Assembly (NCBI RefSeq): GCF_026151205.1
Contig: NC_087082.1
Location: 15,223,365 to 15,287,364 of the forward strand
DNA from: Bolinopsis microptera
Taxonomy: Eukaryota; Ctenophora; Tentaculata; Lobata; Bolinopsidae
Length of the DNA: 64,000 nucleotides
Direction of reading: 5' to 3'
The notes under the pieces are model-generated. The model was not told the DNA's origin, did no database searches, and worked only from the letters and a program-made list of their open reading frames with translations. A program made the translations under genes and the position numbers. Below are positions 1-64,000 of this stretch, in pieces (the first letter of the stretch is position 1; the number at the start of each line of letters is the position of its first letter).

Positions 1-2
1 AT

Positions 3-305
3 GATAGCTTCTTTGTCCTCAGATGTTTTAACTGTCAATCATTTGGTCACCATAGCAAAAGTCACCAAGGTCATTGCAAAAGTGAACATGTCTGTGGCTT
101 TTGTGCAGGAGCACATGAAACACGGACATGTGATCGCTCCGCTCCATTGTGTTGTTCAAACTGCAAGAAAGCTGGTAAGCATGGCAATGAGCTTCTACAT
201 GCAGCCTATGATCCTGTTTTGTGCCCCATATTCAAAGATTTGCAGGAGAAAGTTAAAAAGACCACCCCTTTTTACCAAAGCCACAACACGGACAGAAATC
301 ACTGA
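3..305 (+). CDS. LINE-A ORF1, 3' end: gag-like protein with CCHC-type zinc knuckles
   Basis: This frame is open from the window edge to a TGA at 303-305. It encodes CFNCQSFGHHSKSH (the last Cys of a CCHC knuckle is replaced by His), then a second knuckle-like CGFCAGAHETRTC, then a CC-SNC cluster. Tandem CCHC knuckles mark the nucleic-acid-binding C-terminus of ORF1 proteins in I, Jockey and some CR1/L2 LINEs. The 3' end overlaps the open frame of ORF2 (257-305) in another frame. Only the C-terminal ~100 residues are present. The ATG-initiated frame at position 1 is a different frame and is a shadow. Confidence 0.7.
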   Translation, partial: DSFFVLRCFNCQSFGHHSKSHQGHCKSEHVCGFCAGAHETRTCDRSAPLCCSNCKKAGKHGNELLHAAYDPVLCPIFKDLQEKVKKTTPFYQSHNTDRNH

Positions 306-3178
306 GCTGTCTGAAATTCTTCCTTTTCAATCCATGGTCACTTGTTAACAAAGTAAACGATATTATGTGCAACTTATCAGACAAAAGCATTGATATTGCT
401 GCATTCTGTGAAACTTGGCTAACAGATGTTAACTGCCCCACCACTGCAATTATTAAGTCTTACGGTTACAGAATCATACATAATTTCAGGAAAGACAAAA
501 AAGGTGGTGGAACTGCTTTGTTGTTTAGGGGAGAATACTCAATGTCTCAGTTCCAATGCTCTGCTACTTTCTCTACATTTGAGTACACAGCTGCATCAAT
601 CAAAACAGCAACAGGCACTAAGGTCATGTTTGTCTCTTTGTATCGACCTGGTTATCTCTCCTCTATCTTTCATCAGGAACTTGATTTACTTCTGTCAGCC
701 ATCACCATGAAGTGTGATTGTCTCGTCATTGCTGGGGACTTGAACATTCATTTTGAGAATAAGAATGACAAGCTTGTTAGGAAGACGCTTGACTTATTTC
801 TGTCTTACGGATTTAATCATCATGTTAATGAACCAACCCATGTTGCTGGTGGATCACTAGACCAAATCTTCTGCTTCTCTATCAAGAATCAGCTTCAATG
901 CAAGGTTTTGGTTGATAGTGTGAATAGGCATGGATCAGATCATTTTCCAGTCTATTGTGACTTCTCTTTGGAATTCGAAAAGAAATATTTTAAAGATATC
1001 ACTTACAGAAATTTGAAGACTGTGGATGATGACCAATTTACCAGTGATCTCTTCGATATAGTAAACTTGATTGATCTTGGGAAAATTGGAACTACTGATA
1101 TGAGTACATCTGTTGCCAACTTGAACGACTTGTGTGCTGAACTCCTAGATGAGCATGCTCCAATAGTCTCCAAGAAGGTATCTGTTATTGATTCTGCACC
1201 TTGGTTTGATAATGAATACAGGGACTACAGAAAGCTGAGAAGAAAAGCCGAGGCAAAAACTCGTAAACCAACAGCAACGCTTGAAGATAAAATCATGTTT
1301 AGAGACATCAGCTCAGAATGTTCTAAAATGGCTGATCTGAAGAAGAAGGAGTACTTTAAGAATATGGTAGAAAACTCTAAAGGCAACCCAAGAACTTTGT
1401 GGCAGCTGGTCAATAGAAATTTAGACCGTAAACAATCTAATCCTCTGCCAGATTACACAGATGATCTTCCAAAGCTAGCAGCAGACTTTAAGGCCTACTT
1501 TACATCTAAGATTGATAACATTAGGAAAGATATGGATCATGATCGGTTTACTCTTCCATCAGACTCTTCTGCTGAAGCTCCCGAATCCTACCACTGGTCT
1601 ACCTTTGAACCTGTCACATTAGATGAGCTAAAGGAAATCATTGACGAGTTTGGTATCAAATGTTCACCTTCTGACATCTTACCTACTACACTGCTTAAAG
1701 AGAACATCAGCATTCTGCTACCATTACTTCTACAGATTGTTAATGCATCCTTATCTCAAGGTTCAATGGACGGAGTCAAACTTGCTGATATTGTTCCCCT
1801 CCTGAAAAGTAACTCTCTTGATCCTAATGTCTTGAAAAACTTTCGCCCTGTCTCAAACCTCACTTTCCTTGGGAAGCTAATCGAGAGAGTGGTGTTAAAG
1901 CGCCTAAACGATCACTTAGATAAGCATAATCTCCACTGCCCAGAACAGTCTGCATACAAGAAGACCTTCAGCACAGAAACATTATTGATCAGAATATGGA
2001 ATGATCTTCTAGTTGCATCAGATGAAAAGAGTGCTACAGTTGTCATGATGCTTGACCTATCGGCGGCGTTTGATACTGTAGACCATGATGTCTTACTGAA
2101 CATTCTCATGAAGGAGATAGGACTAAGGGGCACTGTGTTAAAATGGTTTACTAGCTTTCTAAAAGGTCGTGCTCAGAGAATTCGACTTGGTTCTACTCTC
2201 TCTGAAGAAATAGTTATTAAGTTTGGTGTTCCTCAGGGCTCAGTTCTGGGACCTGTTCTGTTTAACCTTTATATCAGATCCATCTATAGATTTGTACAAG
2301 GAATGGACTTCACAATTTATGGGTATGCAGATGACCACCAGATCTTAAAGAGATTTAAACCCATCAACCAGTGCGAAACGTTACTCTCTAAGCTCAGGGG
2401 ATGCTTTGCATCTATTAGAGCTTGGATGAAAAAATACTTTCTAGCAATGAATGACAGTAAAACACAGATAATCGTTTTTGGTCCTATGTCCGTCCTACAA
2501 GAGATCAATATAAAGGGAGTGAATTTTGGGAGTGACACAACTATTCGATTTGTGAGCACAGTTAAGAATCTTGGGATACATATGGACTCTGGGCTTACTA
2601 TGAGCAACCATGTTGTTGAGTTGAAGAAGAAATGTTTCCTAACACTACGCAACCTCACTAAGATACGGTTTCTGCTGACTACAAAACAGCTTAAGACAAT
2701 TGTTAATAGCCTCGTTGTTTCTTGTTTGGACTACTGTAACGCCATGTTTTACGGCATCTCCAAGTACCTCATACATCAACTACAGCTTATTCAAAATGCC
2801 TGTGCAAAAGCAGTAACTGGAAAATATAAATTTGATCACCTAGGCGACGATCTTGATAAATTGCACTGGCTTAATATACCTAAAAGAGTGATTTTTAAAA
2901 TATGTCTCCTATCTTTTAAGGCTGTTAATGGAATAGCGCCACTGTACCTTCAAGATATGTTTAAGTATGCTCACCATGGACACACTGTTAGGCTCATAGT
3001 CCCTTATCGTTCAACCAAGGGTTTTGGTGATCGTAGTTTTAGTGTGGTTGGTCCACGAGTTTTTAATGCACTACCAGACTCAGTTAAACAATGTTATTCT
3101 GTTGAGGCGTTTAAGTCCGCACTGAAGACTTATTTGTTTACTTTATCTGACACTGAGGTAGCAAAAATGTTTTATTAA
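257..3178 (+). CDS. LINE-A ORF2: apurinic-like endonuclease + reverse transcriptase
   Basis: An exonuclease/endonuclease/phosphatase domain comes first, with FNPWSLVNK, AAFCETWLTD, VIAGDLNIHF and GSDHFPVYCDF (the SDH catalytic motif). It is followed by a reverse transcriptase with NFRPVSNLTFLGK, MMLDLSAAFDTVDHD, GVPQGSVLGPVLFNLY and the YADD catalytic box. The frame is uninterrupted to the TAA at 3176-3178. It is open from 257, but its first ATG is at 365, inside the endonuclease fold after FNPWSLVNKVNDI. The true start is therefore upstream and not a normal AUG, perhaps reached by coupling to ORF1, whose end overlaps. The product would nick target DNA and copy the element RNA in the nucleus. 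The enzyme looks intact. Confidence 0.92.
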   Translation, partial: KDHPFLPKPQHGQKSLSCLKFFLFNPWSLVNKVNDIMCNLSDKSIDIAAFCETWLTDVNCPTTAIIKSYGYRIIHNFRKDKKGGGTALLFRGEYSMSQFQCSATFSTFEYTAASIKTATGTKVMFVSLYRPGYLSSIFHQELDLLLSAITMKCDCLVIAGDLNIHFENKNDKLVRKTLDLFLSYGFNHHVNEPTHVAGGSLDQIFCFSIKNQLQCKVLVDSVNRHGSDHFPVYCDFSLEFEKKYFKDITYRNLKTVDDDQFTSDLFDIVNLIDLGKIGTTDMSTSVANLNDLCAELLDEHAPIVSKKVSVIDSAPWFDNEYRDYRKLRRKAEAKTRKPTATLEDKIMFRDISSECSKMADLKKKEYFKNMVENSKGNPRTLWQLVNRNLDRKQSNPLPDYTDDLPKLAADFKAYFTSKIDNIRKDMDHDRFTLPSDSSAEAPESYHWSTFEPVTLDELKEIIDEFGIKCSPSDILPTTLLKENISILLPLLLQIVNASLSQGSMDGVKLADIVPLLKSNSLDPNVLKNFRPVSNLTFLGKLIERVVLKRLNDHLDKHNLHCPEQSAYKKTFSTETLLIRIWNDLLVASDEKSATVVMMLDLSAAFDTVDHDVLLNILMKEIGLRGTVLKWFTSFLKGRAQRIRLGSTLSEEIVIKFGVPQGSVLGPVLFNLYIRSIYRFVQGMDFTIYGYADDHQILKRFKPINQCETLLSKLRGCFASIRAWMKKYFLAMNDSKTQIIVFGPMSVLQEINIKGVNFGSDTTIRFVSTVKNLGIHMDSGLTMSNHVVELKKKCFLTLRNLTKIRFLLTTKQLKTIVNSLVVSCLDYCNAMFYGISKYLIHQLQLIQNACAKAVTGKYKFDHLGDDLDKLHWLNIPKRVIFKICLLSFKAVNGIAPLYLQDMFKYAHHGHTVRLIVPYRSTKGFGDRSFSVVGPRVFNALPDSVKQCYSVEAFKSALKTYLFTLSDTEVAKMFY

Positions 3179-3378
3179 TAATATTAACCCTCTCTTTGAC
3201 TTATCTAAATTATATTAGCTTTTTGGAAGTTTTATGAACGAATTTATACATAGAACTTTATTTTGCTTTTGATATATAGTTTTAAAAGTATTTTTGTAAA
3301 CTAGTTGTAGTGACACTGCTGAGTAAAAGTGTACGCTTAATAGTGGTGTTTTTAAATTTCAATTTTAATTTTAATTAA

Positions 3379-4737
3379 TTAATTGTCCATCAGTACACTA
3401 CACTCCTCAGTTTCGTTGTAATACAATATCTCCTGTATATCATCGATAAATATGTTGGTCACACGTTGGATTGTACGTGTTAACTTCTGTATATCCCTAC
3501 GTATTATCTCTACTATGATAACTTTACACATACTATCTGATATTAGGGTAACTAGTTCTGTGACGTCAGACATGCTGGTCTCTTGATATTCTACGCCAGC
3601 TTCTTCTAATGCACGCTGATAAAGCTGACAGTTATTACCATTACCGCCGAATTTGAATAACACAGCTTTATTGTCCTCATTAGATTGTACCAGTTGGATT
3701 ATTCTACCGCAAAGTATTACACTTTTCCCCGCCCCTGCAGGTCCATTAATCCACAACAGATTCTCGCTTGATTTGAACGCTTTACATTGTTCTACTGTCA
3801 GGTTTTCCACTTTAACATAGTTTTTGATAACATCAGGAGCTGGTTCAACTCTAGGATTCTTTGCACGATTCTGCCCTTTTTTAGCTAAAAAGGTAAATTT
3901 TCCTGATTTGAGCCGTTCATCAATGTTTAATATGCAGTTTGCTAAACTACATTTCGATTGATCGTAGTTTTTATCGGTAGCCCAGATAGCAAGTAACATA
4001 TTGCTAACCTTTTGAAAGGCATCACAATTAATTCTTGTATCTTGAGCTATTGTTGCGTTGTTATTCCACCAAGAACCAAAACTTGATAAGTCTACAATGT
4101 CCTCATGAAATATCACAGTTGATAATTCTGAATCACTTAGCTGAAGTTTTGTATCTTCACTAGCCTGGAACTGTCCTTTAAATTGTTTACTGAAATTAGA
4201 ATACGCAGTGAACTGACGGATAGTTGTGTCCTTTTCTATACATTGAATCAGAGATTCTATCTTCTTTCTCTGCTCAACTGACTTTTTGAACGTACCAGAT
4301 AATGCCTTGAAGTGTTTTTCTTTGTCGACCGCATTATAAATGTGAGGCATGTTCTTAATTTCGATTATAACAATGGAGCCTGAACATAAAATTAAAAAAT
4401 CACATTCTCCTTCCTTATTCGACGGGTTCTTGCACCCTTTGCACGTCTTCCTGTTCCACAAATGACTCTGATCACACAATCGATATTGGTGGTGCGTGTA
4501 TTCAAAATTATGAAGAACTATGATCTTATTGTCCGGTAATATCTCCAAAGCCCTATACACCATAACTTCAGCCTCATAATCAGACTGACGTTGTCGTTCG
4601 TCTCTGAAGTCACTACTCTCCGGGTACCTGTCTATATACGTCTGGTCGGGAGCTCTCGGCAGCATAATGGGTCGTTTGTCATCAGAGGTGCAGAACTTGA
4701 GGAATATTTCTTCTCCGTTCTTTACATAGTGGTCCAA
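3379..4737 (-). pseudogene. NERD-type nuclease domain fused to a P-loop ATPase/helicase, C-terminus lost at LINE-A boundary
   Basis: The frame of 452 codons has an N-terminal PD-(D/E)XK nuclease-like (NERD) domain: YEAEVMVYRAL near residues 54-64, then ECDFLIL near 111-117 and IIEIKN near 124-129. A P-loop NTPase follows, with Walker A GPAGAGKS at about 332-339 and a Walker B-like NIFIDDIQEIL at about 428-438. Superfamily 1 helicases continue for several hundred residues after Walker B, but this frame stops 14 residues later. The stop lies in the TTAA-rich tail of LINE-A, so the insertion probably removed the rest. The frame has no ATG at its start (TTG at 4737, stop just upstream); the first Met codon is at 4665, so an upstream exon may be missing. 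A short functional protein cannot be excluded. Confidence 0.65.
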
Positions 4738-5007
4738 TGTTCAGTAAATTAAGACATTCTGAGATTAACGAAACTGTTAAAAGTTTATAGCTATATGTAG
4801 TAATCATAATTTGTAAATGAGATGAGGCACCGCAGGTGTTCAGGATAAAGTATGAATTTTAATTAAGGGAAGCACTGCTGTTATGTGAGGGGTGGATCGA
4901 GTATTACATACATATTATTACCTTAATGTTTAAGAGTAATGTTGATCTTTAGTACAAAAATATCTGAGCGCAGCTTAATCTCCGACCGGAATCTGGTACC
5001 TAAAGTA

Positions 5008-5945
5008 GTGAAACAAATTTTTAGTGAAACAAATTTAAAATTTAATCCTTTATTTTACAATCATGATATAATAATATTTATAAGCCTCCGTTTTGAAAGT
5101 TTTGAATTTCAATATATCCGCATTTATATTTAAAGTTTAATTTTATGTATGATGTATAAGTCAATAACTGGCCGTCAAAGCCGCGCATTTATGAAAACAG
5201 GATTAACTTGTTTATAGTTATACGACAAATTAAATTTAAAACTATCCGTGGTTTTTAAAGTAAATTATAATCTTGCCTAAATCCAAAGCCTGCTTTATAA
5301 AAGTTTGTCATACGTTGTATGACCCGCCGCGCGGCTCCCCCTGTATCGTCAGGACCATAGTGAAACAACCGTGGGGGTCGCAACGTGATACAAATAAAAG
5401 TTACATTTAGATTTCACATAGCCATGTGCCTACGCGTACTTCGTGACGCGCTTGTTTCACAAGTAGGATCTTTGCCGCCTCCGGCGGTCGCGCGCTACTG
5501 CAAGCGAGAGGGCTCTGGTTAGAGCAACCTTTAGATCATAATATGTCGTCAGTTAAATTCTATATTTACAATGCAACATTTCATTAATCTATAAATATGA
5601 AATAATAAATGCGCGTACTCCAACCCTTACACCATCAATTCCCATGCGGCGCAGCTCAAGTCGCGCACGCACGTATTATTTTGTACTTTTTAATTTTGCT
5701 TTCTAATAAATATCGCGTCAATGTGTACGTATAAATGTTTATGTTTTTTGTAAACTGAATTCAATTGAGACTAGTGACAAGGACAATTACAATTAGGACA
5801 AAGAATAAAGACCCAAGTGCCTGCACGGCTTTTTTTGGACCCCTGTGGACCACTACTCTTGAAATCGCTCTACTTAACATAATATATAACGTCATTTGAC
5901 AATTATTATCATTAATTTACAATCTAGTCTAACTGTCTTGCTGGG
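5008..5945. repeat. Dispersed repeat R1, copy A (empty-site copy)
   Basis: This matches 37197-40115 closely at both ends: GTGAAACAAATTT near 5008, GTCAATAACTGGCC near 5160, ACTATCCGTGG near 5241, and GACCACTACTCTTGAA near 5847. Copy B has a 2.2-kb retroelement inserted at ATAGTTATAC; here that decamer (5214-5223) is uninterrupted, giving the pre-insertion state. Copy A in turn carries about 210 bp absent from copy B (about 5313-5530), which is GC-rich with runs such as CCGCCGCGCGG. No coding capacity was seen. Confidence 0.75.
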
Positions 5946-6018
5946 CCATTCGGCGGAATGACAGGCTGAGGCGCTGAGCGCGGCCCAGTAAAACCTGCTT
6001 ACTAACTTGTAACTGTTT

Positions 6019-6815
6019 ACGGGTGATACTTGTAAAATATTTGTTCCAAATATATTTGGCGCGCGTCCTAATAGGTCATAGGTTGTAAACTTACAAACTA
6101 ACTGCAACGCGTTATATGTTGATTCACAATGTCAATCCTTCGCACATCGCAGCTCGGCGTTACTGGGCCGCGCTCAGCCTGTTGACGGATGTTACTCGTC
6201 TAAATTTCATAGAAGTAGCGCGCGCCGATTTCTTCTCGAAATGGCCCGAGGCAAGTGCTACGAAGTAGCGCGCTGGGCTATTCGACATGACACCACGGCA
6301 TCAATTTTAATGTTATCTGGGGACTTCAGGCTCTCATGTTCATTAAGAGATTAGGCGGAATGACAGGCTGAGCGCGGCCCAGTAACTTTGCAATGCGACT
6401 TTCCGCAAAAACCGTAAAAGATATACAACTGAAACATTTTTGACTGGGTCAAATGCTTTAAGTTTAATGGCCTCCAAATCAGCATGAAAAAATAAAAAAT
6501 TTGCCAAGGAATGTTAATTTTAGAGCCCAAAATTTGGACTCCCAAGTGGCATTAATTATTTTAGTCTTTTGAGTCTTGACACCGTTTAGGGTTATATTAT
6601 ACGGGAATTCCTGCTAGTACATATAACTATAACTCAATAAGCATTACGTGTTGTAGTTGTACAATTCGGTAAATTGGGATTGCGAAAAACTTAATACATA
6701 CTTATGGTAATCATTGTCAATTGTAGGTTTACAACCTGCCAGGACGCGCGCCGAGTTGGACTCGTCGACGGTCCAATATATGGAACAAATATTTTACGAG
6801 TATCACCCGTTAAGG
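6019..6815. mobile_element. Fold-back (long inverted repeat) element
   Basis: About 90 bp at 6019-6107 (TTACGGGTGATACTTGTAAA onward) recurs in reverse complement at about 6720-6815 (ending TTTACGAGTATCACCCGTTA). The arms diverge but keep the order TTACGGGTGATAC, AAATATTTGTTCC, GGCGCGCGTCC, GTTGTAAAC. Related sequence appears at 52.7-53.2 kb, so this is a dispersed family. The interior holds the copy-1 repeat R2 and GC-rich blocks sharing ACTCGTCTAAATTTC and GGCAAGTGCTACGAA with the 53-kb copy. No transposase frame is present. Confidence 0.55.
6286..6620. repeat. Dispersed repeat R2, copy 1
   Basis: This shares long near-identical blocks with 34165-34420: TGACACCACGGCAT at the left, GCGACTTTCCGCAAAA, GATATACAACTGAAAC, GACTGGGTCAAAT, TTTTAGAGCCCAAAATTTGG and GAGTCTTGACACC at the right. 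This copy has an extra stretch near 6300-6395 containing GCGGAATGACAGGCTGAGCG, also seen at 5953. No coding capacity. Confidence 0.65.
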
Positions 6816-7214
6816 TAATCACCGATTTTAGTTTTATTTCATTAATTTCAATTTCCTCAATAAAACAAACGATTGAAATTTGAAATATATTACGTTTGTA
6901 ATTCAATGCAAAAAACAATGATGACATCATAAAAAACTCGACACTCATAAAAAATAACAAAAGTTAAAAAAAAAGATTAACAAAAGTTAAAATTAATAAA
7001 TTTGCAAATTTTCTCTGAATATGAGTTTTTAGCTGTAAAACCGTTCCTAATTTTGCATTCCCATTTACAGGTATGATGGAAATTAGCAGAAATAGGAAGA
7101 ATTAATATGAAACGTAATACATAAACCGTCATAAAATAGCATATATGACACTAAAGTACCAGTACAGTGCATATAGAATATGACGATTGTTCTCCATTCT
7201 CCAGCTGAACGTAT
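6816..7214. other. AT-rich spacer downstream of the MFS gene
   Basis: No gene or repeat was recognised here. The stretch should hold the 3' UTR of the minus-strand transporter gene. Confidence 0.5.
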
Positions 7215-8597
7215 TTAATATATTTTGAGATTTTCATCAGGGCTGTCCACTTGTGCATAGTCACCATTCTCTGCTACCTTCGTCTTTGTTTTCGTCGATG
7301 ACATGACCTTGATACAAAAAGCAATACAGAGCATTGATTCTGCGATGTAAATCAATCCCAGAATGCCTGTAGACCAGCCAAAAGATGCGAATGGTGCGAT
7401 CAGTCCGGATGTAGTGGTGCCGATGAAGATACCAATAGGAAATGCAGCACAGTACAAGGAAACCAGTGAGTTGATGACGATGATGGGCAGTTTGCCTCCA
7501 TTCCTCGCTTGGTAAACCTTGAACATGACTGGTAGAGCAGAAACGCACGCCATTGGAACAGCTAATCCTAGCAATGCAAGTGAGAGGATGACTTGGGTTT
7601 TGGAGGGAGTGATGAAGGAGAGTAGCGGGAGAGGACCCACAAAGGCGTACACCAAGGGTAAACTCACACAGGAGGCCATCAACATCTTACAAGGACCGTA
7701 CCTGTCTATCGCCAGCCCGATGATTGGTGAGAAAATGCAGATACCCCCCGTAGTGGCAAGAAGAGCGGTCCCAGACCAGACGACGTCCGCGTTGAAGAAT
7801 TCTTCTGCGTAGGGAGAAAGAAGAGGCATGGGATAGCTGACGAGGATGAGAGCAGATGCAAGATGCCACAGTGGGAATAGAACCAGAGGATCCAAGATAC
7901 TGGTCCAGCTTGATTCTTCTTCACCAGCTCGTCTCTTCTTGCTGTTAAGACTAGAAAGGAAGAAAGCCGGGATAGCACTCACAAATATCAGTGCACCTGG
8001 AAAGACAGAAGCTGCAGTGAAACCGCCTGCATCGTACAGGACTCCCCCCAAAAAGGGCCCTAAAGCACATGCTCCGTTAATAAAGGCCTCCCCAATTGCT
8101 GTGACAGTGCCAACATACTCGGGGTAGATGGCTAAGTAAGCGGCAAATATGGTGACGTTGAGAGTGCCACCAAATGCTCCGGCTGAAAATCGGAATATCA
8201 AAGACAGAATCTGGTAAATCACCAAATTCTCGATGGAATCCAGCACGCTAAAGAGTAATAGGGAGATACCAAGGCCAGCTAAGCCCCCCGAAAGGACGAT
8301 TCTGGTTGAAAACTTGGACATGACGACAGGAGCGATCACCCCACACGACACCGCCATTCCTGAAGAAGTTGATCCAAGTATCAGCCCAGTCCAGAAGGTG
8401 GAGATCTCTCTGCTCTCATTGTAGAGCGGGAGGTAAGAGTAGGGCATATGGAACGAGACGAAGGTTAGCAGGTGGAAGAGGCACATGGCAAGGAAGAGGA
8501 ACCTTTTTTTAGTCGGGGAAAAGGAAGCTATGTCCCATTTAGCAGCGGGAATTTCGGCAGATGTTTCAAGTTTGTCAGCATTCTTTGATTCCGTCAT
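7215..8597 (-). CDS. Major facilitator superfamily transporter, SLC18B1/vesicular amine transporter-like
   Basis: A single-exon gene of 460 residues starts at a true ATG (8597). The protein is strongly hydrophobic with about 12 predicted membrane segments after a ~35-residue charged N-terminus, and has a short hydrophilic C-tail. The segment ALGPFLGGVLYDAGG matches MFS motif C (GPxxGGxL), typical of proton-coupled antiporters of the DHA/SLC18 type. GLAIDRYGPCKML matches the motif A signature in the second half. The length fits SLC18B1-type vesicular polyamine/amine transporters (about 450-460 residues). The inferred role is proton-driven import of small amines into vesicles; the substrate is not readable from sequence. 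The lack of introns is notable beside the intron-rich neighbours and could reflect retroposition. Confidence 0.82.
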   Translation of the reverse strand: MTESKNADKLETSAEIPAAKWDIASFSPTKKRFLFLAMCLFHLLTFVSFHMPYSYLPLYNESREISTFWTGLILGSTSSGMAVSCGVIAPVVMSKFSTRIVLSGGLAGLGISLLLFSVLDSIENLVIYQILSLIFRFSAGAFGGTLNVTIFAAYLAIYPEYVGTVTAIGEAFINGACALGPFLGGVLYDAGGFTAASVFPGALIFVSAIPAFFLSSLNSKKRRAGEEESSWTSILDPLVLFPLWHLASALILVSYPMPLLSPYAEEFFNADVVWSGTALLATTGGICIFSPIIGLAIDRYGPCKMLMASCVSLPLVYAFVGPLPLLSFITPSKTQVILSLALLGLAVPMACVSALPVMFKVYQARNGGKLPIIVINSLVSLYCAAFPIGIFIGTTTSGLIAPFASFGWSTGILGLIYIAESMLCIAFCIKVMSSTKTKTKVAENGDYAQVDSPDENLKIY

Positions 8598-8929
8598 ACT
8601 TTCTGGAGAACTACTAGGGAACTAGTGATAAAATTAGGGGTTATAATTTGACTACATAATCTTCGTTAAAAGCTAGCGGGAGTCATTTTAAAATGTGATA
8701 TATGGTTTATCCCGAACCCAGTATCAATACAACTCGATTAATTATTATTATTATGCTAATTATTACTAATATGCTAATTATTACTACATATTACGCTTTC
8801 TTGAAATGAACCAAACGATAAGGTTATTTACAACTAATTTAACATTACAAGTTTAGCCTTTTGCTGAACAACATAAGGTGAATCAATTTGGTTTCAAATG
8901 AAATATCAAAGAAAACTGGAGATCCTAAA

Positions 8930-9330
8930 AATGTCAAGAACATAACTACTACAGTTCTACTACCGTTCTTCAGAATGAAATCTCAACGAGAAGTTTAAAA
9001 ATCACATCGCTTATCTTAATTTTACGGGTATTATCTTAATTTTGAGGGTGTTCTGTAAATCAATTATGATCACCATTATACTTAGCAGTGACCACTGACC
9101 CGGCAACAGGGTGGCAACTGGCAATATAACGGCAGAGTCTGATACTGGCAGACAACGCACGTTGCGGGACATGGCGATTCTTGCTGTTCAACTTACCTCT
9201 TTCATATTGCACATAACTGCCAATCACTGATTGCCGTATCTAAACATTTAATCAAGATAAGACGTTTGCTGAATTATACAACCAGTCTTATTCCCTATAA
9301 AGAGGGCTGAACAAGCGGGTCTGAACCATT
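8930..9330. repeat. Duplicated non-coding segment, copy 1 (upstream of the MFS gene)
   Basis: This shares ordered blocks with about 10230-10905: TTCAGAATGAAATC, GGTATTATCTTAA, GTAAATCAATTATGAT, TTGCTGTTCAAC, CACTGATTGCC, TCTAAACATTTA and GAATTATAC. It lies 0.3-0.7 kb upstream of the transporter start, so it may include that gene's promoter. No open frame. Confidence 0.6.
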
Positions 9331-9700
9331 AGAGTAAGACCCCATTTCTTATCAAGGTTTTCGTCTGTAAAGTATCTTGCGACCCAGTGATTAAATTATT
9401 ACATAATTCTGTTGCACGTACCGTATTCTGCAGCATGCAGCTGTAAGTGCAGAATATGGACTCTTAGAAATCGATAAGAAAATTTTCAGGAGGTATAAAA
9501 CATTATTTGTTACACGAACAGGAAATTGGGTTAGCTGAATTGTCTTTACGTAATTAGGATCTAATTCATAATTACCCTTTCTGCATGATGAGTTCACGAT
9601 GAAAATAAATCGTTATTTTCAGTTTAAAAATCTTCCAAACCCAAACTTTAAATTGACAGATAAAATAAACTTACATACACCTCTATAAGTGCAGGGGAAA

Positions 9701-10025
9701 GGGGACAGGGGACAGGGGACAGGGGACAGGGGACAGGGGACAGGGGACAGGGGACAGGGGACAGGGGACAGGGGACAGGGGACAGGGGACAGGGGACAGG
9801 GGACAGGGGACAGGGGACAGGGGACAGGGGACAGGGGACAGGGGACAGGGGACAGGGGACAGGGGACAGGGGACAGGGGACAGGGGACAGGGGACAGGGG
9901 ACAGGGGACAGGGGACAGGGGACAGGGGACAGGGGACAGGGGACAGGGGACAGGGGACAGGGGACAGGGGACAGGGGACAGGGGACAGGGGACAGGGGAC
10001 AGGGGACAGGGGACAGGGGACAGGG
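9701..10025. repeat. 7-bp minisatellite (GGGGACA)n, about 46 units
   Basis: An uninterrupted array of GGGGACA runs from 9701 to 10025. The array gives long artificial frames on both strands (GQGTGDR and PVPCPLS repeats), which are not genes. Four Gs every seven bases on the plus strand fit G-quadruplex formation with 3-nt loops. The array sits between the two copies of the duplicated segment. Confidence 0.97.
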
Positions 10026-10229
10026 TGCACCCCCAATTTATTGCGAAACTCGTTTTCGAGATAGCAGATGACCATTAAACTGATACCCATGACCAACCTT
10101 GTGGTTCTTTTTTGACCCAATTTTGAAAAATTACCTAATAACTTGCTCAAAAGTAAATGCAACATAAAGTAATTAAAAAAAGCCAAAATATCATAGAAAT
10201 CTACAGAACATAACAATTTAGTAGCATAA

Positions 10230-10905
10230 ATACTTAAGTTCTTCAGAATGAAATCCTATTGAAAATTATGAAAATCTCCTCGTTCATTTTAACTTTACAG
10301 GTATTATCTTAACTGTTTGGGTATTTCGTAAATCAATTATGATTTAAGCTGATTACCATTATTCTGCTACAATATGGCAAAATAAAATATGTTTAAATTG
10401 TTGGGTCTCTCAAATAATATGGTGCTCATCGCTGCAGTCCGAATATAATTAATTCCTAATTGTATTTAGTCTCTCTTTTCGATTTCACTCAATTATCTGA
10501 GCCAAAAACAATCGTGAATATGTTGTGATGTTGACGCATAAAATTATTTCACTCAAATAATATGGTGCTCATCGCTGCAGTCCAAATTAATATTAATTGT
10601 GTTTATTCGTTCAGGATTCAATCTGTTGTCTTGATTGGTCGGGCCTCCTGCTGACCTGACACTGCCCAGACACCACCAGTACTGGTACAGTATAGGTATC
10701 AATTACCTCGTGGTACCTAGTAGTGGTATCAATTACCTCGTGCCAAATTGTTGCACATTATTAAGCCCTGTTGATTTTTGCTGTTCAACGACAACTTGCC
10801 TCTTCCATATTACACACTACAAGACTGTTAGTCACTGATTGCCTATCTAAACATTTATTCGAGATAAAACGTTTGCAGAATTATACGAGATCAGTCCTTA
10901 CCTCT
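10230..10905. repeat. Duplicated non-coding segment, copy 2
   Basis: This is a diverged second copy of 8930-9330, expanded internally. It contains two copies of CAAATAATATGGTGCTCATC (about 10413 and 10554) and two of GGTATCAATTACCTCGTG (about 10696 and 10725). No gene recognised. Confidence 0.55.
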
Positions 10906-11134
10906 ATGAAGCTTGAAGTGTTTGTGCAATATTTACCGAAATCATTCTTCGTATCATTTTGCATTTGCGGACAGTTATTCAAATTAATATCATTTCCTTT
11001 TGTTTGGTCAAGAGTAATTTTTGGCTAATCCATCAATTCGATTTTCTGAACAACTTTGTGGAAGCAAATCAAACACATAAATAATAAATTTTAAAATGCA
11101 TAAGTAAACAACACATTAAAAGGTTAATTGCTGA

Positions 11135-11395
11135 TTAAAAACATGACTTGCCATCTACACATCTGGCTCTACACCAGTGTTCCCCTGCTGGGCACTCGCC
11201 CCACTTATCCCATCTCTTCTCCAGCTCCTTCACTTCTTCTGTCTGCAGTTGAGCTCCACTACAGGACTGACTGTTCTTGAGACATCTATTAGGACAGATT
11301 CTGTCTCCAGTTTTGCAGATAGGAGGGGCACGTTTCTCCATCCTCAGTCCGGACACCACAGCAAGAGTAATACAAATAAGTAGGATCAGCTTCAT
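11135..11395 (-). CDS. Secreted cysteine-rich peptide precursor with two dibasic-processed 4-Cys peptides
   Basis: An 86-residue single-exon precursor. The ATG is at 11395; a longer frame would need a TTG start. The first ~17 residues form a signal peptide (basic Lys, then LILLICITLAVVSG). Two Lys-Arg sites would release two peptides. The first has four cysteines spaced C-x6-C-x3-C-x6-C and is followed by an acidic linker ending in KR. The second has C-x6-C-x3-C-x5-C and ends one residue after its last Cys. The repeated spacing indicates an internal duplication. Such precursors are typical of neuropeptides, defence peptides and venom components in invertebrates, and the sequence does not decide which. 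A TATA box about 50 bp upstream supports a real, compact gene. Confidence 0.7.
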   Translation of the reverse strand: MKLILLICITLAVVSGLRMEKRAPPICKTGDRICPNRCLKNSQSCSGAQLQTEEVKELEKRWDKWGECPAGEHWCRARCVDGKSCF

Positions 11396-11441
11396 TGTCA
11401 AATCTTAGTTAAACGTTATGAGTTTATCTCCGGTCAAGTCA

Positions 11442-11449
11442 TATTTATA
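11442..11449 (-). promoter_or_regulatory. TATA box of the cysteine-rich peptide gene
   Basis: On the minus strand the sequence reads CTATAAATAT here, about 47 bp before the ATG at 11395. A start site ~30 bp downstream would leave a 5' UTR of about 20 nt. This fits a strongly expressed small secretory gene. Confidence 0.6.
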
Positions 11450-11459
11450 GTCTCGATCG

Positions 11460-13060
11460 TGGATCTACGTGGCTTGAGTTCGGATAATTGATTAACTCAA
11501 TCTTTATTGTACTCAGATGGAACCATTAATAAGATTAAGAAAAACCATAAAATAGAGAAAAAAACGTTTTATCAAAATTTAATCATTGTTCATTGTTGCC
11601 CATGTGCAATGGGATACAAAAACTTTGCCTTTGTCCAACTCATATAGTTGTGAGCGCAAGTTTGAAAACTTGTTGAATTTGATACCTGAAGCCGATAATT
11701 CAATCTAACAATTTAGATCACAATACCGTCCCACTACACAGGTGGCGATTTAGGAAATCTTATATTAAGGTTAAGTGTCTCCAACGTACGCGTTTTTTTT
11801 CTTCAAACAGCACCTATTTAATCGAACACTATAGTCAGAGCTTTGAGTAACAAATAATGAATTTCTTTGAGGTATTAAATAAACCGTATCAGCACTCAGT
11901 GCGTTTCAAGTACCGTACAATCACATCACATCACTTTATCATTGCAGATAAATCAAATGTTAAATAAGCTTTTCCTCAGTATGTACTGTGACCAGTACCG
12001 TTCCCGTACCGTTTACAATGTGCAGGGTTTTGGGAGAAATAGTTGTGACGAGATTTTTCAAAATTCATTATTGTTATTGACATTGTTTATATTCTTCCAA
12101 AAAGCAAAAAAGAGAACAATTCTAAACACTGACTACAATTTTGAATTTCGGGTCTCGGGACCCGGTATTCCATTCTTTCACTTTGTCTTGAATATTGATT
12201 GTTGATGATGATGCAGTTTCAATACTTAAATATTTTTCTAACATTAAAATGGTTGTTAGCGTTTCGGACTAAGAATAGCATTTCAAAAATAACGCGGTTT
12301 AAGCTAATTCACTGTTGCGTCCACTCGCACTCTACCGTGAACAGTACTGTGACCGGTACCGTGACAGGTAAAAAAATTTGACTAAATTTATGGTAGACTA
12401 AATTTGTTGTTAAGTTAGTATTACTACAAGTATGACGCTTTTTTCGTTATTGTTGAGGTTTGATATATTAGGCGTGCAATAAAATGACTGCCACATGGTT
12501 TGTAGCTGCACTCCTTTAAAGGCAGAAGAAAAAATTCGTTGAGTAAACAATTGAAAAAGCGATGATTGGCTTTAAACTAAAACAAATAATAAAACAGCAA
12601 TTTATAAGCAATACATTATAATTTTGAATTCAATTGTCTTTATCACTTATTAACTTAAGCATCATAACAATTTGTAAGGGTATTAGCATTTGGGAAGACT
12701 TAACATTCGCATTATCGGCATTTCCAGCTTCAGTCATTTCTACCACTCACACGACCTATAAATGCCGCAAGTTGAAAAATGCAAATTAATATTGTTCGTT
12801 CATATCTATCCATGGTGCGACCATGATTTGCACGAGGAACGTATTGATGAAATTGCGACAAGGGGCTAAAAACAAATTCATTTCACTTGAGGTCGAGTTA
12901 TCATCTTAGAACCAGCTAGATCAAGATGGAATTCAATAAGAACATGTCAAAGCTTGTTTTTAATGCTCGGAATGATGAAAATGAACTGTTTTAAAACATG
13001 TGAAATTTATAAAATAACTGGGTATGATGATCAGGTAAAATTCTCAAAGTAATTTTCCCA
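11460..13060. other. AT-rich intergenic stretch, no gene recognised
   Basis: Only short unsupported frames occur. Motif-like echoes of GTACCG/GGTACC appear at about 11910-12375, but no terminal repeats or domains could be established. Confidence 0.5.
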
Positions 13061-13068
13061 AACACGGG

Positions 13069-13152
13069 AGGCCTTCAATTAGGTCATGTGAGGCCTTCAA
13101 ATAGGTCATGTCAGGCCCTCAAATAGGTAATGTCAGGCCCTCAAATAGGTCC
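13069..13152. repeat. 22-bp tandem repeat, nearly four units
   Basis: Units of consensus AGGCCTTCAAATAGGTCATG plus two bases begin at 13069, 13091, 13113 and 13135, with a few substitutions. It lies just downstream of the last exon of the PB1-homeodomain gene and may be in its 3' UTR. Confidence 0.85.
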
Positions 13153-13320
13153 TTCTTATCTTCTATTCACAATTTATCTTATCGTGTCTTCACCCTCAGT
13201 TCTTCTCTCGATTCCTTAGAGAATCGGTCAGTTTCAACTTAATTCACAGCTGGTCTCAACCGCAAATCAATTCAACTCAAAATCAAACAAGCAAATGATA
13301 ATAATAATCTTGTAAAATGT

Positions 13321-13704
13321 CTATCTCGCGCTATCATTAACATTGCTGTTTTTCACGCTGCTAAAAAGTTGACTGATGTCTCTGTTGTCAGAGCCGAGGA
13401 GTCCGTTGGAAAAGATCAGCTCACCGCTGAAGGGCGAGCAGGTCGTGGTGATAGCCGGGAACTGGGACGAAAGCGGGAAATTTCCCATGGGAAACTTCTC
13501 AAAGGACGAGGTTGAAAGGGTGTTGGAGAACTTGGAGAGGTCAGACGAGGAAGTAGAGCTGATAGAGCTGGAGAGAGGATCACACTTGGAGACTATATCT
13601 GCTGGAGCTACTTTGTCTGTAGGTGTGGTGCTGACTGTTCGACCCTGGTCAGGACTGCCTACGTTACTGACACTGGTAAACGCACTGCTGTGCACCTGCT
13701 CCTG
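13321..13704 (-). CDS. PB1-homeodomain gene, exon 12 (last)
   Basis: Acceptor CTGTCAG is followed in phase 0 by residues 434-560 and a stop. The exon encodes a low-complexity Ser/Thr-rich tail with a hydrophobic patch GELIFSNGLLG near the end. No known domain; a transactivation or regulatory tail is plausible. Confidence 0.8.
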   Translation of the reverse strand, partial: QEQVHSSAFTSVSNVGSPDQGRTVSTTPTDKVAPADIVSKCDPLSSSISSTSSSDLSKFSNTLSTSSFEKFPMGNFPLSSQFPAITTTCSPFSGELIFSNGLLGSDNRDISQLFSSVKNSNVNDSAR

Positions 13705-16700
13705 CTGACAGATTCAGTTAGTTATCTTAGCTAATTAAATCAGCAGAAAATGTTAGGGTCACTTTGTGGACTTGAACAAACAAAGCCTATAGTAGAGTAG
13801 TAGGGCTTGATTCAGTGTAAGCTATCTTCACTGAAAGATATGACAATATCAGAAGCAATGTGATGGGCAGCTATGTAAAGTTACCTGTTCTGATGTAAGG
13901 GGAGGGAGAGCTGAGGTCAGAGCTGAGGAGTGGATAGGGAGATTGTACTGTAATCCACTGCTTGCCAGATTCTGGAAAGAAAACGCATCCGTTCTGGTGT
14001 CTCCCAGAGCTTGTATTACCTGGTAAACAACCGGTATTAGTTAAACAGTAGACATCAGTCAATGTAGTTAGTCTGAATAGTCAATGTTGCCACTGTAGAC
14101 TCGTATAATTATCATTACTAGCTAATCAGCCTGAAGAAGAGAGATCTAGTTTTACCTTGCTAAGATCACGAGAGGGTAGGAAGTGTTTGTTGTCCTTTAG
14201 ATAAGGGTGGGGCACATAGTTCATGTTATTTTTACGAGGTCTGTGATTGTTCATCCATACCTGGGAAATTATTACAATTATTATCATTTTAGTTAAACTA
14301 CAACTTTGTTAAAAACAATTCATTTCAAGAGTTAATAAACCAATTGCCGTCATAATCTGAATATCTTACGAATTAATTATGACGGCAATGAACACACTTA
14401 AAGATGATGTAAATTATATCTACCTTGACTTGGTAGAAAGTAAGGTTGTGTTTCTGAGCAAACTCGTTGATTTTCTCACTTTCGCCTCGTTTCCAGTTGA
14501 TACTGTTAGCAAACTGTTCCAGGGCTAGGGTTGTGGCCGGACTGAACGCTGTTCTCTTTCTTCTGAGGAGGATTTGAAATTTAGAAAGAAAAGAAGAAGT
14601 TATCTATAATTTTGAGACTCGAGATTTTGATGTAACCTTCTATCACAAACTTTTCCTTATGGATGATCTACAATTAACTACCAATAATTTCGCAGATGAA
14701 GAAATTCTTGAAGTGTTAAAATGATATTAGAACATTTAAGGAATACAGTCGCGCTATGGCATAATACTTTATCATGCAGCAGTCTCAGTTCTTAAACTGG
14801 ATGTCACGAGGGGTTAGCACTGATGGCGACATTAAGTTTATTAAAAGATTACGAGCTAGGCGATGGTTTTAGATGCAACTTGCTCTGAACCCTCCCCATT
14901 TTGATAAAATTGTGATGAAAACTGGCAGCTGCTATCATTAAAACCATCACTCTCATGTTCTTTATTAAACAGAAAGTCTGGACGCAGTACTTGCAGTTTC
15001 ATATCATAAAAAATTAAACGCCTCATCTTTAAAAAAGAGGGCCCACTTTCGACGAGCCAATGAGAACTAATTCACTGGTTGTAACCAAGGTTTAATCACA
15101 TCAAAGTTTTATATCGCGAAACTATTCAATCGAGTATAGCGAGCCGATTTTATTGCTGGGGCCGATAGTTTAATTTCATGGAGTTTAAAAATCATTTTAA
15201 TGAAACGGTCGAAGATGTGAGTGGTCCTTGGCGCTCGAACTTCGCCTCAAGGGCGGAGGAGCTCAATTTAATTAAAAATGCAACTCTGTAGATTATTGGA
15301 GACACTGAAACTAGTTTCCGTGCAATGATTGACGAATATACGGTGACGTTCTGACTGCTGTTGTGCCACTCAAATAACAGCTGTCGGTATAAACTGACGT
15401 TATGTGTAATGTGTTTTATTTTCTGAAACAACCTCTGAATAATTTACAGTTCAAGATCCTCAGCGGTCACTCGCAGAATGATAAAATATTTTATCTACTG
15501 CCACTGGCACAGCTGCAATATCACGGAACAGTTATGGAGAACAGTTCATATTATGAGCTTGTGGACACCTGCCATGCTTGAGTGATAATTGGTAGCTGCT
15601 AACCCTATTATTTGATTATTGTCTATTAGTTACAGCGTAGGACCGTGGGAGCCGGTAACCCTGTGTAACCCGGGCAACTGGTTGGCTGAGCAGCATTTAA
15701 GCCAGGCAACTCCAGCTTTGCCACGCAGGGTAATCCAAATGAGCAGTGCACAAAAGAGGTGACAATTTGATTTTTATTGTACCCGGCTACTTCCTACGTG
15801 TTTCAAACATTTTTGAAAGTAAATTAGTTGAAATAGGGCACACAAATTTTGTGAATTTGATTGTAGTTGCCGCCGGTACACGTGAGCCTCAAATTAGGGA
15901 CAAGGGCGTGTGTCATGTGGAGAAGACGTGTGCCCTAAAGTGTGCACTGTAACTGCAGCTGTTTTATTTTCATACTGTTCGGTGTTTTTAACCAATTTCA
16001 TGGATCTAAACTTCAGGAAAAACTTGTTAATTCTGAAGAGACTGGAAAAAAGTGTTACTTATTTTTATGTAAGTTGGATTAGTCCAGAAGAGCAGTAAAT
16101 GTCTGTAAACATATTAAAATGTACGTAATAAGGCAGTTGGGTATCCACGAAGGGTAATTTTGTCGCTATGCCGAAAAAATACCGAAAATTTACAATCTGA
16201 TCCACTTTTACGAACGCGCGCGCAAGATTTATGTCAACCACATCAGTCAATAGTCCAACTTGTTATTACAAAACGCTCTCGCGCTGTACGTATAATTCCC
16301 TTTTGATAACCCCTAAACTAACTTGTTTGCAAGGAAATCGTATCAGAACTAACCTCTGTCCAGTCGGAGCTCCAAAATGGTGGTATTTAGCAGCGATGAG
16401 CTGGGCAGCAGTTGCACGGTCGTTTAGCCGCCAAGAAAGGGGGTATTCCAGTGTACGTGAGAGAATGTTCGAGTTGTTCAGGTCATGTTCACCGGTGATC
16501 TGAAATTAGTCATTGTCAATATCGGTAACACCGAAATCGGCGGAGTGAATAGAGAATCGGGTGATTAAGGTAAATTAAAGTGATTGAGAAGTGTGGGCAA
16601 TGGATTCCTCCTCCTGCGAACTGTGAAGGGTGAATTTTGAGATGCCAAAAATAATTAAATAGCTCAGTGAGGTTATGCCAGATATCAAGTTCAGCATGTT

Positions 16701-19700
16701 CTTATTGTTTGATAATACATTTCCAGGAAATCTAAATAATAAATCAATGATCTCCTCATTATTAAAATATTTGCCAACATCCAATTAATATACAATCATT
16801 CACCAAGGAATGGCAAAAATATCCTAGTTTGTCTGTCCCTACAATTCCACCAATTATCACCGTAATTATTGTAATTATTCTTATCACAACGTTCTTTTGA
16901 TCTTCTAATTATTTAATTTTCACTTGCTAATTATTTTCCTGCAGATCCCTAATTGGGAGCGTGTGAGACAGGGGGCTAGAAATGCGTCACTCTGATTGGC
17001 CAATTCAGTCACGTGTCTGGTTTCAAGCGTTGTGATTGGTTTAGAAGCCCTGTTGTTTAGAACACTGTCAGACAGTGGTACATGTTCAAATTTCAGGAAG
17101 GTAGTTTTTAAGATTAACCCTGTGGTAAAGTGGTGTCACGAACTGTATTCCATTACCAGTGTAAAAGAGACATCTCCCAAAATATTTTAGTCACAACAAC
17201 ATAAATCTCGAGATCTCAGTTCACAAACAGCAATTATGTTTTGAGTCGACATATCCCTGCAAATCATCAGGCCAATAATCGTTCACAAGGGACATGATGT
17301 AATCTTTTGTGTGGAAATTTATTTCCATGAATTTTGTGATTAAAATATTGACAGTATGATATCAAAGTTGGATGGTAGTCTTGATTAAAAATATGCTCTT
17401 ATAAGCACAGATTGAGGTTTCGATCAACCGATCAGTTAGTTCTTTATAACAAATCAAGTAGTCACGTTTTGAAACTCTCCGCTCCTGACGTTATTTACCC
17501 ATATCTGGTCAAATTAGTAGTCAACAGGTTGAATTAGTGTAAATTTGTTATTCCTTTGGCCGAATCTCCCTCGGTCGGACCGTGGTGACGGCATAGATTG
17601 AAGTGCGACAATATATAAGTTGACTGATTTTAACAGAGTATTTTGTCATTGAAGATCGATCAAATGGAACTAAAGCTTTTTATTACTTATCGTCAATATA
17701 AATATATATATATTAATATATACCTTTATATATAATGATAAAGAATCAACTTTTATCACAAGATATTTTTTCGTGATAAATGAACTACTATAACGTACGT
17801 TACTACTATAAAACGTAACACAGTTTCTATAATGGATTCGGAACAGGGTTATGGCAATAATTTATCCACTTCAAAGCAGAAAATTGATGGAAATGACCTC
17901 AATAACATAGATACAACTATATGATGAAATTTTAGAGTAGTTTTACTCATATCCCTCGCACAATAATGGCAATATTGACATCTTTGTTTTCTGGTATATA
18001 AGGGTGCGATCTTAAAAATATAGATCCAAACCCAAATATTATGTAACCGCTCGAGATTAAAGTAGGCTGCCTGTTTTACCTGCCTGAAACCACCCTACTT
18101 TTGGTTCTTTCTCACCCTTGTATTAATTTCATGAAAATTTGGCAGTATAATTCAAATAAATGTATCACTCTAGCGGTCCCTCTATACAGGCACGTGACAT
18201 GGCAATGAATTCTGATTTGCTGGTCTCAGAATTAGATCTAAACATTGTTTAAAAGTGGTCCCCTAAAATCGGGTTACCCTGGCACCGCACAGCACGTGTC
18301 AAAATCAAAATTCACCACATTACCATGACAACCACACGTTATTGGTGACAAAACTTGTCTCGTGAGGTGAAACCAGACGTGTGATTGGTCGATTGAATCA
18401 CGTGATCACTACAAAGACGGATTATTGGCCGAGCAGATTCACGGAGCGCAAGCATACTGCTTTACTGAAGCGAGTTTAATTTATCAGTCGATCAAACGAT
18501 GTGTTTATGTTATACCGATCAAGCATTCTCATAAGTATATCACCATTATCAGCTCCGCTTTCAATAATAACCACCAATCACGAGCCAGTATTCGCAAATC
18601 CGACCAATCAGGATCCAGCTCGGGTGGTAAGTGGGTATATAGTATACTACACGTGTTGAATTAGCTGATGTTACGATTTATACCAAAGTACTCCTAAGTA
18701 ACCCTCATGATGATATATAACTTTTTATTATAGGTGTTATCTATCTCTAGCAGTACCATTGATCTCTCATCATATTCTGTTGGACAAACTGTGAATTCTA
18801 ATAAACCTAATGCACTCTGATCAATAAAGCGAGCAAATGGATACTTTGTTACCATTCATCTCACTTATGTAATGATATCGAATAACTTTTATACTTTTAT
18901 AGTGAATAAATTTGATAGCGATATGATAAAATGTTGATTTATGCTGCATCACATGCTCATTCAATAGGATACATATTACAGATATCGATTAATAATAATA
19001 TCATAATAATATCACAGTAGCTTAAGTTTCTCTATGTTGAGCTCTAAAATGATATCAGACAAACCAGTGGATCTACTGCGATCTCTAACGTATCTACTGC
19101 CATCTCTAACTGCACCAATTATTGAAATACTATTATAGATCGTGAGCGAGACTTGGGTAAGGAAAAAGTAAATTCGTTGTGTAATTCAGTCTCAATAAAG
19201 TGAGTTCAAGTGATCTACCAATGGCAAGCCAGGAAATGGGTCACGTGTGCTGGATAACCCAATCGGATGAGTTTGTTGTACTTTAATAATTAACACGCCC
19301 AATTTCCAGGGATTAGAATTAATCTTTGCTGCGGCTCTAAATATTAATTAATGGAAGCGATTAATAGTAATAATAATAGTGAACACTTTAGCTGCTTGGG
19401 TTGATGTTAGCAGTGTGCTCATTAGCTTGGTCCGCAGCACTAATCAGCTCTTCATTACCTATTAGTTAACATTCTGTTTCCCATGGTTTCAGAAACAATT
19501 CAATCTTAACTTCCGTTAAAATTTATTGTTATCATGAAAGTAATTAACCAATAATTAGATGATTATTGTTGATAATTAGCGTTGAAATCCGATCCGACAA
19601 AAGAATTTCAGGGAAAAGCACTTCGGTATTCTCTCAACCCAAAATAGAGTCCTTAGATAAGTCAAAAATCCAACTTTTTTGAGTTTTCTAATTCGTCATA

Positions 19701-22700
19701 TTATCGGCTTTGTGCAAAGTATAATGTGTTCTATAAAATTTTGTCTTGCGGATCCGAAATGCTACGTCAAAGTAATTTACCATTTACAGACACGTAGTTC
19801 ACAGGAATTACTGTTATTTCGCCTAGTTCTACCATAATGCTTTAATAATGACTGAATCCTAAAGACATCTGTTTCAACATCATAATCTTTGATTCGACAC
19901 TCTCCTCGCTCAAACTCCCTGCTCTCAAAAAGAAATTATCTGAAATGAAACCTTAATTTCTCAGAAAAAGTTCAAAAAATACAGATTGAGAATAGGATAG
20001 ATTTCTTTCACGGTACATAACAACCCATTTCTGCCAATCACACAAAAACTGTCTCGCCTGTATTGGTCCGTCAGACCCCTCTTCGCCCTGATTGGCCGAA
20101 ATTATTGCCCAACAATCCTTCTCGTAAAATCTTTGAATTATCAGCCGTCAACTCCCGATATGATTATCACAGTGCAGGTGTCACATGGAGTAGGTGTCAC
20201 GTGGTGGGAAGTACCCCGCTCCGACTGGCTGAGTTCTGATCACGTGGGATATTTTAGTCTTTGTCATTGGTCAGTCACTGTCTGGTGATTCAAGATAATC
20301 TTACTTAAACCTGCATTATACTGGTGATACTGAGAGTGATAATTATATTGTTGAAAATGTTACGAGGCTGAGGGCTAGAAGGGTAGCTCTTTTGTCACCA
20401 TTGTTTGTTCCGTATTAGCTATAATAAACGTGCCGGAGGAGCTGCCTGCAAGAAACAGGTGATAAGGTCCAGGGTCTCTAGATAACAGGTCTAGATAACA
20501 GATTAACAATCTAGATGACAGTTTTTAAAAAGAGGAGGGATTGAAAGCGAGGACTAAAATGGGTTTTGAGAGCGAGACTTAACCAAAACAGAAACTGAAG
20601 TATGAACTCAAATTGTTAACCAGTGTCCTAAAGGTCTGAGTTCCGGTGTCAAATACCGTACAAATGATCCAACACACCCTCCTACTCCTTCCAGTCATAT
20701 TCCAGCCATTTAGCAGTCATATTGAAATAGATCTGACTTGAATAAAATCAGCAAATATTCAGCATCACTAGCACTGTACAAGTGTTTTGTCACATTGTTA
20801 TCTAGTCTGAGACGATCCCACTGCTTCAGGGCAATTTTTGGGGACTTAGTTCTAATGGGGCCCAGATGAGCCGTAATACATGAGGGGGCCGGTAACTAAC
20901 TCCTACTATTAGGTCTATCAGTATCAACTGTAATGGACTATCAGACTCCTTGCTGGCCGGGAGATAACTTATTGAGTTAACCTAAATATTGCGGAGAGCT
21001 AAATATTTATGTCTCAGACTGCAATAATTTGTAGATGACATATTATTTTTGACAGGAGATTGAAATGTCTGCTGGCCAATTGATTCGAGAGCGTATAGGA
21101 ATCGTGAAACCCGCACCTGCAAGAGTTCACTCATCACACTTTTTACTTGGGTATCATTTCGGAAGAAAAGAAAAAAAAGCTGCTCAAATTCTACTGTCTA
21201 TAAAAATCTACTGAGCTGTAAGAGATTTATTAGGGTCCTCTGATGCTTGAATTAGATTACGATTATTCGCGTAATTCTGTGGGTAATAGAGAGCGATTAC
21301 ATCTGTTACTGACTAAACCTCTTACATGGTCCATGACGGCAGCGGAATTTCCGTGTTAAGTTCCGAATTCTACGGCATAACTTGGGTTTTTATAATCATT
21401 GTAACTATTATGAAATTCTGTCTGAACCATGGGTTTGTCCAGATTGTTTTCTTTGATCTGAGATTATAGACCTATTCAAGGTGTATTATTTCAGACCAAT
21501 TCTTTCAGACATGGGATGGTACACATTTTCGAACATTTTGACAACTCATAACTTTACAAATACGGCAACAATCCTCATTCACGGACATAAACTCCAATTT
21601 CCCCAACCTCCGACTACAATACGCGTCCATTCAATTTCAATCACCAGAAACCCCCAAAATCCCACCAGAAATCCCACATTAATCCCCACAAATTTGAGAG
21701 GTAAGAAAATAAATCCACATGTTAATCAGCTGACAACCCTATTTTAACATAAGATTATGTGAATTAATAGCCGGAGTATTGGTGACACTGCGAACCAAGC
21801 ACACTACCTCAACTCCAGAACGCTGTCCGGAGACGAAGTCTAATTAATTGGGCAGGAGGCTCTTCCATCATGGTATCTAATTAAAAACAGGTTTAAAGAG
21901 TGACAGGGTGATCCTTTTATTGTATATGGGATGTCACTTTCATCTGACTTATTGGATTTATGTATACTAACGAGCAGGGTGCATGGTGCAGGATAATAAA
22001 CACTATTAAAAGTGATCCAGTTAAATTGACATTAAGAGTTATTTTAGGAGGTGCAGTTGGGGGTATAATTAGTATATTGAGGCCTAATTTGTGTCCGATG
22101 TAAACGGTTCTTTGAGATGATGCAAGAGATGCCGATGTTAGAGGGTGGTGATATAAATCAGTGATAAGTCGCGTTGCTGCTGGGCGGTACTTTTCTCTTC
22201 GCCACCTCACAACGCAAGCATACCGCCCGATATTATCGGTGGCTGGTAACTCGTGGACGTTTCATCTTTTCGGGTTTTCAATGTGTCTGGCGGAATCTTC
22301 TAGCGCCGGTGTAGCTGATTGATTTTTGAGAAATGATCACAGCACTTGTTGACACAATAATCACATCTAAAATCTTTTGTGTGATCCAGCGAACAAAAAC
22401 TAAATCCGGGATGGAGGTGTCTGATTGGAGGCGTGAGGTCACGTGACGGGAATCCGGCTCTCTTGTAGGTCAGCTAGATCTATCCAGTCGCTTACTGTTG
22501 ACAGGAAAATTATAAAAATCATGATCTCTTATTTTAATGCTGTTAGAGGCACTTCTCCGAGCAAATTAGCCTAAAAAGATGCCTTGTATTTCCATTAATT
22601 TGAAAGTAAGCCAGCTGCAGGTAGTAGGACCACGTTATTGAAATGCATGCAGCTGATTGGCTGCACCGAGTCACGTGGGCTGACTCCAGCGCAGCCATTG

Positions 22701-25700
22701 GTCAGCTTGCGTTACCTTTACGATTTGCAACGTTTCAAATAAAGCTAAGACCCCATTGTTATTATGATTGACATTAAAATAAATTGTAAATCTCAAAGGC
22801 TTTATTGTGGCTGGTAGAAAATACTTCTCTCTCTCTCTCTCTCTCTCTCTTACATCAACATTTAAATTCTCTCTCGTCATTAGGATAGAATTTGGAATAT
22901 AGCGGCACGTTTTTACCGGACCCCAATAATAAAGGACCCCAATTATCAGGTCCGGGGTCCTGAATAGTGAAGCGAGTCCGACATTAACTTGTAACAGATA
23001 AAATACTAACCGACCCAAATTACCACCCAATCCTGGGCCGGGTGATAAACGGCCCCCGAATCGTAACAATCTCCTTAATGGTGGTGTTAGGGACACATCA
23101 AGGATCACAATGCATAGATAAGTGAGACATATCCAGGCTAGTGACGTTAATATAATAACAGCTAAAATATAACAATATGTGGTTTGTGGGGTTTATCAAA
23201 CATGATAATCTGGAGATGATGGCTGGCTGTGTTAGGCTGAATGGCGTGATCATCATCTCGGTATAAGGACTTGTTTAGGAAACCACTAGAGAAGAAGCTT
23301 AAGAAACCATTAGTTGGAGGAGGAGGTCAGTAGTAACGGTGGATTGCGGCGTATAATGCCGATTATGTGCTGGCACACAGCTGACACTTAATAGTGGGGA
23401 GACACATGTAGAACCAACTCATCATCTTCTCAACTGTTCTCTCGCAAATTTGTTAGACGGATTTGATCCAGCTAGTATTATCCAGTAATAGCTCGCTAAA
23501 GTGAGTGAAATTGTTTCTGTTTACCGGCCTGTGGAGACACAGAGTCTTCTACCCTGACCAGGCAATAAGACCAGATCAACATAATTAGGAGCAATCACTG
23601 GTTATTATAATTTTAATACTATTAGAAGCATTTATACGCATTATTGTGAACCCCCGCGGCGTCAACATTCTCAAAAGTCAACATTACAATTTTCTGGGAT
23701 CAGAGCGCACGTGCAGTGAAGTTTCCTTCTCTTATGGGGTAATTTCTGGTCACGTTACACGTTTAGCTAACAGTTATTGGGCGGTTAAGAATTGGCGGGT
23801 TGTGAGTGGTCCAGCTTACCACTACTCCTTCACGCTTATCAACCCATAATAATCTTCCACCCTATTAATTATTTTATGCGCATTTTTATTTAATCGGTAT
23901 ATCTAAAGTAAGCTTACAAATTCGCTTTACAACTCCTCTTATTGGTCAGAGAGTGATCTGTGAAGGGAAAACCGTTCGGTTTATTGCTAAGCAGTCGTCA
24001 TGGTGACTGCTACAATCGACCAATCAGCTGGGAGAAATGCTGTACACTAAACCAATGCGAGGGTTGGTCTGAGGGTCACGTGACTTTTATTTAATATTCC
24101 TGACCATAGTTCCCCAGAAATTGAGGGAGATACGACCTTGAAATTTCTTATGAAAAAGGTGCAGAGGTGGTGAAACGTTGTGGTGGTGGTACTAAAGCAA
24201 GCTGACGTCATAGTCAGTTAAGGGATAAATTCCAAGTTTTAAGGATAATGTGCGCCTTTAGTCTGAATTAATTGGGGATCTGGGAATTATCTGGTTTTAA
24301 GAGATGTGATCTCTGGTGCTATGGTGTACCAAAGCACTAGATTTTGTACGATCGCAAGTATTACGCACTTAGAGGATACAAATTCAGTGATTCAAAGGAT
24401 TTTATCGTCGGCTCATTAATATTAGAGCAGTCTCAAATATTTGAACAAAAACCATCCCAATGTTTGATATCAAAATGGTGATTCGTGAATAAATTAAAAT
24501 TTCCTTTATTTTGCAACAGTTATTTGGGTGTCTGGTGCAATTCTCTGTCAGGGTTCGTATTTGATCAAAGATTTTCTTAGCACGTACGATGTTTTAAATA
24601 CGCATTAAAAAGACAATTTTACAATAATGACCCCTATTGTAAAATGATATCAAAGTTTGAAAAGTGGCATTGTATGTCAAAAATATTGAGGTTGATTGGC
24701 AAGCGAACCTCTTTGTGTTTTTCAAGTTTGAAAGAAAAGCAGCACGACCAACTTTTAGCGCTATTAAATCGAGTCCATTATTTCAACCCCAGCACACCTT
24801 CTCATTATAATATTCAAATGTCGAAGATGTTTTTCGCCCCCTTCAAAAAGAATTTGCAACACGTGAGAGTTTCCAGCAGACCTGATCACTATTATGTACC
24901 AATCTCCCAAATCTCGGCGGCGGTCTTTATACCGGCCTCTCTCCACATCCAAACCTACAAAGACGCAGACGGCAAAAACCCGGCCATGATCTATGTCAGA
25001 ACTGTCGTGTACTTGTCGGAGTTAATTTTGAAGCTTTTCAAAAAGAAGTCCGCCATAATCCTTGTCTATAACACTTGGCAGGAGAGCAAATCCAAAACCG
25101 TATTTCCAGTGATCCTACCGAGCTACGGTTCAAGCTGGTCAGACATCTGGAAGGAGACGTTGAGTAACACCTAATCAGGTGGCTTACCCGAGAATACCAC
25201 CCTGTCTGGATCAACTAACTGACACCGTATTGTGGGGTGTCACGTGGGGAGGCGGTTAATTATGCTGGATAAAGGGCATAATTTGGGACATAATTATCAA
25301 AACCTGGGTTGAAAAGACGGATTGGAACGACATAACACTGGCTTTTTGAACTTATACCGGCCCCCAATGAGTAATAATTCAGCAGTAATGATAATAAATT
25401 TCAAATTATCTCTGATTATAAGATAAGTCTGGAAAGTGTCTATGCTGGGTTCACGCATCACTGATTTGAGATTTCTGAGAGAAGAAGGGGGAGAAGGTGA
25501 GGGGGCAGTATTTATTTATTTACAGTGCGTACAGACATCATCCCAGGTGATTTCAAATTGTAACAAACAATCAAGCTCTCCTAGCACAGCATTTGGTTAA
25601 TCATCTTTGCCAGGGTAAATTAAATGGAACAATCTTCCAGCGAGATTCCAATTTATTTTGACGTTGATTGACCGGGGCCAGCTGCAATATCAATTTCTAA

Positions 25701-28700
25701 GATGAAGGGGGTTTCATTTAAACGTACTATAACGCACGACTGACCCTTCTTTATTTCAAGATAATATACCAGAACAATCCCATCAGGTGAGCTGGTGCTA
25801 GAGTACCAGGGCTGTAACTAGATGGAATTTCTTCACCAGGCCGATCTCTCCCGATTTAGACTGTATTAGATGGTAGACAGGTTACGTGCATTAACCGTTA
25901 AATCATGCTATTACTATCAATGGATTATTAATTTGTCCTCAAACGAAGTACTAAAATTCTCAGTCACTTTTACCAGAAAAATCACCCAATCGATAATTGC
26001 GAAGAAGCATCAAAAGTACTCCAAATCATTCCCCGAATCAGTGCTCAGTTTTCAATGCTCACTCCCCGAACACCATCAGATCACAACCCCTGATCCCTGA
26101 TCACCCACTAATGATGCCTTTAAACTTGTTAAAACTTGTTAGAAAAATTCCCAAGATTCTCACGTCCACCCTGTCTCCTTATAATCGTGATCAACTAATT
26201 TTAGTAGGAGATAAGTGACAGTGTCTGTTAGGTAGGCACTACTCTGCAGATTGTCTAACATCAATAAAGCTCGTTAGTCCCCCAGCTTGCCATACCCCCC
26301 AGATCTTCAGTATGTTGTCCGTGTCGTTCGTCTCCGGAAACCTCCCGTACCAACCTCCCCGCTCAGCCTCTTTATTGGGTAAAGTAGCAACCGGTTATTA
26401 CCATGAATTGGTTTATGTAATTCCGTGTTAAAATGGGTTAGAATCACCTGGCCGCTACTTTATAAGATGACGGGGTTGGTGGAGTTGGGGTCATGGTACC
26501 AGTTGAAACTGAACGAGATAGCGTAACACTGGGACCCTGGTACTTTTCATCCGACTCCCTAAATACCTGACCTTTTATAGGGGTCGTCACTTTTATAAAC
26601 ACTATATATAAAGCTGATAATTACTCACCAAATTATTGTACCAATAAATTTGATATATAAAGTGTTTGATAAAGGAGTAAGATTAAACTGGACGCGGCGC
26701 TAAGAACAGTAACAAAAGTCGGGGTGAACTAGGTAAAGCTGATCACAACACGAGGCTAGGTACTTGTGAGTTAATGTCACGTGGGGTGACTGTAACAACT
26801 TTCTATGATACGTACTCTGATATAATTCTAGACGTCGTTAGATAATCAAGCGATAATTCAAGGCCAAAACTGGAGATCAACACAGCAAGTTTTACGGGAG
26901 ATGACCGCGGAGATCTTAATGCAGGGAGAATTTAGTGGACCTTGGCTTATCAAATTAGGGTAAATTTAATAAACACTGTAGATGGTTCATTAATATCAAT
27001 TAGTCGGGAACTTGGGACAAGTTGCAAGTCTCTAAATTGGTGATAAAAGACACCCTCCTCCTCTCTCAGAAATTTTCCCATGACACTGTTTCCGCGATAT
27101 GAATTGAAATGATATCATGTTTAAGGAATCAATATAATTACCACTAATATGTGGGAATGGTTACAAGGCACTCTCAAGTCAAAACAGAGAACACGATCAG
27201 TGGATTGAATGAGTGACGTCAAATGAATTCCAACATTGTATCAATTTGAGATACCCGGCACCATATATATTAGCATATTTAGGATTTTAGAGGTTGTAAA
27301 ACGACATGGCATATGTACTCCTTTATAAGTTTATAAAAAGTATATCACAAGTAGTACTAGTAGTAACACTACTAGTAACACTAGTAGTAACACTACTAGT
27401 AACACTACTAGCACTACTACAAAGATTGTGAGTTATGTAACAGGCTCTGTGTTAGCCGATATATCATAGATGTTTCTCCAGAAAAATCTATCGGCTTACA
27501 TAGCAGATTAATGATATTTCTTTAGAGAAAAATAAGTTCTCATTTAAAAATTCAAACAAAGTAGTGAGATAACAAAGCTACTAGAGGGGGTGGGCCAGAA
27601 ATAACTTACATGGTAAGTAAGCTGCTGCTGGTGAGTCTCAGATCTACCGTGAGCCCGTAAGTTGCTGAAATCTGTTGTGGGTTTGGGACACTTGGGGAGC
27701 GGACAGATTGTACAGGATACTCCGTTGGTTCCAACCTAGCGAGGATATCGGGGGTTACAAATAGGGGGGGGGGGGTTACAAATAGGGGGGTTACAAATAG
27801 GGGGGGGGGGGGTTACAAATAGGGGGGGTTACAAATAGGGGGGTTACAAATAGGGGGGTTACAAATAGTGTTCATATATTGTTGGGGCACAGTTTATGAT
27901 GCGTGTACTGATAATTTGAGAAATATGCATTTAATTTGAACATTAATAGTAATACTGTGTTATTTCATTGTCGCATTACCTCGAATTGCCGCATGACTTT
28001 GTTGTCGAATGTGGTAAATATGTTTGGAACTGTTATCTTCTCGTCTCCCATCGACTTGCCTCGTCTTAAACCTGAGAAAAGTGAATCATAATTCTGAGAA
28101 GTTGTTGTGAGTTTTCAAATGGCTTTTATCATTAATATTGAGTAATTGTTGATTTTAGTTGATCTGAAATATTCATTGCCATATATTGTCAAGTTAATTT
28201 ATTTTTTGATCACCGCGATAACGAAGCCTTAATTGGATGTCAGTAATTTCTGACCAGTAGAATTCCGGAAATGTTGTTTCAACCAATCATATCGGATAAT
28301 CTTAATCACATGACTTGTGGTCGATTATTCATATCCAAAGAGTAAATTTTAGCAAATAAATCTGGCTATTAAAAGTTGGGATGGTCAGATCTAGGCGAAT
28401 CTTTTAATTGAAACCGCAAAATCATTAGAATTATTGTCAGTAAATAGATTTACCGAAAATGGGGCTTATCATTTGAGCAGCTTACGATTCACTATAGCTT
28501 CAGTGCAATGCTAAGAAATCATGATCAAACTATTTACGCAATATGCACCACCCAAATTTGTTATGTCCCAGATTAAGAATATCCCAAAATCTAATGCAAA
28601 TAAATTTAAAAGAGAGGAATCCAATTCTTTCCTCAGATCAGACGGTGGTTTGTTAACAAAGTCTGCGAAAGAGAGAAAGAAAAGAACACCTACCAGTGAC

Positions 28701-29948
28701 TCGCTGGTCGACCTCACTTTGTAACTGAGACATCTGCGTTTCCTCCAGCATAGCGTTTAGGACGTGGCTGGGCGTGCTTACTACTGTGTTGTACAGACTC
28801 GTTTGTAGGTTCTTGGGGTAGAGATAGAGATTAGTTGTGAAGGGGGGGGGGCGGGGGGGGGGCGGGGGGGGGGGGGGGCCGGGTATTTTAGAAATAAAGA
28901 AAAGTCTGTAGGTTCTTAAATGGGGATATCAAATAAGAAACCTCAAAATAAAACATAGGTTAAGGTCTATCAATTCATAAAAAGGAACAAAAACAACACT
29001 TCACCTTGGCGACAACAGTAAATTTCTCAAATAAACGTAAAATCCAAACAATCTCCTAACACTCACCTCTCCCAACCAGGGGTCGCCCCCCCTGCCCCCC
29101 CCCCCCTGCCCCCCTGCCCCCCCCCCCCCCCCCCTCTCCTAACACTCACCTCCTTGATATTCCCACTGGGACTGTTGGGCTCGCTGTTATCACTACCGGA
29201 TTCCTCCTTCATGTCCTTGACATTAAACTTCAGTATCTTCACGTTACCACTGCTCTGGAGCGCATCTTGCACTTCTCTGTTTGAGCTTACTGTTATCTCG
29301 TCTCCGTCATCGTCTTTGTAACTCAGTCGGACTACACCCAATACCTGGGTCAGTGGGTGAGTTATTTGAATTACATAATTTATGGAGTGGGAGTTAGTGG
29401 ATTGTCAGGGTTGTGCATCTAATTCTAAATGACAGTTTATAAAATCCAACTTAATATTTGTCAAACTTGAATATTAGCTGTGTAACCAAGTGTTTGGGAA
29501 GTGATTAGAGGGTTTGAAAATAATTCATAATTATAAAAACCTAATTTATTTACTGACACCTTGTGGTTTACTAGTTACTACTGTAATGGAAAATCAGTAG
29601 ATACTTGATAGTGTGCTTACCGAGAATTGCTCGTCGACGAATTTAATCATTTCTTCGTAGGGCGAGCTGAATTCTGTTATTTTCAACTTTCTTATCTCCT
29701 CTCGTAATACCAACTTTACAAACACACCTGTAAATTACACGAATGATTTAAAACCAATCCAGTGATCAATATTTATCAAACCATCCACATAACGATGAGC
29801 ACACCTCCGAGTTTTAGGAAATACTTGAATTATTCTAAAATACTTAAAAGGACCTTGAAGTAATCTAAAAACAGCTAAAAGTACCTGAACTGTCTGTAGA
29901 AGTAGGAGAAGCAGGGGATCGGTTCCTCAATTCTTCGGACATGGTCAT
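13321..29948 (-). CDS. PB1-domain homeodomain transcription factor, 12 coding exons, 560 residues
   Basis: Twelve exons with GT-AG boundaries join into one frame of 1683 nt: 29948-29885, 29727-29621, 29344-29150, 28811-28694, 28071-27980, 27735-27610, 26367-26296, 16499-16354, 14562-14424, 14260-14156, 14019-13885 and 13704-13321. All phases agree. Residues ~23-98 form a PB1 domain: a basic FVKLVL first strand and an acidic OPCA motif, YKDDDGDEIT. This type I/II combination can self-associate head to tail. Residues 200-227 have Cys/His spacing CxxC...H-x5-H resembling a zinc finger. Residues ~306-365 are a divergent homeodomain (W355, N358 and R360 in helix 3, VWMNNHR). The tail is Ser/Thr-rich. 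The helix 1-to-3 spacing exceeds the classical type, somewhat like SATB/compass or TALE types. PB1 plus homeodomain is an arrangement I do not know from a named family. Exon 7 is the least certain. Confidence 0.82.
13885..14019 (-). CDS. PB1-homeodomain gene, exon 11
   Basis: 135 nt in phase 0-0, acceptor TTTACCAG and donor GTAACT, encoding residues 389-433. The chosen frame begins VIQALGDTR and joins both neighbours. A second open frame across this exon is a shadow. Confidence 0.78.
14156..14260 (-). CDS. PB1-homeodomain gene, exon 10 (homeodomain recognition helix)
   Basis: 105 nt, acceptor TTTCCCAG and donor GTAAAA, residues 354-388. It begins VWMNNHRPRKNN, the C-terminal half of homeodomain helix 3. 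Trp, Asn and Arg sit at the invariant positions 48, 51 and 53. Position 50 is Asn and position 49 is Met. Confidence 0.85.
14424..14562 (-). CDS. PB1-homeodomain gene, exon 9 (homeodomain N-arm to helix 3)
   Basis: 139 nt, acceptor CTCCTCAG (phase 2) and donor GTAGAT. It encodes RKRTAFSPATTLALEQF, helix 2 and the start of helix 3 (LTFYQVK). The intron that follows falls within helix 3. From the helix-1 Phe to the helix-3 Trp there are about three more residues than in a classical 60-residue homeodomain. Confidence 0.87.
16354..16499 (-). CDS. PB1-homeodomain gene, exon 8
   Basis: 146 nt, acceptor AATTTCAG (phase 0) and donor AG/GTTAGT leaving two bases that complete an Arg codon with exon 9. 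Encodes residues 259-306, including LSWRLNDRATAAQLIAAKYH. Domain not recognised; its place just before the homeodomain suggests an accessory DNA-binding or cofactor region. Confidence 0.8.
16994..17015 (+). promoter_or_regulatory. Composite CCAAT/E-box site 1 (GATTGG-N9-TCACGTG)
   Basis: GATTGG at 16994-16999 and TCACGTG at 17009-17015, spacing 9. An inverted CCAAT also lies between them. Confidence 0.5.
18383..18404 (+). promoter_or_regulatory. Composite CCAAT/E-box site 2 (GATTGG-N9-TCACGTG)
   Basis: GATTGG at 18383-18388 and TCACGTG at 18398-18404, spacing 9, same orientation as site 1. Confidence 0.5.
19242..19264 (-). promoter_or_regulatory. Composite CCAAT/E-box site 3, inverted
   Basis: On the minus strand GATTGG (19264-19259) precedes ACACGTG (19248-19242) with spacing 10. 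Confidence 0.45.
22423..22445 (+). promoter_or_regulatory. Composite CCAAT/E-box site 4 (GATTGG-N10-TCACGTG)
   Basis: GATTGG at 22423-22428 and TCACGTGAC starting at 22439, spacing 10. Confidence 0.5.
22655..22677 (+). promoter_or_regulatory. Composite CCAAT/E-box site 5 (GATTGG-N10-TCACGTG)
   Basis: GATTGG at 22655-22660 and TCACGTG at 22671-22677, spacing 10. A further ATTGG lies about 20 bp downstream. Confidence 0.5.
22825..22850. repeat. (CT)n microsatellite
   Basis: About 13 CT units in intron 7. Confidence 0.95.
24644..25174 (+). CDS. Unidentified 176-codon open frame inside intron 7
   Basis: The frame opens with ATG and is long for this AT-rich context. The middle is richer in GC than its surroundings and reads like protein, with VPISQISAAVFIPASLHIQ, AMIYVRTVVYLSELILKLF and SAIILVYNTWQ. 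It ends SDIWKETLSNT before TAA. No domain, signal peptide or clear membrane segment was recognised. It lies on the opposite strand within the large intron of the PB1-homeodomain gene and includes one CACGTG. It could be a nested single-exon gene, a decayed gene or chance. Confidence 0.3.
   Translation: MISKFEKWHCMSKILRLIGKRTSLCFSSLKEKQHDQLLALLNRVHYFNPSTPSHYNIQMSKMFFAPFKKNLQHVRVSSRPDHYYVPISQISAAVFIPASLHIQTYKDADGKNPAMIYVRTVVYLSELILKLFKKKSAIILVYNTWQESKSKTVFPVILPSYGSSWSDIWKETLSNT
26296..26367 (-). CDS. PB1-homeodomain gene, exon 7 (tentative boundaries)
   Basis: 72 nt in phase 0-0 encoding AERGGWYGRFPETNDTDNIL and KIWG. The donor GGG/GTATGG is fair. The acceptor AATAAAGAG has a weak pyrimidine tract, so the left boundary is less certain than the others. 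Phases fit both neighbours. Confidence 0.6.
27345..27425. repeat. Short palindromic tandem array (ACTAGTAGTAAC type)
   Basis: Alternating ACTAGTAGTAACACTACTAG units form an imperfect, locally self-complementary array in intron 6. Confidence 0.85.
27610..27735 (-). CDS. PB1-homeodomain gene, exon 6 (Cys/His cluster)
   Basis: 126 nt, acceptor CTCGCTAG and donor CAT/GTAAGT, residues 193-234. It contains C200 and C203 (CTIC), C208, then FSNLRAH at 215-221 and H227. This resembles a degenerate C2H2 or BED-like zinc finger. Zinc binding is inferred only from spacing. Confidence 0.75.
27758..27869. repeat. G-rich tandem repeat (GGTTACAAATAGGGGG)n
   Basis: Seven copies or so of GGTTACAAATA separated by G-runs of 5-13 bases, about 20 bp upstream (transcript sense) of exon 6. 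On the transcript these are C-runs. Confidence 0.9.
27980..28071 (-). CDS. PB1-homeodomain gene, exon 5
   Basis: 92 nt, acceptor CTTTTCTCAG and donor GAG/GTAATG, residues 162-192. A basic start (GLRRGKS) is followed by ITVPNIFTTFDNK. No domain recognised. Confidence 0.78.
28694..28811 (-). CDS. PB1-homeodomain gene, exon 4
   Basis: 118 nt, acceptor CTCTACCCCAAG, donor ACTG/GTAGGT, residues 123-161. Likely alpha-helical (HVLNAMLEETQMSQLQSEVD). The acceptor lies about 30 bases after a long C-tract in the transcript. Confidence 0.75.
28842..28878. repeat. Poly-G tract (poly-C in the PB1-homeodomain transcript)
   Basis: Runs of G9-G16 broken by single Cs, near the 3' end of intron 3. Confidence 0.95.
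29052..29152. repeat. Duplicated splice donor flanking a C-tract (G-tract in the transcript)
   Basis: The 18-mer TCTCCTAACACTCACCTC occurs at 29052-29069 and 29135-29152, flanking a C-rich tract at 29085-29134. In transcript sense each copy carries G/GTGAGTG, so intron 3 starts with two candidate donors 83 bp apart. Using the second would extend exon 3 by a Gly-rich segment and shift the frame. Confidence 0.85.
29150..29344 (-). CDS. PB1-homeodomain gene, exon 3 (PB1 OPCA motif)
   Basis: 195 nt in phase 0-0, acceptor TGACCCAG and donor GAG/GTGAGT. Encodes VRLSYKDDDGDEITVSSNRE, the acidic OPCA loop of PB1 domains, then LKFNVKD and a Ser/Asn-rich acidic linker. A near-copy of the donor lies 83 bp further downstream. 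Confidence 0.88.
29621..29727 (-). CDS. PB1-homeodomain gene, exon 2 (PB1 strand 1 and helix)
   Basis: 107 nt, acceptor TTTACAG and donor TCG/GTAAGC, residues 22-57. Contains VFVKLVLREEIRKLKI, with the conserved first-strand Lys of type II PB1 domains, and the helix SPYEEMIKFVDEQF. Confidence 0.87.
29885..29948 (-). CDS. PB1-homeodomain gene, exon 1 (start codon)
   Basis: The ATG at 29948 (or a second at 29942) begins MTMSEELRNRSPASPTSTDS. The donor is TCAG/GTACTT. An acceptor TATTTTAG at about 29961 just upstream suggests at least one 5' non-coding exon further right. Confidence 0.75.
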
Positions 29949-30824
29949 TTCAATGGTCACCTAAAATAAGATAAGGTTACAACACTAAAGTAAAAGCAAA
30001 GTTTTTGTAAACAAATAAGAAGCAAGGTCGTGTTACGAAAAGTATTAGCAATATTTAACGTAACAGCAGGTAAAAGGTGACAGGTAAAAGCAGGTTCTAA
30101 CAAATCAAATCTTATTCGTATTTCGACTGAAAAATTGGATAATTAGTTATGAGTCACATATCACATTATTTGGTTAAAAACAATATGATCCTTTTCTTAA
30201 CTAAACGATAAATAAGGTGCTTTACCATATTAACCACTCCCACCTCATCAAGTCAAGATAAAATTTATAAGAACAATCAACTTCTTTCGATTCTCTGCCA
30301 TATATAACGACAGATTATCCAGCACAAACGCTTCGGCAGCGATCTCGCAAATAAATAAACACATAAGACAAGGCCCGATTATAATACCAAATATTGACAA
30401 TGGGAAGGGGCTTTATTTTAAGGGCGATCATATATGTGGACACGTGACGTAGCCTGATATGGGCATATACCACGAGAATGGTCAACCAATCGGGGTGGCC
30501 TAAGTTAATCAATCACTGGTTCATTCGAAAGTTGGGGGTGCTCGACTGGCTACCAATGTTTCATATGAGGGGGTAATCAGTGAGTTAGCGAAGAAAAAAG
30601 GCAAGTACTAAATCAGTTTCTTATAATGATATTAAACTAAACAAATTGGGGCACAATATCAGCTTGGGGCACGTGGGCGCTGACTCTCTCAAATCACGGG
30701 ACGCGGCCAGTATTTTCAGCAATTTCATCAGTGCAACTCTCAAACGAGCATGTAAAACTGAAGGGACCAGGACAAAAGTTTATCCTTTCTATAAAGCGGC
30801 ACTTAATGGAGCACTTTGTCCGTC

Positions 30825-30968
<144 letters not shown>

Positions 30969-31392
30969 GATATATATAAACAGGTGTCCTCTCGTCAATT
31001 AATTAATAAAATCGTAAACCCTTCAGCTAAAATGACTTATAAATGCTGATGAAGTGAGCTAGTTTAGGGATCTCCGCTCTGATAAACCCCCGCGAGTCAC
31101 ACGTTTATTCCGACATTTATAATTTGACAATCGTTAATTGAGATATATAGGTTGTTTAAGGGGGGCCGGCCCGGGTCTCAAGACCTGACAATTAAAGGGG
31201 AATGACAAGAGGGGGGGGGCAGCTGGTGCAATACAGAGTTTTGTGTCCCCTAATCCAGGGTATTATATAGTCCAGTCCAAATGAAACTGTCACAATACCA
31301 CAGGGCTCAGTACCAAAACTAGGAATAAAATGTCAGCTAAAACCGATCTGAAAACGAGGGCTGATCATTGGTATGTAGTGTTTCCAACACGT

Positions 31393-31476
31393 CAGTCAAC
31401 TCAACCAATCAAAGAGCTCAATTTGAGGTGGAGTCAGTCAACTCAACCAATCAGAGAGCTCAATTTGAGGTGGAGT
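31393..31476. repeat. 42-bp tandem duplication with CCAAT boxes
   Basis: Two units, 31393-31434 and 31435-31476, differ at one position. Each contains CAACTCAACCAATCA and GAGCTCAATTTGAGGTGG, an imperfect inverted repeat. Confidence 0.95.
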
Positions 31477-32197
31477 AACCAATAACAACTCGAGGTCTGC
31501 ATGCAGTAAAACGTAGCTGTCACCTTTAACCTTATAAATTGTAGATAAATAGTTTAATTGTCATGTTTGACATTAAATGCAAATCAGGTCCCGTTTTAAA
31601 ATACGGCTCTTCTCTATGCTAAACGAGCCCATCAGCTGGTCAATAGCCAATATGATGGAAAACTTTGTGACTTTTGTTGAAATATGGTCATTATCTCTGC
31701 CTATTAAAAAACGTTACACGAAGAACAAGGCTAGTTAATATGAATTCTAAAGGCTATTTGGTAAATCGCTAATGCCCCAAAGATGAAAAGACAAAAACCT
31801 TTTCGACAAACATAATCAGAACTTAAACCTATTACTATTAGATTAGTATTTTAATGAGTTTGGAGTCGTGAAAGCCTAATCACATGTCTGCCTTTACGTC
31901 GGCACGTGTGTTTAAATGAAATTGGCTAATGTATCTAAACAAAGTAACATAAATCTGGCCCTTTGATTTATTTTAACGCCTTTTATGAAGAGTCATGAGT
32001 CATGCATCATGACAGAACTAATTACCTAACTTTGACGTTTTGTCCCACTACGTATAGAGGGATTTGAGATTAAAAACGAACATATAAAGTAAAGTAAATA
32101 TAAACTTTTTACGCCATACTGCGATTCCAAAAATGTTACTTGATTTCCAAGAGCAGTTTTATTTCAAAATTCGAATAAACTTTACATCAATGTATTA

Positions 32198-32224
32198 CGG
32201 GGGGGGGGGGGGGGGGGGGGGGGG
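32198..32224. repeat. Poly-G tract
   Basis: About 26 consecutive Gs immediately before the TATACTTTAA satellite. Confidence 0.97.
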
Positions 32225-32272
32225 ATGACCACATTAAAGTACATTACAATGTAGGTTTTTTTCCTATTTTGC

Positions 32273-33170
32273 ACCGGGGATAAACTTTAATATACTTAAA
32301 TATACTTTAATATATTTTAATATACTTTAATACACTTTAATATACTTTAATATACTTTAATATACTTTAATATATTTTGATATACTTTAATATACTTTAA
32401 TATACTTTAATATACTTTAATATACTTTAATAATTTAATCTTTATTAAAATATTTGTTTTATTAAATATATTTTAATATACTTTAATATACTTTAATATA
32501 CTTTAATATACTTTAATATACTTTAATATACTTTAATATACTTTAATATACTGTAATATGCTTTAATATACTTTAATATACTTTAATATATGTTGATATA
32601 CTTTAATATACTTCAATATACTTTAATATATGTACTTTACTATACTTTAATATACTTTCATATACTTAAATATACTTCAATATACTTTAATATACTTTAA
32701 TATAATATAATACCGGGGATAAACTTTAATATACTTAAATATACTTTAATATATTTTAATATACTTTAATACACTTTAATATACTTTAATATACTTTAAT
32801 ATACTTTAATATATTTTGATATACTTTAATATACTTTAATATACTTTAATATACTTTAATATACTTTAATATACTTTAATATACTCTAATAATTTAATCT
32901 TTATTAAAATATTTGTTTTATTAAATATATTTTAATATACTTTAATATACTTTAATATACTTTAATATACTTTAATATACTTTAATATACTTTAATATAC
33001 TTTAATATACTGTAATATGCTTTAATATACTTTAATATACTTTAATATATGTTGATATACTTTAATATACTTCAATATACTTTAATATATGTACTTTACT
33101 ATACTTTAATATACTTTCATATACTTAAATATACTTCAATATACTTTAATATACTTTAATATAATATAAT
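32273..33170. repeat. TATACTTTAA satellite in two 439-bp higher-order units
   Basis: A 10-bp unit (TATACTTTAA, many variants) fills the block. The whole pattern repeats with a 439-bp period: ACCGGGGATAAACTTTAATA begins both 32273 and 32712. Each half contains the same variant order, including AATTTAATCTTTATTAAA and TATGTACTTTACTATAC. The second half has about one or two extra 10-bp units. Confidence 0.95.
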
Positions 33171-33174
33171 ATAC

Positions 33175-34160
33175 AACAATTTGGAAAAATGAAGCAGCCT
33201 TAGGCTTTTTGGTGAAGTCCCTTTCGCGAGAATCAGGAACTGAGATATGGGCAATTTTGTTCAATGTTCATTTTTGGTGGTATTTCGGCCTTAGTGTCCA
33301 CGTTTCTATAGATATCAAGCTATAAATCTCAGATATTGTATAGATTAGGTTTACATTTCATGTAAAGTTTATGTAAAGTCTTGTTCAAAGATATTGATAC
33401 TTGACCAATTTATGGGCCAAAATATATCAAATTTGGTGCATATTCCCAAATATGGGCATATGGTTTTGATTCATAACTCAGCCATTTTTGTCCAGGCTAC
33501 AAGTAGAGCACCTTAAATCGGGGTTTATCAAGTCTCATACTGACTACTTTTGTAAATCTAGTAAGATTAAAGTTGAGAACATTTTTTAGGGAACATTACT
33601 TTTAAATACCTTCGAACTTAACTTATTCGTATGCATTAATTGTAATAGCAGGAACCCGTCTAACTCTAAAGTGGTGTCAAGAAACAACGATATCTTACTA
33701 TATATAAAGCGAGACGATATATGTGTATACAAGGTTTACAAGGTTTACAAGGTTTACAAAGATAGATCTATTTATTACAGTATAATAACGTTAGATCGGC
33801 GTTGCTAAAATAAATCCAAATTCCGTAATCCAAATGGGAGAGAAAACCATTACCAAAATGACGTGGTGTCACTCTAAAGCCAGAGGCGAGTGCAAATCGA
33901 TCAAGATAGAAGCTACCAAAAAGAGCGAGAAAAGCACGCAAACCCTAGCAAGGAACAAAAACAAAGTGAAATGTGAAAAATAAAGATGCTTGATGTGTGA
34001 TTGTGTAGTCGACGATGTGATTGTGTTGGAGTGGAGTGCAAATGTAGAGTGCAGATGAAGGTGATGCGGCGGAAAGGTGATGTCTCGTACTGTGGCACTA
34101 GTGTTTGTGTTTCTTCTTCACAGGAAATCGTGTTCTGCATAGCTGTATATATCCGTACCA
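33175..34160. other. Non-coding stretch, no gene recognised
   Basis: No supported frame. A short triplicated GGTTTACAA occurs at about 33735. Confidence 0.5.
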
Positions 34161-34164
34161 TTTT

Positions 34165-34420
34165 ACTGACACCACGGCATAAAATTTAACGCGACTTTCC
34201 GCAAAATCCGTACAAGATATACAACTGAAACTTTTTTGACTGGGTCAAATACTTGAATGGCCTCCAACTTAGCATGAAAAAATTGGCCAAGGAATAGGAA
34301 TTTTAGAGCCCAAAATTTGGACCCCCAAGTGGTGTCAAAAACGCGAATTAAATAGGTAATAATTATTTTAGTCTCTTGAGTCTTGACACCATTTTAGGGT
34401 TATACGGGTTCCTCCTAGTT
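34165..34420. repeat. Dispersed repeat R2, copy 2
   Basis: Matches 6286-6620 as described for copy 1, beginning TGACACCACGGCAT and ending near TTGACACCATTTTAGGGTT. This copy lacks the GC-rich internal block of copy 1. Confidence 0.65.
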
Positions 34421-36760
34421 ACTGCAATATACAAACAGCATGTAATAAATCCGATGAACTAAAATTAACCAAAATATTTTAAAGCAAAGCTACTGAAAAA
34501 TTCGAATCCTACTAAGGCCGTCAACGAATATTAAAGTTTGTGCTTATAACGATGCAACATGGTGGCATTATTATGATGCAGATTACTTGCAACTTGTAAT
34601 TGTCTAATATTAGCATTTTAGTAGCGATTTAAAATAATCTCCATAATAAATATTACTAAAATCGTAATCGATACTATTGTTATCGTCTGCAAGGATAATT
34701 TTAATAGCGATTTATAATAATCTCCATAATGAACATTTACTGAAAATAGGATACAAGGATACAAGGCTACAAAAGTGATAATTACTTTATTGAGTACACA
34801 ATAGTTGTAATTCTGAAATAATTTAAGGTACGCAATTTTAATTATTTACAAATGTGTTGGGATAATTTAGAAATGTTATATAATACTATATAGACCGTTA
34901 CTATTGTTATCGTCTACAAGGAGAATTTAAGTAGCAATAATGTCCATACAAATTATTTGTTGATATTTTTACCGTTATTAGGATCTGGAAGCACAGTCTT
35001 TGATATTGAATCATGAGCAAACCAATAACACGTCCTAGCCATCAGCCAATACAGCGATAAAATATTCTATCATTCCAATTTCCAGTTAAGATTAAATATT
35101 GTTAATTCCTCCACGTAAACAGGTTGCAGATTTTAAAAACTTCTGTCTAAAATTAAACCAAATTTTTTAGGACCCAAAAATCCGAAAATTTTTGCAGCAA
35201 AATTGATTGCCTCTTACACATTTCTCCCTTGAATTATTTAGATTTGCGAAAATCGATGCCACCAAAATGATCAAATTTACCTGGTTTTACAATAATGACA
35301 ATTTGAATATAATATGATAAAAATAAGAAACTTGTCAAAAAAGCAGATGAGAAGGTCGTTGAAAGTTATTAGTGGTTGATCTCAGAAAAAGCTTGAGCAT
35401 TTAGAATTCCTTTAGTATAATACACTAGCTCCTGCATAAAAGAGAGGAATGGACTGAGTGTATGCTGAGATAAGAGTTCCATTAAATTTATGACATTACT
35501 TCCATTAAACTTATAACTGTACTTTTATGGAATGATGATCAAAAATACAACACATGTTTGCGTACCAAAATGCTTGCATACTCTTTGCTTAGTATCTTCT
35601 ACTAAGCTCCAAATATTTTCTAAAGATAAATTTCAGTATACATTCCAAAACTACATGATGGCAGAGAGGTTGAGGAATAACAATAATGGCAAGGGGTGTC
35701 AGTGACAAGTTCTATCAAAGGTTGCCAGTTGTAGCAAAACCTCAGCTAAAAAGATCTGCTTTTAGACAGTCATGCCAATTCAATTTACGGATCATTACAG
35801 GTATCTGAATATGCTTGTATTTTCATTGGGTTAGCTTTCATTTTGATGATGTTGAAAAATTTGATCGAATATCCCCTCCCCTATGAACTGAGGATAAAAC
35901 ATTTTACAAAATATCGCGCATTTTCAAAAACACAACTATTAGACAAATTAAGTAAAACAGGCAAGGTAAAGTAATGATTTCGTCAAATGTGATTCATCTC
36001 TCTAACGCATAAATACATTACAAGGATATATTTAACACTGGTCGCAAGAGTAACTGCCTAAACGTTCCGCTGCAGAAGTGAAAGCAAATAAGTATAAAAT
36101 GCTAATAGTCCTTGAAACTCATAATCATGAACAGATTTATTCAATGTCATAAAATTCATAATCATACATGTATCCAGATAGAAATGAGAATGACTCAAAA
36201 ACCTTAATTTTGATAATTACGTTTATCAAAGGTTACAAATGCATGTTTATTCAATATAATTTCATTACTTGGCACGTCATTTGTTACACCTTTCCCATGA
36301 AGAAGTGAGCCATAAACTAACAAGTCGGTTAAATAATTACATGACTTTAATGTATGTAATACCATAAGCAATATACAATATAAATGTACGATATAATAAA
36401 AGAATTGCATGGATTGCGAACTAAACCATGCGAACTATAATAATAATATTATAATGCTTTATCAAGACTGCTACATCAAAATTTTAATGGCTATGTGAAA
36501 TGTAATGCAATAAGGAATATATTTTTACAGCGTCTAAAAATATAAAAACTAAACAATTACAAATTAAAACTATTTATATAGCCTAAGGGCCTTTTCACAA
36601 AAATAAATTCTAATAAAGCTACAAATAATTGAATAGAAACAATCAAATTAATTTTGCAATGAAATATAAAATATTTGGAATTATTTTCAATTTTATTTGT
36701 TTTTATTATACATTTAAATTTAAAAATCAAAGGTTTAAAAATTACTAATTTCCAGTCCCT
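34421..36760. other. AT-rich non-coding stretch
   Basis: No gene or clear element was seen. Short frames here lack any supporting motif. Confidence 0.5.
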
Positions 36761-36767
36761 GTGCGCG

Positions 36768-37174
36768 GCGCTTTTTAAGGCTCTTACTAATTCGCTCGCC
36801 CAAAAATTTCACGTGACTTTGGTTTTTATGGTTTTGCAGCCGTACAAAACGGTTTTACATAAACCCTAATCCCAACCCTAACCCTAACCATAACCCCGAA
36901 GCTAACCATAACCCTTACCACAACCCTAACCCTAACCCGGGCCCTATACCTAAACAATCGAATTCATATTTTACTAGCCTGTCACGTGACCAATTAAACG
37001 GTTTTTTGCCCATAACTCTCCAGGGAAGCATTTTAACCCTACGTCATGGGGGGTGATTCGGAATCAGCGTCCAAAAATATACTGATCCAGATCACTTTCA
37101 TGCCCGAAGGGCCTTTTCACAAGAATTTTCTTAAAATTTGGGCGAACGATTTAGTAGGAGCGGCTTTTTAAAGC
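36768..37174. mobile_element. Fold-back element containing telomere-like repeats
   Basis: About 43 bp at 36768-36810 (GCGCTTTTTAAGGCTCTTAC onward) recurs inverted at 37134-37174 (AAATTTGGGCGAACGATTTA onward). The loop contains the CCCTAA-rich tract and GTCACGTGAC. GGGCCTTTTCACAA occurs on both sides (about 36588 and 37110). Confidence 0.55.
36862..36940. repeat. Interstitial telomere-like tract (CCCTAA)n, degenerate
   Basis: AACCCTAA units with variants such as AACCATAA and CCCTTACC. CCCTAA is the standard metazoan telomere unit. Confidence 0.85.
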
Positions 37175-37423
37175 TTTGTCGCGTTGTGAGCTTTTTTGAT
37201 TGAAGTGAAACAAATTTTTTTTAGTGAAACAAATTTAAAATTTTATCCTTTATTTTACAATCATAATATAATAATATTTATAATGTATAAGCCTCCGTTT
37301 TGAAAGTTTTAAATTTTAATACATTCACATTTCTATTTAAAATTCAATTTTATGTACAAGTCAATAACTGGCCGCCAAAGCCGCGCATTCTTGAAAACAG
37401 GATTAACTTGATTATAGTTATAC

Positions 37424-39533
37424 CACTGACCTTCCCACCAAAGTCAAATACCAACTTTCAGTCGAACAGAAAGTCAACAACTCTCAGGTAACATCAAACC
37501 CTAATGATGATCTCACTAACCTGATGGATGTCCTCAAAACAACTGCTGATGAAGTAATCGGGACCCTACCACGCTCCAGAAACCGTAACTTCAGTAGTGA
37601 CTCTACTGTTGAAGCCCTTGTAAAAGAGAGACAAACCCTGCAAGCTGCATTTAACTGTAACAACCAAGCTGCCGACAGAACTCAAGTCCGTACAAGGATC
37701 AACAGGTTACAGAAAGACATCCGTAAGCATCTCAAGAACCTTGGTGACACACGTGCCGATGACATCGCTCGAACCATCATGTCAACAGATGACACAAGGC
37801 AGATGTTTGAAGCTGTGCGTACTCTAGCTGACACTAAGCCCAAATCTACTATCAGTGTCCACAATGAAGAAGGTAACTTTGTTGCCACAGATGCTGGTAA
37901 AGCTCAAGTGATCAGAGACTACTACGAAAAGCAGTTCACGTGTGAGGATGAACCACTTCAAGCATTTATAGGGGATGGACGCTGCCTAGACATACCCATC
38001 ACATGTGATGAAGTAAAGAAAGCCGCCCAATCTCTCAAGAACAACAAAGCCACTGGTCCAGATAAAGTCTACAACGAGTGGTTGAAAAATGCTGGTACAA
38101 AATTCTGGTCAAAATATGCCGAGATCATCAATAACGCATTGGAGACCAATTCATTTCCTGATGTTATAGGTGAAGCCATCATCACCCCCTTGCCGAAACC
38201 TCGCAAACCAGCCGGTCCTGTCATTAGTCTACGACCTCTATGTCTATCAAATGGTGCTCGTAAGATATTATCCATGATTGTACTGAAGAGAATCGAAGAC
38301 AAAGTTGATGCTTTCACTGGTAGCACGCAGGCGGGGTACAAACATGGTAGGAGTTGTGGTGATCTAGTGTGGGCTGAGCGGATGTTGATATCGGTTGTCA
38401 CGCGTAAACACTTCCAGTATCACAAGATGGGCATAGATATGTCTCGAGCATTTGACACAATCAAACGCCAGACAATACTTGACCTCCTTGTCAAAGCTGG
38501 ATGCACAGACGACGACCTCAGGCTAGTAAGACTCCTCTTAACCAACACCATGCTCAAGGTCAGAGTGGAAGGAGAACTATCTGCTGTTTTCGAGAGTCTT
38601 CTTGGATCCTTTCAAGGCGACAGTCTCTCCGGCAAGCTTTTCACTCTTGTCCTTGCAGGAGCTCTTATAGAACTACGCCATCGACTAGCAGAATCTCCCC
38701 CACACATACCCAATCCCCCTGTTTCTAAAGAAGGTATGCCACTGGAGTCAGCGTATTCAGATGATTGTAACTTCATGAACGTGGAAAAAGAATCCTTAGA
38801 AGCTATCCTACCAATAGCCAAGGAAGTCTTCAAGGAGTTTAACCTGTTCATTAACACAGAGAAAACAGAATTTACCCATGTTTTCCTCGCTCCTGTTGGA
38901 GAAACAATCCCTGGTCGTGATGATACCATGTTACGTGGAAATGAAGATTGGCGGAAGAGTAAGATTCTTGGGTCACTGTTGTGTAGTGAAAGTGATATAG
39001 CTGCTCGATGCATTGCTGGGAACAATGCCTTCTATAAGTTCACCAAGATCTGGTCTCAGCAGAATATCTCCGTTACCAGAAAGATAGCAGTATACGAAGC
39101 CCAAATTGTATCAATCATCATGTACAATTGCAGTAGTTGGTGTCCTACTGCAAAGTCACTAGAAAAACTAGACATTTGCCATAGAAAACACCTTAGATCA
39201 TTACTGAACATTTATTGGCCCCATGGAACAATATCTAATGCAAACTTATACCTAAGATGTAACTCAGTAAAGCTATCAGATCGTGTCCCTAAAGCAAGGT
39301 GGAAGCTCCTAGGTCATATCTTGCGTAGTGCTGATGACTCCCCCGCTGCATTAGCGTTAAAGTTTGCTGTCACAACAAACTGTAAAGGGCGCGTCGGTGC
39401 GCATCGTAAGAATTTGTTCAAGATTATTGTGAATGATTTGACCCGTAGAGGTTTAAAACTTAACTCTTTGAATGATCTTAATAAGCTTAAGATATTAGCT
39501 GATGATAGAGTTGCTTGGAGAAACAAATTTTAA
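37424..39533 (+). CDS. Reverse transcriptase ORF of the nested LINE (endonuclease truncated away)
   Basis: The frame runs from the truncation point. The first in-frame ATG is 37524, giving 669 residues. RT blocks are ITPLPKP, RPLCLSNGARKILSMIVLKR, MGIDMSRAFDTIKRQ, SFQGDSLSGKLFT and AYSDDCNF, so the catalytic box is YSDD rather than YADD. A C-terminal region with RKHLRSLLNIYWPHG, then ARWKLLGHILRSADDSPA, is typical of several LINE clades. No stop or frameshift was seen, so the copy is young, but without an endonuclease it cannot move by itself. It belongs to a different clade from the other LINEs here. Confidence 0.88.
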
Positions 39534-39630
39534 CTCTAGCTGTCCTGATCTGTACTGATCACCATTTTAGGATGACTTGACTTCTTTTAGGGGTTTTGAA
39601 TATTTTAATGGTGTAAACAGTTTCTTAATA
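37424..39630 (+). mobile_element. 5'-truncated non-LTR retrotransposon inserted into R1
   Basis: The element is bounded by ATAGTTATAC at 37414-37423 and 39631-39640, while the paralogous copy A has this decamer once (5214-5223). It is open in the ORF frame from its first base, as expected of a 5'-truncated target-primed copy. It ends without a poly(A) tail, at TTTCTTAATA. Confidence 0.88.
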
Positions 39631-41012
39631 ATAGTTATACGACTATGTAAATTAAGAACTATCCGTGGTTTTTTCTTTTAAATAAATAAATTATAATTTT
39701 ACCTAAGTCCAAAGCCAGCTTTGAAAAATTTACTATTAAATCATAATATATCGTCAACTTTAAATATTTACAATGCAACAATTCATTAATCTGTAAACAC
39801 GCGTACTCCAGCCCCTAAACGCATAAATTGTTATGCGGCGCGGCTCAAGCCGCGCACGCACGTATTATTTTATACTGTTTGCTTTCTAATAAATATCGTG
39901 CCAATGTGTACGTCTAAATTGTAAACGTTCATGTTTTGTGTAAAGTGAATCCAATTGGGACTAGTGACAAGGATAAGGACCCAAGTGCCTGTACGGCTTT
40001 TTCGGGCCCCTGTGGACCACTACTCTTGAATTATCACTCTACAACATTGAACATCTATATCTACTACGTCATTTGGCAATTATTTGTTATTGTCATTAAT
40101 CTAACTTTCTAATTAATTGCCGAGGGGGAAGAGTAAACGCTTCACATTAAAATTCAATATACAAAATTCAAAACCATCAATACGGTATTAAATATTATGG
40201 ACAAGTCTATAGATCTATTTCGTAGTCATATATGCACATGATTTGCTTTATATTATATTATCTTAATACTGTAATGAAGTACAGTAGGATTTGTGTTTCG
40301 AGAAAGAAAGGTTGCGGTCAAATTATTAACAAAAGTAAACAAAAGTCCATCAGGGACTCCGTGGAGTCGAAAAAGGTACACGGCTGCTGTCTGGTGCTGC
40401 TAGGCATTTATTGATCAAGATGTTTTATTGTATTGATTTATAATGATTCTATTGTTCGTGACTAATCAAGTTCTAAGTGGAGGTATAAAGTGCTGCTCAA
40501 GATACTTCGTCATCTCATGTCCAGTATAATGATTAAGATAGTATACAATGCAGTTTTAGTAGTTGACCCATACAGTTAAGTCCGTCATAACTCACAATCG
40601 TTAAGTCGTCGGTCAATTGTCAAAGTCGTTGTGTGTTTATTCGTTGAGATAGCAGTAAGATAAGATGTTACGCGCGCGCGCGCGTTTAATCCCGTCGACG
40701 TGAAATGTGACAATGAAAACGCCATAGAATTATTATTTTCGCGCGTTACGTAGAGTTTACCAGTGTGTAATACTAGTTAACACTGGGTGTACACTGAGTG
40801 TAAGTGTAAGTTTCATATACAAGCCGTTGAATATTTCCAATTTTGAGTGTATCGTGAGCATGTTTTACAGTGCGATTGCTCGGTACTAGTGTGTTTGTGT
40901 ATATATATATATATATCATTTGTGGAGTATGGTGTAAGTAATGTTTTTGGTTGGAGTGCAGTGGTTATATGTATGAGAAAAGATATATGGTCATTTTAGT
41001 AACTCACATAAA

Positions 41013-44000
41013 TCAGAACTTGAGCTCATTTGTGGCAAAATTAAGCTCACACCAATCAAGTGTATCATGCTTGAATTGCAATTCTCGTAAGGCAATTTTC
41101 AATATATTCTTAAACCCGTTTGTCGGAGTATTAAAACTTATCTTACTTGATGTTTGTCGACAGCTGTTCCACATGTAGGATGATTGGTAGATGAATTGTG
41201 AGGATGGTTGTGATGTAATGAAATAATCCTCTCGTCGTGGTGACCTGTTAAATGATGAGTACAGTGATAATGGTTCCTCTAACTTATTAATTTTGAATAG
41301 TTCTAAGAGACAAGTGTACTTGTACAGATTGTGGACCGTCAACAACCTGTGGGTTTTAAACAAGGGCTTGGAGTGTTCTTTTTGGTAAAAGTCCACCCCC
41401 AGTCTTTGCTTATCAACAGGTCGTGTTCGGGCACACGTTTTAAACTTCTCTAGGTAAGCTTCTCTATCCCCAAACAGAATTCTTATACACTTTTTCTGTG
41501 TTTTAAAGATAGGTTCAAGTCGGTTATTGCTAATACCACCCCACACAGATATTCCAAATCCTAAATGTGATTCAAATAGAGTATGATATAAATCCTTATA
41601 ATACTGCTTTGGGACAATGTGTCGTATTCTGCACAGCTTTCCTACTTCGCATTTAAGTTTTGAGTTAAGTGACTGGGTATGTGATTTCCAGTTAAGTTGG
41701 TCGTCAATAATAACGCCTAGAAATTTAGCTTCTTGAACTCTTTTAATAACTACATTATTTAAAGTTAGTATGTTCTCGTCATTTTCTACTTCCTCTTTGG
41801 CCCGTGAGGGTTTAAAATGAATAAAACAACATTTCTTAATGTTAATATGTAATAAGTTTAGTTTCATATACTTGTACACAAATGATAGAACTTCATTTCC
41901 TTTTTCGTATAGTCTTTTGACACATGTGTCTTCTATAAATATGTTAGTGTCGTCGGCAAATAGTATAAACTTTCCTATAATTGATGAGTTACGGATGTCA
42001 TTAATATAAATAATAAAAAGTAAGGGACCAAGACAGCTCCCCTGCGGCACTCCATAGACTACTGGAAGTTTCTCGGATTCTTCACCTAATACCGAGACAT
42101 ACTGGTATCTGTTCGACAGGTAACTTGCTATAAGGTTATTTGCATTTCCACGGATTCCATAATTTTCTAACTTATGCAGTAACTTTTCATGTGATATTGT
42201 ATCAAAGGCTTTACTAAGATCAATAAATATTCCAAGAACGTGTTGTTTTTTCTTGAGGCAAGATTCTACGTGGTTCACTGAGTAATTTAGGGCATAACTG
42301 GTCGAGTGATTTTTACGGAATCCGTACTGGTTTTCATATAAGGAGTTCTGTGAATGAAAGAAGCTGTATAATCTATTGAATATAATCTTTTCAAATATTT
42401 TACCAAACACAGCTAGCGTTGATACAGGTCTATAGTTTTCAAGGAGTTCCTGGTTATCTTTCTTGTAAATGGGACTAATCCTTCCAACTTTAAGGTCATC
42501 TGGAAATATGCCATCTTTCATACATTCGTTATACAGTACAGTGAGTAAAGGAGTAACTATTTTAGAGGACTGCTTAATTACATGAATCGGTATGTCACTT
42601 GCCTTGCCATTTTTAAGTTCAGATATGATTTTGCTAACCTCGTCTGTTGTGCAGTCATGCATGTAAATGCTGGAAGTGTTTGAAAGCGGTAGATAATCAT
42701 AGAAACTAGGTATACTGTTTATGTTAATCTGTCCAAGATCATTGTAAGCGGTATTTAGGTCAGAGGCTAATGATACAAAATATTTATTGAATTCGTTTGC
42801 TATGATCCTTCTATTTGTTATCTTAACGTTGTCTATGGTGAACAGCGGCTTTATTTCACGCCGCCGTTTACCTCTTATACGATTTATTAGTTCCCAGGTC
42901 TTTTTACTATCACCGCTATTTTCAGCAAATTTACCAGAGAAGTATTCTGTTTTCACAGTTTGACGTGTTTTCTTTAGGACTTTTCTGTATTCTTTGTAGA
43001 TAAGGTAGCGACTACGTTTTAGTGAGCATTCAGGGCACTGGCAAATGCCGCCCTTGTTATCAGTTTCCCCGAGTTTACATTTTCTATTTCTTATCTCAAC
43101 CCAATTTTCGTACAGTTTATGCTGATTATTAATTGAGCAAATGAGACCGGGAGTTATCCAAGGGTTAACCTGAACAGTTCTCTTAGAGGTTTTCGGGGTC
43201 TCTAATTTAAACGATTTTTCGACGCAGTTTTTGTAAGTGTCATGGAATTCAGTAAAGTTATGGATTGTTTTAGTTTTAAGCTCATCTTCAAGATCCACTA
43301 GGAAGCCGTTAACATTTGATTGACAGAAGTCGTAATATTGTTTAAAAGAAGTTTTTTCAGAGTTGACTTCAACATTCCAGTTAAATGTGTTAAAAATAGG
43401 TGAGTGATGAGTTATTCGTTCTTTTAGGGTGCCTGAAGTAATCACATTCTCAATATCGTTAGTAATAATGTTATCTATGCAGGATGCTTTACAGCCTGGT
43501 TTTTCGTGGGTAACAATAGATATTAACGGACAAAATCCTTTACTGAATAATATTTCTTCATATTTTTGAACATTTTTGTTATCTTTATCATGAAGATCGA
43601 TATTAAAGTCTCCAGCTAGATAACTAAACTTCGGCATGTGATCAAGAAGGTTAGAAAGTTCAACTAGAGCTTGGGAAGTACAGCCACTTGGTGGACGATA
43701 CAAAACACCTACATTAACAGGTTGATCTTCGTTACTTAATGATAAGACAAGTATTTCTAGATGTTCTGTGACTTGTGATATATTCTCAATTACAGTAGCA
43801 TTTAATTTATCGTCAACATAAAGGGCTACTCCAGTGCCCTTTTGTTTGTTAGGTGCTGTGTCCTGATAGTAACTATTATAACCGTCGAGCTGAAATAGAT
43901 TGCTTAATTCTTTTCCAGTGTTGGTTTCAGCTAGGGCTATTACGGAGAATTTTGTTTTGTACCTACAGGTTTCAATGGCAAGGTTGTCAAAATTTGATTT

Positions 44001-44366
44001 ATTTCCATCAATATTTTGAAAGAGAATAGATGATTGTTTCTTTACTTGGTTGCAGAGAATATTTGTAAGGTCAGATGCAGTGTATGAGTTACAATCATTT
44101 AAAGTATTTGAGATTTTGGTTGTGTATTCGTCTAGGTTGTTGTCGTCGTCGTCATTGTCAGTGAGTAGTTTAAATGGGTTGTATTTAACCTTGTCTAAAT
44201 GGATACAACGAGTACAGTAAAACTCATTAGATTGGCTATTTGGATTTGATTTGCGATAGCATTTATGGTGCATTATGCAGTCACAGTGAAAACATTCAAC
44301 TATTGTTTGGCCGATGACTATGTTCTTAGAACAGACAGGACATACCTCCTTAATGAGGGGAGTCAT
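41013..44366 (-). CDS. AlkB-LINE 1 ORF2: zinc finger, endonuclease, reverse transcriptase
   Basis: 1117 residues from the ATG at 44366. Residues 9-54 form a PHD/RING-like finger (CPVC, ECFHCDC, HHKC, FYCTRC). The endonuclease follows (SILFQNIDG, ALAETNTG, YLAGDFNID, SCIDNIITND, THHSPIF). The usual SDH motif reads T-H-H, an Asp-to-His change. The RT has NYRPVSTLAVFGK, GIFIDLSKAFDTISH, GVPQGSCLGPLLFIIY and FADD. The ATG overlaps the ORF1 stop as ATGA, suggesting stop-restart translation. The frame is complete, so the loss of ORF1 integrity is the main defect of this copy. A relative lies at 56002-56709. Confidence 0.93.
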   Translation of the reverse strand: MTPLIKEVCPVCSKNIVIGQTIVECFHCDCIMHHKCYRKSNPNSQSNEFYCTRCIHLDKVKYNPFKLLTDNDDDDNNLDEYTTKISNTLNDCNSYTASDLTNILCNQVKKQSSILFQNIDGNKSNFDNLAIETCRYKTKFSVIALAETNTGKELSNLFQLDGYNSYYQDTAPNKQKGTGVALYVDDKLNATVIENISQVTEHLEILVLSLSNEDQPVNVGVLYRPPSGCTSQALVELSNLLDHMPKFSYLAGDFNIDLHDKDNKNVQKYEEILFSKGFCPLISIVTHEKPGCKASCIDNIITNDIENVITSGTLKERITHHSPIFNTFNWNVEVNSEKTSFKQYYDFCQSNVNGFLVDLEDELKTKTIHNFTEFHDTYKNCVEKSFKLETPKTSKRTVQVNPWITPGLICSINNQHKLYENWVEIRNRKCKLGETDNKGGICQCPECSLKRSRYLIYKEYRKVLKKTRQTVKTEYFSGKFAENSGDSKKTWELINRIRGKRRREIKPLFTIDNVKITNRRIIANEFNKYFVSLASDLNTAYNDLGQININSIPSFYDYLPLSNTSSIYMHDCTTDEVSKIISELKNGKASDIPIHVIKQSSKIVTPLLTVLYNECMKDGIFPDDLKVGRISPIYKKDNQELLENYRPVSTLAVFGKIFEKIIFNRLYSFFHSQNSLYENQYGFRKNHSTSYALNYSVNHVESCLKKKQHVLGIFIDLSKAFDTISHEKLLHKLENYGIRGNANNLIASYLSNRYQYVSVLGEESEKLPVVYGVPQGSCLGPLLFIIYINDIRNSSIIGKFILFADDTNIFIEDTCVKRLYEKGNEVLSFVYKYMKLNLLHINIKKCCFIHFKPSRAKEEVENDENILTLNNVVIKRVQEAKFLGVIIDDQLNWKSHTQSLNSKLKCEVGKLCRIRHIVPKQYYKDLYHTLFESHLGFGISVWGGISNNRLEPIFKTQKKCIRILFGDREAYLEKFKTCARTRPVDKQRLGVDFYQKEHSKPLFKTHRLLTVHNLYKYTCLLELFKINKLEEPLSLYSSFNRSPRREDYFITSQPSSQFIYQSSYMWNSCRQTSSKISFNTPTNGFKNILKIALRELQFKHDTLDWCELNFATNELKF

Positions 44367-45340
44367 GGTTGGTAACCATCCACGTGACCCTGACTAGCAG
44401 CAGCAGGAACAACAGGACCAGTTTCTCTTCCAGCAGTCGCATCCCTGTAGGATCTATCGTCTACCCTTGTGGACCTCCTCTTCCTTTTGTCGATACCACC
44501 GTTAATCCTGAGAAGAACAGTGTTACGAATAAATTGACCTAACTTTGCTAGTCCCCTCCAGTTGAGGTGAAGGAAGTCCGGTTTTTGGTATTTGTTGAGG
44601 TCGCGAGAGAGAGAGCGGTCAAGGAGACCATCCCTATCACAGAACTCATCAAATCCATCCACATAACTGACACCAAAATTGGACGGGAGCAGCCTACATC
44701 GAATCAAACTGTTAAAGTATATAAGCTTTCTATTTAAATCAGCACGTTTAGAAGGAATTGTTGGACAAACATATACATGCACACCCGAATTAATAGATTG
44801 AATCTGGGCAATTTTTGAAACTAGATGGTTGTAGATTATATCAATATCGTTTTGGCTTTTTACATCTGTTTGTTTCAGGTCATTAACCCCACACAATATA
44901 ACACAGTTTCTATAGCCACAGGACACATAAGGATCAATGCTATCGACAGTTGGGGCAAAGAATCGTTTTCCAGGAAGCCATTTGCCGAATGACTTGGCAG
45001 GATCAGAACCGAATTTCAGTCCGCCGGTGTTCGAGTCCCCAATGATACATGTAGCGTTTCTATTCAGGGAACTGACTGATCTCAATGTTATACTGTAGCG
45101 CAGCCCAGTTATCTCGCCTGCATCGATAGGATGGTGGAACAGTGCTTGGCTACGACGAGTCATTACATATAATGATCCTGGGCCACATAGTTGCTTGTGC
45201 TCATCAATACCTGTACTAGCATCAGAGAAAGAAACATGACATGCAGTACCAAGAGAGACTGTAAAGATACTTGATTCCGGGTGGATAGAAGGCTCGTTAT
45301 CAGAGTGTCTAGGCAAGGTGCTGCTTGTGCCGTCAAACCG
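44363..45340 (-). pseudogene. AlkB-LINE 1 ORF1, 3' part: end of AlkB-like dioxygenase + SGNH esterase
   Basis: This half starts within the AlkB-like 2-oxoglutarate/Fe(II) dioxygenase: the HxD iron ligands (RHSDNE), TVSLG, a distal His (FHHPI) and RYSITLR matching the AlkB RxNxTxR motif. An SGNH/GDSL hydrolase follows with all catalytic blocks: IIGDSN, ILCGVNDL and DFLHLN. The N-terminal half of ORF1 lies at 51235-52395. Removing the inserted element and one target duplication joins the halves in frame (LVN to RFDG) as one product of about 712 residues. SGNH esterases are known in CR1-type ORF1 proteins; the AlkB part could repair or demethylate element RNA or DNA, which is inference. Confidence 0.9.
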
Positions 45341-45350
45341 ATTCACCAAA
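45341..45350 (+). repeat. Target-site duplication, left copy (AlkB-LINE 2)
   Basis: ATTCACCAAA, directly before the inserted element; the right copy is ATTTACCAAA at 51235-51244 (9/10 identical). Confidence 0.85.
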
Positions 45351-45569
45351 CTAATTACAACACTACAAATCTATTACATTTATTGAGGTATGAGATATGA
45401 TAGACGAGCGTAAGTGTTGACGTGCAAAGGACTGCTGTGAGTGTACTTGAAGATTACTCATCCTCCTCCTCATCAAAACTATTCTCATCAAAACTACTAT
45501 CTGGACTGAAGGTATTGCGTTTACAGTGTTTATTGTGCTTCTGAACATTGAACTCTTGATAATATAACT

Positions 45570-47444
45570 ATGTCAAATAATCAGAGCTCAGACATTAGTC
45601 TCCACTCTTGTGAGCGCCCTTTAGAACATTTGAACTTTTCATTCCAGTCTGAAAAATCAGAGAACTGTAACAATTGTCTGTCAAAAGACATCAAGATTGA
45701 CTTTTTAGAAAAAAAGTTGTCTTTATTGAATGAAATTATCAGAACTAGTGATCTCATTGCTCAGTACAATGATAGTCTCATATCAGATCAAACTCAAATA
45801 CAAGAACAGAGTTTTAAGTGTGAAAATTTGCTGCCAAACTTATCAGAGGAGATTGAATGTGAGATCATAACCATTACCCCTCAGTCACACGTTGTTATCA
45901 ATCAAGTAGAAGCGTTTGATGTAGATGACATTGTTGTGGAAGATGTTGTATCGGACAGTTTGTTTGTTGACAACGATGTCGTGGACAAGGTTGTTCCACA
46001 GGAGGTTGTTGGAAACGAGATTGTTATCAGTGAGATTGTTGTTAACGAGGTTATGGCAGACGAGGATGATGTGTCTGATCTCCCTGTATCTACTGCTACT
46101 GGTGAATCACGGATCAACACCCCTAAGCCCAGAGACAAATATCCAAACTTGGTCCCTGCCCCTGTCTACGATCCTATAACACCGGGGCCAATGAATATAT
46201 CTGTAACTTGTTCCCCATCACCAGTGAAACCAGTTACCCTACTAGATGATGGTCCATTCTCTAAATTTTCACTTGATCTATTAATGGAAGAACTTGAGTT
46301 CAGTCACGGTTTTAAAAACAGGAAATCGGTTTATTTTGGTGACTTTCCCTATGAGTATTCAGGTGCAACACATGACCCAAAAAGTGTACACAATGATTCC
46401 TACCTTGCTAAACTCAGCTCCTACATTAATGTGATATTACCCAATTTCAGACACAATAGTATTCTCGTCAATCTATATGAAACTGGAGCAGAGTTCATGC
46501 CAGCTCATAGCGATTCTGAATCATGTATTGTAGAACACTCTGATATTGTAACCATTTCACTTGGTGCGACGAGAACACTGCAAATTAGATCAAACGGCAG
46601 CAATGAAGTTGTGGGCTCTGTGCAGCTTCAGCATGGAGATGTCTTCATCATGTCCAAATTGTCTCAGGCTGACTTTCAACATGAGATACTGCCAGACGAA
46701 ATGTGTGATGAACCCCGGATCAGCATCACCCTAAGACTGATGAAGCCCCCTAGGATCACTCAGTCAACTGAGTTTGGTCTGCGTTCACCGCCCCCACCCA
46801 TCCCTCATTCAGGACACAAACTGACAGACTCTTCTTCACCTGCACTCTCAGTTTGCAAACAGTCAGCTAAAGCTTCACAAAAGTCTGTCCTATTCATAAG
46901 CAGCTCTATGTTCAGGTTTCTTGATGCGGACAAGTTATCATCGTCCACTGTTAGTGCTAGTAAACTGTTTTATCCTGGGGCTGATGCCAAAGTAATGTTA
47001 AATAAACTAAAAACTGACCTACACTCTGTTCCATCCCCATCTATTATTTATATTATGACAGGAACTAATAATGTGAACACAGTCTATTTTGGCTCAAAGT
47101 CACTGAAGGATGCAGCGGGTGACATTAGTAATCTCTTAAATTATCTCAAGTCAGTGTATCCGAATGCAGCAATTAATGTTCTCAATATTCTTCCCAGGAG
47201 TACAAAAGGCCGCAATGATGTTGTGGCAGAGCTGAATAAGGTTATTCAGGATATGTGTAGCAAAGATTCTTGTTTTAATTACATTAGCACCCATAATTTA
47301 TTTAACTATAATAGAAGTGGATTCAGGAAAGAATTTTATTTTGCCAGACCATCTGCAAAAATATCTGATAACTGTCACCTCAATACAAGCGGTGTTATTC
47401 GACTTGCTAAATTTCTGAAGTATTGGGCCCATAAGCAAGTTTGA
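45570..47444 (+). CDS. AlkB-LINE 2 ORF1: AlkB-like dioxygenase + SGNH-fold domain
   Basis: 624 residues from ATG. The N-terminus has a CNNC pair and a helical segment (IDFLEKKLSLLNEII), then an acidic Val/Asp-rich linker (VVDKVVPQEVVGNEIV). Residues ~240-392 are an ALKBH2/3-like 2-oxoglutarate/Fe(II) dioxygenase: NSILVNLYETG, iron ligands H313 and D315 (AHSDSE), VTISLGATRTLQIR, H371 (FQHEI), and R383-to-R389 RISITLR matching RxNxTxR. An SGNH-like domain follows (VLFISSSMF, IIYIMTGTNN, DNCHLN). Its first block is S-S-S instead of G-D-S and its GxND block is GTNN, so esterase activity is doubtful while the dioxygenase looks intact. It is unlike the PHD-bearing ORF1 of the host element at the N-terminus. 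Confidence 0.9.
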   Translation: MSNNQSSDISLHSCERPLEHLNFSFQSEKSENCNNCLSKDIKIDFLEKKLSLLNEIIRTSDLIAQYNDSLISDQTQIQEQSFKCENLLPNLSEEIECEIITITPQSHVVINQVEAFDVDDIVVEDVVSDSLFVDNDVVDKVVPQEVVGNEIVISEIVVNEVMADEDDVSDLPVSTATGESRINTPKPRDKYPNLVPAPVYDPITPGPMNISVTCSPSPVKPVTLLDDGPFSKFSLDLLMEELEFSHGFKNRKSVYFGDFPYEYSGATHDPKSVHNDSYLAKLSSYINVILPNFRHNSILVNLYETGAEFMPAHSDSESCIVEHSDIVTISLGATRTLQIRSNGSNEVVGSVQLQHGDVFIMSKLSQADFQHEILPDEMCDEPRISITLRLMKPPRITQSTEFGLRSPPPPIPHSGHKLTDSSSPALSVCKQSAKASQKSVLFISSSMFRFLDADKLSSSTVSASKLFYPGADAKVMLNKLKTDLHSVPSPSIIYIMTGTNNVNTVYFGSKSLKDAAGDISNLLNYLKSVYPNAAINVLNILPRSTKGRNDVVAELNKVIQDMCSKDSCFNYISTHNLFNYNRSGFRKEFYFARPSAKISDNCHLNTSGVIRLAKFLKYWAHKQV

Positions 47445-47593
47445 ATTTTCAGAAAGATTGTTACCATTTATTTCATCTAGATAAGGGATAATTACACATT
47501 GTTCCTCATGTTTATTGAAGTTTTAGAAAGTTTTTTATTATCTCATAAAGATTTGCCAGTTCTGCAATTTATCTTATTCTGACAAGTTTATAG

Positions 47594-50500
47594 CAGCATA
47601 AATTGGAAAAATTTTCATGCTCTCACAGCAGTTCTTGCATTAACCCGTGCATTAGTAAAATCACAGTTTCATACCATGCCAAAAAGCTTGCAGTGGGACA
47701 TTGCAACATGCAGGGAGGACTAACAGGTATGCCAAAATGTCTTGAAATCCAAGATCTAATCTGGAAAGAGAAATTAGATGTTTTATGCCTGAATGAAACA
47801 AATCTTAAGTCGGATATTGACTCAGCCAGTCTAAACCTACCCAAGAATTTTACTTTTATCCGCAAAGACCGTCCTAACGACAATGGTCATGGGGGATGTG
47901 GCATTCTCATCAGTGAGCACATAAAGTTTAAAATGATTCAACTAAACTTAGTTTTGCAATATGACCAAATCGAGGCTATTTGGATCCATCTTACAGATTG
48001 CAATATTTTCATCTGCTGTTTCTACAGATCTGAGTTGTTTAGTCCTCTTGACAAATTTTTAGATTATATGACAGACTGCATGATGAGTATAGGAAGTAAG
48101 AATGTTATTTGGCTGGGCGATGTAAATGTAGACCAAAACAACATCAGCAGTATGAACTATAAGAAATTAGACATTACAATGAAAATGTTTGGAATGGTAC
48201 AGGTAGTTCAGGATATTACCCGCATTGCTAAACTAGGAAACAGAATCACAAAGACCACAATCGATGTTGTCATAACAAACACTTACTCCAAGTTTCTTGA
48301 CTGCAAAGTCCTTGATGATTGTATAGGAGATCATCAGGTCGTAAAGTTCATTGTCGATTTCAATGTGCATAAGGCCTCAAAATTCAAGAAGTTACTAATA
48401 AGAGATCACAGCAAAATGAATGTTACTGCTCTTAAAGAATTTTTGGAAACTTGTGATTATAGACCAATAATAGATTCAACTAGTCTGAATGATGCAGTTG
48501 ATGGTTTAAACGAACATATTGATCACTACTATGATCACTTCTGTCCAATTAAACAAATTAAGTGCCATAGTGATTACATCCATAAGCCATCTCCAGAATT
48601 TTTAGAAAGTAAGAAATTGAAAGGGAAACTTTACCGTAAATTTTTAACACACAACAAGAACAGACGTATACATCCAAATGGTCTTATACACTGTAATAAA
48701 TGTGACTCATTATGGATGGCATATAAACGGCAGAGAAACTATTCAACCTATTTGTCTAGAATTAATAGGAAGACTAACTTAGCAACAGAACTGAAAGCCA
48801 AGTGTGCCATGAATGATCTAAAGGGTGTATGGAAAACGATAAAGACAGCATCAAATCTGCCTGTTAAAGCTAACAATATCAATAACAATCTTGATGCTGA
48901 AACCACCAATAAATATTTTGCTGAAATAGGTCCAAAGATCCAAGCAGAAGTGCAGCTGGAAAATGAAAATGAATTTCTATCTTATCTACAAAATGAGCAG
49001 ATTGACAACGAGACCAGCTTGAATAGCTTTACTGAAATAACTGAGTCCAATATCTTAGACTATGTGGCAAGTATCCCTTGTAGCAAATCCACTAATGATC
49101 ATATACCATTGAGAGTGTTTAGACAAATTTTACCTGCATTTATTGCTCCATTAACACATCTTGTAAATTTGAGTTTATCCAGTGGCATCATGCCAAACAG
49201 CTGCAAGGTTGCAAAAGTCACCCCAATCCATAAGGATGGTGATACTGAGAATCCTAGTAATTATCGACCAATCTCAATTTTACCGATTCTTGGAAAGTGC
49301 ATCGAATTCTGTGTGAACTCCCAACTGACTCAATATCTTGATGAAAAGGGAATACTTTCAGAGCATCAATATGGTTTCCGTAAAGATCACTCTACAACTT
49401 ATCTCATGTTAGATCTGTTTGATCGTATATTTACTGCTAAGAACAGTGCCAAGCATCCTGCAATTATCTTCCTGGACATCAGAAAGGCATTTGATACTGT
49501 TAACCATGATATTCTCATTCAAAAGCTGAAGCATTATGGAATAAAAGATACTGCATTGAGCTGGTTTAGGAGCTTCCTCACAGATAGATTACAGCAAACT
49601 AGAGTTGGGAGTAGGATAAGCAGTTTACATTCATTGAACTCTGGAGTGCCTCAAGGAAGTATATTAGGACCAATTCTATTCAGCATTTTTATCAATGACC
49701 TGCCTAATGCATGCCTATTTTCTAAACCTTATCTATTTGCTGATGACGGTGCATTATATTTTGACAATATATCTAGAGGAAACTATGGTAACATCAAACA
49801 AGAGTTGAAATTAGTTATCAGATGGCTTCAGGCTAATAAACTATCCCTGAATAATGAAAAAACAAAACTAATGATCCTTGACTCTAAGCCTAACCTTGAT
49901 GCCATCCTTGTTGAAATTTGTGATGACCTTACTTTGGTAATCTGTGAAACTAAATCCCATAAGTACCTTGGACTTATAGTTGACAGCAGATTGACATTTA
50001 ATGAACATATTGATAACATTAAGAAAAAGATATCCAAAAGAATTGGTGCTATGTATAGATCAAAAAAACTTCTCCCTCTTAAGTTCAGGAAGATGTTTGC
50101 TAATGCACTTATGTTGCCACATTTTGACTACTTAGACACCATCTGGTCAAGAACATATAAAAAACGACTAGGAGAGTTAGATATCATGTACAAAAAGGTT
50201 GCTAAAATAGCCCTAGATGTAAACATCAGAGAGAGGTCGGTTAATGTATACAAAAATATGGGATGGCTTCCTCTCCATTTGAGACGACAGGTTCATCTTA
50301 GCTCATATATGTACCGTATAATCAATGAAACATGTCCAAAGCATTTTATCGGGAAATTCTCGTATATTTCTGGTGGATCACGTGAGGCAGAAAACTGCAA
50401 TCTTTATACTCCTAAATCAAGATCTCACAAGGAGTTTAACTATCTAGGAACTAAGGCCTGGAACATATTACCAAAGTCCCTTAGAGAGTGTGACGACGTT

Positions 50501-50623
50501 AAGAAATTTTCTAAGTTATACAAAGAAACTCTTATGAATATGGTGCTAACTGATGAGAATTACCAAGGGGATAACTCTTACGATAAATTCATGATCCCAC
50601 CCAACACTAGCCAATGTATCTAG
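47594..50623 (+). CDS. AlkB-LINE 2 ORF2: endonuclease + reverse transcriptase
   Basis: The frame is open from 47594 to the TAG at 50621-50623 (about 1006 residues from the TTG at 47603). The endonuclease has KLAVGHCNMQGG, LCLNETNLK, VIWLGDVNVD, TTIDVVITN and GDHQVVKF. The RT has [45 protein letters not shown] and FADD. No ATG precedes the endonuclease's first conserved Asn-Gln region, so initiation probably depends on a non-AUG codon or on coupling with ORF1, which ends 149 bp upstream in another frame. No stops or frameshifts occur. A short Cys-rich stretch (CSHSSSC, CINPC) lies ahead of the endonuclease. Confidence 0.93.
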   Translation, partial: QHKLEKFSCSHSSSCINPCISKITVSYHAKKLAVGHCNMQGGLTGMPKCLEIQDLIWKEKLDVLCLNETNLKSDIDSASLNLPKNFTFIRKDRPNDNGHGGCGILISEHIKFKMIQLNLVLQYDQIEAIWIHLTDCNIFICCFYRSELFSPLDKFLDYMTDCMMSIGSKNVIWLGDVNVDQNNISSMNYKKLDITMKMFGMVQVVQDITRIAKLGNRITKTTIDVVITNTYSKFLDCKVLDDCIGDHQVVKFIVDFNVHKASKFKKLLIRDHSKMNVTALKEFLETCDYRPIIDSTSLNDAVDGLNEHIDHYYDHFCPIKQIKCHSDYIHKPSPEFLESKKLKGKLYRKFLTHNKNRRIHPNGLIHCNKCDSLWMAYKRQRNYSTYLSRINRKTNLATELKAKCAMNDLKGVWKTIKTASNLPVKANNINNNLDAETTNKYFAEIGPKIQAEVQLENENEFLSYLQNEQIDNETSLNSFTEITESNILDYVASIPCSKSTNDHIPLRVFRQILPAFIAPLTHLVNLSLSSGIMPNSCKVAKVTPIHKDGDTENPSNYRPISILPILGKCIEFCVNSQLTQYLDEKGILSEHQYGFRKDHSTTYLMLDLFDRIFTAKNSAKHPAIIFLDIRKAFDTVNHDILIQKLKHYGIKDTALSWFRSFLTDRLQQTRVGSRISSLHSLNSGVPQGSILGPILFSIFINDLPNACLFSKPYLFADDGALYFDNISRGNYGNIKQELKLVIRWLQANKLSLNNEKTKLMILDSKPNLDAILVEICDDLTLVICETKSHKYLGLIVDSRLTFNEHIDNIKKKISKRIGAMYRSKKLLPLKFRKMFANALMLPHFDYLDTIWSRTYKKRLGELDIMYKKVAKIALDVNIRERSVNVYKNMGWLPLHLRRQVHLSSYMYRIINETCPKHFIGKFSYISGGSREAENCNLYTPKSRSHKEFNYLGTKAWNILPKSLRECDDVKKFSKLYKETLMNMVLTDENYQGDNSYDKFMIPPNTSQCI

Positions 50624-50895
50624 GCAGTTATGTTATTTCGGTTAAGTTATCTCAGTACATAAGTGAATCCAATCTATCCCCTGCAATCAAAGTATTTCCA
50701 TGCCTATTAAGCTATTACAGGAAATTAGGAACATCAGTGGAAAGGTGCACTGTCAATCATTATTGCTCCATACCTCCAGTCCTCCTGTTATGTGCAATTC
50801 TCACTGCTATGTATGCTCCTCATTTGTATCAATTATATTGATGCTACATTGTTATTGAATATGAAATAATTTTCAACCGTATTAATTTTTTAACT

Positions 50896-51025
50896 TATTG
50901 TAAATAGCAAGTTTGACAAAGGGATTACGTTTATTTTACCCGGAGTTCGTTTAAGTTTAGTATTGTAAATAGTTAATTTGACGAAGGGAATACGTCTATT
51001 TTACCCTGAGTTATGTTTTAGTTCA
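50896..51025 (+). repeat. 65-bp tandem duplication in the 3' UTR of AlkB-LINE 2
   Basis: Two diverged units begin TATTGTAAATAG and contain GGGATTACGT or GGGAATACGT then TTATTTTACCC or CTATTTTACCC. It could be part of the 3' signal recognised by the RT. Confidence 0.75.
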
Positions 51026-51234
51026 ATCTTGACACAATTTTAAAATTATAATTTAATTATTTTATATATATGTATTGTCCATAACTAGGGTGGCCTGCTA
51101 ACAGAACCATGATCTGCCTTGATTCATCCTTCAGCACAGAGAAAAGCTCCTTTTTTTATACATTATGATTACAGAGGATCTGATATTTAGATATATATTG
51201 CTGTGCTGTAAAAATTGACTTTATTTATTTATTT

Positions 51235-51244
51235 ATTTACCAAA
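51235..51244 (+). repeat. Target-site duplication, right copy (AlkB-LINE 2)
   Basis: ATTTACCAAA, directly after the (TTTA)n tail of the inserted element. It encodes LVN of the host ORF1 in reverse complement, as does the left copy. Confidence 0.85.
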
Positions 51245-52395
51245 CAGCTGTTAACCTGAGGTTGGTCACCTGAACAAAACTCACTGTTGATTCTGTCGAT
51301 GAGTTTTCTCAAGGGTGGTGGTATTGCCTTTGGTGTCTTGGACGACTTAGATCCAGGATAATCGTACCGTTCCCCATATGATAGGCAGGAGCGTTCGTTT
51401 TCAATTTTGAAGTCTGTGCTGCTCAAATCAAATAGGTCAACTAGTTCTTCCGCAGTCTTCTGATCTATAAAATCGTTTTTGAACAGTTCCACAGGTTTCT
51501 GCTCATGATGAGGTGGCTGCAAAAGGACAGGTGGTGCTGGAGGACGAGGATGCTGTGCAGGAGGTAGGTTGGGAGGAATGCAAGGACCAGGGTTATGCAA
51601 TGGCTGTATAGAACTTATAGACTGTTTTAGTTCAGCAATGCCTGCAGCTACAGTGGGCTCATTTGCAGAAAGTGCGGTGAGTTGTTCTGAGATGCTCTTC
51701 AGAAACTGCTCAGATGAGTCTGTAGATGGGGATGATTCAGGGGAAGGTCTAGATGCTAAAAGTTTAAGGTCCCTCTGTAGTTCAGCAATGTTGGTATTTA
51801 TTGATTCTAATGATTTGTCATGGAGCTTTATTTCATTATTTAGGCCATTAAGGGAGTTCTCTTTAAGAAGCAGGTGTTGAAGGTGAACGTCGAACTGGGA
51901 GAGAGTGTCAAGGTTCCTAGAGAACTGTTCGAAGTCAAATTTTTCAAGAGCTGAGCCTGCTGAGCTTGCTGATGCCACAAGTGCACTGACAGTTTCAAGA
52001 TTCTTAACAGCTGTAGATGCTTCAAAATCTGAGTTGGCCTGTTGCAAAGCCCTTGTGTTCCTGCAGCTGTAACAAAATTCGTCTCTCTGTTTCTTCAGTG
52101 TTGATACTGGTGCCACGAAGCAGTATGGGCACAGCCATTCTACCATGGAGTTGATAGCTGACCTCGTTATACCTTTCATAGACAGGCAGTCCACATGCCA
52201 CTCTTGATGACACTTAGAACAGTCAATGAGGTAAACTTTACCGTTAAAAGAGCATTGACATGGACATTTCTTCTTGTCCCTATGTTTCCTGTTTACCTGA
52301 TCTTCATTGTCCACTGTAGATTCGGCTAAAATGTTGCGAGACAAGCTATTAGATGTTTTAGGAGTACCTGAAGTCTTCCTAGAATTTGACGCCAT
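51235..52395 (-). pseudogene. AlkB-LINE 1 ORF1, 5' part: PHD finger, coiled coil, start of AlkB-like domain
   Basis: The true ATG is at 52395 (a longer frame needs a TTG). Residues ~44-92 form a PHD finger (CPCQC, IDCSKCHQEWHVDC, WLCPYC). A helical region follows with likely coiled coil (ESINTNIAELQRDLKLLA) and a Pro-rich linker. The last ~80 residues match the AlkB N-terminal substrate lid (SYGERYDYPG, then IPPPLRKLIDRI and NSCLVN). The frame then runs into the TTTA tail of AlkB-LINE 2 and stops. The missing remainder is at 44363-45340. Confidence 0.88.
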
Positions 52396-52679
52396 TTTCA
52401 AATCAAATGTAAGTAATACTGACCAAATAGATCCGACTTGGGGTCGGCTCCCGTTAAGTGTTTTGTTTTGGAGGAGATTAGGACTTCAGAGTTGATGACC
52501 CTAGTAAAGTGTAGATGACCCTAATAGAGTGTAGAATGTAGATGACCCTTAGCTTAGTACGCCCCTTCGGGGGAGTTGTAACATACCATTCCTGAACACT
52601 CAAATTATTTGTTATATAGTAGTGTTGAAAGTATTGAAAATTCAATTATTTATTATATATATATTATATATATATATTT

Positions 52680-53230
52680 CTTTAAGCAATAAACAACTAG
52701 CAAGCTAGGTAAGTCAAAAAGCTACTAAAACGCGCAGCGATAAATTGAATTGGACTCGTCGACCGTCTCATGGAATATATCGAAACAAATATTTTACGGC
52801 TATTATCCGTTAACGCGCTAAAATTATCATTATTTAATGCGCGTGCGCGGCGCCACGTATCCATGAGCAGTGTATAGTGTTGCATTGTTGCAAGTGCAAT
52901 ATACGAATATTTAAGTTTTGTAGCGCATTAAATTGTCGCGATGCACTTAATTGACGATGTCAATTCATCGCAGCTCGGCGAGGCACAGTAGCGCATTTCG
53001 TTGATGGAGGTTACTCGTCTAAATTTCTTCAAAGTAACGCGCGCCGCTTTATTCCCGACGGCAAGTGCTACGAATTAGCGCTCGCCGAGCCAGACCATTA
53101 ACAATGGTCAACGCATCTCGCCGATCTATCTGTGAGAAGCCTCATTGAGTGCGCGGCGCGGCACAGTAACGCATCGCGCTACAACGATGCACCACTGGAC
53201 CGCGCCGCGCTAAGCTGCAATTAAGGATTG
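52680..53230. repeat. Dispersed repeat related to the 6.0-6.8 kb fold-back element
   Basis: Shares with 6.0-6.8 kb the blocks GGACTCGTCGACCGTC, ACAAATATTTTACG, TCGCAGCTCGGCG, GTTACTCGTCTAAATTTC, ACGCGCGCC and GGCAAGTGCTACGAA. GC-rich against an AT-rich background. No coding capacity. Confidence 0.6.
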
Positions 53231-53234
53231 AGTA

Positions 53235-54480
53235 CATATTATTAAAATTATTCATACATTATATACTGTACTGTTTTCCCAAAAAAGTTTTATTGTTCAT
53301 TTATCTGCAAACCCAAACCGGCCAGTGATTAATATAATATTTATTTAAAATATTTGTAAATTGATTTTTACGGGTACAGTGATATTACTAAAATAGTTGT
53401 TTCAAAACTGTGATTAAGTATATTTAATGATGAGCTCACTAATTCAAAATATTGTGAGAGCTTCCTTGATTGTACACTTAACACCATACACAGACATCAA
53501 ATGTTACATTGTTACAATCGGCAGAGTACAATATATTACGCGGGCAACAGAAATGGTCAATTACATTGCCATGCCACCAATATTATTTGAAATTTCAATA
53601 ATATTTTTACAACGACATTAATTTTGAAAACACTAACTCCACAATAGGGTCAGGGATGAGGTTGTAGGAGACTTATATTATATTAAAGAGGGGTCTCATT
53701 CTTGTTGTTCATCCATCATCTCCTTGCCTCTGTAACCACGTAGAGCAACAAGATTCGTTCTGCGAATCCTATCCTCGTCCTTACCACTTACATGCCTATA
53801 CTAATCTCTCCTAGCATTTTGCAAAACACCAGTTAAGGTGCAATACATGTTGGTTAAAACAGATCCACCAAGCAATTGTTTCCATTGCGTAACCTGGACA
53901 TTTCGTATTGTCTGACTAATTGTAGTTTTTATATTGTGTATAATTTTACGGACAAATGATCCCAGCTAGGGGGGACCCCCAACCCACCGCTTCAGCGGGT
54001 AGTTGATGTACCTTTCATAAGTAAAAGCCACTTTGGTCTACTTGCTGTGAGATGTCTCGGTTACATGGGTTGGGGTCTCCCCTTTTTTTTACTGTCCGAC
54101 TTTCGAAATCAAATCTTTGATGTTGTCATCAGACTGAAAGGCATTTATTGATCCACAACACCATACAGTATTGGACGTACAGTATAGGATCTTATGTGTT
54201 ATCTCGACTTTTTTGTCTGCCCTTCACCATTATCCATCCTATCTGTTTTGACCAACTACCAACATTAACTGTTTGTTTCAATGAGAAAATTGAACCCTAG
54301 ATATTCGATTTCTTCGTATGCAAGCATTAAATAATTGTAATTGTATTTAGCTAGATCGTAAATTGTTTCAGGATCAAGACTAATGTGCATACTCATTAAA
54401 AATAACTATCATTTTTTCATCCTTATATTGTTGTATCCTTTATTTCCTCTGCTTAGATTTCTGTTAAATTATTTGCATAC
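53235..54480. other. Spacer between the LINE pair and the Angel-like gene
   Basis: No gene recognised. A GC-rich inverted repeat pairs CCCCCAACCCA near 53980 with TGGGTTGGGGTC near 54066. The promoter of the Angel-like gene should lie here, but no core elements are clear. Confidence 0.4.
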
Positions 54481-54499
54481 CATATTATCAGATGCTGAT

Positions 54500-54561
54500 A
54501 TGAACAATAGTGATACAGTAAGATTCCCAAAGCCTCAACCTGAAGATGAATGTCAGCAAAG
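54500..54561 (+). CDS. ANGEL: Angel-like gene, exon 1
   Basis: The ATG at 54500 begins [20 protein letters not shown]; donor AG/GTAAAC leaves two bases. An acceptor TATTATCAG lies at 54490 just upstream. Confidence 0.7.
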
Positions 54562-57500
54562 GTAAACGAAACGGAGTATCACCATCTGTATTGAGCAATG
54601 TTAGTTGAGTAAATGTGTGAATCATGGCTTGCAGACCAAATCAGCATTTTTCTGTGTTCCTCTTTGCAGTATTTGCATATTGTCTCCTGCTTAAGATTGC
54701 GCGTATTTCTAAGCTATTTATTGGTCATGTGATAGCTATTGGCTTTATCTATGATATCAGTTTTGAAATGTTAGGTTAAAACTGTGCCCTATTAATGTGC
54801 ATGTCTTACACATGTCTTATTGAACATGTAAATTTATCCTGCTGTTTGTCCAATCGTGTTTGTAATGAATGAGTTCATTTGCCTTATTCAGGTGGAATCA
54901 GCATGCATTATCAAGATTCTGGCGTCACATTTCTCCCGCAACAATTCCCTGGAAACGTCACAACAAAAAATTTGAATTTTCTGTCGTGTCCTACAACATT
55001 CTAAGCCAGTTACTACTGGAAAATAACAGGTAAGGTTATGGTGAGTGTTGTTGGTTTCAAATTCTATTGTTGCAGTGTAGTAGGTCATGATAAGTATCAA
55101 TTCTCTTCGGTACTTTGTTTGATACTTTGTTTGATACTTTGTTTGATCTCGATCACAATGTTAATCAATTTTTTTATCAGTGTAATGATTGGAAATTATA
55201 TTTTATTGATGATCAATAACCTTAAATCCCACTCAGTTACCTATACAGAAGTATCAAAAACGAGTATTTAAAATCACAAAGATTTCAACAAATCATTAAA
55301 GAGCTAGAATTATATGATCCTGATGTGAGTTCTTTACAAAAACTTGATAATTATAACTAGTTCAATGAAACAAGAAATTTCAATGAAACAAGAAATTTAA
55401 TTTTAGCACATTTTACAGAATAAAAAGATGTAAAACAATTCATAAAATATAATGCCCATTTGGTGTATGACTTTTTGTCCTTGACTGCTTGTTTGGTTTT
55501 GGAAGGACAGGTAACTAACGGGGCAAGGAATGCGCGTGCCTGGGAGCTTTTGCACACACCAAAACGCTAGTTCAGTTAAGTTTTTAGAGACAAGGCTCAC
55601 ATTAGGACTATACGAAAAATTGTTAGCAGACATTAGGGGTTCTGTTTAAAGTTTTTACTATCTAGGTTGCAGTCTTGTTGTGACAAAAAGTCTACACTAA
55701 AACATGCTTGATTTTATATTGTGTAGTTCAAGGATTAAAAATGCACCTTCAAGGTGGATATTGGAGAGCAGGCGAAAGATTATGGCTTAAATTTATCAAT
55801 GGTTATAATAAGCTATAAATATTTTAAACTATACAATGCTAATTAAAAATTTCTTTATACTTCATTCTCAAATTAAAATTTAAAAATTCAAAAATATACA
55901 TTCATTTTATTAAAACTTTCTCACACGTACTTTACTCACAGGACAAGACTTGGAAAACAGTAGCCTAGGGTAATTTAATTTAGATGTGTGTGACCAGCCA
56001 GTTATAATGTTTGGAAAATAATATTTGTGCAGTCAAAGTCTTTTACGGTCCAATCAAGCAGGGCGTGGTTATGTTGATTAGCTAGTAGCGCACGTTTTAG
56101 CTTTCCTCGCAAGCACATTACACTAGTAGTAAAATCAGTCATTCTGAACTTTGGGGTTAAGATGTTAAAAATTTTGGTTGATCTAGTGTTGTGATTGTCA
56201 GGTGGGTCTGCCTGACAGATTAGAAGGCAGGGTTTCCTTGATGAACATGTGTAACCCTCATGTAAGGATATTGGAGCACGGAATTTCATTATCTTGTAGA
56301 GCTCGAGGTAACTGTGGTATGTATATAGATTTTGTATAGCTAGAATATTATTATGCTTGAATATCGGTTTGGTGTGCTCTTTTATGAAGAATTTTTGGTC
56401 TAGTTTCTGGTGTCCTATAGGCCTAGTACGTGCACAAGTCTTAAACTTATCAAGGTACGCCAGTCTATCACCAAATAGTACTCTGAGACAGTACTTCTGA
56501 GCAGTAAATAATGAGCTTATACGTTGCTTCGCTGCCCCACCCCATACAGATATACAGTAGGAAAGATGTGATTCGAACAGGGTATAATATAATTGTTGGT
56601 GTAGAAATTCTGGAAGGGAGCAGCGGAGTCTACATAAAGTGGATGTGGAATGATTTAGAGTTCGCTTAAGAGCTTTGATGTGATCTTCCCATGATAGGTT
56701 AATCAACAAAATCTAAATTTGTTATTCAAGTTGAAGAGTTATATTTTAGTTTCTATTGCACCCCCTTTCCAAGTATACCACCGTCCACCAACTTATTCTA
56801 AGATACATATATTAACTGTAAACACTAATAATCATTCTTCCATCAGATTGTTTGTCTGCAGGAGTTTGACCACCAGATCAGAGCTAAATTTGCATCCCAC
56901 TTCGCTCCAAGAGGTAGGTGTTTCGAGAAGATTATGGGATAGTAAGTTTTATGTTTGAATCCCTCTTTGTTGCTAAAGTCTATGGTAATTGGAAATGTCC
57001 TGATAGTTTCAAATGTCAGAACCATTTTGATAAATTTCGGAGTTGTATCAAAGACAATTGATGCATCTCTGAATGTAAGTCAGGGGACCCAACTATATGG
57101 TAAACATATTATATTGCATTCTACATCCGCTACGGTTATGCAATCCAAGAATCAAGATATCTCTCTCTGAAATGAAACATAACACTCTGTAAAATCCGGA
57201 TTGGAATATTTGTAGTACCAGTGCACAAAAAGGGCGATAAGTCTTCGGTTGAGAACTACAGGCCTATCTCGTTAACATCTCTTGTAATGAAAGTCTTTGA
57301 AAGGTGCATAAAGACTGCATTATACGCTGCATGCTCTGATCTGTTGGATGACCGACAACACGGTTTTGTTAATGAACGTTCATGCACAACCCAAATTATA
57401 CCTTTCACGGACAATCTTGCACTTGCATTGAATAACAGGTCCAGGACTGATATAATATATTTTGATTTTGCGAAAGCTTTTGATAGCGTTTCGCATGACC

Positions 57501-60500
57501 TTATTTTAAGTAAATTAAAGAATATTTTTAATGTCGATGGACTAATGCTTAAATTTATTAAGTCCTATCTTGAGGGGCGACAACAACAAGTAGTGATAGG
57601 AGGCCAAACGTCTTCTTCTCTACCAGTTCGGTCTGGTGTCCCTCAAGGTTCTATACTTGGCCCTTTATTGTTTGTAATATTTATAAATGACATGTTCTCC
57701 TGTGTCTCTGAAGGCACCAATATTGCCCTTTATGCAGATGACACTAAAATTTGGAGGGAGATTCTTAGTTACCTTACTCGGGATTATTATAACCGGGATA
57801 AAGTGGTGGGTTTTGGAAGATTCCGCCATATTTTTCCCGGTTAAAAATTTTACCAGTCATAAAAAAACCCGCCGACTCAGATTATGGGGTTCCAAGGGGG
57901 TGGTGATCATCATATTTTACCTGAAGTCTCATATGTGCCAGAGAAGACTTTTGAAGCAGTGGATGGAGGGCTGTAACTTTATTGGCGGTTGCTACCATAA
58001 TTTCGTTATAAAAATCACAATTTGGTTATAGAAATCAGATTTCAGGGTGGACCGTGATTCTCAATTTTCTTGCCCATGAAGTGAGTAAACTGTGCCACTA
58101 TTTCATGGTCCACGGTGGATTGATTACTGGAGCAGTTGAAGATGCAAAGCCAAGACGTTCCCCAATACCAAGCGGTGGGCAGGAAATTAAGCTCCGGCTG
58201 ACCTTCAGAGCAGTAGCCCCATTAGCGGACAAAATGAAAGTCTTGTTAAGACAACAATACAATTACAACTTCGAATTTGACGGTCAGCAGCAGGGGGATA
58301 TCAATAATGATAATGGAGGGGACATTAGCGATAATGAGAATGAGAATACGCTTTAATGAAGATTTGACTTATTATTGCTATAGATTTATTTTCCTTTAAA
58401 TACTAGACGTGTCTTTTTTTCTATTTCTGAGTAATATCAGTAACTGTAAATTGAAATAACTTCTTTAACAAGTAACAAAAACAGAAATTTCGGTTGAAAA
58501 TTTGTTGACCTCTGAAAAAAAACTTGAAAGGTCGGCCACCGGTAAATACATGATGACCGGGATAATTTGGCTAATAATAATTTTAAAAGTTCCACCCACA
58601 AAAGTGCAAAGCCCTCTCTGTGTCCCTGCAAAGAAACGTGCTGGATAACTTGCCATTCAATACCTTCTTTTATAAACTTTCTGGAAGTGATATTGACTTT
58701 GTGCCCTCTCAGTCAGATTTAGGAGTCGCAATAAACTCCAGGTTTAATTGGGGTGCACAATGTAAAGCGCTTGTTTCCTAAGCTACCTCTAGACTTGGAC
58801 TACTTAAAAGAACATGTCATTTCACTACTGATAAAAGGCAGAAAAGATCGTTCTATTTAGCGATAATTAGGTCTATATTTGAACATTGTTCTGTCATATG
58901 GTCCCCTCAATCTGCAACTCATCTTCAACAGTTTGTTGCTATCCAAAAGAGGGCTATTAAATGGATCAATGGTGAACCTTACTCCAGTTATAATGACGAT
59001 AAACTTGCTACAGAGCAAAAGAAACTAAATATTCTCCCTGTTGAACAGAAGTTTATTTATAACGATCTTATGACCTTCTATAAAATAGTGAATAGCATAA
59101 TTCCAGTTTCGCTCCCTACATATATAGTCCTATGCCGTCCAGAGGGCACCCGATACACTAGACACAATGCTCAAATAATTGATAGGTCGGATACTTCAAC
59201 TTACATGAGTACCACTGTGCCCTGCTCGGATGCCTTCCGAAATAGCTTTTTTCATATAGATCTATGCTGAAATGGAATAGTCTACCAGTATGTATCCGGC
59301 AGTCAGAGCGGATTTCTACTTTTAAGGCCAAACTGATCAAGTACCTCTGGGCTGCCGATACAGTCTGGCCAGATTAGCTCATCAGTCTTATGAGTCTAAG
59401 AAATTTGTTTTTGTTGGTTACAATTCTGTCCGTCCAATTTCCTATCTGCTTGTCCTTTTCTTTTTTCTTATCAGTTGTGACGGAATTGTAATGAACAAAA
59501 TCTTTATAATTATTTATGATATGTTTGATTACTTGTTAATGTTTGTCATTCAAATTTGGTAGACGGCCCCAACGTTAATGTGGCTCTTGCTATGTGTTGG
59601 TTCAGCCGAATTAATTATTATATAATCAAGTTTATTTTTCTCGTTAGTTGTCATCCGGCCAAACATTAAGCAACTTATATTGCAGTACCATTTATCATTT
59701 AGTATATCAAAATATGTCATTGTAACTTTGCATGGCTGAAATGTAACGCTTGATTTATATATATAATGATTAATTGAATTTTCAAATTAAAAAAAATAAA
59801 AAAATTATTTATGAGTCGCATAGTTGACATTTTTTCTTGGATAAAATTTCTATTAATCCCGTTTCCTGATAAGAGCCTTTTCCTTGTCACATAAAACGGG
59901 ATCAATAGAAATTTACTCAAGAAAATACTCTTCTTAAACTTAAATTTAAACTTAAACTAAAACTCTACTGGGCTCTCCTGTGTCACCAAATTACACCTAG
60001 AAGTTTTCAAGAATAAAAATTAGCTTGTTGAAGTATTTTCATATTTAAATATTCTTATATTTTTATATTCGTATATTGACATTTGACATGGTGGATGGTT
60101 GAGCTGGTTTCAAGCACAGGTCGAGCTTGAAACATTCTCAAGCCTCCACTGATTGAATACCATATTACACGTGATGCCCATATAAGGAGTGAATACCATA
60201 TTACAATGTTTATTGTTAAGCAGCAGCTGCTGCATGACCTGTACATTGATATTGTTTTATTGTACTGTAAAAATAAATAATCGTTTTTTTGAAAAATGAT
60301 TTATTTTATTAAATTGATATAATCTAGACTTTTTGCTCAGGTTTTGAAAACATCTATCAAAGAAAACCGCACATACCTTATCAAGAAAAAGATGACGGAT
60401 GTTTTATGATGTACAAAAGAGACAAGTTCAAGCTTATTAAAAACGCCAGTTTAGGCCTCTACAAAGACACTGAGGGATTACTTGATAAACCAAATTGTGC

Positions 60501-62457
60501 TCAAATCGCACTTTTTGAATGTCAAGGTACGGAAAAACATTGCCCAACAAGACATTAATAAGCAGATAATTATTTATTAACAGGAGGTGACCGGGACATG
60601 ATTTTAGGCCTGACCGGGACCGGGACCGGGACCGGGACTGGGATACAAAATGTGACTTGACTGGGACCGGGACCGGGACCAATAATTTCTGGGATTTCTA
60701 TCTTACCGGGACCGGGACCAACAATCCAATTTTACGGGGATGACCGGGATTTGACCGGGATGACCGGGATGACCGGGACCAAAACTGGTATTCTCATATT
60801 GAAAGCTGCAACTTTCATTTACATTATAATTGAACAATTTGAATAAGTAATAACTAGAATATTAAATTAGAAAAAACTAGAAAAAACCCGTCAATATGGG
60901 GCATGGGGCTAATAATAATAATGTACTAGGTACACCAATAATGTTCATGTACTGATTACTCAAGTTCACCCTCATTCATCATTCCTCAATCAATGATCTC
61001 TCAAATTATTCAACAGTTTCATTCTCCAATTCCAATTGACAATTGGGCGTAGCCCGAGTTGAAAACTTGATGTTAGTTTGCACTTATGAGTTATGTAACG
61101 ATATTAGTTACCTAAACTTGTTTAGCAATTTTAAACATTGTTTTATTTGGCTCAGAGGTTGTTTAAAGATGAAATTCACAATGAATGAAAGTAAAAACTT
61201 AAAATCACAGTGAATGAAATTATGTAAAAGATCCCGGTCAAAATCCCGGCAAATTTGAGTGATTGACCGGGACCGGGACAAAGAATCCTGAATTAACCGG
61301 GACCGGGACCGGGATCATAAATCAGCATTTGACTGGGACCGGGACCGCGACCGGGATGAAAAATGTGACTTGACCCGGTTGACCGAGACCGGGATAGCTC
61401 AAAATTACCAATCCCGGTCACCTCCTGTTTATTAACATTATGATGACCACATTGGGATAATGTGCACCATAATGTCTAGTACAGTTACCATGCGGTCCCT
61501 AGATAACAGATACACCATGCATATGGTGGTTATGTGTCTCTGTGACACTGTGGTAAACCTTCACTATTCTACCGTTCACACTGTATTAACCTTGTGAAGC
61601 AAATATTTTCTAGACGTCCAAAACCAAAAGTTTGCAGTGCAGTCCCCATAATAACTATTAACTAACAACCCCTCTTTCTCCCTCCATCAGATGGATCACA
61701 GTTATGTGTAGCTAACACGCACCTATTGTACAACCCAAGACGGGGTGATATAAAGCTTACTCAACTTAGTCTCATCCTCCATCACATTCAACAAGTTGTG
61801 AGTTGTTCTTTGGTTTACCTCATGGAGTTACCGATATATTTTCAAGCATACTTTTCCACTTTCCAGTGAGTATCTGGGATGTAATCTTGACTAAACGCTG
61901 CTGAGTTTCATTATGTTAATGGCACAGTTATAACCAAGCTTTTAAGTTAATGGATTTATTGGATATTATGTATGTATATTTTTGCACGTGAGTGACGACA
62001 TACTACGAATGTAAGACAGTTTGTAATTTGTCCTGCTTTTAAATATGCTATCAAATGTGATAAAATACAAATGTGATAAAATACAAATGTGTTTAGATAA
62101 ATATTTATCTTTTTGATAGCCACATATCATGTTGTAGTAATTGTAGACTTTTAAAGTAAATTGTACCATACATCTGCATACTGCATAGTGCATACTTTGT
62201 ATACACGTCTCCACTAACTAATAAAATACTTTATTTTACAATAGTTCTTAACTAATGCCTGTATCTGACTATATCATATCATATTGATTATTGATAACTA
62301 AATCTAGATCTTGTCCAGGTAAACCCCCTACAGCAATGTGGCGGAGTACCCGTTATTTTCTGTGGGGACTTTAACACAGTCCCTAACGCACCGCTCTACA
62401 ATCTAATGAAGTACGGGAAACTGCAGTACTCTGAGTACACCCCCGACAAAATATCTG
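54500..62457 (+). CDS. ANGEL: Angel/CCR4-type exonuclease-endonuclease-phosphatase family protein, seven exons, 3' end outside window
   Basis: Exons 54500-54561, 54892-55029, 55237-55324, 56847-56913, 60341-60526, 61691-61797 and 62319-62457 join in consistent phase to 262 codons. The EEP-fold motifs are in order: [11 protein letters not shown] with N56, IVCLQE with E102, a [15 protein letters not shown] block, [14 protein letters not shown] (187-200) and [18 protein letters not shown] (D233, N235). This set is diagnostic of Angel proteins, relatives of CCR4 deadenylases; vertebrate Angel proteins act as RNA 2',3'-cyclic phosphatases. The final SDH-containing exon is not found before 64000, so the gene runs past the window. 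The start is the Met in exon 1; an acceptor just upstream implies a 5' non-coding exon. Several introns are loaded with transposons. Confidence 0.92.
54892..55029 (+). CDS. ANGEL: Angel-like gene, exon 2
   Basis: Acceptor CTTATTCAG, donor CAG/GTAAGG. Encodes the first EEP strand, [19 protein letters not shown], with the conserved Asn. Confidence 0.9.
55237..55324 (+). CDS. ANGEL: Angel-like gene, exon 3
   Basis: Acceptor CCACTCAG, donor GAT/GTGAGT. Encodes [12 protein letters not shown] and [16 protein letters not shown]; phase 0 at its end joins IVCLQE of exon 4. Confidence 0.88.
56002..56709 (-). pseudogene. 5'-truncated LINE fragment (C-terminal RT region) in intron 3 of the Angel-like gene
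   Basis: 235 codons matching the C-terminal part of AlkB-LINE 1 ORF2: [39 protein letters not shown] and [11 protein letters not shown]. Amino-acid divergence is substantial, so it is a related family rather than the same copy. No catalytic domain remains. Confidence 0.88.
56847..56913 (+). CDS. ANGEL: Angel-like gene, exon 4 (catalytic Glu)
   Basis: A short exon, acceptor TTCCATCAG, donor AGAG/GTAGGT. Encodes [20 protein letters not shown] and PR; E102 is the metal-binding Glu. It sits between two LINE fragments. Confidence 0.88.
57802..58555. mobile_element. 754-bp insert in the degenerate LINE, with 10-bp duplication
   Basis: ACCGGGATAA occurs at 57792-57801 and 58556-58565, and joining the flanks gives one RT-like frame across the site. 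No clear terminal inverted repeats or poly(A) tail were found. The insert carries the unidentified frame described next. Confidence 0.6.
58012..58356 (+). pseudogene. Unidentified protein fragment inside the 754-bp insert
   Basis: Open from just after a TAA to a TAA at 58354-58356, about 114 codons, with no Met before HYFMVHGG. It contains [45 protein letters not shown] and [15 protein letters not shown], then an Asn/Asp/Glu-rich acidic C-terminus typical of a real protein end. It reads like the last exon or retrocopied 3' end of a cellular gene. I could not assign a family. Confidence 0.4.
59376..60340. other. Rest of intron 4 of the Angel-like gene
   Basis: Contains the hairpin at 59832-59926 and AT-rich sequence. 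GAATACCATATTACA occurs twice near 60155 and 60192. No gene seen. Confidence 0.5.
59832..59926. repeat. Hairpin: 33-bp inverted repeat with conserved loop
   Basis: The left arm at 59832-59864 (TTTTCTTGGATAAAATTTC onward) pairs with 59894-59926 with few mismatches. The loop is CCTGATAAGAGCCTTTTCC plus TTGTCACATA. The loop recurs nearly unchanged at 62826-62852. Confidence 0.75.
60341..60526 (+). CDS. ANGEL: Angel-like gene, exon 5
   Basis: Acceptor TTTGCTCAG, donor CAAG/GTACGG. Encodes [20 protein letters not shown] onward through [11 protein letters not shown]. Confidence 0.9.
60581..61427. mobile_element. Non-autonomous hAT-like transposon (MITE), 847 bp
   Basis: Terminal inverted repeats begin CAGGAGGTGACCGGGA at both ends (60581-60596 and, inverted, 61412-61427). 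They are flanked by the 8-bp duplication TTTATTAA at 60573-60580 and 61428-61435. An 8-bp duplication and a CAG-starting terminus are hAT superfamily hallmarks. Subterminal arrays of GACCGG and GACCGGGACCGGG on both sides could be transposase-binding repeats. No transposase is encoded. It lies in intron 5 of the Angel-like gene. Confidence 0.88.
61691..61797 (+). CDS. ANGEL: Angel-like gene, exon 6
   Basis: Acceptor CTCCATCAG, donor GTT/GTGAGT. Encodes [20 protein letters not shown] and [14 protein letters not shown]. Confidence 0.92.
62319..62457 (+). CDS. ANGEL: Angel-like gene, exon 7 (last in window)
   Basis: Acceptor TTGTCCAG, donor TCTG/GTAATT. Encodes [20 protein letters not shown] and [10 protein letters not shown]. 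One base is left for the next exon, which is not found in the remaining 1.5 kb. Confidence 0.92.
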
Positions 62458-64000
62458 GTAATTAATTAATTTATAAAATATTTAATCGATAAGTAATTTA
62501 TTTATTAGTAATTTATTAATTAATATCTAATTATAACACGTATTTGATTAATTTGTCCAATATTCTGGGATTCGACAAGTTATTTGGTTAACCACTATCA
62601 CCTCCCACAATTGAAAATCTATTAATAGACTAGATAGTCTACTGTTTTTAATATCTTATAAAGTCAAAGCTGCCAATATTAAAGCAAAACTGTTACACAA
62701 GAATGTGTGTCGTCTGTGGGTATGTACTCTTTCGTCAGCCCCTTAAACTTTACCATGAAACAACTAGCACATAATGGCTTTTATTTATCATCAACGTTTT
62801 CTAAAATGTTGAAGCAGTCTCTTATCCTGATAAGAGCCTTTTCCTTGTCGCAATAACGGGAACACTACAAATTTTTCCCCAGAAAAATTACATAACAACA
62901 ATGCGATTATTAAATAATGTTCGGATCCGGATATTACACGTAACTTAGAACCTACTAATGTGGCGCTGCACACCACTTAACAGATTAATTAGTTTTGGAT
63001 AGCGTTGCCAGGTGATAAGATCATGGTGTTACCCTAATTGAACATAGTACGGGCTGCTGGTCGAATTAGTCTACAGAATATACCAGGGTGGCATTTACTG
63101 GAGACCAACATTACTGTATACATTATATAACACATCATTATTTAACACATTATTAATACTACATATTTTCAGTATTTAAAGGTTAATGTCAACATGCCGC
63201 AATACCTGTTGACTTATTTTAAATATTATACTAGGCCATGGTCGACTTAAGGCGACTAATATCGACCGATCGATATTAGTCGATATTTGGGCTGCCGGCT
63301 GACTCCATGCCTATTAAAATGATCAGAATGATCATATTGAGTGGTTTTAAAGTCTTCGGACTTCAGGTTGTTCAGTTTCAGATGCCGCACCCTATCTTTA
63401 CGCACTCACTAGTATGTAGTAGCAATTAAGATTTAAGAGGGTTTATCTTGATTTTCATGAAACTTGGTTTTATCAAAACTCAATAAAACACTGCCTTTCA
63501 GTTGTAGGAAAAGAAAAACTTTCTGTGTAGATTACAAGACATCACACTTATTCACCAATGCAATGTTTGGTGTTAGACATCTAGGTCTCTGAAATTGTCG
63601 TGACATTTCAACCCAAATACTTAGCCACACATGTGTCTTAACGTTTTAGGCCCCCGCCTAATCATGGTATATATTAACCTCGCCAAAATCTTCGATGTCT
63701 AAAAATTTGTTTGAAATGGCAGGGACAAAATGACGTCTGGTCCCCCCTCAATTGTCTTGCTCTATAGATTATAGAACACTCTTTTTAACATATTATGCAA
63801 ATCGTCATAATTAACTATCATACAATAGCTATCTGTTATAAGAATTTAAAAAGTTAAATTCTCAAATCACAATCGACACTTGCATGGTTTATAAATAAAA
63901 TATTAAGAAAGAATTGATATTGAATACGTAAAGCCCATAAAAGAACATTTAGTAAATGAAAACAAAATTTAGTAAATGGAGAAAGTTTTCACTGAAGTTC
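62458..64000. other. Intron or flank after exon 7 of the Angel-like gene
   Basis: No exon with the expected C-terminal SDH motif was seen. A short imperfect palindrome ATATCGACCGATCGATAT occurs near 63260. Otherwise AT-rich sequence without recognised features. Confidence 0.5.
62826..62895. repeat. Second copy of the conserved hairpin loop and right arm
   Basis: CCTGATAAGAGCCTTTTCCTTGTCGCA then AACGGGAACACTACAAATTT resembles the loop and right arm of the 59.8-kb hairpin. The left arm is not recognisable. Confidence 0.55.

Follow-up and report, generated by a model that had tools for sequence, protein, structure and literature searches.

Two nested LINEs within the 64,000-nt window (the whole stretch of Bolinopsis microptera DNA that was analysed) both encode an ORF1 protein in which profile searches, alignments and structure models show an ALKBH2/3-type AlkB domain, with its predicted active site complete, beside an SGNH domain. 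The plus-strand LINE sits within ORF1 of a minus-strand element (Table 1). This nesting had been recognised in the preliminary description of the sequence, which missed that the plus element interrupts the AlkB domain of the minus ORF1, so that the latter is split into 52395..51246 and 45351..44366 (counting the 7-bp repeat a single time).

Both elements have an ORF2 with endonuclease and reverse transcriptase, as expected of LINEs (plus: RVT_1, E=5.8e-37, and Exo_endo_phos, 1.9e-4; minus: RVT_1, E=2e-36, Exo_endo_phos, 4e-4, and Prok-RING_1, 5.6e-4). A target-site repeat and a 3' repeat tail are found for the plus element only, which ends in a TTTA repeat; in the minus element no target-site repeat turned up apart from an AT run. 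The sequence AAACTAATTAC occurs at the 5' edge in three of eight other plus copies compared as well (L003, L004 and L018), and for this reason at most 4 bp of the ACCAAAC repeat may be the plus element's own 5' end. In the minus element, the first ATG of ORF2 lies on the ORF1 stop, in an ATGA overlap. Of the 26 rows in the minus-type alignment, 9 have a PHD match at E<=0.01, and the combination of PHD and SGNH in ORF1 suggests membership in the CR1/L2/Jockey superfamily.

Table 1. Features of the two nested elements, in window positions.
Feature	Position	Strand	Basis or remark
Plus LINE, full insert	45352..51238	+	7-bp repeat ACCAAAC at both edges
Target-site repeat ACCAAAC, left copy	45345..45351		
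Target-site repeat ACCAAAC, right copy	51239..51245		
Plus ORF1, 624 aa from ATG	45570..47444	+	
Plus ORF1 long helix, residues 34-79	45669..45806	+	AlphaFold2 model
Plus ORF1 AlkB domain, residues 217-395	46218..46754	+	Profile, alignment, structure model
Plus ORF1 SGNH hydrolase-like domain, residues 435-624	46872..47441	+	Profile, alignment, structure model
Plus ORF2, stop to stop: endonuclease, reverse transcriptase	47594..50623	+	
Minus ORF1 N-terminal piece: PHD-like finger, helical region, AlkB start	51246..52395	-	
Minus ORF1 PHD-like zinc finger	52120..52254	-	Weak in window copy (PHD E=0.028)
Minus ORF1 AlkB, N-terminal part	51246..51435	-	Cut by insert
Minus ORF1 C-terminal piece: remaining AlkB and SGNH	44366..45351	-	
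Domains of the C-terminal piece	AlkB to ~45074; SGNH ~45064-44432	-	
Minus ORF2: N-terminal zinc finger, endonuclease, reverse transcriptase	41013..44366	-	

The AlkB and SGNH domains

The AlkB assignment made earlier holds for both proteins, and all of the motifs then quoted are present in the sequence. Against a curated cut-off of 31.2 bits, PF13532 matches plus ORF1 (frame 45552-47444) with 66.9 bits (E=3.6e-18) and the C-terminal piece of minus ORF1 (frame 45370..44363) with 40.8 bits (E=3.7e-10). The same profile is matched at E<=0.01 by every aligned member of the two families (26/26 and 20/20). The preliminary description staked its reading on the conservation of H, D and R residues, and H, D, H and R are indeed kept family-wide, with the HxD...H iron ligands and the 2-oxoglutarate arginines invariant in both alignments; in plus ORF1 they correspond to H313, D315, H371, R383 and R389. 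Profile and fold searches and structure models, where the lack of a 2OG-Fe(II) fold would by the same description have refuted the reading, recover the jelly-roll of a 2OG-Fe(II) AlkB enzyme, closest to ALKBH2/3. In the tree, the element AlkBs form a group of their own, apart from human and host ALKBH2/3, and thus do not fall within that subfamily by tree grouping; the host's own ALKBH copies (L031-L033) group with the human ones rather than with the element AlkBs. The claim that we keep is that the element AlkBs would work like ALKBH2/3.

That SGNH follows AlkB in both ORF1 proteins is borne out by confident structure models, despite profile scores under the Pfam cut-off (E 2.9e-4 and 8.3e-6 for the two proteins). 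The catalytic S, G, N and D..H blocks are present together with the fold (S446, N500, D600 and H603 in plus ORF1), and in fold searches the domain matches bacterial sialate or sialic acid esterases best. An ORF1-encoded protein, 4c1b, matches the minus-type profile at E=9.6e-4. The long helix of plus ORF1 is probably a coiled coil, as judged from the model. The Foldseek and VIA match lists contain AlkB and SGNH throughout; PHD and coiled coil are absent from these lists, which barely cover those parts of the proteins. A scan of viral contigs with both family alignments returned 36 and 34 stretches, with no relative among them. In a scan of genome contigs, the SGNH part alone was matched, in 6 of 45 stretches; both search patterns had been drawn from SGNH, so that the result has no bearing on AlkB in prokaryotes.

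AlkB-SGNH in other mobile elements

The AlkB-SGNH pair is present in five LINE ORF1 classes and in a Helitron of the same genome, an occurrence that was not part of the preliminary description. Each class that was examined has SGNH alongside AlkB, in type 4 as judged by eye. In the LINE classes AlkB precedes SGNH, either adjacent to it or separated by a long coiled stretch, whereas the order is reversed in the Helitron. The LINEs that carry AlkB diverge down to 24.5% ORF2 identity.

The Helitron (L052 and L061, outside the window) encodes Rep (Helitron_like_N) and a PIF1 helicase in one protein, with matches at E=3.2e-22 and 6.5e-22. In the one copy that was read, SGNH-AlkB is in frame with Rep and helicase in an open frame of 3388 aa. 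SGNH and AlkB occur together at 11 places, by our grouping of the match rows, with at least 47% identity over long matches; some of them are broken, and a single copy was read through to Rep and helicase. Because of this co-occurrence we set aside an accidental LINE insertion as the origin of the Helitron AlkB.

The Helitron AlkB falls in the same AlkB group as those of the LINEs. As 23 mobile-element AlkB rows hold together in the tree, we reject, as the simplest account, that the two nested elements acquired the domain separately; type 4 may have acquired its AlkB separately. Most likely, the source was a cellular ALKBH2/3-like gene captured in the past, and the domain was exchanged between elements as a module.

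Possible roles of the AlkB domain

That the pair occurs in several kinds of element suggests a role in repairing or cleaning the elements' own RNA or DNA. We give roughly even chances to a joint explanation, in which an ALKBH2/3-like AlkB was captured, retained by selection and swapped as a module, and strips m1A and m3C from element nucleic acid. ORF1p would multimerise on element RNA via its helices, and the SGNH part would take it to membranes or into a particle. The AlkB part would then free the element's single-stranded nucleic acid of N1-methyladenine and N3-methylcytosine. Both lesions block Watson-Crick pairing and therefore stop reverse transcriptase; with them gone, more copies would reach full length during target-primed reverse transcription. 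In the Helitron, AlkB would act correspondingly on the single-stranded DNA intermediate.

A broader version, plausible but to our minds falling somewhat short of an even bet, is that an AlkB-SGNH cassette circulates among unrelated elements of a single animal lineage, its AlkB clearing methyl groups and its SGNH ester or acetyl groups from the single-stranded intermediates of retrotransposons and rolling-circle transposons alike, be it as repair or as removal of host marks. Such circulation would account for the fact that 27 of the genome's 30 best AlkB loci lie in mobile elements.

We consider it rather unlikely that the AlkB domain erases a host silencing methyl mark (m6A, 6mA or other) on element RNA or DNA. 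In sequence and fold the domain is best matched by the repair enzymes ALKBH2/3 rather than by ALKBH5 or FTO, although mark erasure would explain the presence of AlkB both in elements with an RNA intermediate and in the Helitron, and the AlkB of an orchid Gypsy element is described as demethylating m6A in vitro (PMC9289625). Less probable still is an action on host tRNA, mRNA or protein, or a role as a nucleic-acid binder with dispensable catalysis: tRNA or protein are substrates of some ALKBH enzymes by one account (PMC7835257), but 141-142 of 143 rows retain the catalytic residues, with the misses explained, which is an argument against dispensable catalysis, and ORF1 proteins are presumed to package element RNA (PMC3905857).

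Selection on the AlkB domain, as had been proposed, is supported by dN/dS well below 1 and by the low number of replacement changes that young copies show in AlkB (Fisher two-sided p=0.0498, with small numbers). For SGNH, two Helitron pairs give dN/dS of 0.56 and 0.93, over 13 codons each, which is too short. The window's minus ORF1 is broken by the insert and other broken copies are present in the genome, but functionless relics are rejected in view of the dN/dS well below 1, of ten intact, uninterrupted minus ORF1 copies and of 20 full-length, stop-free copies of plus ORF1, counting that of the window. A chance match is excluded by the E-values, the fold models, the motif residues kept across the 143 rows and the intact genomic copies. 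We give these two readings together a very small probability.

If the AlkB domain is active, these elements come with an enzyme of their own that repairs the copying intermediate or erases marks from it, and the claim that template damage or marks limit retrotransposition becomes testable. Its presence with SGNH in a Helitron would link the function to single-stranded nucleic acid generally, and the host animal would be a place to ask which modification mobile elements must remove.

Relation to known systems

Human ALKBH3 and ALKBH2 share with the element domains the fold, the HxD...H and R...R residues and the E of HxDxE. They are stand-alone cellular repair enzymes. Searches of one open-licence library listed no paper on AlkB in LINEs or Helitrons. 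The ORF1 of CR1, L2 and RTEX LINEs, with a structure from zebrafish ZfL2-1, likewise combines a coiled coil with an SGNH esterase; AlkB is not named in the cited descriptions (PMC3905857, PMC5408684). PHD-type ORF1 proteins of CR1/L2 elements are similarly built of exchangeable modules, including the PHD finger, and the words AlkB, oxygenase, 2OG and demethyl are absent from the main text of that survey of 448 elements (PMC4120745).

Plant RNA viruses, mainly Flexiviridae, offer another case of a selfish RNA genome with its own AlkB, for which the authors favour repair of methylated RNA; they judge the viral domain to be recent, while the carriers described here are genomic LINEs and a Helitron (PMC544882). 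A further parallel is found in the Ty3/Gypsy elements of Phalaenopsis orchids, a retrotransposon family with a 2OG-Fe(II) AlkB domain that is proposed to lift a host methyl mark (PMC9289625). According to that report, these are LTR elements with a separate AlkB ORF, named ALKBH5-like by the authors, whereas here the domain belongs to animal LINE ORF1 proteins and a Helitron, is ALKBH2/3-like and has SGNH alongside.

The nested elements and their genomic copies

The plus element is flanked by ACCAAAC (at 45345 and 51239), and minus ORF1 reads as an unbroken 712 aa once this element and one copy of the repeat are taken out. As much as 4 bp of this repeat could be the plus element's own 5' end, since the same letters stand at this edge in three of eight other plus copies (a comparison covering the eight of 19 other full-length copies with a usable upstream stretch). 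On the minus strand, the ORF1 stop and the first ORF2 ATG overlap as ATGA (44363-44366, derived from the coordinates), which suggests coupled translation. Minus ORF2 has a zinc-finger-like start (Prok-RING_1, E=5.6e-4).

AlkB-bearing frames and associated ORFs
Feature	Location	Strand	Content
Plus ORF1	45552-47444, ATG at 45570	+	624 aa
Plus ORF2	47594-50623	+	
Minus ORF1	52395..51246 and 45351..44366	-	two pieces, 7-bp repeat counted once
Minus ORF2	44366..41013	-	
Third type (P0063)			AlkB and SGNH, both by Pfam
Type 4 (L047)			AlkB (2.8e-23), coiled region, SGNH-like end
Type 5 (L074)			AlkB (E=3.5e-13), SGNH (Lipase_GDSL, 24.4 bits; cut-off 23.6)
Helitron type (L052 + L061)	G000 C10:16874343-16884342		single long frame, SGNH and AlkB ahead of Rep and helicase

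Searched against the window's own genome (264.65 Mb in 232 contigs, the window being on C11), the uninterrupted minus ORF1 has at least 71 matches (63 of 1512 first-look candidates scored). Among the matches scored, ten span residues 1-712 in a stop-free open frame and are 99-100% identical, which bears out the two-piece reconstruction, and eight more have full or near-full coverage at 84-85% identity. Plus ORF1 has 81 matches, of which 20, counting the window copy, are full-length, at 99-100% identity and without stops; because of these copies we take the plus family to be young. The AlkB profile (PF13532) gives at least 151 matches (150 scored of 587 first-look candidates). Sorted by AlkB sequence, the best 30 loci (L031-L060) comprise three host genes, 13 plus-type, one minus-type, six of a fourth ORF1 class and seven Helitron-type. 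The host domain regions are free of stops; L031 groups with human ALKBH2, and L032 and L033 with human ALKBH3.

Elsewhere in the window, a 3' fragment related to minus ORF2 lies at 56002-56712 on the minus strand (40% identity over 228 aa), and no AlkB match was found next to it in the same comparison. More LINE reverse transcriptase ORFs or pieces occur at 257-3178, 37407-39533 and 57176-59270, and repeat arrays at 9619-10255 and 32220 to at least 33028 hold an SPVPCPL-coding repeat and a 10-bp repeat.

Conservation of and selection on the AlkB domain

The identity of the domain as AlkB is virtually certain. The active-site residues of the element proteins are complete, and their predicted structures show the fold. 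Two protein searches yielded 66 and 75 ORF1 relatives, which with the two window proteins form a 143-row alignment, collected by similarity and so biased as to domain presence. Of the 143 rows, 141 or 142 retain each of the iron ligands, both arginines and the E of HxDxE; the rows lacking a ligand or arginine are the gapped P0041, P0027 and P0104 and the unrelated P0141. The H, D and R residues picked out in the preliminary description are thus conserved family-wide, and the ligands are intact, as it had stated, in both window elements, whose AlkB parts are only ~30% identical.

Its proposal of selection on the domain is supported by dN/dS among copies (Nei-Gojobori, own script): the domain is under purifying selection. 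For minus ORF1 and L067, an 84% subfamily copy, the values are 0.153 for AlkB, 0.146 for SGNH and 0.235 for the N-terminal part. Three type 4 pairs give 0.057-0.073 for AlkB, 0.121-0.155 for SGNH and 0.233-0.294 for the linker. For the Helitron type, AlkB values are 0.158-0.296 (five pairs), and SGNH values are 0.181-0.251 (three pairs) and 0.56 and 0.93 (two pairs with only 13 codons each); three plus-type AlkB pairs give 0.151-0.162 with dS saturated. Among young plus copies (17 of the 19 others, each with 3-11 differences from the window copy), there are 3 replacement and 9 silent changes in AlkB versus 29 and 19 in the rest of ORF1 (Fisher p=0.0498 two-sided, 0.030 one-sided; small numbers).

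Further element classes and their ancestry

SGNH accompanies AlkB in each class examined, in type 4 by eye. The type 4 SGNH-like end, for which no Pfam match was found in L047, was read from LLLHDSQ, LGVND and LHVSE; an ORF2 with endonuclease-reverse transcriptase comes next (L062, RVT_1 E=2e-28). L066, assigned to the third type by eye, has the tail of such an ORF1 plus an ORF2 that is 39% identical to minus ORF2. Like minus ORF2, this ORF2 has a zinc-finger-like stretch. In type 5, endonuclease and reverse transcriptase pieces follow, with matches under the cut-off.

The Helitron type is one open frame of 3388 aa, read as two pieces in the same frame with one base unread between. SGNH (3.4e-6, under the cut-off) is followed by a Pro/Ala-rich stretch, AlkB (E=1.9e-21), Helitron_like_N (3.2e-22) and PIF1 (6.5e-22). 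This is the single copy read through to Rep and helicase; its first 650 residues as query find more places, with frames of 3366, 3321, 3226, 2459 and 2300 aa.

With AlkB domains alone as query, a third search of proteins gave 213 matches, and a few of the best 120 carry bacterial names. The plus, minus and third types group together in an earlier tree (SH-aLRT 99), and again with the Helitron type added (95/88). The final tree, of 47 rows and 179 columns, is divided by a branch (support 98/95) that separates the 23 AlkB rows of the plus, minus, third, type 5 and Helitron types from 17 short AlkB proteins of the third protein search (one, P0187, bacterial by name) and from three host, two human and two type 4 rows. 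Helitron and type 5 unite at 100/100, and are placed with minus-type rows at 99/94. Because type 5 is a long branch nested among Helitron rows, we assign no direction to the transfer between them. A single clade for all mobile AlkBs, type 4 included, is not rejected (p-AU 0.391 for the final tree, 0.477 for the earlier one with the Helitron type), among rows returned by a word-based search, from which a nearer cellular relative may be absent. One tree places P0064, a 436-aa relative with AlkB and PF02229, alongside the ALKBH2 of the host and of human.

Silent sites of minus ORF1 and L067 are near-identical in windows taken from residues 1-180 and from residues 601-690 (pS 0.02-0.10), whereas pS is 0.43-0.75 in those from residues 181-600. 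Since the ends are near-identical and the middle, with AlkB, is diverged, the helices, AlkB and most of SGNH look to have been exchanged as a block between subfamilies. Bacterial proteins (L068-L073), some of them from Nitrospirota, resemble the plus-type SGNH at 24-27% identity, a possible lead on its origin. Nine of the 141 ORF1 relatives are organism-named, all nine from Mnemiopsis leidyi, which makes a ctenophore the probable host; in one of these nine gene models (P0138), endonuclease and reverse transcriptase follow AlkB-SGNH.

Putative function and known systems

SGNH and PHD in LINE ORF1 are already known. Searches of an open-licence library showed neither AlkB in LINE ORF1 nor SGNH-AlkB in a Helitron, although either may have been published elsewhere. 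The text of the main Jockey-superfamily ORF1 survey (PMC4120745), searched by word, gave no AlkB-type terms.

ALKBH2 and ALKBH3 demethylate m1A and m3C, with single strands preferred by ALKBH3, according to PMC7835257. By analogy, the element AlkB would remove methyl from m1A and m3C in single strands as ALKBH3 does, a repair mechanism to which we give roughly even chances. A more doubtful proposal, after the orchid Gypsy work (PMC9289625), is that the domain removes a host mark. The repair mechanism is modelled on what Bratlie and Drablos proposed for the AlkB of plant viruses (PMC544882). AlkB is already known in such viruses and in a mobile element, the orchid Gypsy (PMC9289625).
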